A DNA stretch of 63,342 nucleotides from Xanthobacter autotrophicus (GTDB lineage Bacteria; Pseudomonadota; Alphaproteobacteria; Rhizobiales; Xanthobacteraceae), in contig NZ_JAIVFN010000010.1 in the NCBI RefSeq assembly GCF_030015065.1, positions 1 through 63,342 on the forward strand, in the 5' to 3' direction. The stretch's first letter is position 1; every line of letters begins with the position of its first letter. The notes below the pieces were generated by a model, which was given only the letters and a program-made list of their open reading frames with translations, was not told where the DNA came from and ran no database searches. Positions 1 to 63,342 of the stretch are shown here, in pieces. The position numbers and the translations under genes were made by a program.

Positions 1-77
1 TTCGGGCGAGGCGCAGCGCATGGAAACAACGGGGCGATCTCCGCCCAGAGGGCGTCGGGCAACAGCTTCTTGGCCAT
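1..77 (-). CDS. IS5-family transposase, N-terminal fragment (runs off the window)
   Basis: The first 25 codons read MAKKLLPDALWAEIAPLFPC and continue off the left edge. The pattern 'LLPDALWAxIxPLxP' is the usual opening of IS5-family (DDE) transposases. It is on the same strand as the neighbouring transposase remnant and lies about 50 bases beyond its stop codon, so two insertion sequences abut or one has inserted beside the other. Only the N-terminus is visible, so intactness cannot be judged. Confidence 0.6.
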   Translation of the reverse strand, partial: MAKKLLPDALWAEIAPLFPCAAPRP

Positions 78-126
78 GCCCAACACAACGCCAAATATGG
101 TTAACAAATCGTTTTGTTAGGCGCTC

Positions 127-922
127 TTAGGCAGTGTTGATGGATTTGGTGAGGATGAAGCTCAGGGCGAGGGCGACGATGGCGGCGAAGCCGCATTCGG
201 TCTTCTCGCAGCGCAGGGCGACGCGCTTGAATCGCTTGAGCTTTCCGAAGCACTGCTCGATCCGGGCGTGGCCCCGGTAGAGCGCCTTCGGGAAGAAGGC
301 GACCGGTCTTTCGCAGTGGATTTGAACGGGATGGCGGGCGCGATGCCCCGAGCCCGGGCAATGGCCCGGTTGGCCTTGGCGTCATAGCCCTTGTCGGCGA
401 GGGCCGCGCGCGGCGTGACGTATGGACCCAGGTCCAGCAGCAGCTTGAAGAGTGGGCTGTCGCCGACCTCACCACCGGTCAGGTGGAAGGCGATCGGCCG
501 GCCGTCGAAGTCGCTCTTGAGGTGGATCTTGGTGGAGAAGCCACCCCGCGATCGGCCGAGGGCCTGGCCCTGCTGCCCCCTTTTGCCCCGGCGGCGGAGA
601 CATGGGCGCGCACGACGGTGGAATCGAATATCTGGACCAGATGCGCGGTGCGGCTCAGCGATGCCAGGGTCTCGAAGAACAGCTCGAACACGCCGGCCTG
701 ACGCAGCCGCCAGAATCTTTTCCAGACGCTGTTCCACGCGCCGAACTCGGCCGGCAGCGCCCTCCAGGAGATGTTGTGCACGGTGAAATAGTGCATGGCT
801 TCGAGGAACTTGCGGTCATCGCGCCCCTTGTCGCCCCGTCGCGACCGGCAAGCGCGGAACACCTCCAGAGCCACCGCCCAATCCTCGTCCGTCATCCGCG
901 TCAGCATGGTCGACCTCGCCAA
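127..922 (-). pseudogene. IS5-family (IS427-like) transposase, frameshifted
   Basis: Three reading frames must be joined to read the protein. The first (922 to about 575) begins MARSTMLTRMTDEDWAVALE and ends near VRAHVSAAGAKGG. The second gives GQALGRSRGGFSTKIHLKSD through PFKSTAKDR. The third (about 310 to 127) gives FFPKALYRGHARIEQCFGKL to the stop ILTKSINTA. The D of 'FDSTVVRAH', the D of 'ALADKGYDA' and the E of 'RIEQCFGKL' fit a DDE active site. The first join is a -1 shift at an A4G5 run (plus 576-584), where IS427-group elements often use programmed frameshifting. The second, near plus 305-315, is a further -1 shift and looks like a disabling one-base loss. No terminal inverted repeats could be recognised. 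Confidence 0.75.
576..584 (-). other. A4G5 slippery run at transposase frame change
   Basis: On the minus strand the codons GCA AAA GGG GGC AGC can slip back one base and continue GGG CAG CAG GGC CAG. That restores the family sequence GGQQGQALGRSRGG. A run of this kind at the ORF junction is what a programmed -1 site in a two-ORF IS5-family element looks like. A plain indel would read the same way. Confidence 0.4.
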
Positions 923-1081
923 AAGCCGACCCGCTATGAATCACCGAAGGGGCAGGAAGGGAATCCACTCCGGCTCAACCGGCGGCAAATCCCGCCGTTC
1001 TGCGCCGCTATGTCTTGTTGTAGTCAGGTGCCGAGTTGCCGTAACGGTATGTACGGTTGTTCTGGCAGGGAATGAGCTCTC

Positions 1082-3897
<2,816 letters not shown>

Positions 3898-3901
<4 letters not shown>

Positions 3902-4731
3902 TGAAGAGCGCGTTGCTTTTGCTTGGGGAGAGCCCGTCCGGCCGTGTGGCCAGTGTTCAGGCGCGGCGTCTCGCCAGGAACCGGGCGGTGCAGTTGACGG
4001 GCCTGACAGGCATCGACCTCGCCTTTATTGAAGCGCCGATGCCAGGGACCATCGGAGGTGCCGCCTACCACGCGCAGATGGAAAGCGGTCTCAAGGCGGA
4101 GGCGGAGAAGACACGCCAGGGTCTCGAGGAGGCGTTCCGGCGCGATTGCGCGGCCGATGGGATCATTCCGACGGTCATCAGCTTCGAGGGCGACCCGCCC
4201 GAGCAGATCGCGACGGCCAGTGCCACCAATGACCTCTTGATCACCGGTCACGACATCACCTTTCGCGGCCTGAAGTCGGAGAGCAACTCGGAGACGCTGA
4301 CTGAGATCCTGTCCTCGACATCGCGGCCCGTCCTGGTGTGCCCGGACGAGGCACGGTCCGAAGGCGCCGTACTCGTCGCCTATGACGGCAGTCTGCCCGC
4401 CATGCGGGCGCTCCAGCTCTTTGTCCTCTGCGGGGGATGGGAAAACCGCCCCGTGACCGTGGTGAGCGTGGACGCTCAACTGGAAACCGCCGAGCGGCTC
4501 GCCCGCGACGCAGCGAACTATCTGCGCCTGCACGGCCATGAGGTCGATCTTCAGCCCATCGGCTCCTCCGAGGCGCCGGCCGAGGTGATCCAGGCTCATG
4601 TGGCACGCCGCGAGATTGAAGTCATGGTGATGGGGGCCTATGGCCATCGTGGATTGAAGGAGTTCTTCTTCGGCTCCACCACGCAGACGCTCATCGGGCA
4701 GCCGAAGGCCTCTATCTTCCTCTATCACTAG
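3898..4731 (+). CDS. Universal stress protein (UspA family, tandem domain)
   Basis: 277 residues in two Usp folds. The second half ends GAYGHRGLKEFFFGSTT, a perfect ATP-binding G-x2-G-x9-G-S motif, followed by the usual terminal beta strand KASIFLYH. The first half keeps the shape (DLLITGHDITFRGLKSES) but not the glycine pattern, so only the C-terminal domain is likely to bind ATP. The start codon overlaps the stop of the P-type ATPase, so the pair is co-translated. Stress-protein/ion-pump pairs are common in energy- or oxygen-stress regulons; that role is inferred. Confidence 0.85.
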
Positions 4732-4812
4732 CGGCTGGCCGCGCGACGCGAACCGCCGAGGCGTTCTGCCTCACCCCCTGCTCCCACCCAGGCACGGCGA
4801 GGCTCCTGACGC

Positions 4813-7668
4813 ATGACATTGCTGCTTGTGGTTCTGGTCCCCTTCCTCGGCGCCCTGATCCCGCCGCTGGTGATCCGTTCGGGGCGCAACACCTGCGCGG
4901 CGGCGACGGGTGGCGCGACGCTGCTTGCCCTCGCTCTGCTCCTTTCCCACGGGCCGGCGGTATTCTCAGGGGAGGTCCCCAAGGCCGGCGTGGACTGGGT
5001 TCCGGCCATGGGGCTCTCGCTGTCCGTGTTCGCGGACGGCCTCGGCTTCTTCTTCGCGGCCATGATCCTCGTCATCGGCCTGCTGGTGATCGTCTACGCG
5101 CGCTTCTATCTGTCGCGCGAGGACCCCATGGGCCGTTTCTTCGCCTATCTGCTGCTGTTCCAGGGCTCCATGGTGGGCGTCGTGCTGTCCGACAACGTCG
5201 TCCTGCTGCTGGTCTTCTGGGAGATGACCAGCCTCACCTCGTTCCTGCTCATCGGCTTCTGGACCAAGCGGGCGGATGCCCGGCAGGGCGCGCGCATGGC
5301 GCTGGTGATCACCGGCGGCGGCGGGCTGGCGCTCATCGCCGGCCTCCTGCTGGTGGCGCAGGCGGCGGGCTCCTATCAGCTCACGGACATCCTCGCCCGT
5401 GGCGAGATGGTGCGCGCCTCGCCGCTCTATCTGCCGGCGCTGCTGCTGGTGCTGGCCGGCGCCTTCACCAAGTCCGCCCAGTTCCCATTCCATTTCTGGC
5501 TGCCCCACGCCATGGTCGCGCCCACCCCGGTGTCGGCCTATCTCCACTCCGCCACCATGGTGAAGGCGGGCGTGTTCCTGCTGGCGCGGCTGTGGCCGGT
5601 GCTCGCCGGCACCGAGGCGTGGTTCCTCATCGTCGCGCCGGTGGGGCTCGCCACCATGCTCGTCGGCGCCGCCATCGCCCTGTTCAGGAACGACCTCAAG
5701 GGGCTGCTGGCTTACTCCACGGTGAGCCACCTCGGCCTCATGACCATGCTGCTCGGCCTCGGCACGCCCATGGCCGCGGTGGCGGCGGTGTTCCACATCA
5801 TCAACCACGCCACCTTCAAGGCCGCGCTGTTCATGAGCGCCGGCATCGTTGACCACGAGGCGGGCACCCGCGACATCCGCCGTCTGGGCGGCCTCATGGT
5901 GCTCATGCCGGTGACGGGTACGCTGGCGCTCCTCGGCGCCGCCGCCATGGCCGGCGTGCCTTTGTTCAACGGCTTCCTGTCCAAGGAGATGATGCTGGAG
6001 GAGGCGGCCCACACCTCCTACCTGGGGCTCGACCAGCTCTTCCCTGTGCTCGCGACGGTGGCGGCCGTCTTCTCCGTCGCCTTTTCGGCGCGGTTCGCCA
6101 TCGGCACCTTCCTGGGCCCGGTGCGGCACGACTACCCGCATCACCCCCACGACCCGCCGCCGGGCATGTGGCTGCCGGTGGCGGTGCTGGTGGTGCCGGT
6201 GATCGCCATCGGCCTGTTTCCCGGCCCCGTGGCCGGTCCGCTGGTGGCGCTGACCGCGGCCGCGGTCATCGGCGGACCGCTGCCGGACTATCACCTCGCC
6301 TTGTGGCACGGCATCACGCCCGCGCTGGTCATGAGCCTTCTCGCCTTCGCCGGCGGCGCGGCGCTGATGCTGGCCTACGGTCAGGCGGACAGGGTGCGCG
6401 CGCGCCTGCCGCGTCTCGATGCGCGGGCCATGTTCGAGGCCACGGCCGGGACCCTGGTTTTCACCTGCCGGCGTCTCCTGGGCGCGCTGCACGACGGCGC
6501 CCTGTCGCGCTACATGGGCGTGACGGTGGCGACGCTCGTCGCCGTCGGCGGCTACGGCTTCTGGAGCGCGACCCACGGCGCCGGCACCCGTCCGCTCCTG
6601 CCGGTGAACGCGCCCGCATTGACCGCCTTCCTCGCGCTCGTGCTGGCGAGCGGCGCGGTGCTGCTGTGCCATGCCGAGCGGCTGACCGCGCTGATCCTCA
6701 CCGGCGTGGTGGGCGTGGTGGTGGCGCTCGCCTTCCTCCAGTTCTCCGCCCCGGACCTCGCCCTGACGCAGATCTCGGTGGACGTGGTCACCACCATCCT
6801 CATGCTGCTCGCCCTCAACCTCCTGCCCAAGGCGACGCCAAGAGAGGAAAGCCGCGCCACGCGTTGGCGCGACAGCACCGTCGCCGGCCTCGCCGGGCTG
6901 GGCGTGGCGGGGCTGGCTTATGCGGTCATGACGCGCAACGGCGTCTCCATCTCCGACTATTATCTCGCCCAATCCAAGCCGGGCGGGGGCGGCACCAACG
7001 TGGTGAACGTGATCCTGGTGGACTTCCGCGGCTACGACACCTTCGCCGAGATCATCGTGCTCGGCATCGCCGCGCTCGCCATCTACGCCCTGCTCAATCC
7101 GGCGCTGAAGGGCGCGGCGGTGCGGCGCATCAAGGCTATGCTCCCTCGGACCGAATCCCGGGACGTCCATCCCCTCCTGCTGGTGGTGGCAACCCGCGTC
7201 CTGCTGCCTTTGTCGCTGACGGTGGGCGCCTACATCTTCCTGCGCGGGCACAACGAGCCCGGCGGGGGCTTCATCGCCGGCCTCGTGGTCGCCATCGCCC
7301 TGATCATGCAGTACATCGCCTCCGGCTACGCCTGGGCGGCCGAGCGCATGAAGGTGGACGCACAGTCCATGATCGGTGCCGGCGTGGCCGTCGCCGGCCT
7401 CACCGGCATTGCCGCCTTCGCCTTCGGCCGGCCGTTCCTGACCTCCACGTTCGGGTACCTGCGCTGGCCCGTGGTCGGCACGTTCGAACTGGCCTCGGCC
7501 TTGGCCTTCGACCTCGGCGTATTCCTCACCGTGGTGGGGGTGATGCTGCTGTCGCTGGCGCAACTCTCCCGCGTCGCCCGCCGCATCGATCCATCGCCGG
7601 AAAGCCGTGAGCCTATGGATGTGCCCCTGGAACGGGGTGCGTCCGGCGCCGCCGGCAGGGAGGGCTGA
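4813..7668 (+). CDS. mrpA: Mrp Na+/H+ antiporter, fused subunits A and B
   Basis: A 951-residue polytopic membrane protein. Residues about 100-380 form the proton-antiporter core related to NuoL (KSAQFPFHFWLPHAM, YLHSATMVKAG). A DUF4040-type segment follows at about 600-670 (APDLALTQISVDVVTT). From about 785 the protein is an MrpB domain (RVLLPLSLTVGAYIFLRGHN, GGGFIAGLV). This A-B fusion is the form seen in rhizobial PhaAB (group 2 Mrp operons). It is the first gene of a complete operon whose six products assemble into one hetero-oligomeric antiporter used for Na+/K+ efflux and alkaline pH tolerance. Confidence 0.92.
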   Translation: MTLLLVVLVPFLGALIPPLVIRSGRNTCAAATGGATLLALALLLSHGPAVFSGEVPKAGVDWVPAMGLSLSVFADGLGFFFAAMILVIGLLVIVYARFYLSREDPMGRFFAYLLLFQGSMVGVVLSDNVVLLLVFWEMTSLTSFLLIGFWTKRADARQGARMALVITGGGGLALIAGLLLVAQAAGSYQLTDILARGEMVRASPLYLPALLLVLAGAFTKSAQFPFHFWLPHAMVAPTPVSAYLHSATMVKAGVFLLARLWPVLAGTEAWFLIVAPVGLATMLVGAAIALFRNDLKGLLAYSTVSHLGLMTMLLGLGTPMAAVAAVFHIINHATFKAALFMSAGIVDHEAGTRDIRRLGGLMVLMPVTGTLALLGAAAMAGVPLFNGFLSKEMMLEEAAHTSYLGLDQLFPVLATVAAVFSVAFSARFAIGTFLGPVRHDYPHHPHDPPPGMWLPVAVLVVPVIAIGLFPGPVAGPLVALTAAAVIGGPLPDYHLALWHGITPALVMSLLAFAGGAALMLAYGQADRVRARLPRLDARAMFEATAGTLVFTCRRLLGALHDGALSRYMGVTVATLVAVGGYGFWSATHGAGTRPLLPVNAPALTAFLALVLASGAVLLCHAERLTALILTGVVGVVVALAFLQFSAPDLALTQISVDVVTTILMLLALNLLPKATPREESRATRWRDSTVAGLAGLGVAGLAYAVMTRNGVSISDYYLAQSKPGGGGTNVVNVILVDFRGYDTFAEIIVLGIAALAIYALLNPALKGAAVRRIKAMLPRTESRDVHPLLLVVATRVLLPLSLTVGAYIFLRGHNEPGGGFIAGLVVAIALIMQYIASGYAWAAERMKVDAQSMIGAGVAVAGLTGIAAFAFGRPFLTSTFGYLRWPVVGTFELASALAFDLGVFLTVVGVMLLSLAQLSRVARRIDPSPESREPMDVPLERGASGAAGREG

Positions 7669-7671
7669 GCC

Positions 7672-8025
7672 ATGGAACTCCTCGTTGCCGCCGCCATCGG
7701 CATCCTCACCACGGCGGGCACCTACCTGATGCTGCGCGCCTATACCTTCCCGGTGATCCTCGGCCTCACCTTCCTGTCCTATGCGGTGAACGTCTTCCTG
7801 TTCGCCATGGGCCGGCTCGCCATCGACCGCCCGCCGGTGATCTCGCCGGATGCTCCGGGCTACACCGATCCTCTGCCACAGGCGCTCGTGCTCACCGCCA
7901 TCGTCATTTCCTTCGGCATGACCGCGCTCATCGTGGCGCTGGCGCTGCGCGGCTATCTGGAGACCGGCTCCGACCGCAGCACGCTCGACGCTCCGCGCCG
8001 GACCGACGCGGGAGGCGGGGCATGA
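7672..8025 (+). CDS. mrpC: Mrp antiporter subunit C
   Basis: 117 residues with three hydrophobic helices, related to NuoK. Recognisable segments are YTFPVILGLTFLSYAVNVFL and PLPQALVLTAIVISFGMTAL, the latter characteristic of MrpC/MnhC. It starts three bases after the mrpA stop behind a GGAGG ribosome site. Its stop overlaps the start of mrpD (ATGA), so C and D are translationally coupled. It forms part of the membrane core of the Mrp complex next to subunits A and D. Confidence 0.92.
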   Translation: MELLVAAAIGILTTAGTYLMLRAYTFPVILGLTFLSYAVNVFLFAMGRLAIDRPPVISPDAPGYTDPLPQALVLTAIVISFGMTALIVALALRGYLETGSDRSTLDAPRRTDAGGGA

Positions 8026-9551
8026 CCACGCCGCTCGACCAGATGACGATCCTGCCGGTGATCCTGCCGGCCATGGCGGCGGCCTTCCTGGTCCTCGCCC
8101 TGCGCCATCATCTCGCCGGCCAGCGCATCGCCTCCATCGGCGTCACGCTTCTCCTGGTGGGGATCGCGGCGTTCCTCCTCGCCCAGGCATCGGACGGCAC
8201 GGTTCGCGCCTACCGGCTCGGCGACTGGCCGGCGCCCTACGGCATCACGCTGGTGCTCGACCGGCTCTCGGCCACCCTGCTGCTGCTCACCGCCGTGCTC
8301 GCCCTGTGCGTGGTGGTCTATGCCGCCGGCGGCGTGGATGGGCGGGGGCGGCACTTCCATCCCTTGTTCCAGTTCCAGCTCATGGGCATCAACGGCGCCT
8401 TCCTCACCGGCGACGTGTTCAACCTGTTTGTGTTCTTCGAGGTGATGCTGATCGCCTCCTACGGGCTGATGCTGCACGGCGGCGGGCCGGCCCGGCTGAA
8501 GGCGGGCTTCCAGTATGTGGCCATCAACCTTCTGGCCTCCGTCGTCTTCCTTGTCGGGGTGGGACTGATCTACGCCGTCACCGGCACCCTCAACATGGCC
8601 GACCTCGCCGTGAAGGTGCCGCAGGTGGCGGAGGCCGACGCCGCGCTCCTGAAGGCCGGGGCACTGCTGCTGTTCCTGGTCTTCGCCACCAAGGCGGCTC
8701 TGGTGCCCCTGCACTGGTGGCTTCCGGCCACCTATGCCGGCGCCTCCGCGCCCGCCGCCGCCATGTTCATGATCATGACCAAGGTGGGGGCCTACGCCAT
8801 CATCCGGGTCTATGGCCTTGTGTTCGGCGCCGGCGCGGGCCCGTTGGCGCTGGCGGCGGCGCCGTTCGTCATTCCGGCGGCGCTCGTCACGCTGGCGGTG
8901 GGCGCCATCGGCCTGGTGGGAAGCCGCACCTTGCGCGATCTCTCCGCCTTCGCGGTCATCGCCTCCATGGGCACGCTGCTCGTCGCCATCGGTCTGTTCG
9001 ACGCCGCGGGGCTCGCGGCCGGACTTTATTATCTCGTCCATTCGACGCTCGCCGGCGCGGCCCTGTTCCTCATCGCCGGGCTGGTGCAGGAGCAGCGGGG
9101 CGCGGCGCGCGACCGTCTGGTGCCGGGGCCGGCCATGGCCGGGGAGACGCTCATCGGCGGCCTGTTCTTCCTCGCGGCGATCGCCCTCGTGGGGCTGCCG
9201 CCGCTGTCCGGCTTCCTCGGCAAGGTCATGATCCTGAAAGCGGCGCAGGCTTCCGCCATCTGGCCCTGGATCTGGGGGCTCATCCTTGCCGCGAGCCTGG
9301 TGATGACCTTCGGCTTCGCGCGGGCGGGATCGGTGCTGTTCTGGGCCAGCGGCCCGGCATCCGGGACGAAGCCGCCGCCCGCATTGTCCCTGGCCGCGGT
9401 GGTGCTTTTCCTTGGGCTCATGGTGGCCTGGACGCTGGCGGCGGGGCCGGCCACAGACGGGCTCCAGCTCACCGCGCGGCAGGCCCTCGACCGCTCCGCC
9501 TACATCGGCGCGGTGCTGGGGCCGGACGCGCGCCTCGCGGCGAGAGACTGA
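8022..9551 (+). CDS. mrpD: Mrp antiporter subunit D
   Basis: 509 residues, a second NuoL/M/N-like proton-antiporter core. Visible landmarks are the conserved Glu in LFVFFEVMLIASYGL and the Lys-bearing helix FATKAALVPLHWWLPATYAG, both typical of the transport channel in this superfamily. Some 13-14 hydrophobic segments can be traced. Its ATG overlaps the mrpC stop and the mrpE start follows directly, so all subunits are likely made in step from one mRNA. Confidence 0.92.
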   Translation: MTTPLDQMTILPVILPAMAAAFLVLALRHHLAGQRIASIGVTLLLVGIAAFLLAQASDGTVRAYRLGDWPAPYGITLVLDRLSATLLLLTAVLALCVVVYAAGGVDGRGRHFHPLFQFQLMGINGAFLTGDVFNLFVFFEVMLIASYGLMLHGGGPARLKAGFQYVAINLLASVVFLVGVGLIYAVTGTLNMADLAVKVPQVAEADAALLKAGALLLFLVFATKAALVPLHWWLPATYAGASAPAAAMFMIMTKVGAYAIIRVYGLVFGAGAGPLALAAAPFVIPAALVTLAVGAIGLVGSRTLRDLSAFAVIASMGTLLVAIGLFDAAGLAAGLYYLVHSTLAGAALFLIAGLVQEQRGAARDRLVPGPAMAGETLIGGLFFLAAIALVGLPPLSGFLGKVMILKAAQASAIWPWIWGLILAASLVMTFGFARAGSVLFWASGPASGTKPPPALSLAAVVLFLGLMVAWTLAAGPATDGLQLTARQALDRSAYIGAVLGPDARLAARD

Positions 9552-9552
9552 C

Positions 9553-10044
9553 ATGCGCGCGCGCCTCCTCCCCCATCCCCTGCTCACCGTGCTCGTCACC
9601 CTCGTCTTCATTTTCCTCATGAACGAGGTGACGGCGGGTGTGGTGGTGCTGGGGCTGATCCTGGGCTTCGCCATTCCCCTTCTCACCGCGCCCTTCTGGC
9701 CCGGCCGGCCGCGGCTGAAGGCGCCCCTCACCGTCGCCGAGTTCATGCTCGTGGTGCTGTGGGACATTATCATCTCGAACATCGAGGTGGCGAAGCTGAT
9801 CCTGTTCCGGCGCGGCGACCGCCTGCGCACGCGCTACGTCACCGTGCCGCTCGACCTTGAAACCCCCGAGGCCATCGCCCTGCTCGCCGGCACCATCACC
9901 ATGACGCCGGGAACGGTGAGCGCGGATCTCAGCGCCGACGGCAAGGCCCTGCTGGTGCATTGCCTCGACACCGGGGACCCGGCTGCGACCGTCGCCGCCA
10001 TCAAGGCCCGCTACGAACGCCGACTGAAGAGGATCTTCGAATGA
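9553..10044 (+). CDS. mrpE: Mrp antiporter subunit E
   Basis: 163 residues beginning MRARLLPHPLLTVLVTLVFI. The ATG at 9553, one base after the mrpD stop, is preferred over an upstream in-frame start because it gives the standard family length. Two N-terminal membrane helices are followed by a conserved cytoplasmic part (TPGTVSADLSADGKALLVHC, with TMTPGT the MrpE signature). The stop overlaps the mrpF start (ATGA). MrpE is needed for assembly or stability of the complex rather than for ion translocation itself. Confidence 0.9.
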   Translation: MRARLLPHPLLTVLVTLVFIFLMNEVTAGVVVLGLILGFAIPLLTAPFWPGRPRLKAPLTVAEFMLVVLWDIIISNIEVAKLILFRRGDRLRTRYVTVPLDLETPEAIALLAGTITMTPGTVSADLSADGKALLVHCLDTGDPAATVAAIKARYERRLKRIFE

Positions 10045-10310
10045 TCGCCGCCGCCATCGCCATCGCAGGGGGCGCCATCTGCCTCGCCATCCTGCTCACG
10101 CTCTATCGCCTCGCGGTAGGCCCCGACGCCACCGACCGCGTGCTGGCGCTCGATACGCTGGTGATCGAGACCATCGCGCTCATCGTGCTCGGCGGCATCG
10201 CCTTCGGCACCGCCATGTATTTCGAGGCGGCGCTGCTGTTCGCCATGGTGGGGTTCGTGACCACCGTGGCCTTCTGCAAGTTCCTGCTCCGCGGCAACGT
10301 CATCGAGTAG
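10041..10310 (+). CDS. mrpF: Mrp antiporter subunit F
   Basis: 89 residues, three membrane helices, with the family motif LYRLAVGPDATDRVLALDTL. The ATG at 10041 overlaps the mrpE stop and gives the normal MrpF length. Small membrane subunit of the Mrp complex; the fifth gene of the operon. Confidence 0.9.
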   Translation: MIAAAIAIAGGAICLAILLTLYRLAVGPDATDRVLALDTLVIETIALIVLGGIAFGTAMYFEAALLFAMVGFVTTVAFCKFLLRGNVIE

Positions 10311-10319
10311 GAGAGGCCC

Positions 10320-10688
10320 ATGCATCTCCTCGCCGAGGCACTGGTCGCAGCGCTGATCCTCATCGGCGCATTCTTCCTGTTTGTGGGCGCGCTGGGCCTC
10401 GCCCGCCTGCCGGACATGATGCGCCGCCTGCACGGCCCCACCAAGGCCACGACGCTTGGCATCGGCGCGCTGCTCATCGCCTCCATGGTCTATTTTGCGG
10501 CGGTGCGCGGGACATTTTCGATCCATGAGCTTTTGATCACACTGTTCCTGTTCCTCACCGCGCCAGTCAGCGCGCACATGCTGGCAAAGGCCCATATCCT
10601 GCGGTCGGGCGGGAGGCGCGACCTGCCGCCGACAGGCACGCGGACGGGATGGGCGACGCTGGATGACTGCAAGTCGGATGGGACATGA
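10320..10688 (+). CDS. mrpG: Mrp antiporter subunit G
   Basis: 122 residues, three hydrophobic helices, with the signature GALGLARLPDMMRRLHGPTK (MrpG/MnhG family). It starts nine bases after mrpF behind a GGAGAGG ribosome site. The C-terminal 20 residues are polar and variable, as usual. It completes the six-gene operon, so the window encodes a whole antiporter. Confidence 0.9.
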   Translation: MHLLAEALVAALILIGAFFLFVGALGLARLPDMMRRLHGPTKATTLGIGALLIASMVYFAAVRGTFSIHELLITLFLFLTAPVSAHMLAKAHILRSGGRRDLPPTGTRTGWATLDDCKSDGT

Positions 10689-10878
10689 CCTTCGTGGGTT
10701 CGACGGCCCGGGGCGTCTGAGACGCTTGACGTAGTCTACCGAAAGAATGGGCTCGAGGGTCGAGTTAATGGGACAGCAGAGCGCGGGAATATCCGGCGGC
10801 GACGGGGATGGTCATGTCTTTGCCTTTCCATATCGGGGGATGGGGCGACCCAGGCCCAGGACCGCCCCCGGCTCCGGA

Positions 10879-11447
10879 TCAGTTTCCCGGCTTGGTGCCG
10901 GGCACGGCCTGCTGGCCGTGCCACGCCTGCATCCGCGCCATCATCTGGGCGGGAAAGCGCATCTCCTCGGCGCTCAGCTGTCCGTCGCCATTGGCGTCGA
11001 GCATGGTGAAGGGGCGGTCGGCGATGGTCTTCGTTACCTCGGCGAAGAGCTTGCTGAACTCCTCGCGGGACAAGGTGCCGTTGCCGTCGCCATCATGGCT
11101 CGCCCACAGCTTCTAGATGCCGGCCTCCGCCTCGGCGGCGGTCACGGTGCCGTTCCCATCGGCGTCGAAGGTCATGAAGACCTGCTCGGCGGCGAAGCGG
11201 CCCATGGGCCCGCCCATGCCGCCCCCCATGCCGCCCCCCATGCCACCGCCCATGCGCTCACCCATGGGGCCGTTCATGGTGCCACCCATGCCCTGCCAGC
11301 CCGGGCTGCCGTGGCCGCCCATCATGCCGAAGCCTGGACCTCGGCCCCAGCAGCCGCCGTGGCCGCCGGCAATGGCGGGGATCGACACCGCCCCGCTACG
11401 GCAACGGCGGCGACGGCGCCCAGGATCGCGAGCGTCTTGCGTTTCAT
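10879..11447 (-). pseudogene. Exported EF-hand calcium-binding protein, broken
   Basis: The intact ancestor would start at 11447 with MKRKTLAILGAVAAVAVAG, a signal peptide. One G missing from a run near 11390 then throws the frame; the next frame resumes with SIPAIAGGHGG and a Gly/Met-rich repeat (GGGMGGGMGGGMGG). The first EF-hand loop DADGNGTVTAAEAE is followed by an in-frame TAG at 11115-11113. Beyond it the same frame continues with two more loops, DGDGNGTLSREE and DANGDGQLSAEE, to a stop at 10879. Periplasmic EF-hand proteins of this type often sit beside a two-component system, matching the broken regulator next door. Two lesions make function unlikely unless they are sequencing errors. 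Confidence 0.75.
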
Positions 11448-11619
11448 GTCCTCACCTCATCGGTTGTGCATTTCGATGGGTGGAGGATGGGTGGACTGCG
11501 TCGCAGCAGGATATCGGCGGAAGGGGCGAAGTGTATCGCTCTGTCGCAAGCCCGGCCTTCGCGACCGGACGCGACAATTGGTTTTCCGGCTCGCCCGAGG
11601 AGGCGCTAAATCTGCTTTC

Positions 11620-12234
11620 ATGGCAGAGCAACCTCACATTCCCCACATCCTGGTCGTGGACGATCACCGCGAGATCCGCGACGCGGTCGGCCGGTACCTG
11701 GAGAAGAATGGCCTGCGCGCCACCACCGCGAAGTCGGCGGCCGAGATGGACGAGCATCTGCGGGGCGGACGCTTCGATCTCGTGATCCTCGACGTGATGA
11801 TGCCGGGCGAGGACAGGCTTTCGGCGGCGCGTCGCCTGAGCGCCGGGGGCGGCCCGCCCATCCTCATGCTCAGCGCGCTGGCGGAGGAGACCGACCGGGT
11901 GGTCGGGCTTGAGATCGGGGCAGACGACTATCTGGTGAAGCCCTTCAGCCCCCGCGAGCTGCTGGCGCGCGTGAAGGCCATCCTGCGCCGCAGCGAGCGG
12001 CCCGAGCTGCTGGCGGGAGCCCTCGGCGGGCGCAAGCTGGCCTTTACCGGCTGGGTGCTCGATACCGACACGCGCCAGCTCGTGCATGAGGCCGATGGGC
12101 GCGAGGTCGCCCTCACCACCGCCGAATTCAAGCTGCTGGGGCCTTTCTGGAGCGGCCCCGCTTCGTGCTCTCCCGCGATCATTGACGGACCGATCCGGCG
12201 GTGGCCTATGCGGTCGAAAATATTATACCAGTAA
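11620..12234 (+). pseudogene. OmpR-type response regulator with frameshifted output domain
   Basis: The receiver domain (residues 1-125) is intact: HILVVDDHREIRD with the acidic pocket, the phospho-acceptor Asp in LVILDVMMPGED, the conserved Thr/Ser position in LMLSALAEE and the Lys in VKPFSPREL. The winged-helix output domain starts normally (LAFTGWVLDTDTRQL, EVALTTAEFKLL). After 'FKLL' the frame is lost at about 12139. The proper sequence AFLERPRFVLSRDH can be read one frame over before a second lesion at the TGA near 12183. The 204-residue product would lack most of its DNA-binding helix. No histidine kinase gene is present nearby, which supports decay. Confidence 0.8.
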
Positions 12235-12405
12235 TCACCCGCGATAGCCCCTGTGTTCCGGGTTTCCTGTCAAGGAAGGTGTGGTCGAGGCGATTACGGA
12301 AACTGCGCGGGTGCCGATAAATTTCGCCGCCGTGCGAGGCCATCAGTGCTGCTTTATCGCGGCAGCCGCAGGTCGTGTTCGCCGCCAGAGCCGGCCAGCG
12401 TGCGA

Positions 12406-12951
12406 TCATCGGCGGGAATTGCCGACCTTGGCCGACATGGCCTTGACCGCGCGGTGCAGGAGCACGCGGATCGCGGTGGGTGACAGGCCCGAGCGCAGCG
12501 AAACTTCGGCCACCGACTGTCCTTCGATCTTCACCGTGCGCACGATGTCGCGGGAGCGCTGGGGCAGGCCGTCCAGGAGCCGCTCCAGGTCGAGCCGCGC
12601 GCTGGCAGGTGTCTCCTCATCCGCTCCGGCGATATCCTCGATCTCCTCCACCGGGCTTGATGCACTCCGGCGCGCCGCCCGGAGATGGTCAATGAGCTTG
12701 TATCGGGCGATGGCGAAGAACCAGGCCGCGAACGGCCGCTGTGGGTCATAGGTGGCGCGGCGTTCGTGGATGGCGATGAGCGTGTCCTGCACCAGATCTT
12801 CCACTGACGCATCCCGGCCGAGCCGACGTGCGAAATAGCTGCGGAGGGTCGCCGCCAGGGCCTTCAGGAGGGCGCGATAGGCTGCCTCGTCGCCCGCTTG
12901 GGCGGCGATCATCAGGGCGTCGAGTGGCGGGTTTGGCGCCGACACGTCCAT
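12406..12951 (-). CDS. ECF RNA polymerase sigma factor, NrsF-associated (module 1)
   Basis: 181 residues starting MDVSAPNPPLDALMIAAQAG; the ATG at 12951 is chosen for its GGAGCGGAG ribosome site and family-like length. Region 2 is YRALLKALAATLRSYFARRL through DLVQDTLIAIHERRATYDPQ and FAAWFFAIARYKLIDHLR. Region 4 is RSRDIVRTVKIEGQSVAEVS with the helix-turn-helix LRSGLSPTAIRVLLHRAVKA. It resembles Caulobacter SigF-type ECF factors. The cognate NrsF gene lies upstream on the same strand, the reverse of the sigma-first order in module 2. Confidence 0.88.
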   Translation of the reverse strand: MDVSAPNPPLDALMIAAQAGDEAAYRALLKALAATLRSYFARRLGRDASVEDLVQDTLIAIHERRATYDPQRPFAAWFFAIARYKLIDHLRAARRSASSPVEEIEDIAGADEETPASARLDLERLLDGLPQRSRDIVRTVKIEGQSVAEVSLRSGLSPTAIRVLLHRAVKAMSAKVGNSRR

Positions 12952-13023
12952 CTCCGCTCCAGATCCGCGCGCGACGAAGATCCCTACAGCCTGTGGGCCG
13001 CTGGAGACCGTCGCGCTTGGCCC

Positions 13024-13065
13024 AACGATCCAATGCCCAACGATCAAACTTATTCTAGAACGATC
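13024..13065. repeat. Three direct AACGATC repeats upstream of sigma gene
   Basis: AACGATC occurs at 13024-13030, 13039-13045 and 13059-13065, the first two within a longer CCCAACGATCCAATG-like repeat. They lie in the 162-base gap between nrsF and the sigma gene it precedes. They could be regulator half-sites or a chance expansion; nothing else identifies them. Confidence 0.35.
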
Positions 13066-13113
13066 GCCCTAAAACACAAGCGGGCCACGACCAATGAACG
13101 GCGCGGCCAAGCC

Positions 13114-13794
13114 TTACCACCGCAGCAGGCGAGGCCCCAGAAGCGCGCCGAGCACACCGGTGAGGGCAATGCCCGCGCCGTACCACAAGGTGACGAAGGG
13201 CAGCGCCGTCTCGTCGCAGGCGATCGCGTAGATGCTGGCGGAAAGCGCGCCGGCCGTCACGCCCACGGCGGCGCCTGCAAGGCGCAGCCGCGTGGGGGCC
13301 ATCTGGCGCATGGCATACATGCCGGCAGCCAGGATGGGCAGCGCGAGCAGCATGATGAGCGCCGTGCAGTGGTCCAGCGTGTGGCCGAGGAGCAGCGGCC
13401 GGATGGCGTCCCGCGGCGCGGTGGCGAGTTGGACGCTCGCGAGCAGGGCCATGGTGCCGGCCACGGCGATCCCCACCGCATAGCCGCGACCAGCCGCAGC
13501 ACCCGGCCGGCCCAGCCGGTCGACGGCCATCAGCCCGGCCACCGCGAGGCCGAACGGGAAGATGAGCTTGATCCAGAACGACGCGGTGGCGAGGGCCGAG
13601 GCCATGTCCGGGCGCAGGCCGAGCAGCTCCAGCATGGCCGCCGCGGACACCGCGCTTCCGAAGGCGAACGCCAGGGCCAGCGTGCGGCGCACGGATGGGA
13701 CGGGTGTGGCCGAAAGATCCCCCGCGAGAGTGTCGATCAGTGCATCCGTTGAGATGCCCTTTTGCCCTCCAGCGAAGCGCACGCCGTTGCGCAT
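13114..13794 (-). CDS. NrsF/DUF1109 membrane anti-sigma factor (module 1)
   Basis: 226 residues. A cytoplasmic N-terminus (TDALIDTLAGDLSATPVPSV) is followed by six membrane helices and the family end GPRLLRW. Two cysteines, Cys143 (LDHCTALIM) and Cys193 (YAIACDETA), stand 50 residues apart. In Caulobacter NrsF two cysteines at the matching places are needed to release the sigma factor when heavy metals or oxidants are sensed. The protein should hold the adjacent ECF factor at the membrane until its periplasmic face is modified. It is divergent from nothing: the CGNR gene upstream is on the same strand, about 150 bases away. Confidence 0.85.
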   Translation of the reverse strand: MRNGVRFAGGQKGISTDALIDTLAGDLSATPVPSVRRTLALAFAFGSAVSAAAMLELLGLRPDMASALATASFWIKLIFPFGLAVAGLMAVDRLGRPGAAAGRGYAVGIAVAGTMALLASVQLATAPRDAIRPLLLGHTLDHCTALIMLLALPILAAGMYAMRQMAPTRLRLAGAAVGVTAGALSASIYAIACDETALPFVTLWYGAGIALTGVLGALLGPRLLRW

Positions 13795-13945
13795 CGTGAA
13801 CCCGCCTTCCAGTTAGACGCTTGGCTGAGGAAGAACGCCCATCAATGAGCCCCTCAAGCCACGCGCCAAAGCGAAAATCATGTCAAATCATCCATCCGGG
13901 GTGCGGCGAAAGCAAGGACCGGCCCGGCGAGGGGCGCTGACAAGA

Positions 13946-14536
13946 TCAGGAGCATTCCAGCTTCGCGGCGCGCATGCGGTGACTGCGCACCTTGTGCCGG
14001 TTGCCGCAGGCGGACATGGAGCACCAGCGCCGGGTCCCGTTCCGTGCGGTGTCGTAGAAAATCAGGCTGCATTCCGGGTTGGCGCAGTGCCGTAGGCGCG
14101 CCGTCTCGTGCTGGGCCGCGAAGTCCGCGAAGTCCGCGGCGATGGCCGCCAGCGGGTCCATGTCGCCCGCCTCTTGCCGCTCCACCAGAAGTCCGCCGTC
14201 GCGCCAGGAGAGCCGTGGCGGCGTCGCGCCGGCTGCCAGATATTGATTGACCAGATCCAGGTCCGAGGCGGTGGGACGGCTGCCTGTCTGCAACGCGTCG
14301 AACAGGCGCGCGAGGGCCGCCCGCAAGGCATGCACCGCTGCCAGATCGGCACCGGCCGCGCCTTTGCGTCCTGCTCCCGCCTTGAGGCCGGCAGCGGCGA
14401 GCCATCTCGTCCACCCCTCAGGCGTCGCCAGGAAATCCCCCAGGGCCACCGGCGCGGAGTTCGCGAAATCGATCCAGAGGCGGCTGCCCAGAAAGGGCAT
14501 GCCATCCCGGAAATCGCTGTCCTGCGGTGTGGTCAA
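13946..14536 (-). CDS. ABATE/CGNR zinc-finger regulator
   Basis: 196 residues. Residues 1-140 form the ABATE domain (RLWIDFANSAPVALGDFLAT, LRAALARLFDALQTG). The C-terminal zinc finger is CANPECSLIFYDTARNGTRR followed by WCSMSACGNRHKVRSHR, with the four Cys ligands and the name-giving CGNR. The start is TTG at 14536 with an AAAGGA ribosome site. CGNR proteins are stress- or substrate-responsive DNA-binding regulators. This one is transcribed away from the alpha/beta hydrolase pair, and an inverted repeat lies in the shared intergenic region, so it is the obvious candidate regulator of those hydrolases. Confidence 0.85.
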   Translation of the reverse strand: MTTPQDSDFRDGMPFLGSRLWIDFANSAPVALGDFLATPEGWTRWLAAAGLKAGAGRKGAAGADLAAVHALRAALARLFDALQTGSRPTASDLDLVNQYLAAGATPPRLSWRDGGLLVERQEAGDMDPLAAIAADFADFAAQHETARLRHCANPECSLIFYDTARNGTRRWCSMSACGNRHKVRSHRMRAAKLECS

Positions 14537-14649
14537 GGCCCGTGTCCTTTCTCAACAGGCGCCTCAAGGGGCACTGTAACCGGGAAGATAGTCCGTCACA
14601 GGTTTGGCACAAGGCCATGGTGTGCGGCGATGAATCCATTAAAAACAGT

Positions 14650-14677
14650 TTGACAGGTTACATTGGTCGTGTAACTC
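14650..14677 (+). promoter_or_regulatory. Candidate promoter with internal operator palindrome
   Basis: TTGACA at 14650-14655 is followed after 16 bases by a weak -10 (TAACTC, 14672-14677). The spacer holds the perfect inverted repeat GTTACA-N7-TGTAAC (14657-14675). A protein bound there would occlude RNA polymerase on the hydrolase gene at 14715 and could also act on the divergent CGNR gene. Confidence 0.45.
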
Positions 14678-14714
14678 GTTCGGAGGCATTAAGCCAGTTA
14701 CGAAAGGCCCCCAA

Positions 14715-15644
14715 ATGTTGAATGCGATTCTCCAGGCCGTCCGTCCCGCCGCGGCTGGATCTCTCCCGGTGGCAGAGGTGTCCTATCGCCGGGCAGCGAT
14801 CGGCGGCCTCGACATCTTCTATCGGGATGCGGGACCGGCCGACGCGCCGGTGATCGTGCTGCTGCACGGCTTTCCGTCCTCCTCCCACATGTTCCGCGAT
14901 CTCATTCCCGCACTGGCCGACCGCTACCGCGTGATCGCGCCCGACTATCCGGGCTTCGGTTATTCCAGCGCGCCGGCGCCCGAGGATTTCGCCTACAGCT
15001 TCGATGCCCTCGCGGACGTGGTGGAGAAGCTGCTCGCCGACCTCAGCGTGCACCGTTATGTGCTCTACATGCAGGACTTTGGCGGACCGGTGGGCATGCG
15101 CATCGCCGCCCGCCATCCGGAGCGGGTCATCGGCCTGATCGTGCAGAATGCGGTGGCGAACCTGGAAGGCTTCGCCGCCAGCGCGGCAGGCGCCTTCGGA
15201 CCCTATTGGGCCGACCGCAATGGCGAGACGGAGAAGCCGGTCCGCGGCTTTCTCACCGCCGAGACCACGCGCTTCCAGTATGAGCACGGCTCATCCGCCC
15301 GCGCGGATCGCGTCAGCCCGGATGCCTGGCAGCACGACCAGTGGCTGCTCGACCGCCCCGGCAACGACCGGATCCAGCTGGAGCTGCTCTACCGCTACCA
15401 GGACAATGTGGGCGCCTATCCGCAGTGGCAGGCCTATCTGCGCGCCTACCAGCCGAACATCCTCGTGACCTGGGGCGACAACGACCCCTTCTTCACCGCC
15501 GCCGGCCGCGACCTGTTCAAGGCGCTGGTGCCGGCCACCGAGGTGCACTCCTACGAGGCCGGTCATTTCGCGCTGGAGACCCACGGGCCGGAGATCGCGG
15601 GCGCCATCCGCGCCTTCCTCGCCCGCGTGGCGCCGGCCGCCTGA
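14715..15644 (+). CDS. Alpha/beta hydrolase with Asp nucleophile (epoxide hydrolase/dehalogenase-like), cytosolic
   Basis: 309 residues. The oxyanion motif [15 protein letters not shown] (51-65) and the nucleophile elbow MQDFGGPVG, with Asp121 in place of the usual Ser, place it with epoxide hydrolases and haloalkane dehalogenases. The acid is in WGDNDPFF and the catalytic His is His284 (AGHFALETH). There is no signal peptide. The next gene is a paralog with the same motifs but an export signal. Substrate cannot be deduced: the cap region (about 150-230) differs from well-known members. Confidence 0.82.
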   Translation: MLNAILQAVRPAAAGSLPVAEVSYRRAAIGGLDIFYRDAGPADAPVIVLLHGFPSSSHMFRDLIPALADRYRVIAPDYPGFGYSSAPAPEDFAYSFDALADVVEKLLADLSVHRYVLYMQDFGGPVGMRIAARHPERVIGLIVQNAVANLEGFAASAAGAFGPYWADRNGETEKPVRGFLTAETTRFQYEHGSSARADRVSPDAWQHDQWLLDRPGNDRIQLELLYRYQDNVGAYPQWQAYLRAYQPNILVTWGDNDPFFTAAGRDLFKALVPATEVHSYEAGHFALETHGPEIAGAIRAFLARVAPAA

Positions 15645-15730
15645 GCTGTTCGCAAACGCCCTCGCACACCGCCTGCCGCCGCGCCTACTGATCCCGGCGC
15701 GGCGGCCCCTGCCTCCCGCGGAGTCTTCCG

Positions 15731-16732
15731 ATGCCTTCCCTGTCCCGCACGCTGCTCGCCATCGGGGCGACGGCGCTCTGTCTCGGCCTGACACTTCCTG
15801 CCGCCCGATCCGCCCCGCCGGCTCCCGTGCCGGGCGCGTTGCAGCCTGCTCTTTCACCGACCGTCCATTACCGGTCAAAGGCCATCGACGGCATCGACGT
15901 CTTCTATCGCGAGGCGGGACCTGTTGACGCGCCCGTGCTCCTGCTGCTGCACGGCTTTCCCTCGTCCTCGCACATGTTCCGCAACCTCATCCCGTTGCTG
16001 GCGGATCGCTACCGGGTGATCGCGCCCGACTATCCCGGCTTCGGCCACAGTGCCGTGCCGGATCGCGCCCGGTTTTCCTACGGGTTTGCCGCCTATGCCG
16101 GCCTCGTGGACCGGCTGATGGGCGAACTCCAGGCCAGCTCGTATGCCCTCTATGTGATGGATTACGGCGCTCCCGTCGGCTACCGGCTGGCCCTCATGCA
16201 TCCCGAGCGGGTGACCGCGCTGGTGGTGCAGAACGGCAACGCCTACGAGGAGGGCCTCAGCCCGTTCTGGACGCCGCTGAAGGCCTATTGGGCGGACGGC
16301 TCGCAGGCGAACCGCAATGCCCTGCGTGCGGGGCTGACGCGAGATGCAACACGCGCGCAATACGTCAACGGTGTCTCGGATGTTTCAAAGGTCGATCCCG
16401 ATACCTGGCTGGTGGACCAGGCCCTGCTCGATCGGCCGGGGGTGGACGAGATCATGCTCGACCTGTTTAAGGACTACGCAAGCAACGTCGTGCTCTATCC
16501 CGTCTTCCACGCCTTCTTCCGCGACCGTCACCCGCCCACCCTCATCGTGTGGGGCGCCAACGACGAGATCTTTCCCGCCGCGGGGGCACAGGCCTATCTG
16601 AAAGACCTGCCCAAGGCGGAACTGCATCTGCTCGACAGCGGACATTTCGCGCTGGAGGACAAGGGCTCCGAAATCGCGATGCTGATGCGTGATTTTCTCG
16701 CCCGTTCCCTGCCGGCGAAGGGGGCGCACTGA
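15731..16732 (+). CDS. Alpha/beta hydrolase with Asp nucleophile, exported paralog
   Basis: 333 residues. A signal peptide ([20 protein letters not shown], cleavage probably after about 27) precedes a catalytic domain closely related to that of the preceding gene: [15 protein letters not shown] (74-88), nucleophile elbow VMDYGAPVG with Asp144, and His305 (SGHFALEDK). The two genes are 86 bases apart and share whole blocks such as [14 protein letters not shown], so they arose by duplication followed by gain or loss of the export signal. A strong terminator follows. A detoxifying role split between cytosol and periplasm is plausible but inferred. Confidence 0.82.
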
Positions 16733-16743
16733 GCGACCCGACC

Positions 16744-16779
16744 AGGGCCGCCTGCACCGGGTGTGAAGGCGGCCCTTTG
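16744..16779. terminator. Rho-independent terminator, probably bidirectional
   Basis: Perfect 10-bp stem AGGGCCGCCT (16744-16753) / AGGCGGCCCT (16767-16776) ending in TTT. It separates the hydrolase pair (plus) from the converging nrsF gene (minus). Confidence 0.75.
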
Positions 16780-16796
16780 AGTTCAGCGGAGCGACC

Positions 16797-17438
16797 TCAC
16801 CAGCGCAGCAGCTTCGGCCCCATGGCCCAGCCGAACACGGTGACGAGGGCGATGCCCGTCGCGTACCACACGCCCACATAGACCGGCGTGTCGTTGAGGC
16901 AGTAGGAGGCGTAGGCGAGGGCGCCGATGCCGCCCGCAACCAGTCCCAGAAGCGCCCCGCAATAAGGCAGTTCGGTCGGCACCGCCTCGCGCAGCACCAG
17001 GGTGAGCAGCACCAGCGGGATGGCCGAGAGCAGCGGAATGGCCACCACGCACAGGCGCCACTCGCGGAACATGACCACCTCGTACCACCGCGACGGTGCA
17101 ATCGACGCAAGCTGTACGCCTGCCGCGAACCACACCAGCCCCAAAGGCACCAGCACGAACAGCAGCGTGCCCGAGCGGGTGTTGCCGGCGCGCGCGGCCC
17201 GGCGCAGCCCGTAGGCCGCGATGGCGACCACGGCGGCGAGAAAGCCGATCTTCAGGAAAAAACCGGGCGTGTGGACGGCCTCCACGATATCAGGACGCAG
17301 GCCGAGGGTGAGCATGCACACCAGCGCCGCCGCCGCCAGCGATCCGAACACGGCAAGCGCCACGATGCGATCCTGCCGGCGGGGGTCCACGGCCTCGACG
17401 CGGGTCGAGAGGAAGTCGATGAGGTCATCGGTATTCAT
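16797..17438 (-). CDS. NrsF/DUF1109 membrane anti-sigma factor (module 2)
   Basis: 213 residues, six membrane helices, N-terminal cytoplasmic stretch MNTDDLIDFLSTRVEAVDPR and family end GPKLLRW. Cys130 (EWRLCVVAI) and Cys180 (YASYCLNDT) are 50 residues apart, the same spacing as in module 1 and at positions almost identical to those I recall for Caulobacter NrsF (131 and 181). The start codon overlaps the stop of the sigma gene (ATGA-type), so anti-sigma and sigma are made in fixed ratio. Confidence 0.87.
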   Translation of the reverse strand: MNTDDLIDFLSTRVEAVDPRRQDRIVALAVFGSLAAAALVCMLTLGLRPDIVEAVHTPGFFLKIGFLAAVVAIAAYGLRRAARAGNTRSGTLLFVLVPLGLVWFAAGVQLASIAPSRWYEVVMFREWRLCVVAIPLLSAIPLVLLTLVLREAVPTELPYCGALLGLVAGGIGALAYASYCLNDTPVYVGVWYATGIALVTVFGWAMGPKLLRW

Positions 17439-17992
17439 GGGCGTGCCTCCGACAGCACGACAGCGAGCCGCTTCATGCCGCGATGTATTCCGATCTTCAC
17501 CGCCGCATCGGACATGCCGATGCGCGCGGCCGCTTCCGCGATGCTGAGGCCCTCGATCTTCACGTATTCGATGGGAAGGCGGAAATGCCGCGGCAGTGTC
17601 GCCAGCGCCCGATGCAGCTCACGCGATGTGTCCACGGCGGAAAACCCGTCGTGCTCGTCGGCGAGATCATCCACTTCGTCGATCTGGACATGGTGCAGGG
17701 CCCGGGCATTGGCCCTGAGATAATCGATGAGCTTGTAGCGCGCGATGCCGTAGGTCCAGGCCAGCACCGGCGACGAGCCGTCATAGGTGTGACGCTTGGT
17801 GTGCAGGACGAGGAGCGTGTCCTGCACCAGGTCCTCGGCCTCGTCCGTGCCCGCGCCGGAGCGACGGAGCCGGTTGCGGAAATAGCTGCGCAGGCGGCCG
17901 GACATGTGGTGCAGCAGCGCCCGGTGCGCCGTGGCGTCGCCGGACTGGCTCGCCTGCATCAGCGCCTCGAGATCAGGTTCAGGACTGGTCAT
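17435..17992 (-). CDS. ECF RNA polymerase sigma factor, NrsF-associated (module 2)
   Basis: 185 residues from the ATG at 17992, chosen because GGGGAA lies just upstream; an ATG five codons earlier lacks a site. Region 2: RSYFRNRLRR...DLVQDTLLVLHTKRHTYDGS and WTYGIARYKLIDYLRANARA. Region 4: LPRHFRLPIEYVKIEGLSIA and helix-turn-helix AARIGMSDAAVKIGIHRGMK. It is a paralog of the factor in module 1. The divergent gene at 18257 has a good ECF-type promoter and is the most likely visible target of one or both factors. Confidence 0.88.
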   Translation of the reverse strand: MTSPEPDLEALMQASQSGDATAHRALLHHMSGRLRSYFRNRLRRSGAGTDEAEDLVQDTLLVLHTKRHTYDGSSPVLAWTYGIARYKLIDYLRANARALHHVQIDEVDDLADEHDGFSAVDTSRELHRALATLPRHFRLPIEYVKIEGLSIAEAAARIGMSDAAVKIGIHRGMKRLAVVLSEARP

Positions 17993-18154
17993 GAAGTTCC
18001 CCCTCATGCGGACGTCTTCGCCCCGGGGTGGTGGTGTGTTACGTCGCGTTCGATCACGAGACTGCGAGCACGTCGGCTGGAAGCATCAGATGAGAGGAAA
18101 GACTTCCCTGCGGCTCGTTCTATTCCCTTCATTTTGATTGATTTACCGAGGCTC

Positions 18155-18193
18155 TGGTCAAAAACAGTTGACCAGATGAAAAATGATCATCTG
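18155..18193. promoter_or_regulatory. Nested inverted repeats upstream of secreted-protein gene
   Basis: TGGTCAA (18155-18161) and TTGACCA (18168-18174) form a perfect 7-bp inverted repeat with 6-base spacing. CAGATG (18173-18178) and CATCTG (18188-18193) form a second that overlaps it and touches the -35 element. They may be an operator for a further regulator or a DNA structure. Confidence 0.45.
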
Positions 18194-18220
18194 TAACCTG
18201 AGTGGCACGATTTGCGGAAA
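18193..18220 (+). promoter_or_regulatory. ECF sigma-type promoter (GTAACC-N16-CGGAAA)
   Basis: GTAACC at 18193-18198 and CGGAAA at 18215-18220 are separated by 16 bases. This matches the -35/-10 pattern of SigF/NrsF-controlled promoters (GTAACC...CGAA) as recalled from Caulobacter. It lies about 40 bases ahead of the start codon at 18257 and next to the NrsF-linked sigma gene. Confidence 0.6.
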
Positions 18221-18256
18221 CCTCCATGTCAACGTTTTGAACATGGAGATTACATC

Positions 18257-18532
18257 ATGCGTAAGTCGATCCTTTCCCTCGCGATCCTCGCCGGGGCCCT
18301 CGCCTTCACCGCCGCTGCCCGGGCCGACGACAGCGTGACGGACGCCAACCGCGAGAGCATCCGCGTGGCGCGGGGCGTCACTGCCGAGCACGATGGTGCC
18401 CAGCGCGTTCTCGGCTACGGCAATCAGGTGCACACCGGCGGGTTCGCCGGCGCGCAGCACGGAGCGGCCGGCCTCTCCGCCAACGACGCGTTCCTGTTCG
18501 AACTCGGTGATCGCGGTCTCGGCCACAACTGA
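18257..18532 (+). CDS. Small exported protein of unknown function, probable ECF target
   Basis: 91 residues. The first 22 (MRKSILSLAILAGALAFTAA, then ARA) are a clear signal peptide. The mature part, about 68 residues, is Gly/His-containing (LGYGNQVHTGGFAGAQHGAA) without Cys and matches no family I know. The start is set by GGAG ahead of ATG 18257. It has its own ECF-type promoter and a strong terminator, so it is a single-gene unit. Because NrsF systems answer metal or oxidant stress, a small periplasmic protective or metal-binding protein is a reasonable guess only. Confidence 0.75.
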   Translation: MRKSILSLAILAGALAFTAAARADDSVTDANRESIRVARGVTAEHDGAQRVLGYGNQVHTGGFAGAQHGAAGLSANDAFLFELGDRGLGHN

Positions 18533-18597
18533 CCGCAGCCCGGCCGCGGTGGCAGGTCCGCCGCGACAGGTCCGCTACGGCCGGGGCTTCCTTCGAG

Positions 18598-18645
18598 GCC
18601 GGATCCGCTCAGGTTGGCGAAACCTGAACGGATCCGGCTTTCTTT
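18598..18645 (+). terminator. Strong rho-independent terminator
   Basis: Stem GCCGGATCCG/CGGATCCGGC (18598-18607 and 18629-18638) with an inner stem TCAGGTT/AACCTGA and a 5-base loop, followed by TTTCTTT. It ends the small exported-protein gene. Confidence 0.85.
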
Positions 18646-18672
18646 GTCGGATGGGTATGATGCCGGGAGTGG

Positions 18673-20670
18673 CTATGGCGCTGTTCCGGGCTGGGTCACC
18701 GCCACATAGATACGCCAGCGGCCCTCTTCCTCTTGCGCCAGGCGAAAGAGGGGACTTGCCGCGAACGGATCGCTTCGCCACGCCCCGTCCTGAGCCGTCA
18801 CCACCGCTGCCCCGCAGCCGAAGTTGAGGCGCATCTGGGCGAGGTCGGCGGGCACTCCGGTTCCGTCGAAGACACGGGCGAACAGGTTAGCGGCTTCCGC
18901 GCGCTGCTGCGGCGTCAGCGGTGCGAAGGCGAGCGCCATTTCGGGTCCGGCGAAACAGGACCGTCGCCGCGCCAGCAGGGCCCAGGACAGGTTGATGGGC
19001 CACGGCGTGAGCTGTTCCAGCCGGCCCGGATTGCTGGCGATGCGCACCTCCGCCGCCACCTCGCGGCGCACCGCCGCCCACAGGGCCGGATCCCCTGGAA
19101 GCGTCTCGCCATCGACGCTGCGCACGCCGCGCAGGTTGCCGGTCGCGAGCACCACGCTATCCGGCACGCCGGCGGCGATGAGCAGCGCTGCCGCTCCCAT
19201 CGCAAGCCATCGCTGGCGTTGCACGACGCTCGCGATCGCAGCGCCTGCGAACCCGGAGAGCACCAGCACAGCCGGCAACACGGCGCGCCAGCCGAGGTCG
19301 TTGTTCTCGCCGGCCGTGCTCACGAGAAAAGCACTGATGGCCAAGGCGCCAAGACTCAAGGTGCCGAGCGCGGCCGCGAGGCGGTAGGTACCGTGTCGCC
19401 TGCGAAGCGCCATGACGAGGCCGACGGATCCGGCGAAGGCGATGGCGGGAAGCTCGATGGGCAGCAGGAGCAGCCAATAGGCCGGGATGTCGAGGATCAT
19501 CCGCAGTCCGGCCGGAACGGCGGGGCCGAGCACGGCGAACGGCTCGATCCGGATCGGTGGCCCGCCCACGCGCGCCGCCGCGACTTGCAACTGCGCGAGC
19601 AGGATCGGCGCCACCAGCACGCCGGCGCCAAGGGCGGCAGCCGCCACCAGCGCCAGGAAGCGCCCGCGCCCCTCGGAAGGAGGGTGCGCGGCGAGCATCA
19701 GAACGGCAGCTCCGCCCGCCAGCGCGAAGGTGGCGCCGCCCACCCACAGGGAGCTGTCGAACCCCGCCGCGATCAGGAGTGCGAGCACCACCGCCGCTCC
19801 GGGCGAAGGCCGCGTGCGCATCTGTGCCAGCAGCCACACGGCGAGCACGACGCATGAGGCAGAGGCCACATGGTGCGGGCTCCAACTCGCCTGATACAGC
19901 ACGCCCGCGAGCCCCGTCGCCGGCTCGATCACCTGATCGACGCGCGCCGCTCCGAACAGGGACGCGAGGAGCGGCCTAAGGGAGCCGGAGGCCGCCGCAG
20001 CCAGTGCCAGCAGCGGTGCCATTGCGGAGGGGCGGAACCGGAAGGCGATGCCGGCCACCAGCGCCAGCGCGGCGAAGGCCGAGAGAAAGGTCGCCGCGGC
20101 ATCCGCCTCCCATCCCGTCGCGCCGGTGAGGATGACGAGCTGGGCCGCACCGAAGTGCCAGAGATAATAATAGGATATGACCCCCGGCGCGCCGCCGGCG
20201 CCGAACACGGGATTGGCCGGCGGCACCACCCCGTGGAGCGCGATCTCGTCGATGAGCGCGATCTTGGCGTGATCGTAGATGGGGGCCGCCAGCGCGATGG
20301 CGCCGTCCGCGTCCACCTTGGGCAGGATGGCGGCTGTGGGAATGCAGGCGAGCAGCGCGGCGACCGCCAAGGCGGGCAGGAGAAGGCGGGCTCCGGCGTC
20401 TGTCGTGGGAAGCGCCGTCCGTGCGGATCGCAGCAGCGGCGCGCCGACGCAGACCAGTGCGGTGACCAGCAGGATGGAGCTTAGCGACAGGCCGATGATC
20501 GGGGCAAGGGCGAGGACGGCCATGTTCTGTACCGCCCAGCCGAGCGCCGGTGCCAGCAGGATGGCCGGGACGCGGCTGATCATGACGGCGCGGGCGACGA
20601 GCCAGCCGGGACCGCACCACAGCGCGAGCCCGGCGAGGATCGAAAACAGGATATGCGCGGTCGAGACCAT
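18673..20670 (-). CDS. Large polytopic membrane protein, possible GT-C-type glycosyltransferase
   Basis: 665 residues with about 14 hydrophobic helices and a C-terminal soluble part of about 110 residues (from GVRSVDGETLPGDPALWAAV). The early loop PIYDHAKIALIDEIALHGVV with PPANPVF and the following YYYLWHFGAAQLV resemble the first extracytoplasmic loop of GT-C glycosyltransferases and DUF2298-like proteins, where an acidic residue is catalytic. I do not recognise a named family. It shares strand with the molybdoenzyme pair upstream, 38 bases away, and may be in the same transcript. Confidence 0.6.
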   Translation of the reverse strand: MVSTAHILFSILAGLALWCGPGWLVARAVMISRVPAILLAPALGWAVQNMAVLALAPIIGLSLSSILLVTALVCVGAPLLRSARTALPTTDAGARLLLPALAVAALLACIPTAAILPKVDADGAIALAAPIYDHAKIALIDEIALHGVVPPANPVFGAGGAPGVISYYYLWHFGAAQLVILTGATGWEADAAATFLSAFAALALVAGIAFRFRPSAMAPLLALAAAASGSLRPLLASLFGAARVDQVIEPATGLAGVLYQASWSPHHVASASCVVLAVWLLAQMRTRPSPGAAVVLALLIAAGFDSSLWVGGATFALAGGAAVLMLAAHPPSEGRGRFLALVAAAALGAGVLVAPILLAQLQVAAARVGGPPIRIEPFAVLGPAVPAGLRMILDIPAYWLLLLPIELPAIAFAGSVGLVMALRRRHGTYRLAAALGTLSLGALAISAFLVSTAGENNDLGWRAVLPAVLVLSGFAGAAIASVVQRQRWLAMGAAALLIAAGVPDSVVLATGNLRGVRSVDGETLPGDPALWAAVRREVAAEVRIASNPGRLEQLTPWPINLSWALLARRRSCFAGPEMALAFAPLTPQQRAEAANLFARVFDGTGVPADLAQMRLNFGCGAAVVTAQDGAWRSDPFAASPLFRLAQEEEGRWRIYVAVTQPGTAP

Positions 20671-20708
20671 CGCCGGTCAGCCCCGCAGCCTGACCCCATC
20701 GGCGGCCC

Positions 20709-21500
20709 TCACAGGCCGGCGAACCAGTTGAAGCCCTGCTTTTCCCAAAAGCCGAGCGGGTAGGTGTTGGTGACCTCGATGGCGCGGATCCATTTGGGGT
20801 TCTTGAACCCGAGCTTCACCGCTGTGCGCAGGCGCAGCGGAAAGCCGAAGGGATCGGTGATGGGCTCGCCGGCATATTTGGTGGCGAGGATGGTCTGGGG
20901 GTGGAGCGCCGAGGCCATGTCGATGCTCTCCATGTAGTCGTCGTTGCCGTAGAAGGCGATGTATTTCGCCGAGAGGTCGGCGCCGATGCGGGTCAGGAAG
21001 TCCTTCAGGTTCGGCCCGGACCACTGGCCGATATAATCCCAGCCTTCCACGCAGATGTGGCGGATGATCTCCTCCTGCTCGGGCAGGGCGTAGATCTGGT
21101 CCAGCGTCCACGGGCGCTTGTCCTGGATGAGGCCGGAGAGTTCCAGCTTCCAGGTGGAGACGTCCACCGGCTTCACCTCGTCGATCTCGTAATAGGCGTT
21201 GAAGCGCGGCGGCTTCACCACGAGGTCCGGGGAAAAGGTGGGGGCAAGCTTCTTCGGGTTGAACAGGGCGGCCTGCACGCCGTCGTTGAAGTCCGAAACC
21301 GTCTTCAGCACGCCCTGCACCGCGCCGCGATTGGAGATGTCGCAGCCGGCGAGCAGCGACAGGGCGCCGAGGCTGAAGGTGCCGCGCAGCACCTTGCGTC
21401 GGTCGATGGTCTCGATCAGCTTGCGGTTTTCGACGATGAGGCTCTGGTCGGGCGTGGTGACCGAGGACCGTCGCGGGGCGAAGGGATTGCGGAATGCCAT
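20709..21500 (-). CDS. Sulfite-oxidase-like molybdopterin oxidoreductase (MsrP/YedY superfamily)
   Basis: 263 residues. The molybdenum-ligating Cys is Cys150 in IIRHICVEGWDYIGQWSG, the signature of the superfamily; the fold continues with MESIDMASALHPQTILATKY and GFPLRLRTAVKLGFK. The export region is unusual: RRKVLRG (34-40) resembles a Tat twin-Arg motif and is followed by a hydrophobic stretch ending LLAGC (Cys53), a lipobox. It is therefore probably exported folded and may be lipid-anchored. The cytochrome b gene directly upstream should supply electrons. Members repair oxidised methionine or oxidise sulfite-like compounds; NrsF-type regulons are known to include such enzymes. Confidence 0.85.
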   Translation of the reverse strand: MAFRNPFAPRRSSVTTPDQSLIVENRKLIETIDRRKVLRGTFSLGALSLLAGCDISNRGAVQGVLKTVSDFNDGVQAALFNPKKLAPTFSPDLVVKPPRFNAYYEIDEVKPVDVSTWKLELSGLIQDKRPWTLDQIYALPEQEEIIRHICVEGWDYIGQWSGPNLKDFLTRIGADLSAKYIAFYGNDDYMESIDMASALHPQTILATKYAGEPITDPFGFPLRLRTAVKLGFKNPKWIRAIEVTNTYPLGFWEKQGFNWFAGL

Positions 21501-21512
21501 TTTCGCCTCCGG

Positions 21513-22181
21513 TCAATGGGGTGTGGTGGGCGCGGGTGCGCCCTTGGGATGGGGGTCTTCGGCGGGCACGGCCGGCCCGCCGGTGAGCATGGCGAGGATG
21601 GTGCGCGGCACGAGCAGCGCCAGCGCCACATGCACCAACATGAACCCGACGATGGCCGCCATGCCCAGGAAATGCGCGAGCCGCGCCCCCTGGAAGCCAC
21701 CGAACAGGCTGACGAGAAAAGAGAATTGCACCGGCTTCCAGATCGCGAGGCCGGAGACGACCTGCACGATGATGATCGCGATGACGCCCACGTAGAGCGT
21801 CTTTTGCACCGCATTGTAGTGGGTGAGATCCGCATGCTTCAGGCGGAAGGTCAGCGCCGCCACCATCTCGGCCACCACCTCGCGCGGGTGGATGGGGAAG
21901 AACAGGCGGGCAAAGCGCCCGGTGGTGACCCCGTAGGCGAGGTAGAACAGGCCGTTGAAGACCAGGATCCACATGCCGAAGAAGTGCCATTGCAAGGCAT
22001 GCTGCGCCCAGATGCCCAGCACGATTTCCTGCGGGAAGTGCAGGAAGCCGAAGATCACTTCATCATTATAGATCTTCCAGCCGCTGCCGATCATGATGAT
22101 CATGGACAGGGCGTTGGTCCAGTGCATGATCCGGATTGGAAGCGGATGCATGCGCCTTGTACGAGATGAGATGGGTTTCAT
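21513..22181 (-). CDS. Cytochrome b561-type membrane subunit for the molybdoenzyme
   Basis: 222 residues, four main membrane helices. Start ATG 22181 has GGAGG seven bases upstream; an in-frame TTG 18 bases earlier has none. Haem-ligand histidines are in RIMHWTNALSMIIM, HALQWHFFGMWIL, RLAHFLGMAAI and MLVHVALAL. The family (Ni/Fe-hydrogenase-type cytochrome b, PF01292) passes quinol electrons to periplasmic partners. The gene is 12 bases from the molybdoenzyme gene on the same strand. The C-terminal tail is Pro-rich. Confidence 0.85.
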   Translation of the reverse strand: MKPISSRTRRMHPLPIRIMHWTNALSMIIMIGSGWKIYNDEVIFGFLHFPQEIVLGIWAQHALQWHFFGMWILVFNGLFYLAYGVTTGRFARLFFPIHPREVVAEMVAALTFRLKHADLTHYNAVQKTLYVGVIAIIIVQVVSGLAIWKPVQFSFLVSLFGGFQGARLAHFLGMAAIVGFMLVHVALALLVPRTILAMLTGGPAVPAEDPHPKGAPAPTTPH

Positions 22182-22300
22182 GGTCGCCTCCAACGACAAT
22201 TTATGTAATTATTTTCGATATTTTCGCATTTCATGATTTTAGTATTGTGATTTTGATGTATTGTTATGTCGAAAATTGACTTGTTTGAAGGATTAGAGCC

Positions 22301-22768
22301 ATGCGCGCAGTCCCCTTGCTCCTCACGCTTGCCCTCGTCGGCGCGGCGTCCGTCGCTTCCGCCGCCGCCGCGGGCGGGCCGCCCCATGCCAACATCCAGG
22401 CCGGCCCGGCGGACGACGGCCTCACCCCCGCCGAGCGCATGGCCGCGCGCTTCCCCCAGAAGGTGCGTGTGGGCGATCTCGTCGGGCTGCCGCTGCTCGA
22501 TTTCGACGACCGCACCCTGGGCTATGTGCGGGAGGTGGTGCGCACGCCGGAGGGCGGCATCGTGCTGGTGGTGCCCGTGGGGGGCTGGTTCGGCCATGGC
22601 GGCCGTCCGGTGGGTGTGCCCATCGAGACGGTGGCCATTCTCGGCCGGCAGATCGCTTTGCTCGACATTCCCCCCGCCGAGCTGCCCCGGCGGGCGACCT
22701 GGGCGGCGAAGGATGGCGCCCCCATCTCCGGAAGCGAGATCATCCGGATTGCCATCACTCGCAGGTGA
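22301..22768 (+). CDS. Exported PRC-barrel-like small protein
   Basis: 155 residues with a signal peptide (MRAVPLLLTLALVGAASVAS). The core KVRVGDLVGLPLLDFDDRTL, GYVREVVRTPEGGIVLVVPV and PVGVPIETVAILGRQIALLD has the strand pattern of PRC-barrel proteins. It diverges from the cytochrome b gene across an AT-rich 120-base gap and ends 26 bases from the converging mtnK. Partner and role are unknown; linkage to the exported molybdoenzyme suggests periplasmic or envelope service. Confidence 0.7.
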   Translation: MRAVPLLLTLALVGAASVASAAAAGGPPHANIQAGPADDGLTPAERMAARFPQKVRVGDLVGLPLLDFDDRTLGYVREVVRTPEGGIVLVVPVGGWFGHGGRPVGVPIETVAILGRQIALLDIPPAELPRRATWAAKDGAPISGSEIIRIAITRR

Positions 22769-22794
22769 AGCCGGGACCGGGAAGGGGCGGTCCA

Positions 22795-24054
22795 TCACCG
22801 TCCCCCCATGGTTCGGGCGATGCGGTTCACCGCATCCACCGTGTCCATCTCGCGGCGGTTCACCGCCATGTGCCGGCCGAAGGCGAGCGCGGTGCGCTCC
22901 AGCGCCGCGCGCAGGCCGAGATCGGCAATGGCCTCGAACTCCGCCACATGGGCAAGCCCCAGGATGCGGCGGTGGATCTCGATTCCGGCAAAGCCCAGCG
23001 CGTCGCGCCACACCGTGTCGAGGTGCTGGGCGAGAGCGGCTTCGCTGCCCACCGCATCGCCTTGGTCCTCGAACAGGTCGCGCCCGCCGAGGATGCCTGT
23101 GCGCTCGGTGCGCCACAGGCGGGAGAATTCCGCCGCAAATACCCGCCAGCAGGTGTTCGTTGTGGCCAGCAGCTGATCGCCGACCCGGGCCGCGGTGCGT
23201 GCGTCGGCGCGGTGGGCCTTGCGGGTGAAATAGGCCATCCACAGGTGGGCGAGCAGCACGCCCACATCGAACCCCATGGGGCCGTAGAGGGCGAATTCGG
23301 CGTCGATGACGCGGGTATCATCGGCCGTCGCCATCACCGAACCGGTATGCAGGTCGCCGTGGAGCAGGGTCTCGGCGCAGGTGGCGAAGCGCGCCTTCAT
23401 CTCCTGCGCGGCGATCTTCAGGGCACGGTCGGCACGCACCGCCTGCACCGTCGCCTCAAGTCCGGGCGTGTGCCGGTTTAGCGGTGCGTCCTTGAACGGG
23501 TCCGAGAAGACCAGATCCTCCGTGATACCGGCCAGTTCGACGTTGCCGGAAAACAGGGCGAGGTCCGCCTTGCGGGCGGCGGTGGGCATGGACCAGTCGG
23601 AGCCGCGAAACAGGGTGCGGGCGAGATAGAGGCCGAGATGGTCGCCGAGGCGGGGCAGCTCCTCGCCTTCGATCAGGGCGCGGCGCACCACCTTGTGGGG
23701 CGTTAGATGTTCCATCACCAAGAGCGCCTGGGTGGGGGCGAACAGCTTGAGGTCCGGCACCCGGCCGGGATCGCGCGCGCCGAGCCGCTTCAGGGCTTCA
23801 TGCTCGAAGAAGGCGCGGTCCAGCGACATGGGCCAGCTCTCGCCCACCACGCGAGCATAGGGCAGGGCCTGCTTCACCACCAGCGAGCCTCTATCGCTCT
23901 CCACGATGAAGACGAGGTTGAGGTTGCCGTCGCCCACCTCGCGCACCCGCCATCCCGTTGCCGGGCCGAGGGGCGCGAGGAGTTCCACCCGCTCGCCGAG
24001 GCGCCGCGGCAGGCTCTCGCAATCGAGGGGATGGTAGGAGATGCGCTCGAGCAT
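22795..24054 (-). CDS. mtnK: S-methyl-5-thioribose kinase
   Basis: 419 residues, APH/kinase fold. The nucleotide-binding start is GDGNLNLVFIVESDRGSLVV; the catalytic loop is ETLLHGDLHTGSVM and the metal-binding motif VIDAEFALYGPMGFDVGVLL, all diagnostic of MtnK. The enzyme phosphorylates methylthioribose on the anomeric oxygen in methionine salvage. It can also phosphorylate 5-deoxyribose from 5'-deoxyadenosine in the DHAP shunt. No other salvage genes (mtnA, mtnB, mtnC, mtnD) are in the window. Instead it is the last gene of a run with a nucleosidase, glycosyltransferases and a radical SAM enzyme, which hints at use on a 5-substituted ribose made there. Confidence 0.9.
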   Translation of the reverse strand: MLERISYHPLDCESLPRRLGERVELLAPLGPATGWRVREVGDGNLNLVFIVESDRGSLVVKQALPYARVVGESWPMSLDRAFFEHEALKRLGARDPGRVPDLKLFAPTQALLVMEHLTPHKVVRRALIEGEELPRLGDHLGLYLARTLFRGSDWSMPTAARKADLALFSGNVELAGITEDLVFSDPFKDAPLNRHTPGLEATVQAVRADRALKIAAQEMKARFATCAETLLHGDLHTGSVMATADDTRVIDAEFALYGPMGFDVGVLLAHLWMAYFTRKAHRADARTAARVGDQLLATTNTCWRVFAAEFSRLWRTERTGILGGRDLFEDQGDAVGSEAALAQHLDTVWRDALGFAGIEIHRRILGLAHVAEFEAIADLGLRAALERTALAFGRHMAVNRREMDTVDAVNRIARTMGGR

Positions 24055-24071
24055 GGCGGTTCATCCCTTTG

Positions 24072-24938
24072 TCAGCGGGCGGCGGGCGCGTGCGCGTCCC
24101 ACGCCAAAGCGAAGGCTGTCGCCAACGCGATGGAGCGGCAGGCGCCGTTGTGGTCGCCCTTCTCGAAATCGCCATCCACGCAGCCGAGCTGGTTGGTGAC
24201 ATGGGCGAGGCACAGCACCGGCCGGTTCTGGGCGCGGGCGAAGGCGTAGAGGGCGGCCGCCTCCATCTCCACCGCGAGCAGCCCCTCGGCCTTGCGGCGG
24301 GCGATGGCGGCCTCCGTCTCGCGGAAGGGCGCGTCGGTGGTCCAGGTGGCGCCGGTCAGCACCGGGCCTTCGGCTTGGGCGAAGGCCCGCCGGGCCATGG
24401 TGATGAGATCGGGATCCGCCGCCGCAAAAGGCGAGGCCGGCAGGTAGTGATAGCTCGTGCCCTCGTCGCGCAGCGCCCGGTCGATGAGGACATGGTAGGA
24501 GGGCGGCGCGTGATCGGCGATCTGTCCGGCGGAGGCGATCGAGATCAGAAGCTCGCAGCCGCAGACGAAGGCCTGCTCGGCCACCAGTACGGAAAAGGAC
24601 GAGCCCACCGCATAGCCGACGATGCCGAAGGCAAGGCCCTCTTCCTCCCACTCCCACATGTCGGTGTGGTAGCAGGCCCAGACCGAGGAGCGGCGCGCGG
24701 CGCGATGGGCGCGCACATAGTCCACCATGTCGCCGTCGGGATCGAGCAGGACGATGCGCGGCACCGGCCCGGCCGCGAGCCCTTTCTGCCGTCGCGCCTC
24801 GCGCATCATGTTCTCGGGCCGGAACACAGACGGGGCGCGATGGTCGGCCCGCTCGATCAGCGGCAGAAATCCGGACGGAAGCGGCGAGCGCACCGGCCAT
24901 TTGGTGTCGTCGGGCTCGTGCAAAGGCTGTAGCAGCAT
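24072..24938 (-). CDS. Nucleoside phosphorylase/nucleosidase (AMP-nucleosidase-like)
   Basis: 288 residues of the PNP/UDP phosphorylase fold. The central sheet is RIVLLDPDGDMVDYVRAH and LAFGIVGYAVGSSFSVLVAE; the ribose-binding signature GLLAVEMEAAALYAFARAQ carries the conserved Glu pair; the catalytic acidic region is GCVDGDFEKGDHNG. The gene is 17 bases ahead of mtnK, so it likely yields the free 5-substituted ribose that MtnK phosphorylates, i.e. it may cleave methylthioadenosine, 5'-deoxyadenosine or an adenosylated product. Annotation pipelines often call this type AMP nucleosidase; that specificity is not visible. Confidence 0.8.
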   Translation of the reverse strand: MLLQPLHEPDDTKWPVRSPLPSGFLPLIERADHRAPSVFRPENMMREARRQKGLAAGPVPRIVLLDPDGDMVDYVRAHRAARRSSVWACYHTDMWEWEEEGLAFGIVGYAVGSSFSVLVAEQAFVCGCELLISIASAGQIADHAPPSYHVLIDRALRDEGTSYHYLPASPFAAADPDLITMARRAFAQAEGPVLTGATWTTDAPFRETEAAIARRKAEGLLAVEMEAAALYAFARAQNRPVLCLAHVTNQLGCVDGDFEKGDHNGACRSIALATAFALAWDAHAPAAR

Positions 24939-24947
24939 GGACGATTC

Positions 24948-25676
24948 TCACATCTTGTTCGGCGTGGCGGCGGGTCCGGACATCTGGGTCGCCACCCGCA
25001 GGAAGGTGGAGACGATGCGGGTCCCGGCGGTGAGCGTGGTGCCCAGGTTGCCGGCGACCTTGGAGAGGCCGCCCCGCCGGCGGCGGTAGGCGACCGGGAT
25101 CTCGACAATGGCGAGGCCGGCGCGGGCCGCGCGCATCTGCATCTCGATGTTCCAGCCGTAGGTCAGCTCCCGCATCCCGAGGCTGACGAGGGCGTCGCGG
25201 CGGATGGCGCGGAAGGTGCACATGTCGGAATAGGCGACGCCGTAAAGCGCCCGCATGCCGAGGCCCGCCGCGCGCCCCGCCGCCACCTGGTGCCAGGCCA
25301 TGCTGCCCGGCTCCCGCGCGCCGCGGGTGCGCGAGGCGATGGCGAAGTCCGCCGTGCCCGCTTTCAGCGGTGCCAAGAGCGCGGGGAGGAAGGCCGGGTC
25401 GTCCGCGCCGTCGGCATCCATGAAGGCGATGATGTCAGCGCCGCGCGCCTCGCACACGCCCTCAAGGCAGGCGCGGCCGAAGCCCCGGCCGGCGGCCAGC
25501 ACGGTGGCGCCGGCGGCAATGGCGATCTCGCGGGTGGCGTCGGTCGAGCCGCCATCGGCCACGATGACCTCGTCCACCGCGCCCACGGGGATCTCGGCGA
25601 GGGTCGCGCCGATGGCCTGCGCCTCGTTCAGCGTCGGAATGATGAGGGCGATGCGATGGGCTGCGGTTTCGGCCAT
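24948..25676 (-). CDS. Family 2 glycosyltransferase
   Basis: 242 residues starting MAETAAHRIALIIPTLNEAQ; the ATG overlaps the stop of the radical SAM gene. GT-A fold marks are VIVADGGSTDATREIA, the DXD motif FMDADGADDP and the late segment LTYGWNIEMQMRAARAGLAI. No membrane helices follow, unlike lipid-linked dolichol-phosphate-mannose relatives with extensions. The close coupling to the radical SAM gene says both act in one pathway. Acceptor and donor are unknown. Confidence 0.85.
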   Translation of the reverse strand: MAETAAHRIALIIPTLNEAQAIGATLAEIPVGAVDEVIVADGGSTDATREIAIAAGATVLAAGRGFGRACLEGVCEARGADIIAFMDADGADDPAFLPALLAPLKAGTADFAIASRTRGAREPGSMAWHQVAAGRAAGLGMRALYGVAYSDMCTFRAIRRDALVSLGMRELTYGWNIEMQMRAARAGLAIVEIPVAYRRRRGGLSKVAGNLGTTLTAGTRIVSTFLRVATQMSGPAATPNKM

Positions 25677-26743
25677 CACAGGCTCCATCTCAGGCCGCAA
25701 TTGGCGCAGGCGGCGGGCGGTGCCTCGGACAGCAGCCCATCGCGGAAGCCGCGATAGGCCTCGCCCTCCCAGATCTCGGACAGGCTTTGCGTGGTGGCGT
25801 CGCCCAGCGTGTAATTCTCGTAGCCACGCTGGGAGAAGGGGGCGATGCAGCAGGGCAGGGCGCGGCCGTTGGCGGTGAAGTACATCACCGTCCACGGACG
25901 CCGGCACATGGACCAGGGTGAGCCATTCTCTGCCCGCTTCAGGCTCATGCCCGGTTCGGCGGCGGCGCCAGACGCGGAGAAGACCATGCCCAGTGAGCGG
26001 GCGATCTCGGTCGCCTCGGCGATATAGCGGGCCTCGTCGGAATTGATCTGCTCGTAGAGCGCCTGGTCCGGCCGGGCGAGGCCGATGGCCTCCTCTTCGA
26101 AGAAGACGAGGCGCTGGAGATAGACTTCCTTGACGCCCAGCTCGGCGGCCACCTTCACGAAGGCCGGCAGCTCGCAAATGGTTTCCTTCAGCCCGGTGAG
26201 CCAGGCGGACACGCGGGGGTTGGCGTGGCCCTCGCGCTCCTGCAGTTCGCGGAAGGCGCGCACGTTCTTCAGGATGCGGTCGAAATAATTCTTGCCGCGA
26301 ATGGCGCGATAGGAGGCGGCATTGGACGCGTCCAGGGAGACGCGCAATTCGTCGAGGCCGGCCTCGATCATGGCGCGGCCGTTCTTCTCGTTCAGCACCG
26401 TGCCGTTGGTGTTGAACAGCACATAGGTGCCTCGATCCTTCAGATAACGGACCATGCGGTCGAGGTCCGGCACCAGCATGGGCTCGCCGATCCCGTGCAG
26501 CACGCAGCGTTCCAGGTCCGGGATCTGGTCCACGATGGAGGTGAACAGCTCCCAGCTCATGTCAGCCGGAGGCTCCAGCTCCTCATAGGTGCGCGGGCAG
26601 GTGGTGCACAAAAGGTTGCAGCGGTTGGTGGTCTCCAGATAGAGGCACACCGGCTTCTTCACCGGAACGCTGGTGCGGTTCGCCTCCGCCCGCTCGAAAT
26701 AGCGGCGGGCATCGAGGGTGCTTCCGGTGGTGATCACATTCAT
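25676..26743 (-). CDS. Radical SAM/SPASM enzyme
   Basis: 355 residues. The [4Fe-4S]-SAM motif CNLLCTTC has Cys42, Cys46 and Cys49 (CX3CX2C). Downstream 'HGIGEPML' is the SAM-binding GGE-type loop (here GIGEP) and NTNGT continues the barrel. The C-terminal third has SPASM cysteines: SMCRRPW, ALPCCIAPF and CANCGLRWSL. Such enzymes modify peptides, sugars or small molecules. No short precursor-peptide gene is seen nearby, while a nucleosidase and two sugar transferases are, so a sugar or nucleoside-related substrate seems likelier than a peptide (inference). Confidence 0.88.
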   Translation of the reverse strand: MNVITTGSTLDARRYFERAEANRTSVPVKKPVCLYLETTNRCNLLCTTCPRTYEELEPPADMSWELFTSIVDQIPDLERCVLHGIGEPMLVPDLDRMVRYLKDRGTYVLFNTNGTVLNEKNGRAMIEAGLDELRVSLDASNAASYRAIRGKNYFDRILKNVRAFRELQEREGHANPRVSAWLTGLKETICELPAFVKVAAELGVKEVYLQRLVFFEEEAIGLARPDQALYEQINSDEARYIAEATEIARSLGMVFSASGAAAEPGMSLKRAENGSPWSMCRRPWTVMYFTANGRALPCCIAPFSQRGYENYTLGDATTQSLSEIWEGEAYRGFRDGLLSEAPPAACANCGLRWSL

Positions 26744-26773
26744 GGGGCTTTGTCCGTCAAGGGGATGTGGCGC

Positions 26774-27601
26774 TCACGAGGCGCGGCGTTGCGGGATGTC
26801 GCGGGGCGCGCTACCGGGCAGGCCGAGGCGTTCGGCGAGGTCCTGCGTTGCGAGCAGCCGGCGCATCAGCCGCTCCGTATGGCGGGCGGTGCCGCGCTGA
26901 AGGCCCGACGTACCGAAGGGCGCGGTCTGGATGACCTCGCTGTGCAGCAGCCGCAGCGCGGTGGCATCGTCCACGTCGTACCAGGGCGGCAGCAGGTGAA
27001 CGTCGAGGCCGATCTCGGCGGCGCGCTCCAACGTCTGCTGGCAGACCCGCTCGGTGCTCCAGTCGATATCCTCGAACAGCCGCCAGCGCGGCGTCTTGAG
27101 GCCCAGCACGTAATAGCCGCCGTCGGTGGAAGGGCCGAGCACCGCCCGCTCACCCGGCTGCGCCAGAACGTCGGCCAGCTCGGCGAGGAGGGCAGGGGGC
27201 AGGGTGGGACTGTCGGAATTGAGCACCGCCGCTGCCGGATGCCCGAGGGCGAAGAGGTGGCCCATGGTGGCCCTAAGGCAGGCCCCGAATCCAGGCTGTG
27301 CCGCCTCGATGCGGCCGACGCCGGGCGGCAGCAGGGCATCGAAGAAGTGGCCCGCGCCCGCCGGTCCATAGGCCACATAAGGCGTGATCCGCGAGAGCGC
27401 GCCGGCGGCGAAGATGTTGCCGACGATGTCCTGCACGAAGGCGGTGTTGAAGGCGGCGGCCTCGTTGGGCGAAAGCGGCGGGCAGAGCCGCGTTTTGGTG
27501 CGCCCCGCCGCCGAAGCCTTCGCCATGACGGCAATGGCGCAGGAGGACACGCCGGGATTGGACACGCCGGAAGTAGAAACGCCGCCCGGTCCTTCAGTCA
27601 T
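26774..27601 (-). CDS. DUF2064/TIGR04282 GT-A-fold transferase
   Basis: 275 residues from ATG 27601 (MTEGPGGVSTSGVSNPGVSS); an upstream in-frame start would add 37 poor residues. Family marks are AIAVMAKASAAGRTKTRLCP, LNSDSPTLPP and LGPSTDGGYYVLGL. The fold is that of nucleotidyltransferases and GT-A glycosyltransferases. TIGR04282 members are named as arsenosugar or rSAM/selenodomain-associated transferases, and here the neighbour is indeed a radical SAM enzyme, but no arsenic methyltransferase is present. It could activate a sugar-1-phosphate or transfer a sugar. Confidence 0.82.
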   Translation of the reverse strand: MTEGPGGVSTSGVSNPGVSSCAIAVMAKASAAGRTKTRLCPPLSPNEAAAFNTAFVQDIVGNIFAAGALSRITPYVAYGPAGAGHFFDALLPPGVGRIEAAQPGFGACLRATMGHLFALGHPAAAVLNSDSPTLPPALLAELADVLAQPGERAVLGPSTDGGYYVLGLKTPRWRLFEDIDWSTERVCQQTLERAAEIGLDVHLLPPWYDVDDATALRLLHSEVIQTAPFGTSGLQRGTARHTERLMRRLLATQDLAERLGLPGSAPRDIPQRRAS

Positions 27602-27668
27602 CGCAAGCCCCCGCTCTGGTGTGTCGTTGGTCAGGAATTCGCTCGCAGTAGGCCGGGCGTTACATGCC

Positions 27669-28370
27669 TCACGAAGGAGTGAACGCAGGGCCTTCAGCCA
27701 GACCCCCGCCACCCTTCCCGGCGCCGTCTGCGCGCGTGCCGAGCCGCGCGCGCAGGTCCGCGACCTCCGCCTCCAGCGCCGCGATACGGTCGTCGCGCTC
27801 CTTCAGCGCAGCGGCGACGAGGGGCGCGTCGATCTTCTGGGGGATGTGCTGCGGACAGTTGATGTCCCAGGCGCGCACGCGGAACAGCAGCGCGCGCTCC
27901 GGCATGGCGCCGTAGTCTTCGGGCATCAGGCGGGCGACGAGATCAGGGTCGTTCTCCACGGCGCGAAGCTCGCCCCAGATCTTGATGCGGCGGCGATGGG
28001 TGTAATCCATGAGGAACAGGAAGGCCTTGCTGTTCTCGCTCAGGTTTCCCAGCGTCACATATTGGCGGTTGCCGCTGAAATCGGCGAAGCCCAGCGTTTC
28101 CTCGTCCACCACGCGGATGAAGCCCTTCGGCCCGCCGCGATGCTGCACATAGGGCTGGCCCGCCGCGTTGGCGGTGGCGAGATAGGCCGTGTCCATCTCG
28201 CCGAGAAAGGCGACGAGATCGGGCGTGATGCGGGTGCGGAAGCCGCCGCGCGCCTCGACGCGGGCATACATGGCGCGCGAGCCGCGCTCGGCCTGCGCCG
28301 CCTTCACCGCGGGCGTGAAGGCGATGTCGCTGGCAGGCGCCGGATGAAGCAGGTCTGACGGATCGGGCAT
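27669..28370 (-). CDS. Pyridoxamine-phosphate-oxidase-like flavoprotein
   Basis: 233 residues with the split-barrel FMN-binding fold: MDTAYLATANAAGQPYVQHR, GPKGFIRVVDEETLGFADFS and GNRQYVTLGNLSENSKAFLF. Residues about 190-215 (LKERDDRIAALEAEVADLRA) form a short coiled coil. These proteins bind FMN, F420 or haem and usually act as general reductases; the substrate is not evident. It lies 54 bases below the AhpD-like gene and 67 above the DUF2064 gene on the same strand, so it may be in the same operon. Confidence 0.82.
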   Translation of the reverse strand: MPDPSDLLHPAPASDIAFTPAVKAAQAERGSRAMYARVEARGGFRTRITPDLVAFLGEMDTAYLATANAAGQPYVQHRGGPKGFIRVVDEETLGFADFSGNRQYVTLGNLSENSKAFLFLMDYTHRRRIKIWGELRAVENDPDLVARLMPEDYGAMPERALLFRVRAWDINCPQHIPQKIDAPLVAAALKERDDRIAALEAEVADLRARLGTRADGAGKGGGGLAEGPAFTPS

Positions 28371-28424
28371 GGCAAATCCTCCAGAGGGGGCCGGGACCGC
28401 ATGACGGTCCCGGCCGATGGGATG

Positions 28425-28976
28425 TCAGGCCGCGCGCGGGGCGCCGGAGCGCACCACCGGGAAGTCGATCTCGGTTTCCGCGACGTTGTTGAGGTAGTTG
28501 GTGAAAATGTTCATGGCGACCTGCGCCACGATCTCCACGATATCGCCATCACCCAGCCCGGCCTGGTGGGCGTGGGCGAGGTCCGCATCGCTCACCTTGC
28601 CGCGGCTCGCGACCACCGCTCGGGCGAAGGAAAGCGCCGCCTCGGCCTTGCTGTCGGCGGCGCGGCCGGAGCGGGCGAGGCTGATGTCGGTGTCGCTGAG
28701 GCCGGCACCCTTGCCGATGAGCGAATGGGCGGAGAGGCAATAGTCGCAGCCATTCACCTCGGCCACCGCGATGGCGAGGCTCTCGCGGATCTTGGCCGGC
28801 AGCGCGCCGCCGCCGAGGGCGCCGGACAGGCCGATGAGGCCTTCGAGAGCGGCGGGCGAGCGGGCCGCAACCTTGAACAGGTTGGGCGTCGAGCCGAACT
28901 TGGCGGCGACGGCGGCGAGAAGATCCTTCGCCTTGCCGGTGGCAGTGGCGGGATCGAGGGCGGGAATGCGGCTCAT
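28425..28976 (-). CDS. AhpD-like carboxymuconolactone decarboxylase-family protein
   Basis: 183 residues. The peroxidase-type active site is EVNGCDYCLSAHS: Glu73, Cys77, Cys80 and His84. Members are alkylhydroperoxidase-like, reducing peroxides with thiols. It is the first gene of a tight minus-strand run ending at mtnK and faces a LysR gene across a 179-base gap, the usual layout for LysR control of the whole run. Confidence 0.87.
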   Translation of the reverse strand: MSRIPALDPATATGKAKDLLAAVAAKFGSTPNLFKVAARSPAALEGLIGLSGALGGGALPAKIRESLAIAVAEVNGCDYCLSAHSLIGKGAGLSDTDISLARSGRAADSKAEAALSFARAVVASRGKVSDADLAHAHQAGLGDGDIVEIVAQVAMNIFTNYLNNVAETEIDFPVVRSGAPRAA

Positions 28977-29155
28977 GGGATTGATCCTTCCTTCGACGTC
29001 CCCGCACAGGGGGCTGAGGCGGAGGGCGACGAAGCCGCTGGGGCCGCGTCCCCCCGGCTCTTCATGGGGCGCCGTGAGGAAAAGCTAGGCCTTCCTATCG
29101 TTGTGCAGAATGAGTAGAGTTTGAAAGTTATTATTTTGAAAAGTGAAATCAAGGC

Positions 29156-30085
29156 ATGGACCGCATCGACGCCATGACCGCCTTCGTCACGGCGCTAGAC
29201 GAAGGTAGCCTTGCCCGCGCTGCGCGCCGGTTGGGCCGCTCGCCGGCGGCGATCACGCGGGCGGTGGCGCAACTGGAGGAGCATTTGGGCACGCGCCTTC
29301 TCCACCGCACCACGCGCGCCCTGCACCTGACCCAGGCGGGCGAGCTTTATCTGGCCTCCTGCCGGGCCATCCTTGCCGATCTCGCCGAGGCGGACCTGCT
29401 GGCCGCCGGCGAGCGCACCGATCCCAGGGGCGTCCTATCCGTCACCGCGCCAGCCACCTTCGGCCGCCTGCACGTGGCGCCGGTGATCGAGGATCTCATC
29501 GAGGCGCATCCGGCACTGGAGGCGCGGCTGCTGCTGGTGGACCGGGTGGTGAACCTAGTCGACGAAGGCCATGACGCGGCGGTGCGCATCGGCCATCTGC
29601 CGGACTCAAGCCTTGTCGCCACGCGGGTGGGCGAGGTGCGGCGGGTGGTGTGCGCGAGCCCGGATTATCTCGCCGCCCGCGGCACGCCCACCGTGCCGGC
29701 GGACCTGTCGACGCATAGGGTCATCTCGTTTTCGCAGATCACGGAGAATGCGGTGTGGACCTTCGCGGCGGGGCCTTCGGGCGGAGCGCGCAAGCAGGTA
29801 AGCGTCGCGGCGTGCTTCACCGTCAATAGCGCGGATGCGGCCATCGCGGCGGCGTCGCGGGGGCGCGGCATCACCCGCGTGCTGTCCTATCAGGTGGAGG
29901 AGGCGGTAGCCGCCGGGCACCTGCGCCTGGTGCTGGAGGAGTTCGAGGGCGAGCGTCTGCCGGTGCACGTGGTCTATCCGGGCGCGCGCCTGCAGGCGGC
30001 GAAGCTGCGTGCCTTCGTGGATTTCGCGGTACCTCGCCTGAGGGCGCGGCTTGCAGAGCTGCCGGTCTCTTCGGGGCGGGCCTGA
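29156..30085 (+). CDS. LysR-family regulator facing the AhpD-led operon
   Basis: 309 residues. The helix-turn-helix is FVTALDEGSLARAARRLGRS with PAAITRAVAQLEEHLGTRLL; the effector domain follows from about 90 (LSVTAPATFGRLHVAPVIED). It is of the CrgA/AaeR-like clade in which regulators often control the divergent gene. The start ATG 29156 follows an AT-rich stretch. It likely senses a small molecule connected with the AhpD/PPOX genes. Confidence 0.87.
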   Translation: MDRIDAMTAFVTALDEGSLARAARRLGRSPAAITRAVAQLEEHLGTRLLHRTTRALHLTQAGELYLASCRAILADLAEADLLAAGERTDPRGVLSVTAPATFGRLHVAPVIEDLIEAHPALEARLLLVDRVVNLVDEGHDAAVRIGHLPDSSLVATRVGEVRRVVCASPDYLAARGTPTVPADLSTHRVISFSQITENAVWTFAAGPSGGARKQVSVAACFTVNSADAAIAAASRGRGITRVLSYQVEEAVAAGHLRLVLEEFEGERLPVHVVYPGARLQAAKLRAFVDFAVPRLRARLAELPVSSGRA

Positions 30086-30097
30086 AGGGTATGGCGC

Positions 30098-30997
30098 TCA
30101 GCCGGGCCTGCCGAGGCGCTCGCGCAGGAACTTCGTCATGAGTCGCACCTTCTTCGGGGTGTAGCGCCGGCTCGCATAGATGAGCCACGCTGCGGTGTCG
30201 AACGAGGTGGCGGTGACGTCGTGGTCGGGAAAAAGGTCGATGAGCCTGCCGGCGGCAAGGTCCGGCCCCACCAGCCAGTCGGGCAGCAGCGCCAGCCCCA
30301 GCCCGTCGCGGGCCGCGTGGCGGATGGCGAGGCCGCTCGATATGGCGATATCGCCGCGCACCGGCACCTCCTCCACCTGGCCGTCGCGGCGAAACAGCCA
30401 GCGCAGGCGGAAGTCCGGCAGGCCGAACACGATGGCGCAGTGCTTCCCCACCTCCTGCGGCGTGCTCGGGGCGCCCTCCCGCATGCAATAATTGGGGCTC
30501 GCCACCACCCGGTAGCGGGTGGAGAACAGCTTCACGCCGATCACGTCCGCCCGCACGTCCGGCGCCAGCCTGAGCGCCATGTCGATGCGCTCGGCGGCAA
30601 GGTCGAGGTTCGCGTCGGTGAGGATCAGATCGAGCTTGAGGCGGGGAAAGCGCATACGCATCTCCGGCAGCAGCGGCATCAGGCAGGCCTCCCCGAAAGC
30701 GACGGAGGCTGTCAGCCGGAGCGTGCCCACCGGCTCCGCGCGCGCGGATGCCACCTCGTCGCGGGCGCGGGCGAGCTCGTCGAGGATGGGCTCCACGCGG
30801 GCGAGATAGGCCAGCCCCGCCTCGGTGAGTGACATGGTGCGCGTGGTCCGGTGCATCAGCCGGGCATCAAGCTCCGCTTCCAGCGCCGCCACGGCGCGAG
30901 AGACGGCGGAAGCGTCCATGTCGAGGTCGCGGGCCGCAGCGGCGAAGCTGCCCCGTCTCGCCACGTGGACGAAAATGCGCAGCTGGGCCGTGTCCAT
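30098..30997 (-). CDS. LysR-family regulator of azoR
   Basis: 299 residues. Helix-turn-helix MDTAQLRIFVHVARRGSFAA, ARDLDMDASAVSRAVAALEA; effector domain from about 90. It is divergent from the azoreductase gene. A perfect palindrome lies one base upstream of its ATG where a ribosome site would be expected, and no Shine-Dalgarno is visible. Autoregulation through that site is likely. Confidence 0.87.
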   Translation of the reverse strand: MDTAQLRIFVHVARRGSFAAAARDLDMDASAVSRAVAALEAELDARLMHRTTRTMSLTEAGLAYLARVEPILDELARARDEVASARAEPVGTLRLTASVAFGEACLMPLLPEMRMRFPRLKLDLILTDANLDLAAERIDMALRLAPDVRADVIGVKLFSTRYRVVASPNYCMREGAPSTPQEVGKHCAIVFGLPDFRLRWLFRRDGQVEEVPVRGDIAISSGLAIRHAARDGLGLALLPDWLVGPDLAAGRLIDLFPDHDVTATSFDTAAWLIYASRRYTPKKVRLMTKFLRERLGRPG

Positions 30998-31016
30998 TCG
31001 TGCAGCTTATGCACGA
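30998..31016. promoter_or_regulatory. Palindromic LysR operator
   Basis: TCGTGCA-N5-TGCACGA (30998-31004 and 31010-31016), a perfect 7-bp inverted repeat with T-N11-A spacing inside it, directly abutting the LysR start codon and 77 bases before azoR. Confidence 0.6.
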
Positions 31017-31092
31017 TTGTACTGTCGCAGCCACCATTTTTCCCCGCTGTGAGCACGCGCCATCTTGCCTCTGCTTTTGGAGGTGTCTTGGC

Positions 31093-31719
31093 ATGAAGAC
31101 TTTGCTTCGGATCGATTCCAGCGCACGCGTCGAGGGCTCGCGGTCGCGGCACCTTGGCGACGCGCTGGAGGCACGCTGGCGCGCCGGCATCCCCGGCGGC
31201 GTGGTAGTGCGGCGGGACCTCGCGGTCGATCCCGTTCCACACATCGACGCCGCCACCATCGCCGGCTTCTTCACCCCGGCGGATCAGATCACCGACGCGA
31301 TGCGGGCCTCCACTGCGCTCTCCGACCGCCTCATCGGCGAGGTGGAGGCGGCGGATGCTCTGCTCATCACCGCGCCCATGTACAATTTCGGTCTGCCTTC
31401 GGCGTTGAAGGCGTGGATCGACCACGTGGTGCGCATCCGCCGCACCGTCGCCTATGACGGCGCCACCTTCCGCGGCCTCGTCACCGGCAAGGCGGCCTAT
31501 GTGGCGCTCGCCTATGGCACGGGGAGCTATGAGCCGGGCGGGGCGCTCGCCTCCTTCGACTATGCGAAACCCTATCTCACCCACGTGCTCGGCTTCATCG
31601 GCTTTCGCGAGGTTGAGGTGGTGGGTGTGGAAGGCACCAATGGCGAGGAAGGCGCTGCCGCTGCCGCTCTTGATGCAGCGCTCAAGGCCATTGCGAGCCT
31701 GCCGTCGCTAGCGGCCTGA
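31093..31719 (+). CDS. azoR: FMN-dependent NADH azoreductase
   Basis: 208 residues, flavodoxin-like fold. MKTLLRIDSSARVEGSRSRH is the FMN phosphate-binding start; ITAPMYNFGLPSALKAWIDH is the diagnostic AzoR segment contacting FMN, and FRGLVTGKAAYVALAYGTGS completes the flavin site. AzoR enzymes reduce quinones and azo compounds by two electrons. The divergent LysR gene and its operator suggest induction by a quinone or aromatic electrophile. Confidence 0.88.
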   Translation: MKTLLRIDSSARVEGSRSRHLGDALEARWRAGIPGGVVVRRDLAVDPVPHIDAATIAGFFTPADQITDAMRASTALSDRLIGEVEAADALLITAPMYNFGLPSALKAWIDHVVRIRRTVAYDGATFRGLVTGKAAYVALAYGTGSYEPGGALASFDYAKPYLTHVLGFIGFREVEVVGVEGTNGEEGAAAAALDAALKAIASLPSLAA

Positions 31720-31873
31720 AAATTCTCGACGAAAAATCGGCGGGTGCGCGAATAAAACGGAACGCTCCGTGGTCTTGGCTGGTGTGGGTCCGCCCACGCC
31801 AGCTGAAGCGGCCGCTCCCTCGGGGCGCCGCTCTCCCGCGCCGGACTTTCGTCCGGCCCACCCGGAGAGACCC

Positions 31874-32830
31874 ATGACCAAATCCGACACCACCACACCC
31901 ATCGCCGACGCGGACGGCATCCACCGCCGCGGCTTCCTGGAATGCATGACCTGGGCCGGCACGGGCATCCTTTGGTCCCTGTCCGGTGGCCTGCCGAGCG
32001 GCCTCGGCCTCGGCTCCGCCTTGGCGGCGGAGCCCGCCAAGGCCTTCACTTTCCTCCAGATCAGCGACAGCCATGTGGGCTTCGACAAGCCCGCCAATCC
32101 GGATGCCCTTTCGACCCTGCGCGAGGCGGTAGCGCGCATCAAGACGCTGAAGGAGAAGCCGGCCTTCATGATCCACACCGGCGATATCAGCCACCTGTCG
32201 CGGGAAAAGGAATTCGACGACGCGGACCAGATCATCAAGGAGGCCGGCATCCCGGTCTTCTACGTGCCCGGCGAGCATGACCTGCTCGATGACGGGCAGG
32301 GCAAGGCTTATCTGGAGCGCTACGGCAAGGGCGCGAAGGGCGCCGGCTGGTACAGCTACGACCATGACGGCGTTCACTTCATCGCCCTCGTGAATGTGGT
32401 GGAGCTGAAGGCCGGCGGCCTCGGCAATCTCGGCACCGAGCAGCTGGAATGGCTGGAGAGCGACGTGGCGGGCCTGCCGTCCTCCACGCCCATCGTGGTG
32501 TTCGCCCACATCCCGCTCTGGACCGTCTATCCCGAATGGGGGTGGGGCACGTCGGACGGGCTGCAGGCGCTGGCCTATCTCAAGCGCTTCGGCTCGGTGA
32601 CGGTGCTGAACGGCCACATCCACCAGGTGATGCAGAAGGTGGAGGGCAACGTGACCTTCCACACCGCTCGTTCCACCGCCTTCCCCCAGCCGGCGCCGGG
32701 CAGCGCGCCGTCGCCCGGCCCGCTGAAGCTGCCGGCGGGGGAGCTGCGGAAGAATCTCGGCATCGTCACGGTGAACTTCGTCCGTGGCGCGCAGCCCCTC
32801 GCCATCATCGACCAGCCCCTCGAAGGCTGA
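31874..32830 (+). CDS. Exported metallophosphoesterase (Tat substrate)
   Basis: 318 residues from ATG 31874 with GGAGAG upstream. HRRGFLECMTWAGTGILWSL is a twin-arginine signal. The dimetal site is complete: LQISDSHVG, HTGDISH, PGEHD, FAHIPLW and NGHIHQ. It starts a four-gene plus-strand run with a cupredoxin, an ECF sigma factor and its zinc anti-sigma factor, so phosphate-ester hydrolysis in the periplasm may be under that sigma factor. The substrate is unknown. Confidence 0.87.
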   Translation: MTKSDTTTPIADADGIHRRGFLECMTWAGTGILWSLSGGLPSGLGLGSALAAEPAKAFTFLQISDSHVGFDKPANPDALSTLREAVARIKTLKEKPAFMIHTGDISHLSREKEFDDADQIIKEAGIPVFYVPGEHDLLDDGQGKAYLERYGKGAKGAGWYSYDHDGVHFIALVNVVELKAGGLGNLGTEQLEWLESDVAGLPSSTPIVVFAHIPLWTVYPEWGWGTSDGLQALAYLKRFGSVTVLNGHIHQVMQKVEGNVTFHTARSTAFPQPAPGSAPSPGPLKLPAGELRKNLGIVTVNFVRGAQPLAIIDQPLEG

Positions 32831-32873
32831 GTGCGCCCGAGCCCTCTCCCGATGTCCTGAATGGAGTTTTTCC

Positions 32874-33251
32874 GTGCGTCAGCCTTTCTTCGCGCAGCTT
32901 CCTGCCTTGCGGGCCAATCCCGCAACGGCCATCTTCGCCGCAACCCTCCTCGCGCTTGTCCTCGGCCTTGCGGCACGGCCGGCAGCCGCCGGCGAGGAGG
33001 CGACGGTCTCAATCGACAATTTCACCTTCTCCCCCGCCGAGGTGACGGTTGCGCCCGGTACCACTGTCACCTGGGTCAACAATGACGACATCCCGCACAC
33101 GGTGGTCGACAAGAAGCAGGCATTCCGGTCCAAGGTTCTCGATACGGAAGGCAAGTACTCTTTCACCTTCAACACGGCCGGCGACTTCACGTATTTCTGT
33201 TCGCTGCATCCTCACATGACGGGCAAGGTGGTGGTGAAACCGGCGGGCTGA
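32874..33251 (+). CDS. Cupredoxin (plastocyanin/amicyanin-like, type 1 copper)
   Basis: 125 residues starting at GTG 32874 with GGAG nine bases upstream. A signal peptide runs to about residue 39 (FAATLLALVLGLAARPAAAG). The copper ligands are visible: His75 (DIPHTVV) and Cys109, His112 and Met115 in FCSLHPHMTGK. The mature protein is about 85 residues, the size of a minimal amicyanin-type cupredoxin. It lies 43 bases after the metallophosphoesterase. It probably carries electrons or copper in the periplasm. Confidence 0.9.
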   Translation: MRQPFFAQLPALRANPATAIFAATLLALVLGLAARPAAAGEEATVSIDNFTFSPAEVTVAPGTTVTWVNNDDIPHTVVDKKQAFRSKVLDTEGKYSFTFNTAGDFTYFCSLHPHMTGKVVVKPAG

Positions 33252-33491
33252 TTTCCACGAATAAGACCAGCAGCGGAACATGAGGTTCCGCCGCGATAGA
33301 GCTTGAGGAAGCGGGGCAGGTCGATGCTGGCGACAGGTTCGGGATACGCGCCGTGGTGTCCCGCCGGGGCTGCGGGAGAGGCGGGTGCATTTTTCGTCCG
33401 GCCCGGCGGATGGCGGCACTATGTCCTCAGCCTTGTGGCTCTGGCCTTGGCCATCGGCCGCCTTCGCTCCGCCCATCCTCATCTCCATCCC

Positions 33492-34100
33492 ATGGCGGAA
33501 CTCTCGGCCCGCCATGGGCACGCCGCGCCTGTCGCCGATCGCGGGCTGGATGCCGCGGGGGCAGCGCGGTTCGATGCTCTTATCCTGCCGCACCTCGACG
33601 CGGCCTATAACCTCGCGCGTTATCTGAGCCGGGATCCGGATGCGGCGCAGGACATCGTGCAGGAGGCCTTCCTGCGCGCCTATCGCAGCTTTGCCGATTT
33701 CCGGGGCCTGAGCCCGCGGGCGTGGCTGCTCGCCATCGTGCGCAATTGTCATGCAACGTGGCGGCTTCAGCTTCGGCGGGCCCCGCAGTCCGCCCCTCTG
33801 CCGCATGCCGAAGAAGAGGCGCCGGACGACGCGGCCAGCCTGCTTGTCGACGGTGATACGCCCGAGACCCTTCTCCTGCGCCGCACCGAGGCGGAAGCCG
33901 TGCGCGCGCTGCTGGAACACCTTCCCGAGCCGCTGCGCGAGGTGCTGGTGCTGCGCGAGCTGGACGAATTGTCCTACCGCGAGATCGCGGAGGTGGCGGC
34001 AGTGCCGGTGGGCACGGTCATGTCGCGCCTGTCCCGCGCGCGCCGGCTGTTCGCGGATCTCTGGTCGCGGGCCACGCCTGACGGGGAGGCGACCCCATGA
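33492..34100 (+). CDS. ECF RNA polymerase sigma factor
   Basis: 202 residues if started at ATG 33492 ([20 protein letters not shown]); the frame is open back to 33303 and no start has a good ribosome site, so the start is tentative. Region 2: [20 protein letters not shown] and [20 protein letters not shown]; region 4: [20 protein letters not shown] with helix-turn-helix [20 protein letters not shown]. The stop overlaps the start of the anti-sigma gene (ATGA). It differs from the two NrsF-linked factors and belongs to the zinc-anti-sigma-controlled kind. Confidence 0.88.
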
Positions 34101-34921
34101 GCACACCCGTCCCGGAAGCCGGGCCATGCGCCGAATGGGAAGCGCTGCTCAATGGTAGTCTCGACGGCGAGCTGGATGCCGCCCATGCGATGGACGTGGA
34201 ACGCCACCTCGCCGTCTGCCCCGCGTGCGCGGGCGCCCTCGAACGCATGACGCTGGTGCGGCGGGTCATGAGCCAGGATGACGTGCGCTGGCGCGCGCCG
34301 GCAACCCTGCGCGCCGGCGTCATCGCCGCCCTGGTACGGGAGCGCCGCGCCGCGCCGGCCCGTCCTTCCGGGATGGCGGGGCTGGCCGGCCGGCTACGCG
34401 CCATGTTGCCCTCTCTCCGCCGCTGGAGCTTCATTCCCTCGCTGGCGGTGCTCGCGGCGGCGCTGCTCCTGGTGGTGCTGCCGCCGAAGGGCGGGTCACC
34501 ACTGGAGGGGGAACTGGTTGCCGGCCATGTCCGCTCCCTGCTGGCGGAGCATCTCACCGACGTGGCAAGCTCGAACCAGCACACGGTGAAGCCCTGGTTC
34601 GGCGGCAAGATCGATTTCTCGCCCCCGGTAGTGGACCTTGCGGCGCGCGGCTTTCCGCTGGCGGGAGGACGGCTCGATTACATCGGCGGGCGGGTGGTGG
34701 CGGCCCTCGTCTATCGCCGCAACGGGCATGTCATCAACGTCTTCGTCTGGCCCGCCGGCTCCGATGCGCGCGTGGCCTCTGCGTACAAGGCGCGGGCCCA
34801 TGAGGGCTACACCCTTCTCAACTGGTCCGAGGCCGGCCTGACTTACTGGGCCATTTCGGACCTCAACACCGTGGAGCTGAAGGAATTCCAGGAGGACTTC
34901 CTGGAGGCGCTGCCGAAATAG
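34097..34921 (+). CDS. Zinc-finger anti-sigma factor, membrane-anchored
   Basis: 274 residues. The zf-HC2 motif HLAVCPAC gives His37, Cys41 and Cys44 (HX3CX2C). One membrane helix lies at about 112-129 ([19 protein letters not shown]), and a periplasmic domain of about 140 residues follows ([35 protein letters not shown]). The gene overlaps the sigma gene. It should hold the sigma factor at the membrane and release it on a redox or envelope signal. Confidence 0.88.
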
Positions 34922-34924
34922 GGC

Positions 34925-35671
34925 TCAGGCGGCGAGGCGCGACAGGTCGGCGAGGGAGGCGATCACGAAATCGGGCGTATGGCCCAGGGCTTCCTCCTGC
35001 GTCCGCAATGCCTTGTAGAGCGTCGTCGGCCGCAGCGCGCCGGGTGTGCCGGCCCTCGCTTCGCTGATCTCCCGGACAAGCACGGCCGGGGGCACGCGCA
35101 CGATACGGGCGACGCGGAAGCCGAAGCGCTTGGCGCCGGCGATGTCGAAGCCATTCGAGGACACGAATACCACCTCGTGCGGCTTCACGCCGAGCCGCTC
35201 CTCCACCAGCTCGTAGGCCCGCGGATCGGGCTTGAACACGCGCTTTTCGTCCACGCTGATGGTGGTCTCGATCAGGTCGCGCAGGTCGGAGCCGCCCACC
35301 AGCGCATCCAGCATGTGCGGGCTGCCGTTGGACAGGATGGCGCGGCGCGCGCCGGACAGGCCGACAAGCGCTGGCACGGCGTCCGGATAGGGGGTGAGGC
35401 GGTTATAGGCCTCGGCGATATCATCGAACAGGGTGGCGCTGGGTGTGAGGCCGAGCACGCTGAGCGTGTAGGTCAGCGCCTCCCGCGTCACCGTCCAGAA
35501 GTCGCGGTAGTCGTTCATGAGCGAGCGCAGCCAGCTGTATTCCAGCTGCTTCATGCGCCAGATCTGGGTGATGATCTCGCCATGGCCGGGGAAGGCCCGG
35601 TCGGTCACGTCGGCGACGGACTGCACATCGTAGAGCGTGCCGTAGGCGTCGAACACGAAGGTCTTGATCAT
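34925..35671 (-). CDS. dhlB: L-2-haloacid dehalogenase (HAD type II)
   Basis: 248 residues. The nucleophile is Asp8 in MIKTFVFDAYGTLYDVQSVA. Other type II marks are QLEYSWLRSLM, YNRLTPYPDA, LSNGSPHML, the Lys in RVFKPDPRAYEL and FVSSNGFDIAGAK. The wording is very close to DhlB of Xanthobacter autotrophicus as I recall it. The enzyme hydrolyses short L-2-haloalkanoates to D-2-hydroxyacids. It is read from the strand of the TetR gene just upstream, 53 bases away, which may control it. Confidence 0.85.
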   Translation of the reverse strand: MIKTFVFDAYGTLYDVQSVADVTDRAFPGHGEIITQIWRMKQLEYSWLRSLMNDYRDFWTVTREALTYTLSVLGLTPSATLFDDIAEAYNRLTPYPDAVPALVGLSGARRAILSNGSPHMLDALVGGSDLRDLIETTISVDEKRVFKPDPRAYELVEERLGVKPHEVVFVSSNGFDIAGAKRFGFRVARIVRVPPAVLVREISEARAGTPGALRPTTLYKALRTQEEALGHTPDFVIASLADLSRLAA

Positions 35672-35724
35672 GGGAGCCTTCTTTCGGGATCGATGACATG
35701 CACCGCTGCTCCGGGCGGCCCGGT

Positions 35725-36315
35725 TCAGCGCGGCTCCAGTGCGGCAAGAGCCGGACGCAGCACACCTTCCAGCAGCGCCCGCTCGGGCCGGATGCGGGAC
35801 AGGACCCGGATGCCGAGCAGCACGCCGAGCAGCATGCGCGCGAGATCCTCCGCCGTCTGATCGGCACCGATGGCGCCGTCCTTCTGGCCCGCCGCCACGC
35901 GACGGCGGAAGAAGGCCTCGATCTCGCCGAGGGTGCGCCCTGCGGCCGCCCGCATATGGGGATCGTGCGGACCGAGCTCCACGGCGGCATTGACCACCAT
36001 GCAGCCCTTCATGTCCGGATCGTTCAGCGAGCGCTCCATCACCTCGTCGAAGAAGGCGCCGATGGCCACGCGCGGGGCGATGGCGGGATCCTCCAGGCGC
36101 CGGATGCGGTCGGCCACGCTCTCGTCCACGTAGCGCTGGAGCGCGCGTTCATAGAGCGCGTGCTTGTCGCCGAAGGCATTGTAGAGGCTGGCGCCTGTCA
36201 GCCCCATGCTGGACGCGAGGTCGCGCACGGAGGTGGCCTCATAGCCGCGCGTCCAGAAGCAGTGGATCGCCGCGTCCAGAACCTCGTTTTCGTCGAACGC
36301 CCTTGGCCGTGCCAT
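35725..36315 (-). CDS. TetR-family regulator, NemR-like
   Basis: 196 residues. HTH: NEVLDAAIHCFWTRGYEATS, VRDLASSMGLTGASLYNAFG. The effector part contains PDMKGCMVVNAAVELG with Cys105, matching the conserved redox/electrophile-sensing Cys (Cys106) of NemR. That, and the flanking glutathione transferases, point to sensing of reactive electrophiles or hypochlorite. A near-palindrome resembling NemR-type operators stands between the two divergent GST genes at 37247-37262. Confidence 0.82.
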   Translation of the reverse strand: MARPRAFDENEVLDAAIHCFWTRGYEATSVRDLASSMGLTGASLYNAFGDKHALYERALQRYVDESVADRIRRLEDPAIAPRVAIGAFFDEVMERSLNDPDMKGCMVVNAAVELGPHDPHMRAAAGRTLGEIEAFFRRRVAAGQKDGAIGADQTAEDLARMLLGVLLGIRVLSRIRPERALLEGVLRPALAALEPR

Positions 36316-36355
36316 GTCTCACGTGGTCTTTCTTCGTTGGGGTATGCGGGCGAGG

Positions 36356-36417
36356 CTAGAGCGTTAACGCGCTTTCTTCACGCGAACCGGTATCCACTTC
36401 GCTCGAAAACGCTCTAG
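36356..36417. repeat. Palindromic intergenic element, type B
   Basis: A 62-base element bounded by CTAGAGCGTT (36356-36365) and its exact complement AACGCTCTAG (36408-36417), with a GCGAACCGGTATCCACTTCG core. I recall this core as a frequent intergenic palindrome in rhizobial genomes. It lies between the TetR gene and the first GST gene. Confidence 0.75.
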
Positions 36418-36435
36418 CGCCAGCCCGCCTTGTCG

Positions 36436-37149
36436 TCACCCGGCGCGGCGCGCGGTCTGGCCGAAGAGGATCTTCTTGCCTTCCTCGGTCACCGCCGGAC
36501 GGCTGGAATAGGGCTCGCCCCTGGCATAGGCGGCAACGGTCGCCGGCCGCGCCGCTACCGCCTCGAACCAGTGCTTGAGATGGGGGAAATCGGCGAGATC
36601 CTGGCCCTGGCGCTGGTGGGGCACGATCCAGGGATAGATGGCCATGTCGGCGATGGAATAGTCCGCGCCCGCCACATATGCCGCCCCGATCTCGGCGTTC
36701 GCGCCCAGCCGGCGGTTGAGCACGCCATAGAGCCGGTTCGTCTCCTTCACGTAGCGCTCGATGGCATATGGAATCTTTTCCGGCGCATACTGGCTGAAAT
36801 GGTGGTTCTGCCCGGCCATGGGGCCCAGCCCGCCCATCTGCCAGAACAGCCATTGGGTGACGCTGGTGCGGCCGCGCAGGTCGGAAGGGATGAAGCGCCC
36901 CGTCTTCTCGGCGAGATAGAGCAGAATGGCACCGGATTCGAACACCGAGATCGGGCCGCCCCTATCGGTCGGGGCATGATCTACGATGGCCGGCATGCGG
37001 TTGTTGGGTGCGATCGCAAGAAAGTCCGGCTTGAACTGGTCTCCGGCGCTGATATCCACCGGGACGATCCGATAATCGAGCCCGGCTTCTTCCAGGAAGA
37101 GCGTGATCTTGTGGCCGTTGGGTGTCGGCCAATAATAAAGATCTATCAT
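36436..37149 (-). CDS. Glutathione S-transferase (Nu/YfcG-like)
   Basis: 237 residues from ATG 37149 (MIDLYYWPTPNGHKITLFLE); an in-frame start 10 codons earlier adds nothing conserved. The thioredoxin-like N-domain has NNRMPAIVDH and FESGAILLYLAEKTGRF (glutathione-binding ESGAI); the helical C-domain includes YSIADMAIYPWIV. The N-terminal 'PTPNGHK' pattern fits Nu-class enzymes with disulfide reductase activity. It is divergent from a paralogous GST with a shared operator between them. Confidence 0.88.
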   Translation of the reverse strand: MIDLYYWPTPNGHKITLFLEEAGLDYRIVPVDISAGDQFKPDFLAIAPNNRMPAIVDHAPTDRGGPISVFESGAILLYLAEKTGRFIPSDLRGRTSVTQWLFWQMGGLGPMAGQNHHFSQYAPEKIPYAIERYVKETNRLYGVLNRRLGANAEIGAAYVAGADYSIADMAIYPWIVPHQRQGQDLADFPHLKHWFEAVAARPATVAAYARGEPYSSRPAVTEEGKKILFGQTARRAG

Positions 37150-37246
37150 TCTCAGAGCCTTTGATGCGCTGGACGCCACCCGGATCCGCCGGCGTCACAT
37201 AAAATTCGCGGATGGGATCTTGCGGCTCCCACGTTGCCGTGCATTC

Positions 37247-37262
37247 TATATCAGTCGATCTA
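37247..37262. promoter_or_regulatory. Candidate TetR/NemR operator between divergent GST genes
   Basis: TAGATCGACTGATATA on the minus strand is a 16-base near-palindrome with two mismatched pairs, similar in form to the NemR site TAGACCGATCGGTCTA. It lies about 100 bases from one GST start and 55 from the other. Confidence 0.4.
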
Positions 37263-37317
37263 AAATGCAAATGCGCTCCGTCCGGAAGGCTCGGGCCGCC
37301 CTGGCAAAGGTTATCCC

Positions 37318-38028
37318 TTGATCCGCTTCTATTTCCATCCCACGCCCAATCCCGCCAAGGTCGCCCTGTTCCTGGAGGAGGCGGGCCTGCCCTACGAGGT
37401 GGTGCCCGTCGATACGGCGAAGGGCGAGCAGCACCTGCCGGCGTTCCGCGCCATCAATCCCAACGGCAAGGTGCCGGCCATCGTCGACACCGAAGGGCCC
37501 GGCGGCCGCGAGACGCGGGTGTTCGATTCCACCGCCATCCTGCTCTATCTCGCCGAGAAGACGGGGCAGTTCCTGGGCACGCCTCAGGACCGGCCGGAGC
37601 TTCTGTCCTGGCTGCTCTTCCTTGCCAGCGGGCTCGGCCCGTTCTCGGGGCAGGCGGTGCATTTCCAGCATGCGGCGCCGCAGGGCCTCGACTATGCCGT
37701 CAACCGCTACCGTCGGGAAGTGGAGCGGCACTACAAGGTGCTCGACGACCATCTTGCCACCCGCCGCTTCATCGTGGGCGAAACCTACACCATCGCTGAC
37801 ATGTCGGCCTGGGGCTGGCTCGACCGCGCCGCGCGGGTGTTGAAGGTGGAGAGCGATCCCCTGTCCGGCTTCCCCAACCTGAAGCGCTGGTTCGCGGAGA
37901 TCGACGGCCGCGCGGCGATGGCGCGTGCCCGCGCGGTGGGCACGGACCACAGCTTCAAGGCTTCCGGCGACGAGGAAAGCCGCCGCGCCCTTTTCCCCTC
38001 CAACTATCCGCCCGCGGCGGCGGAGTGA
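37318..38028 (+). CDS. Glutathione S-transferase, second paralog
   Basis: 236 residues starting at TTG 37318 (MIRFYFHPTPNPAKVALFLE) with AAGG upstream. N-domain: NGKVPAIVDT and FDSTAILLYLAEKTGQFLG (Ser-Thr replaces Glu-Ser of the paralog); C-domain: YTIADMSAWGWLDRAARVLK. It shares the PTPN start with the divergent GST and precedes an SDR gene by 38 bases, probably in one transcript. Role: conjugation or reduction of electrophiles. Confidence 0.87.
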   Translation: MIRFYFHPTPNPAKVALFLEEAGLPYEVVPVDTAKGEQHLPAFRAINPNGKVPAIVDTEGPGGRETRVFDSTAILLYLAEKTGQFLGTPQDRPELLSWLLFLASGLGPFSGQAVHFQHAAPQGLDYAVNRYRREVERHYKVLDDHLATRRFIVGETYTIADMSAWGWLDRAARVLKVESDPLSGFPNLKRWFAEIDGRAAMARARAVGTDHSFKASGDEESRRALFPSNYPPAAAE

Positions 38029-38065
38029 GCCGGCCGGCGCTGGTGGTCTCTTGAAGGAAGAAGCC

Positions 38066-38869
38066 ATGAAGATTGAAGGAAAGCGGGTCCTCGTCACCGG
38101 GGGCTCGAGCGGCATCGGCCGCGCCATTACCGCCGCCCTTCTTGGAAAGGGTGCACGTGTGGTCATCAGCGGTCGCAGGCAGGATGCTCTCGACGCCGCG
38201 GTGGCCGAACTCAAAGCCAAGGGCGACGTCCATGGCGTCTGCGGCGACGTGACCGAGACGGCCGGGCGGGTGGCGACGCTCGATGGCGCGCTGGCGCACC
38301 TGGGTGGGCTCGATATCCTCGTCAACAATGCGGGTGGCGTGCGCGCTGGCCGTCTGGAGGAAACGAGCGAGGCCGAAATCCGTGCCATGGTGGAGGTGGA
38401 CCTTGTCGCCCCCATCCTCCTCACCCGCGCTGCCCTGCCGGCGCTCCGGGCCAGCGGCGAGGGGCTGATCGCCGACATCACCTCAGCCATCGCGCTCATC
38501 GGCATGCCATTCTACGCCACCTATGCCGCCACCAAGGCAGGTCTTGCACGCTTCGACGAGGCGCTTCGGAGGGAACTGGTGGGTGAGGGCGTGGGTGTGC
38601 TGACCATCTATCCCGGTGCGACGGATACCCCGATGATGCGCACCAGCCGGGCCGGCGCCGAGGTGGGGTTCACCAAGGAGCCGGCGGAGGCGGTTGCGGA
38701 CGCGGTCGTCGTCGCCATCGAAGGGGATGGGTTCGAGGTGGTGCGGGGTGGCGAGGCTCGGGCACAGATGATCGCCCTTAATCGCACCGATCCCATCGCC
38801 CTCGACCGACGCTTCGCCGATCTCAAGCCGGCGCTGGCCGAGGCAGTGCGCGACCACTCGGCGCTATAG
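38066..38869 (+). CDS. Short-chain dehydrogenase/reductase
   Basis: 267 residues from ATG 38066. Rossmann motif RVLVTGGSSGIGRA, NNAG segment DILVNNAGGV, catalytic Tyr/Lys in FYATYAATKAGLARF; the Ser is in ADITSAIALIG. The sequence resembles DltE-type oxidoreductases. It follows the GST gene closely; carbonyl reduction of a toxic aldehyde or ketone would fit the electrophile-response setting. Confidence 0.87.
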   Translation: MKIEGKRVLVTGGSSGIGRAITAALLGKGARVVISGRRQDALDAAVAELKAKGDVHGVCGDVTETAGRVATLDGALAHLGGLDILVNNAGGVRAGRLEETSEAEIRAMVEVDLVAPILLTRAALPALRASGEGLIADITSAIALIGMPFYATYAATKAGLARFDEALRRELVGEGVGVLTIYPGATDTPMMRTSRAGAEVGFTKEPAEAVADAVVVAIEGDGFEVVRGGEARAQMIALNRTDPIALDRRFADLKPALAEAVRDHSAL

Positions 38870-39081
38870 TGGGTGGCGGTTACTGTTCGCATCGGGAAAC
38901 GCCAAAGGACGAGATCTTGAAAAGAGTGGCGCCGATTGGCGTCGCCTGGACGGCTCCCTCCAAAAGCGGTCCTTCGGAGTAAAAAGCACAAGGGGCGGCT
39001 TGGAGCCCTCGGCTCGTCGCGGATTGCCGACCAGGACAATTCGCATTTGCGAATGGATCGCGTGCTGGTGCAAAATAAGAT

Positions 39082-39618
39082 ATGCTTTCTTCCGCGCCAC
39101 AGCCCGGCCCCCCATCCGATACACGCGCTCCCCCGCGTAGCTTTCTTGGCAGAGACGGGCGCACGCTCCTGCTCTGGTGCTGGCAGGGGATGGGCGGGGC
39201 GCTGGCGGTCGCGGCCATGGAGGTCGCGGCCTATTTCGGCGAGACGCCTCTGGCACTCATTCCGTTCGCCACTTCCATCGTCCTGGTCCTGGGCATGCCT
39301 GAGGCGGAGGCGGCCCAGCCCCGGGCGCTGGTGGGCGGCCATCTGGTCTCGACGCTGGTGGGCCTGGCCATACTCGCCGTTTTCGGGCGCTCTGAGCCGG
39401 CCGCGGCGGCGGCGGTGGGGCTGGCCATGGTCGCCATGCGGGCCAGCGGCACCATGCATCCACCGGCGGCCATCAATCCCATCATCGTGGTGATGGAGGC
39501 TATGAAGCCCGGCTTCCTGCTGATTCCAGTGGGCCTCGGCGCCGTGCTTCTGTCGCTCTATGCGTTCGGCTGGCACAATATGGCCCGGCGGGGAAGCTGG
39601 CCGTCCCGCTGGTGGTAG
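39082..39618 (+). CDS. HPP-family integral membrane protein
   Basis: 178 residues, four hydrophobic helices. The family motif is present: TMHPPAAINPIIVVMEAMKP. The N-terminal helix LLLWCWQGMGGALAVAAMEV and PFATSIVLVLGMPEAEAAQPR also fit. HPP proteins are nitrite transporters in cyanobacteria and chloroplasts, but function elsewhere is open. It stands alone, 212 bases after the SDR gene, in a region without clear promoter. Confidence 0.82.
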   Translation: MLSSAPQPGPPSDTRAPPRSFLGRDGRTLLLWCWQGMGGALAVAAMEVAAYFGETPLALIPFATSIVLVLGMPEAEAAQPRALVGGHLVSTLVGLAILAVFGRSEPAAAAAVGLAMVAMRASGTMHPPAAINPIIVVMEAMKPGFLLIPVGLGAVLLSLYAFGWHNMARRGSWPSRWW

Positions 39619-39775
39619 GCCCGGAGCGGTAACCACGGTCAAGGGCTCTAGCCATCATCCTGGCTGCCGGGGCCGCCAATACGAACAGCCGCCGCCCGCC
39701 GTGAGCTTTCGGATGAGCGCATGTCATGAGTAGCCCTCAGCCTGTGGGCTTGCCTTGCACGATTGTGCGATGGTC

Positions 39776-40153
39776 TCAGACAAACTGCTGGAGGCCGTGG
39801 CCAACGGACCAATTTTCCTTCGCGGCATCGGAGATGACCACGAACACGTTTTCCGGCCGGATGCCCGGGTTCTCGCCGAGCAGCTCCGCAATACGCCTGA
39901 ACAGCGCTTTCTTCTGCTCCGCTGTGCGGGTATTGAAGACAGTGATCCCGATATAGACGAGATCGTCGCTCCTCATGACACCGAAGGCCGCACCGTAGCG
40001 GAAGTTCGCGGCGTCATGCTCGCTGATAGTCATGAACTGGTCGTCTTCGGGCACGCCAAGCGTCTCGCGCAGAGCGCGGTAGAGGCTGTCGAAAATAGCC
40101 TGCCGGTACGCTGCGGGCTTTCCGGCGCGCATTGAGATGTGAATGAGCGGCAT
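39776..40153 (-). CDS. Tautomerase-superfamily protein
   Basis: 125 residues from ATG 40153: MPLIHISMRAGKPAAYRQAI, with Pro2 as the catalytic base after Met removal. The second half, YIGITVFNTRTAEQKKALFR and RPENVFVVISDAAKENWSVG, matches the MSAD/cis-CaaD-like or 'tautomerase family' proteins of about 130 residues. The divergent LysR gene is its likely regulator. The substrate is unknown. Confidence 0.85.
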   Translation of the reverse strand: MPLIHISMRAGKPAAYRQAIFDSLYRALRETLGVPEDDQFMTISEHDAANFRYGAAFGVMRSDDLVYIGITVFNTRTAEQKKALFRRIAELLGENPGIRPENVFVVISDAAKENWSVGHGLQQFV

Positions 40154-40249
40154 CGCGAATCCTTTGGTTCTGTGACCCGTTTCAAGGTTAGACGCCGTCC
40201 TATCATTTTGATATACTATGAATAATAATATGAATGATAATGATTGGAA

Positions 40250-41107
40250 ATGATTGAGCGCCCCCTCGACCTGGACGCCGTCCGGGCTTTTATCTGCATC
40301 GCGGAGCTTGGCAGCTTCACCCGCGCGGCCGAAGCGATGCGGACGACGCAGGCTGCGATCAGTCTGAAGCTGAAGCGGCTTGAAGAGCGGGTGGGCTGCC
40401 GGCTCGTCGAGCGGACGCCTCGTTATGTGCAGCTTTCGGCGCGGGGCGATGCCTTCCTGGAACATGCCCGCGCGCTGCTGGAAGCGCACGACCGCGCGCT
40501 CGCCCTCTTTGTCCAAACCCGGGAACGCCTCACCATCGGCATCAGCGACCATGTGGCGGGGCCTGAGCTTCCCGCCTTGATCGCGCGCATGAATGCGCAA
40601 GACCCGCAGCTGTTGATCGAAATCCGTATCGGATCATCGGGCGATCTGCTTCAAAGCTTCGACCGGCGCGAACTCGACACGGTGATCGTCCGCCTGCATG
40701 CCGGGCGGAGCGACGGGGAGATGCTCACGGAAGAAAAGTTCGGCTGGTTCGCGTCACCAGGCTGGCAGCACCGCGCGGGCGAGCCCCTGCCGCTGGCCAC
40801 GATGGCCGAGCCGTGCGGCGTGCGTGCGATGGCGGGGCAGCTCCTCGATGCGGCGGGCGTGCCCTGGACGGAAATTTTCGTCGGCGGGGGCGTCACGGCG
40901 GTCGCGGCCGCCGTCATGGCCGGGCTCGGTGTTGCTGCGTTGGCTCCGCGCATGCTGCCCTTCGGCGCCGTCGAAGTCGGCCGCAGGCTCGGCCTTCCGG
41001 ACCTTCCGCGCTTGCCGGTGCTGCTTCACACGAGGATCAGGGACGGCCGACCCCGCGATGCGCTCGCCGCGCTTTCGGCCGCCTTCAGGAGTGCAGTGCG
41101 AGGCTAG
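40250..41107 (+). CDS. LysR-family regulator facing the tautomerase gene
   Basis: 285 residues from ATG 40250 (a TTG two codons earlier is an alternative). HTH: LDAVRAFICIAELGSFTRAA, EAMRTTQAAISLKLKRLEER. The effector domain is short and ends RDGRPRDALAALSAAFRSA. The 96-base divergent region is AT-rich with ATCATT/AATGAT inverted copies that may be the binding region. A large hairpin begins at the stop codon. Confidence 0.87.
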   Translation: MIERPLDLDAVRAFICIAELGSFTRAAEAMRTTQAAISLKLKRLEERVGCRLVERTPRYVQLSARGDAFLEHARALLEAHDRALALFVQTRERLTIGISDHVAGPELPALIARMNAQDPQLLIEIRIGSSGDLLQSFDRRELDTVIVRLHAGRSDGEMLTEEKFGWFASPGWQHRAGEPLPLATMAEPCGVRAMAGQLLDAAGVPWTEIFVGGGVTAVAAAVMAGLGVAALAPRMLPFGAVEVGRRLGLPDLPRLPVLLHTRIRDGRPRDALAALSAAFRSAVRG

Positions 41108-41158
41108 TGGTTCGACCGCGACAGATGGAACCCATCTGTCGCGAGCAGGTCGAACCAC
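41107..41158 (+). terminator. Large nested perfect hairpin after lysR
   Basis: Outer stem GTGGTTCGACC (41107-41117)/GGTCGAACCAC (41148-41158) and inner stem GCGACAGATGG (41118-41128)/CCATCTGTCGC (41132-41142), separated only by a 5-base bulge on one side. It starts at the lysR stop. There is no real T-run, so it may be a terminator, an RNA-stabilising structure or a small mobile palindrome. Confidence 0.6.
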
Positions 41159-41427
41159 AACTCTTTGATCCACTAGGCACGGGATTTCCAGCCAAAATGC
41201 GCACAGGCGTCTCGGCACCCGCATCCAATATGGGCATGGGGACGTTAACCGTCCTCATGCGGCCAGAGCCTTGTTTTCGCAATGTTCCGCATTCTGATCG
41301 CCGGCGGCCCTCCGGAGGGGGCATCCACCCCATCAGTTCACGACGTCGGGCGCAGGTCGCGCCCTCCTGCCACGTAACAAACAGGCGCGTTCGGCGATCA
41401 GCTCTCTTCACCGTTGAAGAAAAAGTG
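41159..41427. other. Intergenic region with no recognised gene
   Basis: About 270 bases between the lysR hairpin and a small minus-strand gene. Open frames here are short and lack family features. I see no tRNA, promoter or repeat that I can support. Confidence 0.5.
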
Positions 41428-41649
41428 TCAGTACGTGCCCGCGGTGCGTCGGGCTTTGCGTATCGGCGTTCGGCTGGCCACGTGCGTCGAGGCGTTCTCC
41501 GCCTCAAGGGCTTCCCGCGCCGCGCGCAGCCGCGCACTGTTCTCGCGAACAGCCTCGAAATCGTTTCTGTAGCGTTCCATGGCGCGGGCGATGGATTCCT
41601 CCAACTGGCGCGTACGCTCAGTGCTGGAGAGCCGGTTCTCGTGAGTCAT
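41428..41649 (-). CDS. Small coiled-coil protein of unknown function
   Basis: 73 residues from ATG 41649, which has GGA nine bases upstream; another ATG four codons earlier lacks a site. Residues about 5-50 (STERTRQLEESIARAMERYR, NDFEAVRENSARLRAAREAL) are charged heptads typical of a coiled coil. The tail THVASRTPIRKARRTAGTY is basic. No Cys, no signal peptide. It is read from the same strand as cspA upstream, past that gene's terminator. Confidence 0.55.
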   Translation of the reverse strand: MTHENRLSSTERTRQLEESIARAMERYRNDFEAVRENSARLRAAREALEAENASTHVASRTPIRKARRTAGTY

Positions 41650-41730
41650 AATTCGTTCCATGATTTATAATAGCATAACTACCGCAAGAGTATGAGAACT
41701 TGTTTATCGTTGACGCAGCGCCGCCGCAAA

Positions 41731-41762
41731 AGCAAAAAACTCCGCCTCATCGAGGCGGAGCC
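41731..41762 (-). terminator. Rho-independent terminator of cspA
   Basis: On the minus strand: CTCCGCCTC-3-GAGGCGGAG stem (plus 41740-41748 and 41752-41760) followed by TTTTTTGCTTTT. About 70 bases after the cspA stop. Confidence 0.85.
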
Positions 41763-41830
41763 TTCCGCAGTCGCCGTCACGCGCATCCAATGCCATCGCC
41801 AGTACATCCGTGGCTGATGGCGTAAGATGG

Positions 41831-42040
41831 TCACGCGGCCTGAAGATTTCCGGCAGAGTTCTTTCCGGACTTGTTGTCACGGACGATCTCGAACTGAAGC
41901 TTCTGTCCCTCGGTGAGAGACTGCATGCCGGCGCGCTCGACGGCGGAGATGTGCACAAACACATCCGTTCCGCCATCGTCGGGCTGAATGAAGCCGAAGC
42001 CTTTGGTGGCGTTGAACCACTTCACGGTGCCGATATTCAT
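41831..42040 (-). CDS. cspA: Cold-shock domain protein
   Basis: 69 residues: [20 protein letters not shown], with RNP-1 KGFGFI and RNP-2 VFVHIS. A single OB-fold RNA chaperone. An AAAGGA ribosome site precedes the ATG. The region to 42216 upstream has no gene and probably carries the long 5' leader typical of csp genes. A strong terminator follows. Confidence 0.93.
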
Positions 42041-42216
42041 GACGATTTCCTTTCAATCGTGCAGAGGGGACTCGCCTGATGGATCAGGCAAGACAAGAGC
42101 TGGATATTGAAGGGAGTTATCGTCAGGCGCTCTGCGAGCGTCAGAAAATCAGCCGTCAAAATCAGACAAATACAAGATAGGGCGCGATTGTGTTGTTGGC
42201 AAGGCCGGGAAAACTT

Positions 42217-42423
42217 TTAGTTGAGAGCGCCAACTTTCGCTCCGAGGTGGCGCAGCTCCGACTCCCGCGCCACCCGCTCGAAAGCCTCGCTCTCGCCCTT
42301 GACCCGATAGCTGGGCTCGCCGCGGTCGGGCGGCAACTCACGGATGATCCGAAATCGCCCGGACGGGGATCGGAACCCGGTGACGAATTCGACCCAGCCA
42401 TTGACTTTGAATTTCGCGCTCAT
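42217..42423 (-). CDS. Small conserved hypothetical protein
   Basis: 68 residues from ATG 42423 (an ATG five codons upstream is also possible): MSAKFKVNGWVEFVTGFRSP, SGRFRIIRELPPDRGEPSYR, VKGESEAFERVARESELRHL. The order 'WVEFVTGFRSPSGRF...RVKGE.EAFERVARESELR' recurs in alphaproteobacterial proteins of this size as I recall, but no function is known to me. Basic and soluble, it reads like a small beta-rich (SH3-like) adaptor. Confidence 0.65.
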   Translation of the reverse strand: MSAKFKVNGWVEFVTGFRSPSGRFRIIRELPPDRGEPSYRVKGESEAFERVARESELRHLGAKVGALN

Positions 42424-42523
42424 TTTTCTTTTTAGCACATTTTACGGTTCACGCGAACTCTATTCGGCTGGAGAACTATATTTTTTCCGGCGATCGCGCC
42501 TGACAAGCGAACAGCCTCATCTG

Positions 42524-42641
42524 TGCTGGAGCATGCGCCGATCAGCTTGCATTGCAAGCTGTCGGGCAACGCGTTCTCTTTCTTGAGTTTAGATGGCGAT
42601 TCACCAATCAGATTGATTCAATCTGACCGGATCGCGCTCCA
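42524..42641. repeat. Compound palindromic element (two type A units)
   Basis: Unit 1 holds CAGCTTGC-ATT-GCAAGCTG (42543-42561) inside a GATC...TCGG frame. Unit 2, from about 42591, is a type A copy: GGCGATTCACC then ATCAGATTG-ATT-CAATCTGA and a CGGATCGCGCTC end. The same type A unit recurs at 45671 and 62862. The gap 42424-42863 holds no gene that I can support apart from these. Confidence 0.75.
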
Positions 42642-42863
42642 GTCTACGCTTGATTTTTGTCCGGAAACCCGAATATCCGTGATAAAAACCTTAAGTGTGC
42701 TGATCAGCGTTTTCTGTGGAGGCACATCATATGCCTTCGCGCTGCCTGCGTTTCTTGAGGACCTTGGGTGCCTGCTCGATAGTGTTGTCTCTGACGAGAA
42801 CCTGCAAAGGAGGTCCAATCTGAAGTCGGCACGAAGCCCTGGCCACTCTGTGGCCGCTCGCTC

Positions 42864-43668
42864 TCACGCCGTTTCGGCCGTCACCACCTTGAAGCCGGCA
42901 AGCGTCGAGGGTCCGAAGGAGGTCACGATGGCAACGTCGGTGGCGTCGCGCCCCCGCGCCATGAGGATGCGGCCGATGCGCGGCCTGTTGTGCCGGGCGT
43001 CGAAGATGTACCAGCGGCCGCCGAGATAGGCCTCGAACCAGGCGCTGAAGTCCATGGGCGCCGGATCGGGCGGCACGCCGATGTCGCCGAGATGCCGGTG
43101 CAATAGCGGGCCGGGATGTTCATGCAGCGGCACAGCGTGATGGCGAGATGGGCAAAGTCGCGGCACACCCCCTGCCTCTGGGTGTAGGCGTCGAAGGCCG
43201 TTTTCAGAGGGCTCGCATGGGCATAGTCGAAGGCGATGTGACCGTGGACAAAATCGCAGATGGCCTGGACCAGGGGCCAGCCCTTGGGCACGTGGCCGAA
43301 CATGGACCAGGCGACATTGGAGAGACGGTCCGTCTCGCAATAGCGGCTGCCCAGGAGAAACAGCAGCACGTCCACCGGCAGGTCACCGAGCGCGTGCTGG
43401 GCCGCATCCGGAGCCACGACATCCGCCAAGCCGCTGTCGCGGATGACGAAGTCCGTGTGCACGGTGAGGCGCCGGCCGGCGCCTGGATCACATGGCAGAA
43501 GTTGCCGAAGCTGTCATGATAGGTATTGGCCGCGATCAGCGGATCGAACAGGGCGCGGTCGAGGCTGGCCAGGTCGTAGATGCGGGAAGGATGCACGCTC
43601 AAGGTGAGGATCATCGGCGTCGGCTGGGGGCACTCATAGGAAATTTCGTAGCCGGCGCGGATGAGCAT
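42864..43668 (-). pseudogene. Transglutaminase-like domain protein, doubly frameshifted
   Basis: The reading starts MLIRAGYEISYECPQPTPMI at 43668 and is the N-terminal beta domain of bacterial transglutaminase-like proteins. After HVIQAPAG near 43485 the frame must shift to continue LTVHTDFVIRDSGLADVVAP through the core [20 protein letters not shown] (Cys of the triad) to ARYCTG. A second shift near 43100 leads to [40 protein letters not shown] (His/Asp of the triad) and the end. All catalytic residues are present but in three frames, each junction a one-base loss. Recent inactivation or sequence error are both possible. Confidence 0.8.
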
Positions 43669-44320
43669 CCGGACCTCTGGGATTTTCGGGCATGGCCCGC
43701 GGGAACCACCCTTCCGCGCGCTTTGGGTGGCCCTGGTCTCAATGCGTCGGATCGGGCGCATCACATCGCGTGGGATCTCGGCGCGGCGGCGGGCGGCGCC
43801 GGTGGCATATCGGGGTCCTCCACCACCGCGACAGCCGGCTCGGGAACGCCTTGCTCGACCTGCTCCGGCGCGAGGATGACCTTTCGATGGGCGACAATGG
43901 ACCCTCGATGTCGGGGATGCGACGGACTGGACCATTCCTGTGCATGGCGAGCGACGCGGCATCCGCCATGTCGGCATCGAGATCCGCCAGGATCTGATCG
44001 CGCGAGCGGAAGACCGTGCGGCATGAGCCGCGCGCCGCGTCGCTCTGCTGCCGGTGGCTCTCAAGGCATGCGCGGACACGAAAACGCTGGATCGGCAAGG
44101 CTCGTGAGAAGCTGGTGTCGGATCGGACGACGCCGATGGGCTGCAACGAGGGGGCTGGCACCGGCATGAGCGTGCGGAAGCAGTGACGCGTCCCGGCTTG
44201 CTTCTTGCTTTACCGATACGCTCTGGCCTTTCGAGAGCGGGGTGTCGCCCCCCGCCCCGGTGCGACAGATGTCCCCCGCCATATCGTCGGAGGCTGGCAA
44301 TGTGAGACGGAAGGTCGGTC
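43669..44320. other. Gene-free stretch with possible decayed minus-strand reading frame
   Basis: On the minus strand, RSRDQILADLDADMADAASL and PDIEGPLSPIER can be joined by one frame change to KVILAPEQVEQGVPEPAVAV, ending at about 43761. It has no family I recognise. Lying between a frameshifted gene and a truncated one, it is probably a relic. Confidence 0.35.
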
Positions 44321-45742
44321 ATGGACTCCTTTGGGCGCAAGCGCAGCATGTGCGAATGGAGCGACCTTGATGCCGACGACCTCGCCCTGAATGCTGCGCT
44401 CACGGATGATATCGGTCACCGCCTGTCACCCTTCCATCTCCTTTCGGTGCCGGGCATCAGCGCTCTGCAACAGCGGGCCTGTTCCGAGCTTTGGACCCGC
44501 GATCGCCGCTCCGTCGCGCACGATGAGCGCGCCGCGCGCGGTTTTTCCTATCCCGCCCGTAACTCGCGGAAGATCCGCCTCGGCTATCTCTCCAACGACC
44601 TTCAGGAGCATGCCACCGCCCACCTTCTCGTGGAGGTATTGGAAGCACATGCCCGCGACGATTTCGAGGTTTTTGCCTATTCCTTCGGCGCCGACGACGG
44701 GTTGCCCATGCGTCGCCGGCTCATGGCGACGTGCGACCGCTTCGTGGACATCGCCGCCATGGACGACCGGGCCGCGGCCGAGCTCATCCATGACGACGGG
44801 GTGGACATCCTCATTGATCTCAAGGGGTTCACCGCCCGGGCGCGCACCGGCATCGTCCTGCTCCGGCCGGCACCGGTCATCGTGAGCTATCTCGGCTATC
44901 CCGGCACCATGGGCGCAGGCATCTGCGACTATCTCATCACCGATCAGTTTCTGACGCCGGCGGGGAGCGCGCCCGAATATGCCGAGGCCCTGGCCTACAT
45001 GCCGCACACCTATCATCCACATGGCCGCGGCACGCCGGTGGGGAAGAAACCGCGGCGCCGTGAGGCGGGGCTGCCGGATCACGGCTTCGTCTTCTGCTGC
45101 TTCAACCAGCCCTACAAGATTTCTCCGGAAATCTTCGACATCTGGTGCCGGCTGCTGGCCCTTGTACCCGACAGTGTTCTCTGGCTTCTGGATCACCCCC
45201 AGGCGGCCGGGAATCTGCGCGGCGAGGTGATCCGCCGCGGTGTGGACGCGCGCCGCCTGATCTTCGGCGCGAACCTGCCGCAGGAAGAGCATCTGGCGCG
45301 GCTCCAGCTCGCGGACCTTATGCTCGATACGGCGCCGTTCAACGCCCACACAACGGCGAGTGACGCCCTGTGGGCCGGCGTGCCTCTCGTCACCTGTCCC
45401 GGCACGACCTTCCCCTCGCGCGTGGCGGGCTCGATTCTCCACGCCGTCGGTCTTGGTGATCTCGTGGCCGACAGCCTCGATCACTATTTCGATTTGGCCT
45501 TCAGCCTCGCCATCGAGCCCGATCGCCTCGCCGCCCTCAAGGCGCGGCTTTCCGACAACCGGCTTGTGAGACCGCTCTTCGACGTCGCCGCCTACACTCT
45601 CGGGCTGGAAGAGTTATACCGCGCCATGGTCGTGCGCCACCGGGCCCGGCTCCAGCCTTCCGCTGTCGGCGCGTGCTCTTTCTTGAATTTAGAGGGCGAT
45701 TCACCGATCAGATTGATTCAATCTGATCGGATCGCGCTCTAA
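44321..45742 (+). CDS. O-GlcNAc-transferase-like (GT41/SPINDLY) protein, N-terminal TPR part missing
   Basis: 473 residues covering the GT41 catalytic region: KIRLGYLSNDLQEHATAHLL, DILIDLKGFTARARTGIVLL, VSYLGYPGTMGAGICDYLIT, FCCFNQPYKISPEIFDIWCR, DTAPFNAHTTASDALWAGVP and TCPGTTFPSRVAGSILHAVG. Bacterial relatives normally carry several hundred residues of TPR repeats in front; none is found here or upstream. The last 19 codons (LNLEGDSPIRLIQSDRIAL) are encoded by an inserted type A palindromic element, which also supplies the stop. The gene is probably a remnant or a catalytic-only variant with a replaced tail. Confidence 0.75.
   Translation: MDSFGRKRSMCEWSDLDADDLALNAALTDDIGHRLSPFHLLSVPGISALQQRACSELWTRDRRSVAHDERAARGFSYPARNSRKIRLGYLSNDLQEHATAHLLVEVLEAHARDDFEVFAYSFGADDGLPMRRRLMATCDRFVDIAAMDDRAAAELIHDDGVDILIDLKGFTARARTGIVLLRPAPVIVSYLGYPGTMGAGICDYLITDQFLTPAGSAPEYAEALAYMPHTYHPHGRGTPVGKKPRRREAGLPDHGFVFCCFNQPYKISPEIFDIWCRLLALVPDSVLWLLDHPQAAGNLRGEVIRRGVDARRLIFGANLPQEEHLARLQLADLMLDTAPFNAHTTASDALWAGVPLVTCPGTTFPSRVAGSILHAVGLGDLVADSLDHYFDLAFSLAIEPDRLAALKARLSDNRLVRPLFDVAAYTLGLEELYRAMVVRHRARLQPSAVGACSFLNLEGDSPIRLIQSDRIAL
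45671..45742. repeat. Palindromic element type A, forming the end of the GT41 gene
   Basis: TTAGAGGGCGATTCACCGAT at 45688 onward, core CCGATCAGATTG-ATT-CAATCTGATCGG, closing GCGCTCTAA. Same unit as near 42591 and 62862. In this copy it is read as protein and gives the TAA stop. Confidence 0.8.
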
Positions 45743-45983
45743 GCGCCTTATGCCGCTCTCTGTAGAGGGCCTTGTCAGAGGCAATGGGGCGCTTGCGGCT
45801 TCTGGATGAAGGAATGCAGGGACGATGCCCCTGTTCCGACATGACCTGCTGGCGCCAGCTGCCGCCTCGCCATCCGCTACGAACGCCACGCCGACCTCCG
45901 CCCGCCTTCCTCAGCCTCGCTGCCGCTAACATGGGCCTCGGGGCCGTCAGCAGGTTTTGTCGGGTGCTCTTGACCGTTGCCGC

Positions 45984-47195
45984 TCAGTCCGGCACCCGAA
46001 CGGCCGGCGCGTTGGCCCCTGCCACGGTCATCGCCAGCGCGGCGGCGGCCATCAGCGCCGCCGCCAGCATCACCGGCAAAGCGTGCTCCAGGCCGCCCAG
46101 CGCGCCCGAGATTACCGAGGAAATCCCCCACCCCATGGCCGCCGCCGACCCGACCATGCCCAGGATCCAGCCCTGCCGCTCCGGCGTCACACGGTCGGAC
46201 AGCATGGTCACGATGGAGGGGTACGCGATGTTGACCGTGATGCCCGCGACGAGCGCCGCCGCATAGGCCTGATACAGCGAGCCGAGAACAAGGCACAGCA
46301 CCATGGTCGCCGCGTTCAGCCCGAGACCGGCCACGGCGAGGCTCCTCATGCCGAAGCGCTCAGCCAGCGCCGGCTGCACCAGCCCGTTGGAGATGCAGAA
46401 TCCGATGCCCATGATCGACATGAACGCGCCCACCTGGTGCAGGCTCATGTCGAGCCCGGGCGCCTCCATCAGATAGACCGAGACGAAGACGAAGAAGCTG
46501 CCCCAGGCCACCTGCATCAGCAGGAAGCCGCCGAGGATGCCCCGCACCGCCGTGTCGCCCGCCGCCTCCCGGAAGCAGCGCACGCCTTCAAAGATGGAGA
46601 TGGTGGACCAGTCCACCTTGCGTCCGGGCTTCGCCTCCTCCCGGTAGCCGGTCCACAGCAGCACCAGGGCGACCAGCGTCAGCGCCGTGCACAGGTGCAG
46701 CGGCGCCGAGAACGAGATCGTCGACAGGCTCGATGCCACCACCGGCCCCAGTACGAAACCGAGGGACGAGAACAGCATGCTGTAGCTCAGCAGCCGGGGT
46801 TTGTTGCTGCCCGTATCCACCAGCGCCGCCTGCGCCGTGGGCTGGGCCGCCGCGGTGGCCCCGCCGATGAGCCGGCCGAGGAACAGCAGCGGCAGGAGAT
46901 GCAGGTCGATGGCGAGCCCGGCCAGAAGATTGCCCAGCAGAACGCCTGCGCCGCACAGCAGCAGCACCGGCCGCCGGCCCCACTGGTCCGACAGGCGCCC
47001 CAGCACCGGCGCCATGTACAGCATCAGGAAGACGTAGATCGCCACCAGCAGCCCGCTGACGAAATTGCGCATGGGCAACGAGGCATCCGGCAGGAACACC
47101 AGCGTCGCCGGGTCGATCAGCAGCGGTCCGAGCAGCGGGATGATGACGGTCGCGCTGATGGAATCGACCAGGATCAGCAGGTAGAGCGCAATCAT
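45984..47195 (-). CDS. MFS drug-efflux-type transporter, coupled to the NRPS
   Basis: 403 residues, 12 membrane helices. Motif A of DHA1 transporters is APVLGRLSDQWGRRPVLLLC; motif C-like GFVLGPVVASSLS follows. N-terminal segment MIALYLLILVDSISATVIIP resembles TetA. The ATG overlaps the stop of the NRPS gene (ATGA), so it is almost certainly co-translated and is the likely exporter of the NRPS product or a self-protection pump. Confidence 0.87.
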   Translation of the reverse strand: MIALYLLILVDSISATVIIPLLGPLLIDPATLVFLPDASLPMRNFVSGLLVAIYVFLMLYMAPVLGRLSDQWGRRPVLLLCGAGVLLGNLLAGLAIDLHLLPLLFLGRLIGGATAAAQPTAQAALVDTGSNKPRLLSYSMLFSSLGFVLGPVVASSLSTISFSAPLHLCTALTLVALVLLWTGYREEAKPGRKVDWSTISIFEGVRCFREAAGDTAVRGILGGFLLMQVAWGSFFVFVSVYLMEAPGLDMSLHQVGAFMSIMGIGFCISNGLVQPALAERFGMRSLAVAGLGLNAATMVLCLVLGSLYQAYAAALVAGITVNIAYPSIVTMLSDRVTPERQGWILGMVGSAAAMGWGISSVISGALGGLEHALPVMLAAALMAAAALAMTVAGANAPAVRVPD

Positions 47196-50100
47196 GCCGG
47201 CGTGGCGATCGGCTCGTTAAGGTGAGCCTTCAGGCTCTCCCGCATCCGGTCGGCCAAGCCGCGGATCGTCTCTTCCTTGTAGTTGACGGATGAATACTGG
47301 AACCGGATCAGCAGCTTGCCCTCATGGATGACGGCAACCAGATATAGCCAGAAATCGGCCGGGTTGTCGGCGAAGGCATGGTTCTTCAGGTACAAAAGCT
47401 CGTCTTCCGGCTTCTCGAACACCGCGCCGTGGAAGCTTTCATCCCAGGTCTCGCCGAAGAAATTGTACAGGATCTTCACCTGGTCCTGCACCGCCAGCTC
47501 CGCCCCGCGCGGATGATAGGCGCGCAGCGCGCCATGGGCGATGCCGTGCCGGGGCATGGCGTGCAACTGCCCGGCCACCGCGTTGAGGCCGCCCGACAGC
47601 ACGATGGGCGTATGGGTGGTGAACCAGCCGCAGATGCGGGTGGGGTCCACCCCCTCCACCACCGGCTCGCGCCCATGGCCCACCACATGCAGCATCAGGC
47701 GATCCTGCCCCGAAGCCTCTACCAAAGCGGCGGCGACGCGCTCGTAAGGATTGTGCGGGGTCTCCTCCAGCATCACGCTCTGGAAGGTCACGATGTCCCG
47801 CTGCCGGGCGCCGGGCTCCTCGCTGTCGGGTGTGAGGGTGGGGCCCTGCTGCTCGAGCCAGTAGGGGAACTGCGCCTCCGCCTCGGGCGTGGCGGCGTAG
47901 CGGATGAGGCCTTCCACCCACGCCTTGTAGGTGCCGCCCGCCGGTGCCAGCGGCTGGCCCAGATAGGCCCGTTGCAGGTCCGTCACCACCGCACCCCAGG
48001 AGAGGCCGTCGGTCACCAGATGGTGGCAGATGAGCACGAGGCGCTGGCCCTGTTCGGTGGTGAACAGGGCGGCGCGCATGATCGGCCCCTGCGCGATGTC
48101 GATGGTCTCCTGCATCTGCGCGGCCCGCGCGGCCACATCGGCCAGCGGGATGTCGGCGCATTCCAGCGGCACCTCGATGCCGGTCTCCACATAATATTGG
48201 CGGCCGTCATGGAACCTGAGGCGCAGCGCGTCGTGGTGCGCCACCAGCTTTTGCAGGGCGTCGCGCAGCCGCTCCGGCTCCAGCGCGCAGCGGAACACGG
48301 CGGAGACGTTGAACTGCTGGGGCCGCTCGCTCGCCCAGGTGAAGTAATAGCGCTGCATGGGCGAGAGGGGCTCGTCGCCGGTGGCCTCGCTTGCATCCAC
48401 CGCCCGCACCGGGGCAAGGCCCTGCACCAGCTCGGCGATGGTGGGGGTGCGCTGGAGCGCGGTGGGATCGAGCGGCAGCCCCACCTCCCGCGCCTTGATG
48501 CCGAGCTGCACCGCCAGCAGCGAGTCGCCGCCCAGTGCATAGAAATTGTCGTGGATGCCGATGGGCTCGTGCTTCAGCACCGCCTGCCAGATGTCCACCA
48601 GCGCTGCCTCGGTCTCGGTGCGCGGCGGCACATAGGGCAGTTCGCCCGGCATCTGCGCCACGTCGGGGCGGGGCAGGGCCTTGCGGTCCACCTTGCCGTT
48701 GGCCGAGAGCGGGATGCGCTCCAGCGGCACGAACACCCGCGGGATCATGTAATAGGGCAGCTTGTCCTGGAGCGCCGCGCGCATGTCCGCGGCATCCAGC
48801 GGCGTGTCGGAGACCACATAGGCCACCAGGAACTTGCCCTTGCGGTTGGGCTGGTCCTGGCCGTCCACGATGGCGGCCTTCACGCCGGGCAGGGCCTCGA
48901 TGGCGCCCTCGATCTCGCCCAGCTCCACCCGGAAGCCGTTCACCTTCACCTGGAAGTCGGCCCGGCCCAGGAATTCCACCTGCCCGTCGGGGAGCCAGCG
49001 ACCGAGGTCGCCGGTGTAGTAGATGCGCTCGCCGGTGGCGGGATAGGTGATGAAGGCGGCGTCGGTCTTCTCGGTGTCGTGCCAGTAGCCGCGTGCAAGA
49101 CAGACGCCGCCCATGAAGATCCGCCCCGGCATGAAGGGCGGGCAGGGGTTGAGCCCGGGATCGAGCACCAGCATCTTCTGGTTGGGCATGGCCCGGCCAT
49201 AGGGGATGGTGGTCCAGATCGGGTCCACCGCGCCGATGCGGTACCAGTTGGAGAAGATGGAGGTCTCGGTGGGGCCGCCGATGCTCCAGATCACCGCGCC
49301 GGGGGCGAGCGGACGCATGCGGTCCGGCAGATCGGTGGGGATCTTGTCGCCGCCCATCATGAACACACGGATGGATGGCAGCGCCTCGCCAGACTGCACC
49401 CACATGTCCACATACATGGGCACGCTCAGCCAGATGGTGGCCTGATGCTGGCGCACCAGTTCCACCCAGTGCGGCGGCTCCAGGTGCCGGTCCTCGTCCG
49501 GGATCACCACGCCGGCACCGGCGGAGAGCATGCCGAAGATGTCGTAGACCGAGAGGTCGAAGCTGAAATCCGACAGCTGCAGCGACCGGTCGCCCGGCCC
49601 GACGCCGTGCTCCGCGTTGGCGTTGCGCAGGCTGTTCATGACGCTGAAATGGGTCAGCGTCACGCCCTTCGGCTTGCCGGTGGAGCCGGAGGTGAACAGC
49701 ACGTAGCAGATGTCGCCGATATCGTTGACGGACGGCAACCGGCTGTCCGGCTCGTCCGCCCACAGGGCATCGTCATCCACCGCGAGGCCGGGGCGGCCGA
49801 GGCGGTCCAGCACGCGCTGCTGGCTCAGCACGATCTCCACCTCGCCTTGCGCGTTCACGGCGTCCATGCGTTCGGGCGGCCAGGCGGCATTGATGGGCAG
49901 GTAGCCGGCGCCCGCCTTCAGGATGGCCATGCAGGCCACCGCCTGCTCCCATCCCTTCTCCATCATCACCGCGACCAGGGTATTGGGCTTCACGCCCCGC
50001 CGGCGCAGGCCGTGGGCGATGCGGTTGGTCAGGCGCTCCATTTCGCCATAGGTCACCACCCGCTCGCGCATCAGCAGCGCGGGGGCCTCCGGCTGGCGCT

Positions 50101-51397
50101 CGGCCCAGTCGGAGAAGGCATCGTGGATCAATTGCAGGTCGGGCCGTGGCGCGGGCGGCGGCGTCCACTCGGTCTCGATGCGCTGCACTTCCGCATCGGT
50201 GGCGAGCTTCAGCTTCGACAGGGGCGCGTCCGGCTGGGCGCTCACGGCGTCGGCGAGCAGGGAGAGGTGGGCGGCCAGCTCCTCGGCGAAGCGGCGGGTG
50301 AACTGGGCGGCCTGGTATTGCAGCCGCACGTCGAGGCGCTCGCCCTCGGCGAAGGCGAGGAACAGGAGGTCGTTCTGGCAGTCCACCGTTTCCAGCGGCA
50401 GCGGGGTGCCGAGCGCGAACGGCCACAAGGGCTTGGCCCAGGAGACGGAGACGTTGGGCAGCTGGATGCCGTCCGAGGGGCGCGCCTTGCGCAGGCCGGC
50501 GATGACCTCCTGGAACGACAGGCGGTCGTGCTCGCGGGTGGCGCGGCGCTGCTCCTGCACCTGCTGCACCAGCTGGGCGAAGGTGAGGTCCGGCGTGAAG
50601 CTCGCGGTGGCGATCAGCGTGTTCACGAACGAGCCCATGGAGCGCGCGAACGGCTTGCCGCGCAGGTCCGTGGGATAGAGCACCGCCACCATTTCCTGTT
50701 CGGTGTAGCGGTGGATCAGTGCCTGGACCAGCGCCAGCGTGGTGATGAACGGGCTAACATTCATCTGCGGCAGGCGCAGCGAGAAATAGAGGTTGCCGTC
50801 CTTCTCGCCCTGATAGCTCTCGCGCCGTGTCGGCAGGCCGGCGAGGAAATCGGACTGGGCCAGCGCCTGCGCCCAGTAGGCGCGGTCCGCCTCGTGGTCG
50901 GGGCTGTCCAGATAGGCGCGCTCGTGGGCGTCCCAGGCCGCCGGGCCGGGGCCGGGCTCGGGCACCTCCTGGCCGTGATAGCGGGCGCCGACCTCCTCCA
51001 TCAGCAGCATGATGGAGCCGCCGTCGAGCACCATGTGGCTACCGTTGAGGACGAAGATGTCGCCGCACAGCACGAACCGGAACAGGGGTCCGTTCTCCAC
51101 GTCGAACGGCTGGGTGATGGCCCATTCCCAGCTGTCGGAGCGCTCCAGCACACGAGCGGGGGTGTCCAGTACCACCTGGTAGGGCTTGCCCTCCACCTCG
51201 CGGATCACCGAGCGCAAGGCGGGGTGCGCCGCGATGGTCTCGCGCAGGGCCTGCTCCAGCCGGTCGGGATCCACGTCGGGGTTCAGGCGATAGACGAACG
51301 GCACGAAATAGGCCGAGCTCTCCGGTGCCCGCTTGCATTCCAGCCAGATGCGCTGGGTGACGACGGCAAGCGGGATCTGGGCCGTGGCGACGTCCAT
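47192..51397 (-). CDS. Single-module non-ribosomal peptide synthetase (C-A-T-E-like)
   Basis: 1401 residues from ATG 51397 (MDVATAQIPLAVVTQRIWLE). Condensation domain 1-400; its HHxxxDG motif reads SHMVLDG (120-126), keeping the catalytic His121. Adenylation domain about 420-910: FTSGSTGKPKG (568-578), FSFDLSVYDIFG (611-622), YYTGDLGRW and NGKVDRK. Carrier domain about 925-995 with LGGDSL, Ser959 for phosphopantetheine. A C-terminal E-like domain follows: HHLVTDGLSW (1125-1134), VVGHGREP and ICGWFTTHTPI, but the Glu expected before GHGRE is Val1239 and the last motif reads YNFFGETWDE. The specificity pocket starts D614-L615-Y618 as in Cys-activating siderophore domains, then departs (IWLSVP for WNSVP). 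No thioesterase, MbtH or phosphopantetheinyl transferase is near. The product is unknown. Confidence 0.88.
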   Translation of the reverse strand: MDVATAQIPLAVVTQRIWLECKRAPESSAYFVPFVYRLNPDVDPDRLEQALRETIAAHPALRSVIREVEGKPYQVVLDTPARVLERSDSWEWAITQPFDVENGPLFRFVLCGDIFVLNGSHMVLDGGSIMLLMEEVGARYHGQEVPEPGPGPAAWDAHERAYLDSPDHEADRAYWAQALAQSDFLAGLPTRRESYQGEKDGNLYFSLRLPQMNVSPFITTLALVQALIHRYTEQEMVAVLYPTDLRGKPFARSMGSFVNTLIATASFTPDLTFAQLVQQVQEQRRATREHDRLSFQEVIAGLRKARPSDGIQLPNVSVSWAKPLWPFALGTPLPLETVDCQNDLLFLAFAEGERLDVRLQYQAAQFTRRFAEELAAHLSLLADAVSAQPDAPLSKLKLATDAEVQRIETEWTPPPAPRPDLQLIHDAFSDWAERQPEAPALLMRERVVTYGEMERLTNRIAHGLRRRGVKPNTLVAVMMEKGWEQAVACMAILKAGAGYLPINAAWPPERMDAVNAQGEVEIVLSQQRVLDRLGRPGLAVDDDALWADEPDSRLPSVNDIGDICYVLFTSGSTGKPKGVTLTHFSVMNSLRNANAEHGVGPGDRSLQLSDFSFDLSVYDIFGMLSAGAGVVIPDEDRHLEPPHWVELVRQHQATIWLSVPMYVDMWVQSGEALPSIRVFMMGGDKIPTDLPDRMRPLAPGAVIWSIGGPTETSIFSNWYRIGAVDPIWTTIPYGRAMPNQKMLVLDPGLNPCPPFMPGRIFMGGVCLARGYWHDTEKTDAAFITYPATGERIYYTGDLGRWLPDGQVEFLGRADFQVKVNGFRVELGEIEGAIEALPGVKAAIVDGQDQPNRKGKFLVAYVVSDTPLDAADMRAALQDKLPYYMIPRVFVPLERIPLSANGKVDRKALPRPDVAQMPGELPYVPPRTETEAALVDIWQAVLKHEPIGIHDNFYALGGDSLLAVQLGIKAREVGLPLDPTALQRTPTIAELVQGLAPVRAVDASEATGDEPLSPMQRYYFTWASERPQQFNVSAVFRCALEPERLRDALQKLVAHHDALRLRFHDGRQYYVETGIEVPLECADIPLADVAARAAQMQETIDIAQGPIMRAALFTTEQGQRLVLICHHLVTDGLSWGAVVTDLQRAYLGQPLAPAGGTYKAWVEGLIRYAATPEAEAQFPYWLEQQGPTLTPDSEEPGARQRDIVTFQSVMLEETPHNPYERVAAALVEASGQDRLMLHVVGHGREPVVEGVDPTRICGWFTTHTPIVLSGGLNAVAGQLHAMPRHGIAHGALRAYHPRGAELAVQDQVKILYNFFGETWDESFHGAVFEKPEDELLYLKNHAFADNPADFWLYLVAVIHEGKLLIRFQYSSVNYKEETIRGLADRMRESLKAHLNEPIATPA

Positions 51398-51832
51398 CGT
51401 GGCTTCTCGAAGCTGATGCGCAGCGCACCCACGCGCGGAGGGCGGGAGGCGGAGCGAGTGGTGGTGGGCGGCCGGATTGAGGCAGGAAAATCGGCCCCAC
51501 GCAAGAGCGTTTTGCGCCGGCTCGCGCGTCGATCCGCGCCCGTCGATGGCCGGGCTGTCGCCGTTGACGGCCGGTCCGGCGGCCATGTCGTCACCGGCTG
51601 GGATGTGACCGGAAGAAGAGTGTATTATGATACCAGACGCAACCTTCCTCCCGAGCACCCGGCGGCGCAGGCTATGACCGCCGCCTGAGAATCTCCGCCG
51701 ACCCCTCACCAGCGACTCCCCCTGCACGGCGGCGAGGACGCCCGACCCGCACGCAAGACGTCGCAGGTCACTGTGCAGCAGCGCCCCTATGCGCCCCGTC
51801 CCTTTTGGGCCCGAACACGCCCCGGCGGCGCG
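51398..51832. other. NRPS upstream region
   Basis: 435 bases between the NRPS start and the end of the SDR gene. No other gene is supported; frames that cross it have no family features. The relatively AT-rich patch around 51610-51645 is the likeliest promoter area for the NRPS-MFS operon, but I see no convincing -35/-10 pair or operator. Confidence 0.5.
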
Positions 51833-52609
51833 TCACACCAGCATCTGCAAGTCGCCGTCCACCGCGATGGCCTGGCCCGAAATGGTGGAGCCGAGGGGCG
51901 AGGCGAGGAAGACCGCCACGTTGGCGAGATGCTGCGGCGGGATCAGCCGCTTGAGCGAGGTGGCGGAGAGCGCCATGGCCTGGACCTCCTCCACCGGGAG
52001 GTTGCGCTCGCGGGCCTTGTTCTCGAACACGGACTGGATGCGCGGCCCGTCCACGGAGCCGGGCAGGATGGCGTTGGCGCGGATGCCGAATTCCCCGAGC
52101 TCCATGGAGAGCGACTTGATGAAGCCCACCACCCCCCATTTCGCCGCCGCATAGGGCGAGCGCAGCGGAAAGCCGAAGCGCCCCGCGGCCGAGGCGAGGC
52201 CGATGATGGAGGCGTTGGCGCTCTGCTTCAATGCCGGCACGGCGAGCCGCGTCACGTTGAAATGGCCGGTGATGTCCACCGCCAGCGTGCGGTCCCAGTC
52301 CTCGGGCGCGATCTGGTCCACCCGGCCGGTGGGGCCGGCGATGCCGGCATTGTTCACCAGCACGTCGAGGCCGCCGAGGCGGTCGAGCGCCGTGTCCATG
52401 AAGCGCGCCACGGCGGCTCGGTCGGACACGTCGCAGGTGGAGCCGGTGACGCCGGGGGCGGTCTGCGGCAATGCGGCGAGGGCGGCCTGGTCCACGTCGC
52501 ACACTTCCACCCGCGCACCCTCGCGGGCGAAGGCGCGGGCCATTTCCAGGCCGATGCCGCCGGCTCCTGCGGTAATGACCACGCGGATGCCGGTGATGCC
52601 GAGGTCCAT
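51833..52609 (-). CDS. Short-chain dehydrogenase/reductase of the catabolic island
   Basis: 258 residues. Rossmann motif VVITAGAGGIGLEMARAFAR (TAGxGGIG), NNAG segment LDVLVNNAGIAGPTG, Ser in IIGLASAAGRFG, Tyr/Lys in SPYAAAKWGVVGF. It ends with GSTISGQAIAVDGDLQMLV, the usual SDR C-terminus. Followed by, and in line with, the GntR gene on the same strand; the two probably form one minus-strand unit opposite the ABC operon. An alcohol/ketone oxidation in the same pathway is likely. Confidence 0.88.
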   Translation of the reverse strand: MDLGITGIRVVITAGAGGIGLEMARAFAREGARVEVCDVDQAALAALPQTAPGVTGSTCDVSDRAAVARFMDTALDRLGGLDVLVNNAGIAGPTGRVDQIAPEDWDRTLAVDITGHFNVTRLAVPALKQSANASIIGLASAAGRFGFPLRSPYAAAKWGVVGFIKSLSMELGEFGIRANAILPGSVDGPRIQSVFENKARERNLPVEEVQAMALSATSLKRLIPPQHLANVAVFLASPLGSTISGQAIAVDGDLQMLV

Positions 52610-52656
52610 GGCGTTTCTCCCTTGATGTTCGGTGTTTTCGCGAGCCCGGAACGGGC

Positions 52657-53406
52657 TCAGTCCGGCAGGATGCCGCGGGACAGGATGAAATCGCCCGCGC
52701 TCCAGATGTCGGCGACGAGGGCGGTGCGGGCGGCCTCCGGGTCGCGGATTCTGAGGGCGGCGACGATGGCGGCGTGGCGGATGTGCGCCTCGCCCTGGCG
52801 CACGCGATCGGGGCCGGCGCGGAAATCGAGATTCAGCACCGGGCCGATCTGCAGCCAGAGCGCCTCGATCATCTGGAACAGGGTGGGCAGGTGGGCGGCG
52901 CGATAGAGGGCGAAATGCAGGTCCTTGTTGTGGCGCATGGCGACTGCGCCATCGGGCTCGGCCTTCTCCCGCTCGGCGGCGAACAGGCGCTCGAAATGTT
53001 CCACCTCCGCAACCTCCCCGGCGCTCGCCGCGCGCACCGCGGCGACGGTGGCGAGGCCTTCGAGGCTGCAGCGGATGAGGCGCAGTTCCTCGAAACGGGC
53101 ACGCGGCATCAGCGGCACGCGCACCGCCCGGTTGGGCAGCACTTCGAGGGCATTCTCGGCCACGAGCCGCGACACCGCCTCGCGCACCGGCATGGCGCTG
53201 GTGCCGATGGCGCTCGCCAGCCCGCGCAGGGTGAAGCGCTCCCCCGGGGCGGCGCGGCCCGCCAGCAGGATCTCCTTGAGGTCGGCATAGACCTGGTCGG
53301 CCAGCGTCTGGCGCACGATGCGCCCGACGCGCGCGTCGAGCCCGGCGGTGCGGATCTCTTTCTCGCCCTCGACGCTCTCTGCCGGTGATGCCGTCTTGTG
53401 TTCCAT
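52657..53406 (-). CDS. GntR-family (FCD/FadR-type) regulator
   Basis: 249 residues. The winged helix is LADQVYADLKEILLAGRAAP, GERFTLRGLASAIGTSAMPV, REAVSRLVAENALEVLPNRA. The FCD effector domain follows (ELRLIRCSLEGLATVAAVRA, HNKDLHFALYRAAHLPTLFQ, with metal-binding His/Asp positions). It faces the ABC-transporter gene with a clear palindrome between, so it likely represses the catabolic operon until a carboxylate substrate binds. Confidence 0.88.
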   Translation of the reverse strand: MEHKTASPAESVEGEKEIRTAGLDARVGRIVRQTLADQVYADLKEILLAGRAAPGERFTLRGLASAIGTSAMPVREAVSRLVAENALEVLPNRAVRVPLMPRARFEELRLIRCSLEGLATVAAVRAASAGEVAEVEHFERLFAAEREKAEPDGAVAMRHNKDLHFALYRAAHLPTLFQMIEALWLQIGPVLNLDFRAGPDRVRQGEAHIRHAAIVAALRIRDPEAARTALVADIWSAGDFILSRGILPD

Positions 53407-53419
53407 GTTTCTCGTCTGC

Positions 53420-53437
53420 TATGTGTGATCACAGATA
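53420..53437. promoter_or_regulatory. GntR operator palindrome
   Basis: TATGTGTGATCACAGATA is an 18-base palindrome with one mismatched pair and a perfect TGTGATCACA centre. It is 14 bases from the gntR start and about 100 from the transporter start. Confidence 0.6.
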
Positions 53438-53536
53438 ACAGATAGCCGAGGTCATCGGCAATCATCTGGCGCGGCTGGACAGGGGAAAACCCCGCCTCCG
53501 CAACGGGAGCCGGATCCAAGGGAGGAGACCCACGCC

Positions 53537-54814
53537 GTGAAAGACATTTCACTTCAGTCCCCTATCGCGTCCACGCCGCTGGCGCGCCGCAGCTTGCTCA
53601 AGGGCGCAGGCGCGGCCGTCCTGCTGGGTGGCGTCGGCATGCCGGCCATCGTCCGGGCGCAGGCCGACACCATCACCTTCGGCCATCTCACGCCGCTCAC
53701 CGGATTCCTCGGTCCGCTCGGCGCCTATGGGCAGATGGGCGTGCAGCTCGCGGTGGAGGAGCTGAACGCCGCCGGCGGCATCAACGGCCGCAAGATCAAC
53801 CTCGTGATGGAAGACAGCGTGAACCCCGCCACGGCCTCGTCCAAGGCGGAGCGCTATATCGAGCGCGACAAGGTGCCGGTGATCATCGGCGAGATTTCCT
53901 CGGCCTCGGCGCTCGCCATCTCCCAGGTCGCGGCCCGCAACAAGGTGGTGTTCGTGAACACCGGCGGCAATTCCGACGCGCTGCGCGGCAAGGACTGCAA
54001 CCGCTTCATGTTCCACGTGGAAGGCGCCAACACGCAATATGTGAAGGCGGTGGGCGCGGCCATGGTCCGCGACGGCCTGGTGAAGGGCAGGAAGCTGTTC
54101 TTCCTCACCGCCGACTATGCCTTCGGCCACGATCTCTCCCGCGTCGCCAAGCGCTACATCACCGCCAATGGCGGCGAGGTGGTGGCCGACGAGCTGGTGC
54201 CCACAGACGCCACCGACTTCTCGCCCTACCTGCTGAAGGTCCGACAGGCGCGGCCGGACGTGGTGATCTCCAACCTCGCGGGCAACCAGATCACCAACTT
54301 CATCAAGCAGTATTCCGAGTTCGGCCTGAAATATCCGTTCGGCGGCTTCGGCTTCGATACGGCGGTGGCCTGGGGCGCCGGCAAGGGCACCTTCGGCGGC
54401 CTCTGGCCCATGATCTGGCACCACGACGTGCCCACGCCCCAGTCCAAGGCCTTCGTCGCCGCCTTCGTGAAGAAGTTCGGCAAGCCGCCGGAGAACCAGG
54501 CCTGGGGCGACTATGTGGCCGCCAAGTGCGTGGCCCGCGCCATGATCGAGACCAAGAGCACCGCCGCCGCGGACCTCATCGGCTATTTCGAGAAGGAGCC
54601 GGAGCTCGATATCCTCAAGGGTCGCAAGGGCTATTTCCGCGCCTGGGACCACCAGCTGATCCAGGAGATGTACACGGTGACGGCGCGCCCCGTCGCCGAG
54701 GTGAAGGACCAGTGGGACCTCATGATCCTCGGTCCCGCCGTGCCCGGCCCGGAGACCGCGCTCTCGGCCATTGCTCCGACGCCGGAAGAGAACGCCTGCA
54801 CCTTCCCGGCGTGA
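53537..54814 (+). CDS. ABC transporter substrate-binding protein (branched-chain amino acid type)
   Basis: 425 residues, Peripla_BP_6 fold. ARRSLLKGAGAAVLLGGVGM is a Tat-like signal ending near IVRAQA. The mature start DTITFGHLTPLTGFLGPLGA and GVQLAVEELNAAGGINGRKI, NLVMEDSVNPATASSKAERY are diagnostic of LivJ-like receptors; HHDVPTPQSKAFVAAFVKKF is typical of the amide/urea and aromatic-acid binding subset. It starts the plus-strand operon opposite gntR. The ligand is not deducible. Confidence 0.88.
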   Translation: MKDISLQSPIASTPLARRSLLKGAGAAVLLGGVGMPAIVRAQADTITFGHLTPLTGFLGPLGAYGQMGVQLAVEELNAAGGINGRKINLVMEDSVNPATASSKAERYIERDKVPVIIGEISSASALAISQVAARNKVVFVNTGGNSDALRGKDCNRFMFHVEGANTQYVKAVGAAMVRDGLVKGRKLFFLTADYAFGHDLSRVAKRYITANGGEVVADELVPTDATDFSPYLLKVRQARPDVVISNLAGNQITNFIKQYSEFGLKYPFGGFGFDTAVAWGAGKGTFGGLWPMIWHHDVPTPQSKAFVAAFVKKFGKPPENQAWGDYVAAKCVARAMIETKSTAAADLIGYFEKEPELDILKGRKGYFRAWDHQLIQEMYTVTARPVAEVKDQWDLMILGPAVPGPETALSAIAPTPEENACTFPA

Positions 54815-54830
54815 AGGCCGAGGACTGTCT

Positions 54831-54950
54831 CCCTCTCCCGCCTGCGGGGGAGGGGGCCCGCGCGCAGCGCGCAATGGCGCGCCGCCATTGCGGGCGCCGC
54901 GCAGGCCGAGACGCCGCTCCCTCCAATCCTCCCCCGCAAGCGGGAGAGGG
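54831..54950. repeat. 120-base composite palindromic element
   Basis: Ends CCCTCTCCCG (54831-54840) and CGGGAGAGGG (54941-54950) are exact complements and extend inward through GCGGGGGAGG/CCTCCCCCGC. An inner hairpin GCAATGGCG/CGCCATTGC sits in the middle. It occupies the gap between the receptor and permease genes, where it may trim expression of the distal genes. Confidence 0.75.
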
Positions 54951-55004
54951 CTTTCGCCGGTCGCTGAAGACGCACCGTTCCGCCTCAGGTGGAGTAAAGA
55001 CGCC

Positions 55005-55886
55005 ATGCCCCTCGAACTCGTCTTCCTCATCGAGCAATTGCTGAACGGGCTGCTCGTGGGCGTCGCCTACCTGCTCATAGCCCTCGGCCTCTCGCTGATC
55101 TTCTCGCTGGGCGGCATCGTGAACCTCGCCCATGGCGGCTTCTATGCCATCGGCGCCTATATCGGGGTGCAGATCGGCAACCGCTTCGGCTTCCCGGCGG
55201 CCTTCGTGGCGGCGCCCCTGTCGGTGGCGGTGATCGGCATGGTCATCGAGCGCCTGCTGTTCTCGCGCTTCTACCGGGCCGACCCGATCCTCTCGCTGTT
55301 GCTCACCTTCGGCCTCGCCATGGTGATCGAGCAGGCCCTGCGCATGGTCTTCGGGGCGACGCCCATCCCCTTCGCCATCCCCGAATTCCTGAAGGGCCAG
55401 GTGTTCGTCGGTGACTTCATCTATTCGCGCTACCGCATCGCCATCCTCGCCGTCGCCGCCGCCGCGGTGCTCGGCCTGTGGCTGCTGCTCCAGCGCACCG
55501 CATTCGGCCGGGTGGTGCGGGCCGGCGTGCAGAACCCGGACATGGTGGGCGCGCTGGGCATCTCGCTCCGGCCCTACCTGACGGCGGTGGCGGCGCTCGG
55601 CATCGGCCTTGCGGGGCTCGCCGGCATCATGCTCGCGCCCATCTCCGGCGTGCATCCGGCCATGGGCGCGGAAATCCTCACCGCCGCCTTCGTGGTGGTG
55701 GTCATCGGCGGGCTCGGCTCGTTCTGGGGCGTGGTGCTGGCGGGGCTGCTGGTGGGCCTCGTGCGCGGGCTCACAGTGTACTTCATCCCGCCGGCGGCCG
55801 AGGCCTCCATGTATCTGCTGATGCTGACGGTGCTGCTCCTGAGGCCGCGCGGCCTCTTCGGCGAGCGCATCCTCCGGTTCGAGTGA
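55005..55886 (+). CDS. ABC transporter permease, LivH type
   Basis: 293 residues from ATG 55005 with GGAG upstream. LLNGLLVGVAYLLIALGLSL, IFSLGGIVNLAHGGFYAIGA is the LivH signature; VVRAGVQNPDMVGALGISLR is the cytoplasmic coupling (EAA-like) loop; VVVIGGLGSFWGVVLAGLLV closes the core. Eight membrane helices. Pairs with the LivM half of the next gene. Confidence 0.9.
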   Translation: MPLELVFLIEQLLNGLLVGVAYLLIALGLSLIFSLGGIVNLAHGGFYAIGAYIGVQIGNRFGFPAAFVAAPLSVAVIGMVIERLLFSRFYRADPILSLLLTFGLAMVIEQALRMVFGATPIPFAIPEFLKGQVFVGDFIYSRYRIAILAVAAAAVLGLWLLLQRTAFGRVVRAGVQNPDMVGALGISLRPYLTAVAALGIGLAGLAGIMLAPISGVHPAMGAEILTAAFVVVVIGGLGSFWGVVLAGLLVGLVRGLTVYFIPPAAEASMYLLMLTVLLLRPRGLFGERILRFE

Positions 55887-55968
55887 GGCGGCCATGCTCC
55901 AGTCCCCCACCACGCTGCGCCCCGACACCACGGCCGGTCCCGCAAAAGGGGGCTCCAAAGGAGGCCAC

Positions 55969-58494
<2,526 letters not shown>

Positions 58495-58539
58495 GGTCCG
58501 GGGCGGCGCGCTTCCGCACGGGTTCATTCTGAAGAGGCC

Positions 58540-59493
58540 ATGTCCATGACCAAGATCGCCATTATCGGTTCCGGCTTCATCGGCCGCGCCTGGGCCATCA
58601 CCTTTGCCCGCGCCGGCTTCGACGTGGCGCTGGCCGACCACGCGCAGGGCGCCCCCGAGGCGGCCCTCGCTTATATCGACGGCGTGCTGCCGGACCTCGC
58701 CGACAACGACCTGCTCAACGGCGCTTCCCCGCAGGCCGTGCGTGCGCGGCTGTCGGCTGCGGCGTCCTACGCGCAGGCGCTGGACGGCGCAGCCCACGCG
58801 CAGGAGAACGCGCCGGAAGACCTCGCCATCAAGAAATACCTCTATGAGGAGCTCGACGCCCTCGCCGGCCCCGACACGGTTCTCGCCTCCTCCACCTCGG
58901 CGCTCCTGCCGTCTTTGTTCTCGAAGCACCTGAAGGGCCGGGAGCGGGTGTGCGTGTGCCATCCCATCAATCCGCCCTACCTGATCCCCGCGGTGGAGGT
59001 GGTGCCGGCCCCCTGGACCTCGTCCGACACCATGGCCCGCGCGGGGGACCTCATGCGCGCCGCCGGCCAGTCGCCCATCGTGATGAGACAAGAGCTGGAC
59101 GGCTTCGTGATGAACCGCATGCAGGGCGCCCTGCTGGAGGAGGCCTTCCGCCTCGTCGCCGACGGCTATGCGAGCGTGGAGGATGTGGACATCGGCATCC
59201 GCGAGGGCCTCGCCCTGCGCTGGTCGTTCATGGGGCCGTTCGAGACCATCGACCTCAACGCACCCGGCGGCGTCGCCGATTATGTGGCGCGCTACCAGCA
59301 GATCTACGAGCGCATCTCGCCGGACCAGTGGCGCCGCGTGGACTGGGCCGGGCCGGTGCTCGAAACCGTTCTGGCCGAGCGCCGCGCCCGCCTTCCCGAA
59401 GACGGACTCGCCGAGCGGCAGGTGTGGCGCGACCGCCGCCTCATGGCGCTCGCCGCCCACAAGCGCCGCGCCGCGAAGGATATCGGCGCGTGA
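58540..59493 (+). CDS. 3-hydroxyacyl-CoA/L-carnitine dehydrogenase-like NAD enzyme
   Basis: 317 residues. The NAD site is KIAIIGSGFIGRAWAITFAR; SSTSALLPSLF and VCVCHPINPPYLIPAVEVVP hold the catalytic Ser/His (HPINPP); the C-domain has DGFVMNRMQGALLEEAFRLV and SFMGPFETIDLNAPGGVADY. This pattern fits the lambda-crystallin/L-gulonate/carnitine dehydrogenase branch, which oxidises free 3-hydroxy acids. The next gene is a beta-keto acid cleavage enzyme, so oxidation of a beta-hydroxy to a beta-keto acid would feed it directly. Confidence 0.85.
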   Translation: MSMTKIAIIGSGFIGRAWAITFARAGFDVALADHAQGAPEAALAYIDGVLPDLADNDLLNGASPQAVRARLSAAASYAQALDGAAHAQENAPEDLAIKKYLYEELDALAGPDTVLASSTSALLPSLFSKHLKGRERVCVCHPINPPYLIPAVEVVPAPWTSSDTMARAGDLMRAAGQSPIVMRQELDGFVMNRMQGALLEEAFRLVADGYASVEDVDIGIREGLALRWSFMGPFETIDLNAPGGVADYVARYQQIYERISPDQWRRVDWAGPVLETVLAERRARLPEDGLAERQVWRDRRLMALAAHKRRAAKDIGA

Positions 59494-59540
59494 GCCACGC
59501 CCCCACGCATTTCCCTGTTTCCGAAGAGGCTTGAAAGACC

Positions 59541-60491
59541 ATGGCCGAGACCGCCGCCGCGAAGTCCACCTCAAAGGTGATCATCACCTGCGCCGTGACG
59601 GGGGCGATCCACACCCCCACCATGTCGCCCTACCTGCCCATCACGCCGGACGAGATCGTGACGGAGGCCCTCGCGGCGGCCGAGGCCGGCGCGGCCATCC
59701 TGCACCTGCATGCCCGCAACCCGGAGACCGGCCAGCCGGACCAGACGCCGGAAGGCTTCTCCCGCTTCCTGCCGCGCATCAAGCAGGCGACCGGCGCGGT
59801 GATCAACATCACCTCGGGCGGCAGCCCCTACATGAAGGTGGAAGAGCGCGTGCTGCCCGCCGCCACCTTCAAGCCGGAGGTGGCCTCCCTCAACATGGGG
59901 TCCATGAATTTCGGGCTGTTCCACCTCGCCGACAAGTACAAGGAGTTCAAGCATCCGTGGGAGAAGGCGCATCTTGAGAACACGCGCGACCTCGTCTTCC
60001 GCAACACTTTCAAGGATATCGAGTACATCCTCTCCACCTGCTACGACAACGGCACCCGGTTCGAGTTCGAGTGCTACGACATCGGGCACCTCTACAATCT
60101 CGCCCACTTCCTCGACCGGGGCCTCGTGAAGCCGCCTTTGTTCGTGCAGTCGGTGTTCGGCCTTCTGGGGGGCATCGGCCCGCATCCGGAAGACGTGATG
60201 CACATGAAGCGCACCTGCGACCGGCTGTTCGGCGACAAGTATCGCTGGTCCGTGCTGGGGGCGGGGCGCAACCAGCTTCCCATCGCCGCCATGGCCGCCG
60301 CCATGGGCGGCAACATCCGCGTGGGGCTGGAGGATTCGCTGTGGGCCGGGCGCGGCAAGCTCGCCACCTCCAACGCCGACCAGGTGAAGCTCGCGGTGAA
60401 GATCATCGAGGGCCTCGGCCTCCAGGTGGCGAGCCCGGACGATGCGCGCCAGATCCTCGAGCTCAAGGGCGCGGACAAGACCAACATCTGA
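59541..60491 (+). CDS. Beta-keto acid cleavage enzyme (BKACE family)
   Basis: 316 residues, TIM barrel. The zinc ligands are in AAILHLHARNPETGQPD (HxH); GAVINITSGGSP and VASLNMGSMNFGLF follow, and the C-terminal zinc/CoA region is NIRVGLEDSLWAGRGKLATS (GLEDS). BKACE enzymes condense a beta-keto acid with acetyl-CoA, releasing acetoacetate and a new CoA ester; known substrates include 3-keto-5-aminohexanoate and dehydrocarnitine. With the preceding dehydrogenase it forms a two-step route. Confidence 0.9.
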   Translation: MAETAAAKSTSKVIITCAVTGAIHTPTMSPYLPITPDEIVTEALAAAEAGAAILHLHARNPETGQPDQTPEGFSRFLPRIKQATGAVINITSGGSPYMKVEERVLPAATFKPEVASLNMGSMNFGLFHLADKYKEFKHPWEKAHLENTRDLVFRNTFKDIEYILSTCYDNGTRFEFECYDIGHLYNLAHFLDRGLVKPPLFVQSVFGLLGGIGPHPEDVMHMKRTCDRLFGDKYRWSVLGAGRNQLPIAAMAAAMGGNIRVGLEDSLWAGRGKLATSNADQVKLAVKIIEGLGLQVASPDDARQILELKGADKTNI

Positions 60492-60548
60492 GGAGAGGGG
60501 CGGGGCCTTCGCCCCGGCTCGTTCTCGGTGCCCTGGTGCGAGGATCAA

Positions 60549-60634
60549 CCCACCTGGGCCGGGCGCCGTTCCTGGCGCAGGTGGGCCGACACATCAGCCG
60601 CCGGTGCGCGGACCGGTTCCGCGCACCGGCGGCT
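60549..60634 (+). terminator. Two tandem strong hairpins
   Basis: Hairpin 1: CCCACCTG (60549-60556)/CAGGTGGG (60578-60585) with an inner GGCGCC stem. Hairpin 2: a perfect 17-bp stem AGCCGCCGGTGCGCGGA (60596-60612) with a 5-base loop and its complement (60618-60634). No T-run. They separate the BKACE operon from the glutamine-synthetase-like gene and may be terminators, attenuators or an RNA-processing signal. Confidence 0.6.
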
Positions 60635-60740
60635 GTGAAAAAGTGACGTGAGGTGGCGGCGGATGGCCTCGGCAGACGACGGCTTGTATCGTAAAGCCTG
60701 GCTGTCGCCTGAAAGCACGGCGCCAGCGTCAGGATCAAAT

Positions 60741-62120
60741 ATGGTCACGCGTTCTCCCAGCGGCTCGGATCTCGATGAAGCGAAGGCGTTCCTCGCGCGC
60801 TATCCCGATCTGAAGGGCATCGACATCATCCTGACCGACTATCACGGCATCGGCCGCGGCAAGACCATCCGGCGCCACGAGCTGGAGGCCCTCTACAGCT
60901 CCGGGCGGGGCATGCCTGCCTCCCTGTTCGGGCAGGACGTGGCCGGCGACGACGTGGAGGACAGCGGCCTCATCCTCACCGACGGCGGCGGCGACAAGAT
61001 CTGCTGGCCCATCCCCGGCACCCTCGGCCTCATGCCGTCCACCGGCCGGGGGCAGGTGCTGGTGAGCATGTATGATACCGACGGCACGCCGCTCCATGTG
61101 GAGCCCCGCCACGCGCTGGCGCGCCAGGTGGCGCGGGCCCGCGCCGCCGGCTTCGAGCCCATGGGGGCGCTGGAGCTGGAATTCTACCTGGTGGACCGCG
61201 AGCGGGATGCCCGCGGTCGGCCCCAGCCGGCGCGCTATGCCCTCACCGGGCGGCGGTCGCTTAACACCAACACCATGTCGGTGGATGAGCTGGACGAGAT
61301 GTCGCCTTTGTTCGACGCCATCTATGCGGGCGCGGCGGAACTGGGCGTGCCGCTGGAATCGCTCATCTCCGAATATGCGCCGGGGCAGTACGAGCTGACC
61401 ATCCGGTATCGCGACCTCACGCGGGCGGCCGATGACGTGATCATCGCCAAGCGGCTGATCCGCGCCACCGCGCGCCGCTTCGGCATGGAAGCCTGCTTCA
61501 TGGCGAAGCCGTTCGGCACCCTGTCCGGCTCGGGCATGCACCTGCACCTGTCGCTGGCCGGCCTGGACGGCGCCAATCTGTTCGCGGACGAGCCTTCGGG
61601 CGCGCTCAGCCCGCTCATGCTCCATGCCATCGGCGGCATCCGCGAGACCATCGCCGACACCATGCTGGTGCTGGCGCCGTTCCTGAATTCCTGGCGACGG
61701 TTCGCCGCGGTGGTCTATTCCCCGGTGTCGGATACCTGGGGCGTCGAGAACCGGACGGTGGCCGTGCGCGTGCCCTCCGGCAGCGGCAAGGGCAGGCATT
61801 TCGAGCACCGGGTGGCGGGGGTGGACGCCAACCCCTATCTGGTGGCGGCGGTGACGCTGGCCGGGGCGCTCGACGGCATCGCGCAGCGCCGCGATCCCGG
61901 GCCGCCGGCGGTGGGGAACAGCTATGCCGGCGCGCGGGCGCCCGATCTGCCACGCAGCTGGCTCGATGCCATCGACCGCTTCGAGCGGTCGGCTTTCGTT
62001 AAGGATGCGCTGGGGGAGGAGTTGCATCGCAGCTTCGCCGCCATCAAGCGGGCGGAGTGGCTGCGCCTCGCGCTGGAGGTGTCCGAGGCCGAGTGGGAGC
62101 TCTACGGCTTCACGGTCTGA
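60741..62120 (+). CDS. Glutamine-synthetase-like gamma-glutamyl ligase (PuuA family)
   Basis: 459 residues from ATG 60741 with AGGA upstream; the frame is open 31 codons further back. The N-domain TDYHGIGRGKTIRRHELEAL replaces the DxxG loop of true GS. Catalytic-barrel motifs are ALELEFYLVD, APGQYELTIRYRD, SGSGMHLHLSLAG and WGVENRTVAVRVP. Members ligate glutamate to amines such as putrescine, isopropylamine or ethanolamine. The converging class I amidotransferase overlaps its 3' end by 19 bases; PuuA/PuuD-type pairs work in sequence, so an amine substrate is suggested. Confidence 0.85.
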   Translation: MVTRSPSGSDLDEAKAFLARYPDLKGIDIILTDYHGIGRGKTIRRHELEALYSSGRGMPASLFGQDVAGDDVEDSGLILTDGGGDKICWPIPGTLGLMPSTGRGQVLVSMYDTDGTPLHVEPRHALARQVARARAAGFEPMGALELEFYLVDRERDARGRPQPARYALTGRRSLNTNTMSVDELDEMSPLFDAIYAGAAELGVPLESLISEYAPGQYELTIRYRDLTRAADDVIIAKRLIRATARRFGMEACFMAKPFGTLSGSGMHLHLSLAGLDGANLFADEPSGALSPLMLHAIGGIRETIADTMLVLAPFLNSWRRFAAVVYSPVSDTWGVENRTVAVRVPSGSGKGRHFEHRVAGVDANPYLVAAVTLAGALDGIAQRRDPGPPAVGNSYAGARAPDLPRSWLDAIDRFERSAFVKDALGEELHRSFAAIKRAEWLRLALEVSEAEWELYGFTV

Positions 62121-62833
62121 GGCACGGGGGAGGGGGCCGCCTTGCCCTTGACCGGCTGCCCGCGCCGCAGGAAGGCCTCGATCATGTCGGCGATGGCCGG
62201 CGCGGAGGTGTCGCCCTCGAGGCTCTGCGCGGCCCTGGCGGCGAGATCCTGCGGCAGCACCGCGCCGCGCGCCTTCAGGAGATCGGCGCCGAAGGCCGGG
62301 GTGAATTCCGGATGGGGCTGGAACGACAGCGCCTTCTCGCCATAGGCCAGCGCGGCGAACCGGCAGAAGGGCGAGGTGGCGATGACCTCGGCGTCGGCCG
62401 GCTTCTCCACCACCTGGTCCTGGTGCCACGCCACCAGGCGGGCGTCGTCCAGCAGGCCCTCCACGGCATAGCGTTCGACGCCCACCGACCAGCCGTCGGC
62501 GAATTTCTCCACCTTCCCGCCCAGGGCCTGCGCCAGGATCTGGTGGCCGAAGCAGATGCCGACGAGAGGCACGCCGGCGGCATAGGCCCGGCGCAGGAAG
62601 TCCTCCAGGGGCGCGATCCATGGATGGGGCTCGTAGACGCCGAACCGCGAGCCGGTGATCAGCCAGCCCTCGGCGTCATTGACGCTCGACGGGAAGACGC
62701 CGTCGAGGACGGGGTAGGTGACGAACTCGAAGCCCCGCCCCGCGAGCAGGCGCCGGAACATGGCGTCATAGTCGCCGTGTTGCTCGTGCAGATCGTCCGG
62801 CGCACGCCCGGTCTGAAGGATGCCGATCTTCAT
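62102..62833 (-). CDS. Class I glutamine amidotransferase-like hydrolase
   Basis: 243 residues from ATG 62833. The triad is Cys94 in VGICFGHQILAQALGG, with His174 and Glu176 in QPHPEFTP. It begins MKIGILQTGRAPDDLHEQHG. Such proteins (GATase1 domain alone) include gamma-glutamyl hydrolases. Placed tail-to-tail with the ligase, it might remove the gamma-glutamyl group, but it has its own promoter side at 62.9 kb. Confidence 0.85.
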   Translation of the reverse strand: MKIGILQTGRAPDDLHEQHGDYDAMFRRLLAGRGFEFVTYPVLDGVFPSSVNDAEGWLITGSRFGVYEPHPWIAPLEDFLRRAYAAGVPLVGICFGHQILAQALGGKVEKFADGWSVGVERYAVEGLLDDARLVAWHQDQVVEKPADAEVIATSPFCRFAALAYGEKALSFQPHPEFTPAFGADLLKARGAVLPQDLAARAAQSLEGDTSAPAIADMIEAFLRRGQPVKGKAAPSPVPQTVKP

Positions 62834-62861
62834 GCCGCGGTCCTCACTTTGCCCGTTCCCC

Positions 62862-62917
62862 TTAGAGGGCGATTCACCGATCAGATTGCGATGCAATCTG
62901 ATCGGTGCGTGCTCTAG
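62862..62917. repeat. Palindromic element type A, perfect copy
   Basis: CACCGATCAGATTG (62875-62888)-CGATG-CAATCTGATCGGTG (62894-62907) is a perfect 14-bp inverted repeat, framed by TTAGAGGGC and GCTCTAG. Third copy of the type A unit in the window. Confidence 0.8.
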
Positions 62918-63144
62918 ATGGGGGCGGGCAGGCACGAAGAGAATGCGGCATTGCGCGTGCCCGGAGCAATTTCGCCTGGAGCCGGTGCCGCCGGCAGTGC
63001 GTGACGAGGGGGAGGTAGCCGCGGGCGACTTATCCCCAGGGCGTCTCGTGCATAAGTTATTACTCCAATGAGAAAATTCAGGTGGTGGCCGGCGCCTCCG
63101 GGTGGCCCCTGTCATCCGGTTTTCATTTTTTCCAAACATCGCCG

Positions 63145-63174
63145 TTGACAGCTTCGGAGGGGATCGCCTATAAA
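63145..63174 (+). promoter_or_regulatory. Strong sigma70 promoter, probably of an rRNA operon
   Basis: TTGACA (63145-63150) and TATAAA (63169-63174) with 18-base spacing, the strongest housekeeping promoter in the window. It has T-rich sequence just upstream (TTTTCATTTTTTCC), like an UP element, and no reading frame after it. Confidence 0.7.
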
Positions 63175-63180
63175 CCGCCC

Positions 63181-63342
63181 ATCGACGACGCGCTGCCGCC
63201 GCCCACTGGACGGACGACGGTGCGTCTCCGACGCTCCTCACGACAGGATGTTGTGAAGCCGCCGGTTCAGAAGCCGGGGGATTTGGCGTCGGTTCCATTC
63301 TTCGGGATGGGTGAGGGCTTATGTCCTCGGGCTGTTTGACAG
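63181..63342 (+). other. Untranslated leader, probably rRNA operon leader (runs off the window)
   Basis: About 160 bases after the promoter without a credible ribosome site or coding frame, ending ...CTCGGGCTGTTTGACAG. It has the length and character of the leader that precedes 16S rRNA in Hyphomicrobiales, but no 16S bases are reached. The stretch 62918-63144 before the promoter also has no gene that I can support. Confidence 0.5.

What the first reader, a model, noticed from the sequence alone, without database searches (positions are those of the whole stretch)
22795..28976. Radical SAM, nucleosidase, MTR kinase, DUF2064 and GT2 genes in one run: possible ribosyl-transfer pathway
Seen: seven same-strand genes with gaps of 67 bases or less, including one 4-base overlap (radical SAM/GT2), facing a LysR gene. 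Known: HpnH/HpnG in hopanoids and ArsS plus a phosphorylase in arsenosugars use one logic, where a radical SAM enzyme adds 5'-deoxyadenosyl and a phosphorylase removes adenine to leave a 5-substituted ribose. MtnK phosphorylates the anomeric oxygen of 5-substituted riboses, and DUF2064 proteins have the nucleotidyltransferase/GT-A fold. Inference: the radical SAM enzyme may adenosylate an unknown acceptor, the nucleosidase strip adenine, MtnK make the 1-phosphate, DUF2064 activate it and GT2 transfer it. A plainer reading is salvage of 5'-deoxyadenosine or MTA.
Basis: partly seen in the sequence, partly recalled or inferred. Interest (0 to 1): 0.75.

Follow-up and report, generated by a model that had tools for sequence, protein, structure and literature searches.

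The report
Methylthio-pentose glycan operon with radical SAM
A Xanthobacter operon appears to turn a by-product of methionine metabolism into an unusual lipid-carried five-carbon sugar for the cell envelope, using a logic so far described in the tuberculosis bacterium, with a radical SAM enzyme at its centre.

Summary
The seven-gene run is real. Its core is conserved: of 80 radical SAM loci, DUF2064 is near 77 and GT2 near 78. A membrane glycosyltransferase completes it: a GT87-type protein at 54 loci or a 665-aa protein at 16, never both. The window has the latter (18673-20670); its model matches GT-C transferases such as AftA and ArnT. An actinobacterial plasmid has GT87 fused to GT2 beside the same genes. 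The kinase is not salvage: it is in 9 of 9 Xanthobacter genomes with the radical SAM gene and 0 of 5 without, while MtnA and MTA phosphorylase are found in 0 of 14. Of 45 other carriers tested, 43 have MTA phosphorylase. Best reading: MTA -> methylthioribose -> 1-phosphate -> nucleotide sugar -> polyprenyl phosphate -> GT-C, as for mycobacterial methylthioxylose, whose existence outside lipoarabinomannan a 2024 paper called unclear. I favour a sugar epimerase or dehydrogenase. The nucleosidase's substrate is open. No biochemistry was done.

The parts
28425..28976 (-). carboxymuconolactone decarboxylase / AhpD-like protein, first gene of the run; accessory, role unknown
   Evidence: PF02627 52.7 bits; 5 of 80 loci; a CMD-family gene also lies in the Miltoncostaea operon
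27669..28370 (-). PNPOx-like FMN flavoprotein, accessory
   Evidence: PF01243 45.4 bits; 6 of 80 loci, all Xanthobacter
26774..27601 (-). DUF2064 protein (weak matches to CofC and MobA-like nucleotidyltransferases), proposed to make the nucleotide sugar
   Evidence: PF09837 89.9 bits; TIGR04282 135.1, cut-off 134; CofC model 22.3 bits; MobA-like 20.5 bits; 77 of 80 loci; fused to NUDIX in Miltoncostaea. Start ATG 27601 chosen over GTG 27712
25676..26743 (-). radical SAM/SPASM enzyme, proposed to modify the sugar (epimerase or dehydrogenase)
   Evidence: PF04055 + PF13186; CX3CX2C in 81 of 81 rows, SPASM Cys in 80-81 of 81; nearest solved BtrN
24948..25679 (-). GT2, polyprenyl-phosphate sugar synthase type (AglJ-like), proposed to load the pentose on a polyprenyl carrier
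   Evidence: PF00535 80 bits; best NCBIfam AglJ 106.7 (cut-off 325); 78 of 80 loci
24072..24938 (-). nucleoside phosphorylase-fold protein (NUC), proposed to remove the base from MTA or a related nucleoside
   Evidence: PF01048 98.3 bits; model pLDDT 84.6, best PDB match Thermus PNP 1odi; 38 of 51 core genomes vs 8 of 149 others drawn from the order
22795..24054 (-). methylthioribose kinase, proposed to make 5-methylthioribose-1-phosphate
   Evidence: TIGR01767 469.3 bits, cut-off 275; 9 of 9 core-bearing and 0 of 5 core-free Xanthobacter
22301..22768 (+). PRC-barrel protein on the opposite strand, conserved neighbour
   Evidence: PF05239 30.9 bits; 25 of 80 loci
21513..22181 (-). cytochrome b561, proposed electron donor of the molybdoenzyme
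   Evidence: PF01292 88.9 bits on 21513-22178; 31 of 80 loci
20709..21500 (-). molybdopterin oxidoreductase, MsrP-like, probably exported (by eye: lipobox-like start); could reduce a methylsulfoxide on the finished sugar
   Evidence: PF00174 99.2 bits; MsrP model 79.7 bits, below its cut-off of 207; 30 of 80 loci
18673..20670 (-). 665-aa GT-C membrane glycosyltransferase, proposed to transfer the pentose outside the cytoplasmic membrane
   Evidence: no Pfam/NCBIfam match; model pTM 0.82, Foldseek AftA 8if8 E 5.5e-8, ArnT 5ezm E 4e-6, PglB; 16 of 80 loci, never with the GT87-type protein
29156..30085 (+). divergent LysR regulator, candidate regulator of the run
   Evidence: PF00126 + PF03466

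Best explanation
The operon makes a 5-substituted pentofuranose, most likely 5-methylthio-pentose, on a polyprenyl-phosphate carrier and attaches it to an envelope glycan or lipid outside the cytoplasmic membrane. Proposed order: (1) NUC removes the base from methylthioadenosine (or a deaminated or 5'-deoxy relative); (2) the kinase phosphorylates methylthioribose to its 1-phosphate; (3) DUF2064 adds a nucleotide; (4) GT2 moves the sugar to polyprenyl phosphate; (5) after flipping, the GT-C protein transfers it. The radical SAM/SPASM enzyme acts on the sugar itself, as an epimerase or dehydrogenase at a carbinol carbon (ribo to xylo in the mycobacterial product), before or after loading. The molybdoenzyme and cytochrome b561 may keep the methylthio group reduced. 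Shown by computation: the gene set, its conservation, the GT-C fold, and that the salvage enzymes were not found. Inferred: every substrate, the order of steps, and the radical SAM reaction. I put the methylthio/5-deoxy pentose pathway at 0.55 and the radical SAM epimerase/dehydrogenase role at about 0.35.
For: Core genes at 77-80 of 80 loci in Xanthobacter, Methylobacterium, Bradyrhizobium, Bosea, Sphingomonas, Roseomonas and MAGs, and in Miltoncostaea (Actinomycetota), where GT87 is fused to GT2 and DUF2064 to NUDIX. The GT87-type protein and the 665-aa protein replace each other: 54 loci, 16 loci, 0 both, 10 neither; the latter matches AftA and ArnT, which use pentose polyprenyl phosphates (recalled). 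Kinase in 9 of 9 core-bearing and 0 of 5 core-free Xanthobacter; MtnA 0 of 14 and MTA phosphorylase 0 of 14 Xanthobacter. After the MtnA result I expected MTA phosphorylase to be missing from Xanthobacter and present in other carriers (not written down beforehand): 43 of 45. NUC in 38 of 51 core genomes against 8 of 149 core-free genomes drawn from the order. Precedent: MTX is added outside the membrane from a decaprenyl-phosphate donor by a GT-C, starting from MTA (PMC11127046 passage); MtxS Rv0539 and MtxT Rv0541c (PMC8780516 legend). Radical SAM profile: nearest solved chain BtrN, 52.8 bits.
Against: NUC has Asn (Asn249, invariant in 25 of 25 rows of A2) where three of the four DeoD-type chains shown have Asp; the fourth (3uay) and Thermus PNP 1odi have Asn. 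I recall that the Thermus enzyme prefers 6-oxopurines, which would argue against adenine nucleosides. NUC also lacks the Arg of the PNP IRVG motif, so phosphorylase or hydrolase is open. 13 of 51 core genomes lack NUC. Two MAG carriers lack MTA phosphorylase (G224, G231) and neither has the kinase; G224 lacks MtnA too, and G231 has only two partial pieces of it; a third, G234, lacks MtnA. Ten non-Xanthobacter carriers have a kinase elsewhere in the genome. MTA phosphorylase is common anyway, so its presence elsewhere is weak evidence. The kinase difference within Xanthobacter may be a single event. MtxS/MtxT sequences were not compared. No flippase was identified. GT87 itself was scored on two proteins only and one is marginal (25.7 bits, cut-off 25). 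SPASM enzymes mostly act on peptides (general knowledge).
Confidence: 0.55

Rival explanations
1. One reading: the radical SAM enzyme adds 5'-deoxyadenosyl to an unknown acceptor, NUC strips the base, the kinase, DUF2064 and GT2 carry the acceptor-ribose onwards (HpnH/HpnG or ArsS logic).
For: Radical SAM, nucleosidase, DUF2064 (labelled arsenosugar glycosyltransferase) and GT2 together; MtnA not found in Xanthobacter, so the 1-phosphate is not salvaged that way.
Against: HpnH 38.5 bits against a cut-off of 225, HpnG 23.7 against 187; SPASM Cys kept at 80-81 of 81; BtrN nearest; NUC missing from 13 of 51 core genomes, whereas adenine removal would be obligatory.
Confidence: 0.12
2. Detoxification: the radical SAM enzyme modifies a sugar of a polyprenyl-linked glycan, and NUC plus the kinase only dispose of its by-product 5'-deoxyadenosine; the pentose is not part of the product.
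For: 5'-deoxyadenosine is a toxic radical SAM by-product removed by nucleosidase and kinase in drd salvage (PMC6079011 passages); NUC and the kinase are less conserved than DUF2064 and GT2.
Against: drd salvage needs an MtnA-like isomerase, found in 0 of 14 Xanthobacter, so the kinase would make a dead end; the own genome has 19 Radical_SAM matches, so 5'-deoxyadenosine has other sources, yet core-free Xanthobacter have no kinase.
Confidence: 0.17
3. A glycan pathway whose special sugar is not MTA-derived, for example an amino or keto sugar made by radical SAM dehydrogenation and transamination, as in the butirosin pathway.
For: BtrN similarity; a PLP aminotransferase follows GT2 on two Methylobacterium plasmids.
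Against: The aminotransferase gene was seen directly after GT2 only there (it was not searched for at the other loci), and the one scanned is nearest amino-acid-type enzymes; leaves the kinase and its distribution unexplained.
Confidence: 0.1
4. The radical SAM/SPASM protein matures a peptide or a metalloenzyme such as the neighbouring molybdoenzyme.
For: Best NCBIfam names are tungsten-enzyme maturase TIGR04317 (148.8 bits) and TIGR04311 (127.4); a molybdoenzyme gene is near it at 30 of 80 loci.
Against: Both scores are far below cut-offs (380, 400); the molybdoenzyme was not found at the other 50 loci (some on short contigs) while the glycosyltransferases stay; no precursor peptide shared beyond Bradyrhizobium-type loci.
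Confidence: 0.06

Closest known systems
Methylthioxylose (MTX) capping of lipoarabinomannan, MtxS (Rv0539) / MtxT (Rv0541c), in Mycobacterium tuberculosis
   Same: Starts from MTA; polyprenyl-phosphate donor; GT-C transfer outside the membrane (PMC11127046 passage; PMC8780516 legend). An MTA phosphorylase, Rv0535, has a nearby number (reference title). That Rv0540 is DUF2064 is recall only.
   Different: Here nucleosidase plus kinase replace the phosphorylase; a radical SAM/SPASM enzyme is central; orthology of the GT2 and GT-C was not tested; no lipoarabinomannan is expected in these hosts (general knowledge, not tested).
Three-component extracytoplasmic pentofuranose systems (Citrobacter O antigens, GT136)
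   Same: Polyprenyl-phosphate pentose synthase and a GT-C transferase (PMC11127046 abstract and passages).
   Different: Those start from PRPP with a UbiA-type synthase and a MATE flippase; here GT2, DUF2064 and no recognised flippase.
drd / DHAP shunt salvage of 5'-deoxyadenosine and MTA
   Same: Nucleosidase and methylthioribose-type kinase giving a ribose 1-phosphate (PMC6079011 passages).
   Different: MtnA-family isomerase in 0 of 14 Xanthobacter genomes tested; none of the proteins scanned in the run is an aldolase.
HpnH/HpnG hopanoid and ArsS arsenosugar pathways
   Same: Radical SAM enzyme beside a nucleoside phosphorylase-fold protein; TIGR04282 shared with arsenosugar clusters by name.
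   Different: Scores far below HpnH and HpnG cut-offs; SPASM domain present.
BtrN, 2-deoxy-scyllo-inosamine dehydrogenase
   Same: Nearest solved structure to the radical SAM profile, two aligned domains. Its reaction is recalled.
   Different: 355 aa against 269-270 aa; different gene context; substrate unknown.

Membership tests
MTX (MtxS/MtxT) pathway | sugar derived from MTA via a methylthioribose 1-phosphate | tested here: inconclusive
   Genomic only: kinase only with the core, MtnA and MTAP not found in Xanthobacter; no chemistry
MTX (MtxS/MtxT) pathway | GT2-type polyprenyl-phosphate sugar synthase | tested here: met
   Family level only: PF00535, AglJ/dolichyl-phosphate transferase-like, below those models' cut-offs
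MTX (MtxS/MtxT) pathway | GT-C transferase | tested here: met
   Fold level for the window protein: AftA, ArnT, PglB matches; GT87 by Pfam on two related proteins and by similarity at 54 of 80 loci
MTX (MtxS/MtxT) pathway | orthology to MtxS and MtxT | not tested
   Their sequences were not fetched
MTX (MtxS/MtxT) pathway | 5-methylthio-xylofuranose in the product | not testable with these tools
   needs glycan analysis
Methionine salvage / drd / DHAP shunt | MtnA-family isomerase | tested here: not met
   0 of 14 Xanthobacter, 13 of 23 other relatives
S-methyl-5-thioribose kinase (TIGR01767) | curated score | tested here: met
   469.3 bits, cut-off 275; HGDLHTGS and IDxEF regions aligned to 2pyw, which the list calls uncharacterized; 2olc, methylthioribose kinase, 254 bits, alignment not shown
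HpnH / HpnG | curated scores | tested here: not met
   38.5 vs 225.05 and 23.7 vs 187.1
SPASM peptide maturases | SPASM domain | tested here: met
   PF13186 55.3 bits
SPASM peptide maturases | conserved precursor peptide nearby | tested here: not met
   1080 small ORFs within 3.5 kb at the 80 loci; the 15 most shared are all in Bradyrhizobium-type loci
MsrP methionine sulfoxide reductase | curated score | tested here: not met
   79.7 bits vs 207
TIGR04282 (named arsenosugar biosynthesis glycosyltransferase) | curated score | tested here: met
   135.1 vs 134, barely over; the name is an annotation, not a tested function

The most novel reading that the evidence does not exclude
A pathway for MTA-derived methylthio-pentose glycans exists far beyond mycobacteria. 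It uses a radical SAM/SPASM enzyme to reshape the pentose. In the loci that also carry SelD and the putative selenate transporter, it may make a methylseleno version of the sugar.
Probability: 0.38. Interest if true: 0.86.

Novelty: new variant of a known kind. Interest (0 to 1): 0.7.

Why it matters
Kelly et al. 2024 wrote that it is unclear whether MTA-derived pentose addition exists outside lipoarabinomannan assembly (PMC11127046 passage). This operon and its relatives point to organisms (Xanthobacter, Methylobacterium, Bradyrhizobium) in which to test that. It would give a biosynthetic fate to a metabolite normally salvaged, a likely function for the DUF2064 family, and a candidate radical SAM enzyme acting on a carrier-linked or nucleotide sugar. 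It also links, by gene neighbourhood only, the Rv1679-Rv1681 gene family to this pathway.

Tried and rejected
Selenium as the core chemistry: 15 of 80 loci carry SelD or the transporter set (type B), plus one mixed locus, but SelD is found in only 30 of 51 core genomes and TIGR04553 is over its cut-off in 17 of 51, so selenium cannot be obligatory.

Arg-to-Asp change in NUC as the reason for the kinase: Asp or Glu stands at the same place also in loci without the kinase (L060, L068, L070, L083). Rejected.

NUC role from its neighbours in the 8 core-free genomes: none of my reference families apart from NUC matched in the eight loci, save one weak ABC ATPase in L145; no shared neighbour was seen by eye in the five loci printed.

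Kinase elsewhere in ten non-Xanthobacter carriers: in about 15 kb around each, one MtnA query found no MtnA; MtnA is elsewhere in all ten genomes, so ordinary salvage is likely there.

Peptide maturation: no precursor shared beyond Bradyrhizobium-type loci.

Literature: ten searches; DUF2064 gave no paper, and no listed title or abstract start was about MTX outside mycobacteria (one search listed 10 of 3,715 papers, of no use). I saw listings, and passages of PMC6079011, PMC8780516, PMC10675199, PMC10503756, PMC11127046, PMC3229680, PMC8081860, PMC5738077; no paper was read whole. Angala 2017 is not held.

Limits and rows dropped: the 80 loci are the best of 148, found through two exact peptide patterns, so diverged relatives are missed. 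The first neighbourhood clustering merged GT-C with the radical SAM family; counts come. 79 of 80 radical SAM rows and 32 of 34 NUC rows could be extracted, one NUC of 89 aa; A2 used 24 of these plus the window. Co-occurrence used 50 of the 80 loci plus G000: the RefSeq (NZ_) records with few exceptions, and a choice of MAGs.

Full report
Observation. The seven genes, their order, strand and spacing are as described. The radical SAM gene overlaps GT2 by 4 bases. The kinase is a full-scoring methylthioribose kinase (TIGR01767, 469.3 bits, cut-off 275); its HGDLHTGS and IDxEF regions align with the solved relative 2pyw, and 2olc, a methylthioribose kinase, scores 254 bits.

Conservation. A profile of 12 orthologues (A1) found 148 relatives in named genomes through two exact peptide patterns; the best 80 loci were kept. 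They lie in Xanthobacter, Methylobacterium, Bradyrhizobium, Bosea, Beijerinckia, Sphingomonas, Roseomonas, Lichenifustis and MAGs. Near the radical SAM gene: GT2 at 78 of 80 loci, DUF2064 at 77, a GT87-type membrane glycosyltransferase at 54, NUC at 34, cytochrome b561 at 31, molybdoenzyme at 30, kinase at 6. The trait is patchy: 12 of 61 relatives have a close orthologue (77% identity or more), and 1 of 150 genomes drawn from the order, the window's own.

Other phylum. A Miltoncostaea plasmid (Actinomycetota) carries a 44-45% identical radical SAM protein in a gene run with DUF2064 fused to NUDIX, GT87 fused to GT2, a CMD protein, DoxX, and relatives of Rv1679, Rv1680 and Rv1681, these three below their models' cut-offs. 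The fusion ties the two glycosyltransferases to one route. Plasmids of two Methylobacterium species carry the core too.

Missing transferase. The window has no GT87-type gene near the core, but 18673-20670 encodes a 665-aa membrane protein without family matches. Across 80 loci the GT87-type protein (54) and this protein (16) never occur together; 10 loci have neither, most of them on contigs under 12 kb. Its AlphaFold model (pLDDT 77.7, pTM 0.82) matches AftA, ArnT, DPY19 and PglB, so it is a GT-C protein. TM-scores are modest (0.34-0.48 by query), so the donor cannot be read from the fold. GT87 was scored by Pfam on two proteins only: 25.7 and 32.4 bits, cut-off 25.

Kinase without salvage. 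Among 14 Xanthobacter genomes the radical SAM orthologue is in 9. The kinase is in the same 9 and in none of the other 5, nor in 23 other relatives. MtnA is in 0 of 14 Xanthobacter and 13 of 23 other relatives. I then expected MTA phosphorylase, which makes the same 1-phosphate directly, to be missing from Xanthobacter and present in other carriers: 0 of 14, and 43 of 45 non-Xanthobacter carriers (G188 and G189 in that call repeat two Xanthobacter genomes). MtnA is in 43 of those 45, in one of them only as two partial pieces. So in nearly every carrier tested a route to a 5-substituted ribose-1-phosphate is encoded, and in Xanthobacter the only kinase found sits in the operon. Exceptions: two MAGs without MTA phosphorylase or kinase (G224, G231). 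Ten other carriers have a kinase elsewhere.

Nucleosidase. NUC is in 38 of 51 core genomes against 8 of 149 core-free genomes of the order. It sits in different positions relative to the core: after GT2, before DUF2064, or in the SelD block. It has the PNP/uridine phosphorylase fold, best match 1odi. It carries an invariant Asn where three of four DeoD-type chains shown have Asp, and lacks the Arg of the IRVG motif. Base preference and the choice of phosphate or water are therefore open. Methylthioinosine is possible (recalled precedent in Pseudomonas).

Radical SAM enzyme. CX3CX2C is kept in 81 of 81 rows and the SPASM Cys in 80 or 81. Nearest solved chains are BtrN, a GDGT synthase, PqqE, a cytosylglucuronate decarboxylase and MoaA. 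HpnH is far below cut-off. In mycobacteria the final sugar is xylo-configured (PMC3229680 passage), so an epimerisation is needed somewhere; no sugar epimerase was recognised among the core proteins scanned, and I assign that step to the radical SAM enzyme as inference.

Accessory genes. Loci fall into a molybdoenzyme/cytochrome b type (30), a SelD/putative selenate-transporter type (15), a Rv1681/FadE16 type (18), one mixed (L119) and 16 with none of these seen, several on short contigs. The molybdoenzyme is nearest MsrP but below cut-off; reduction of a methylsulfoxide is a guess.

Known work. MTX is made from MTA on a decaprenyl carrier and added by a GT-C; whether this exists outside lipoarabinomannan was stated to be unclear (PMC11127046, passages seen). 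MtxS and MtxT are Rv0539 and Rv0541c (PMC8780516 legend). My ten literature searches listed nothing on such a pathway in other bacteria.

Verdict. The radical SAM step as adenosylation is not supported. The best model is an MTX-like, MTA-derived pentose pathway with a radical SAM sugar-modifying enzyme.

Noticed in passing
L073, L074, L080, L081, L093, L094, L100, L117, L120-L122, L127-L129, L132 (within 10 kb of the radical SAM gene): A recurrent block of DoxX-like protein, SelD or NADH-oxidoreductase::SelD fusion, PhnD/C/E-type transporter with TIGR04553 (putative selenate), a second SPASM radical SAM protein and often a methyltransferase lies beside the core.
   Followed up: partly
L076-L078, L091, L092, L095, L097-L099, L101-L104, L109-L111, L113, L114; L174:5710-14909: Relatives of Rv1679 (FadE16) and Rv1681 sit beside the core in 18 Bradyrhizobium-type loci and in Miltoncostaea (there with an Rv1680-like protein), a link between a mycobacterial gene family and this pathway. 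The binding protein of the Bradyrhizobium-type loci was only clustered, not scanned.
   Followed up: partly
L098 and L099:7751-7894: Short remnants of the nucleosidase gene remain before DUF2064 in Bradyrhizobium-type loci, as if it is being lost in place.
   Followed up: no
window 16797-18007 and 12406-13794: Two ECF sigma factor / NrsF pairs near the operon; an NrsF gene also lies just before DUF2064 in L129.
   Followed up: no
L172:15740-16966, L173:15768-16988: A PLP aminotransferase follows GT2 on two Methylobacterium plasmids.
   Followed up: no
L177, L179, L182, near 6800-8300: In three Bradyrhizobium loci printed, the methylthioribose kinase lies beside what look by eye like RNase J and VOC-family genes, away from MtnA.
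   Followed up: partly
window 26774-27601: The database name 'TIGR04282 family arsenosugar biosynthesis glycosyltransferase' is carried by DUF2064 proteins in loci where none of the radical SAM proteins scanned reached the ArsS cut-off; the label may mislead.
   Followed up: no
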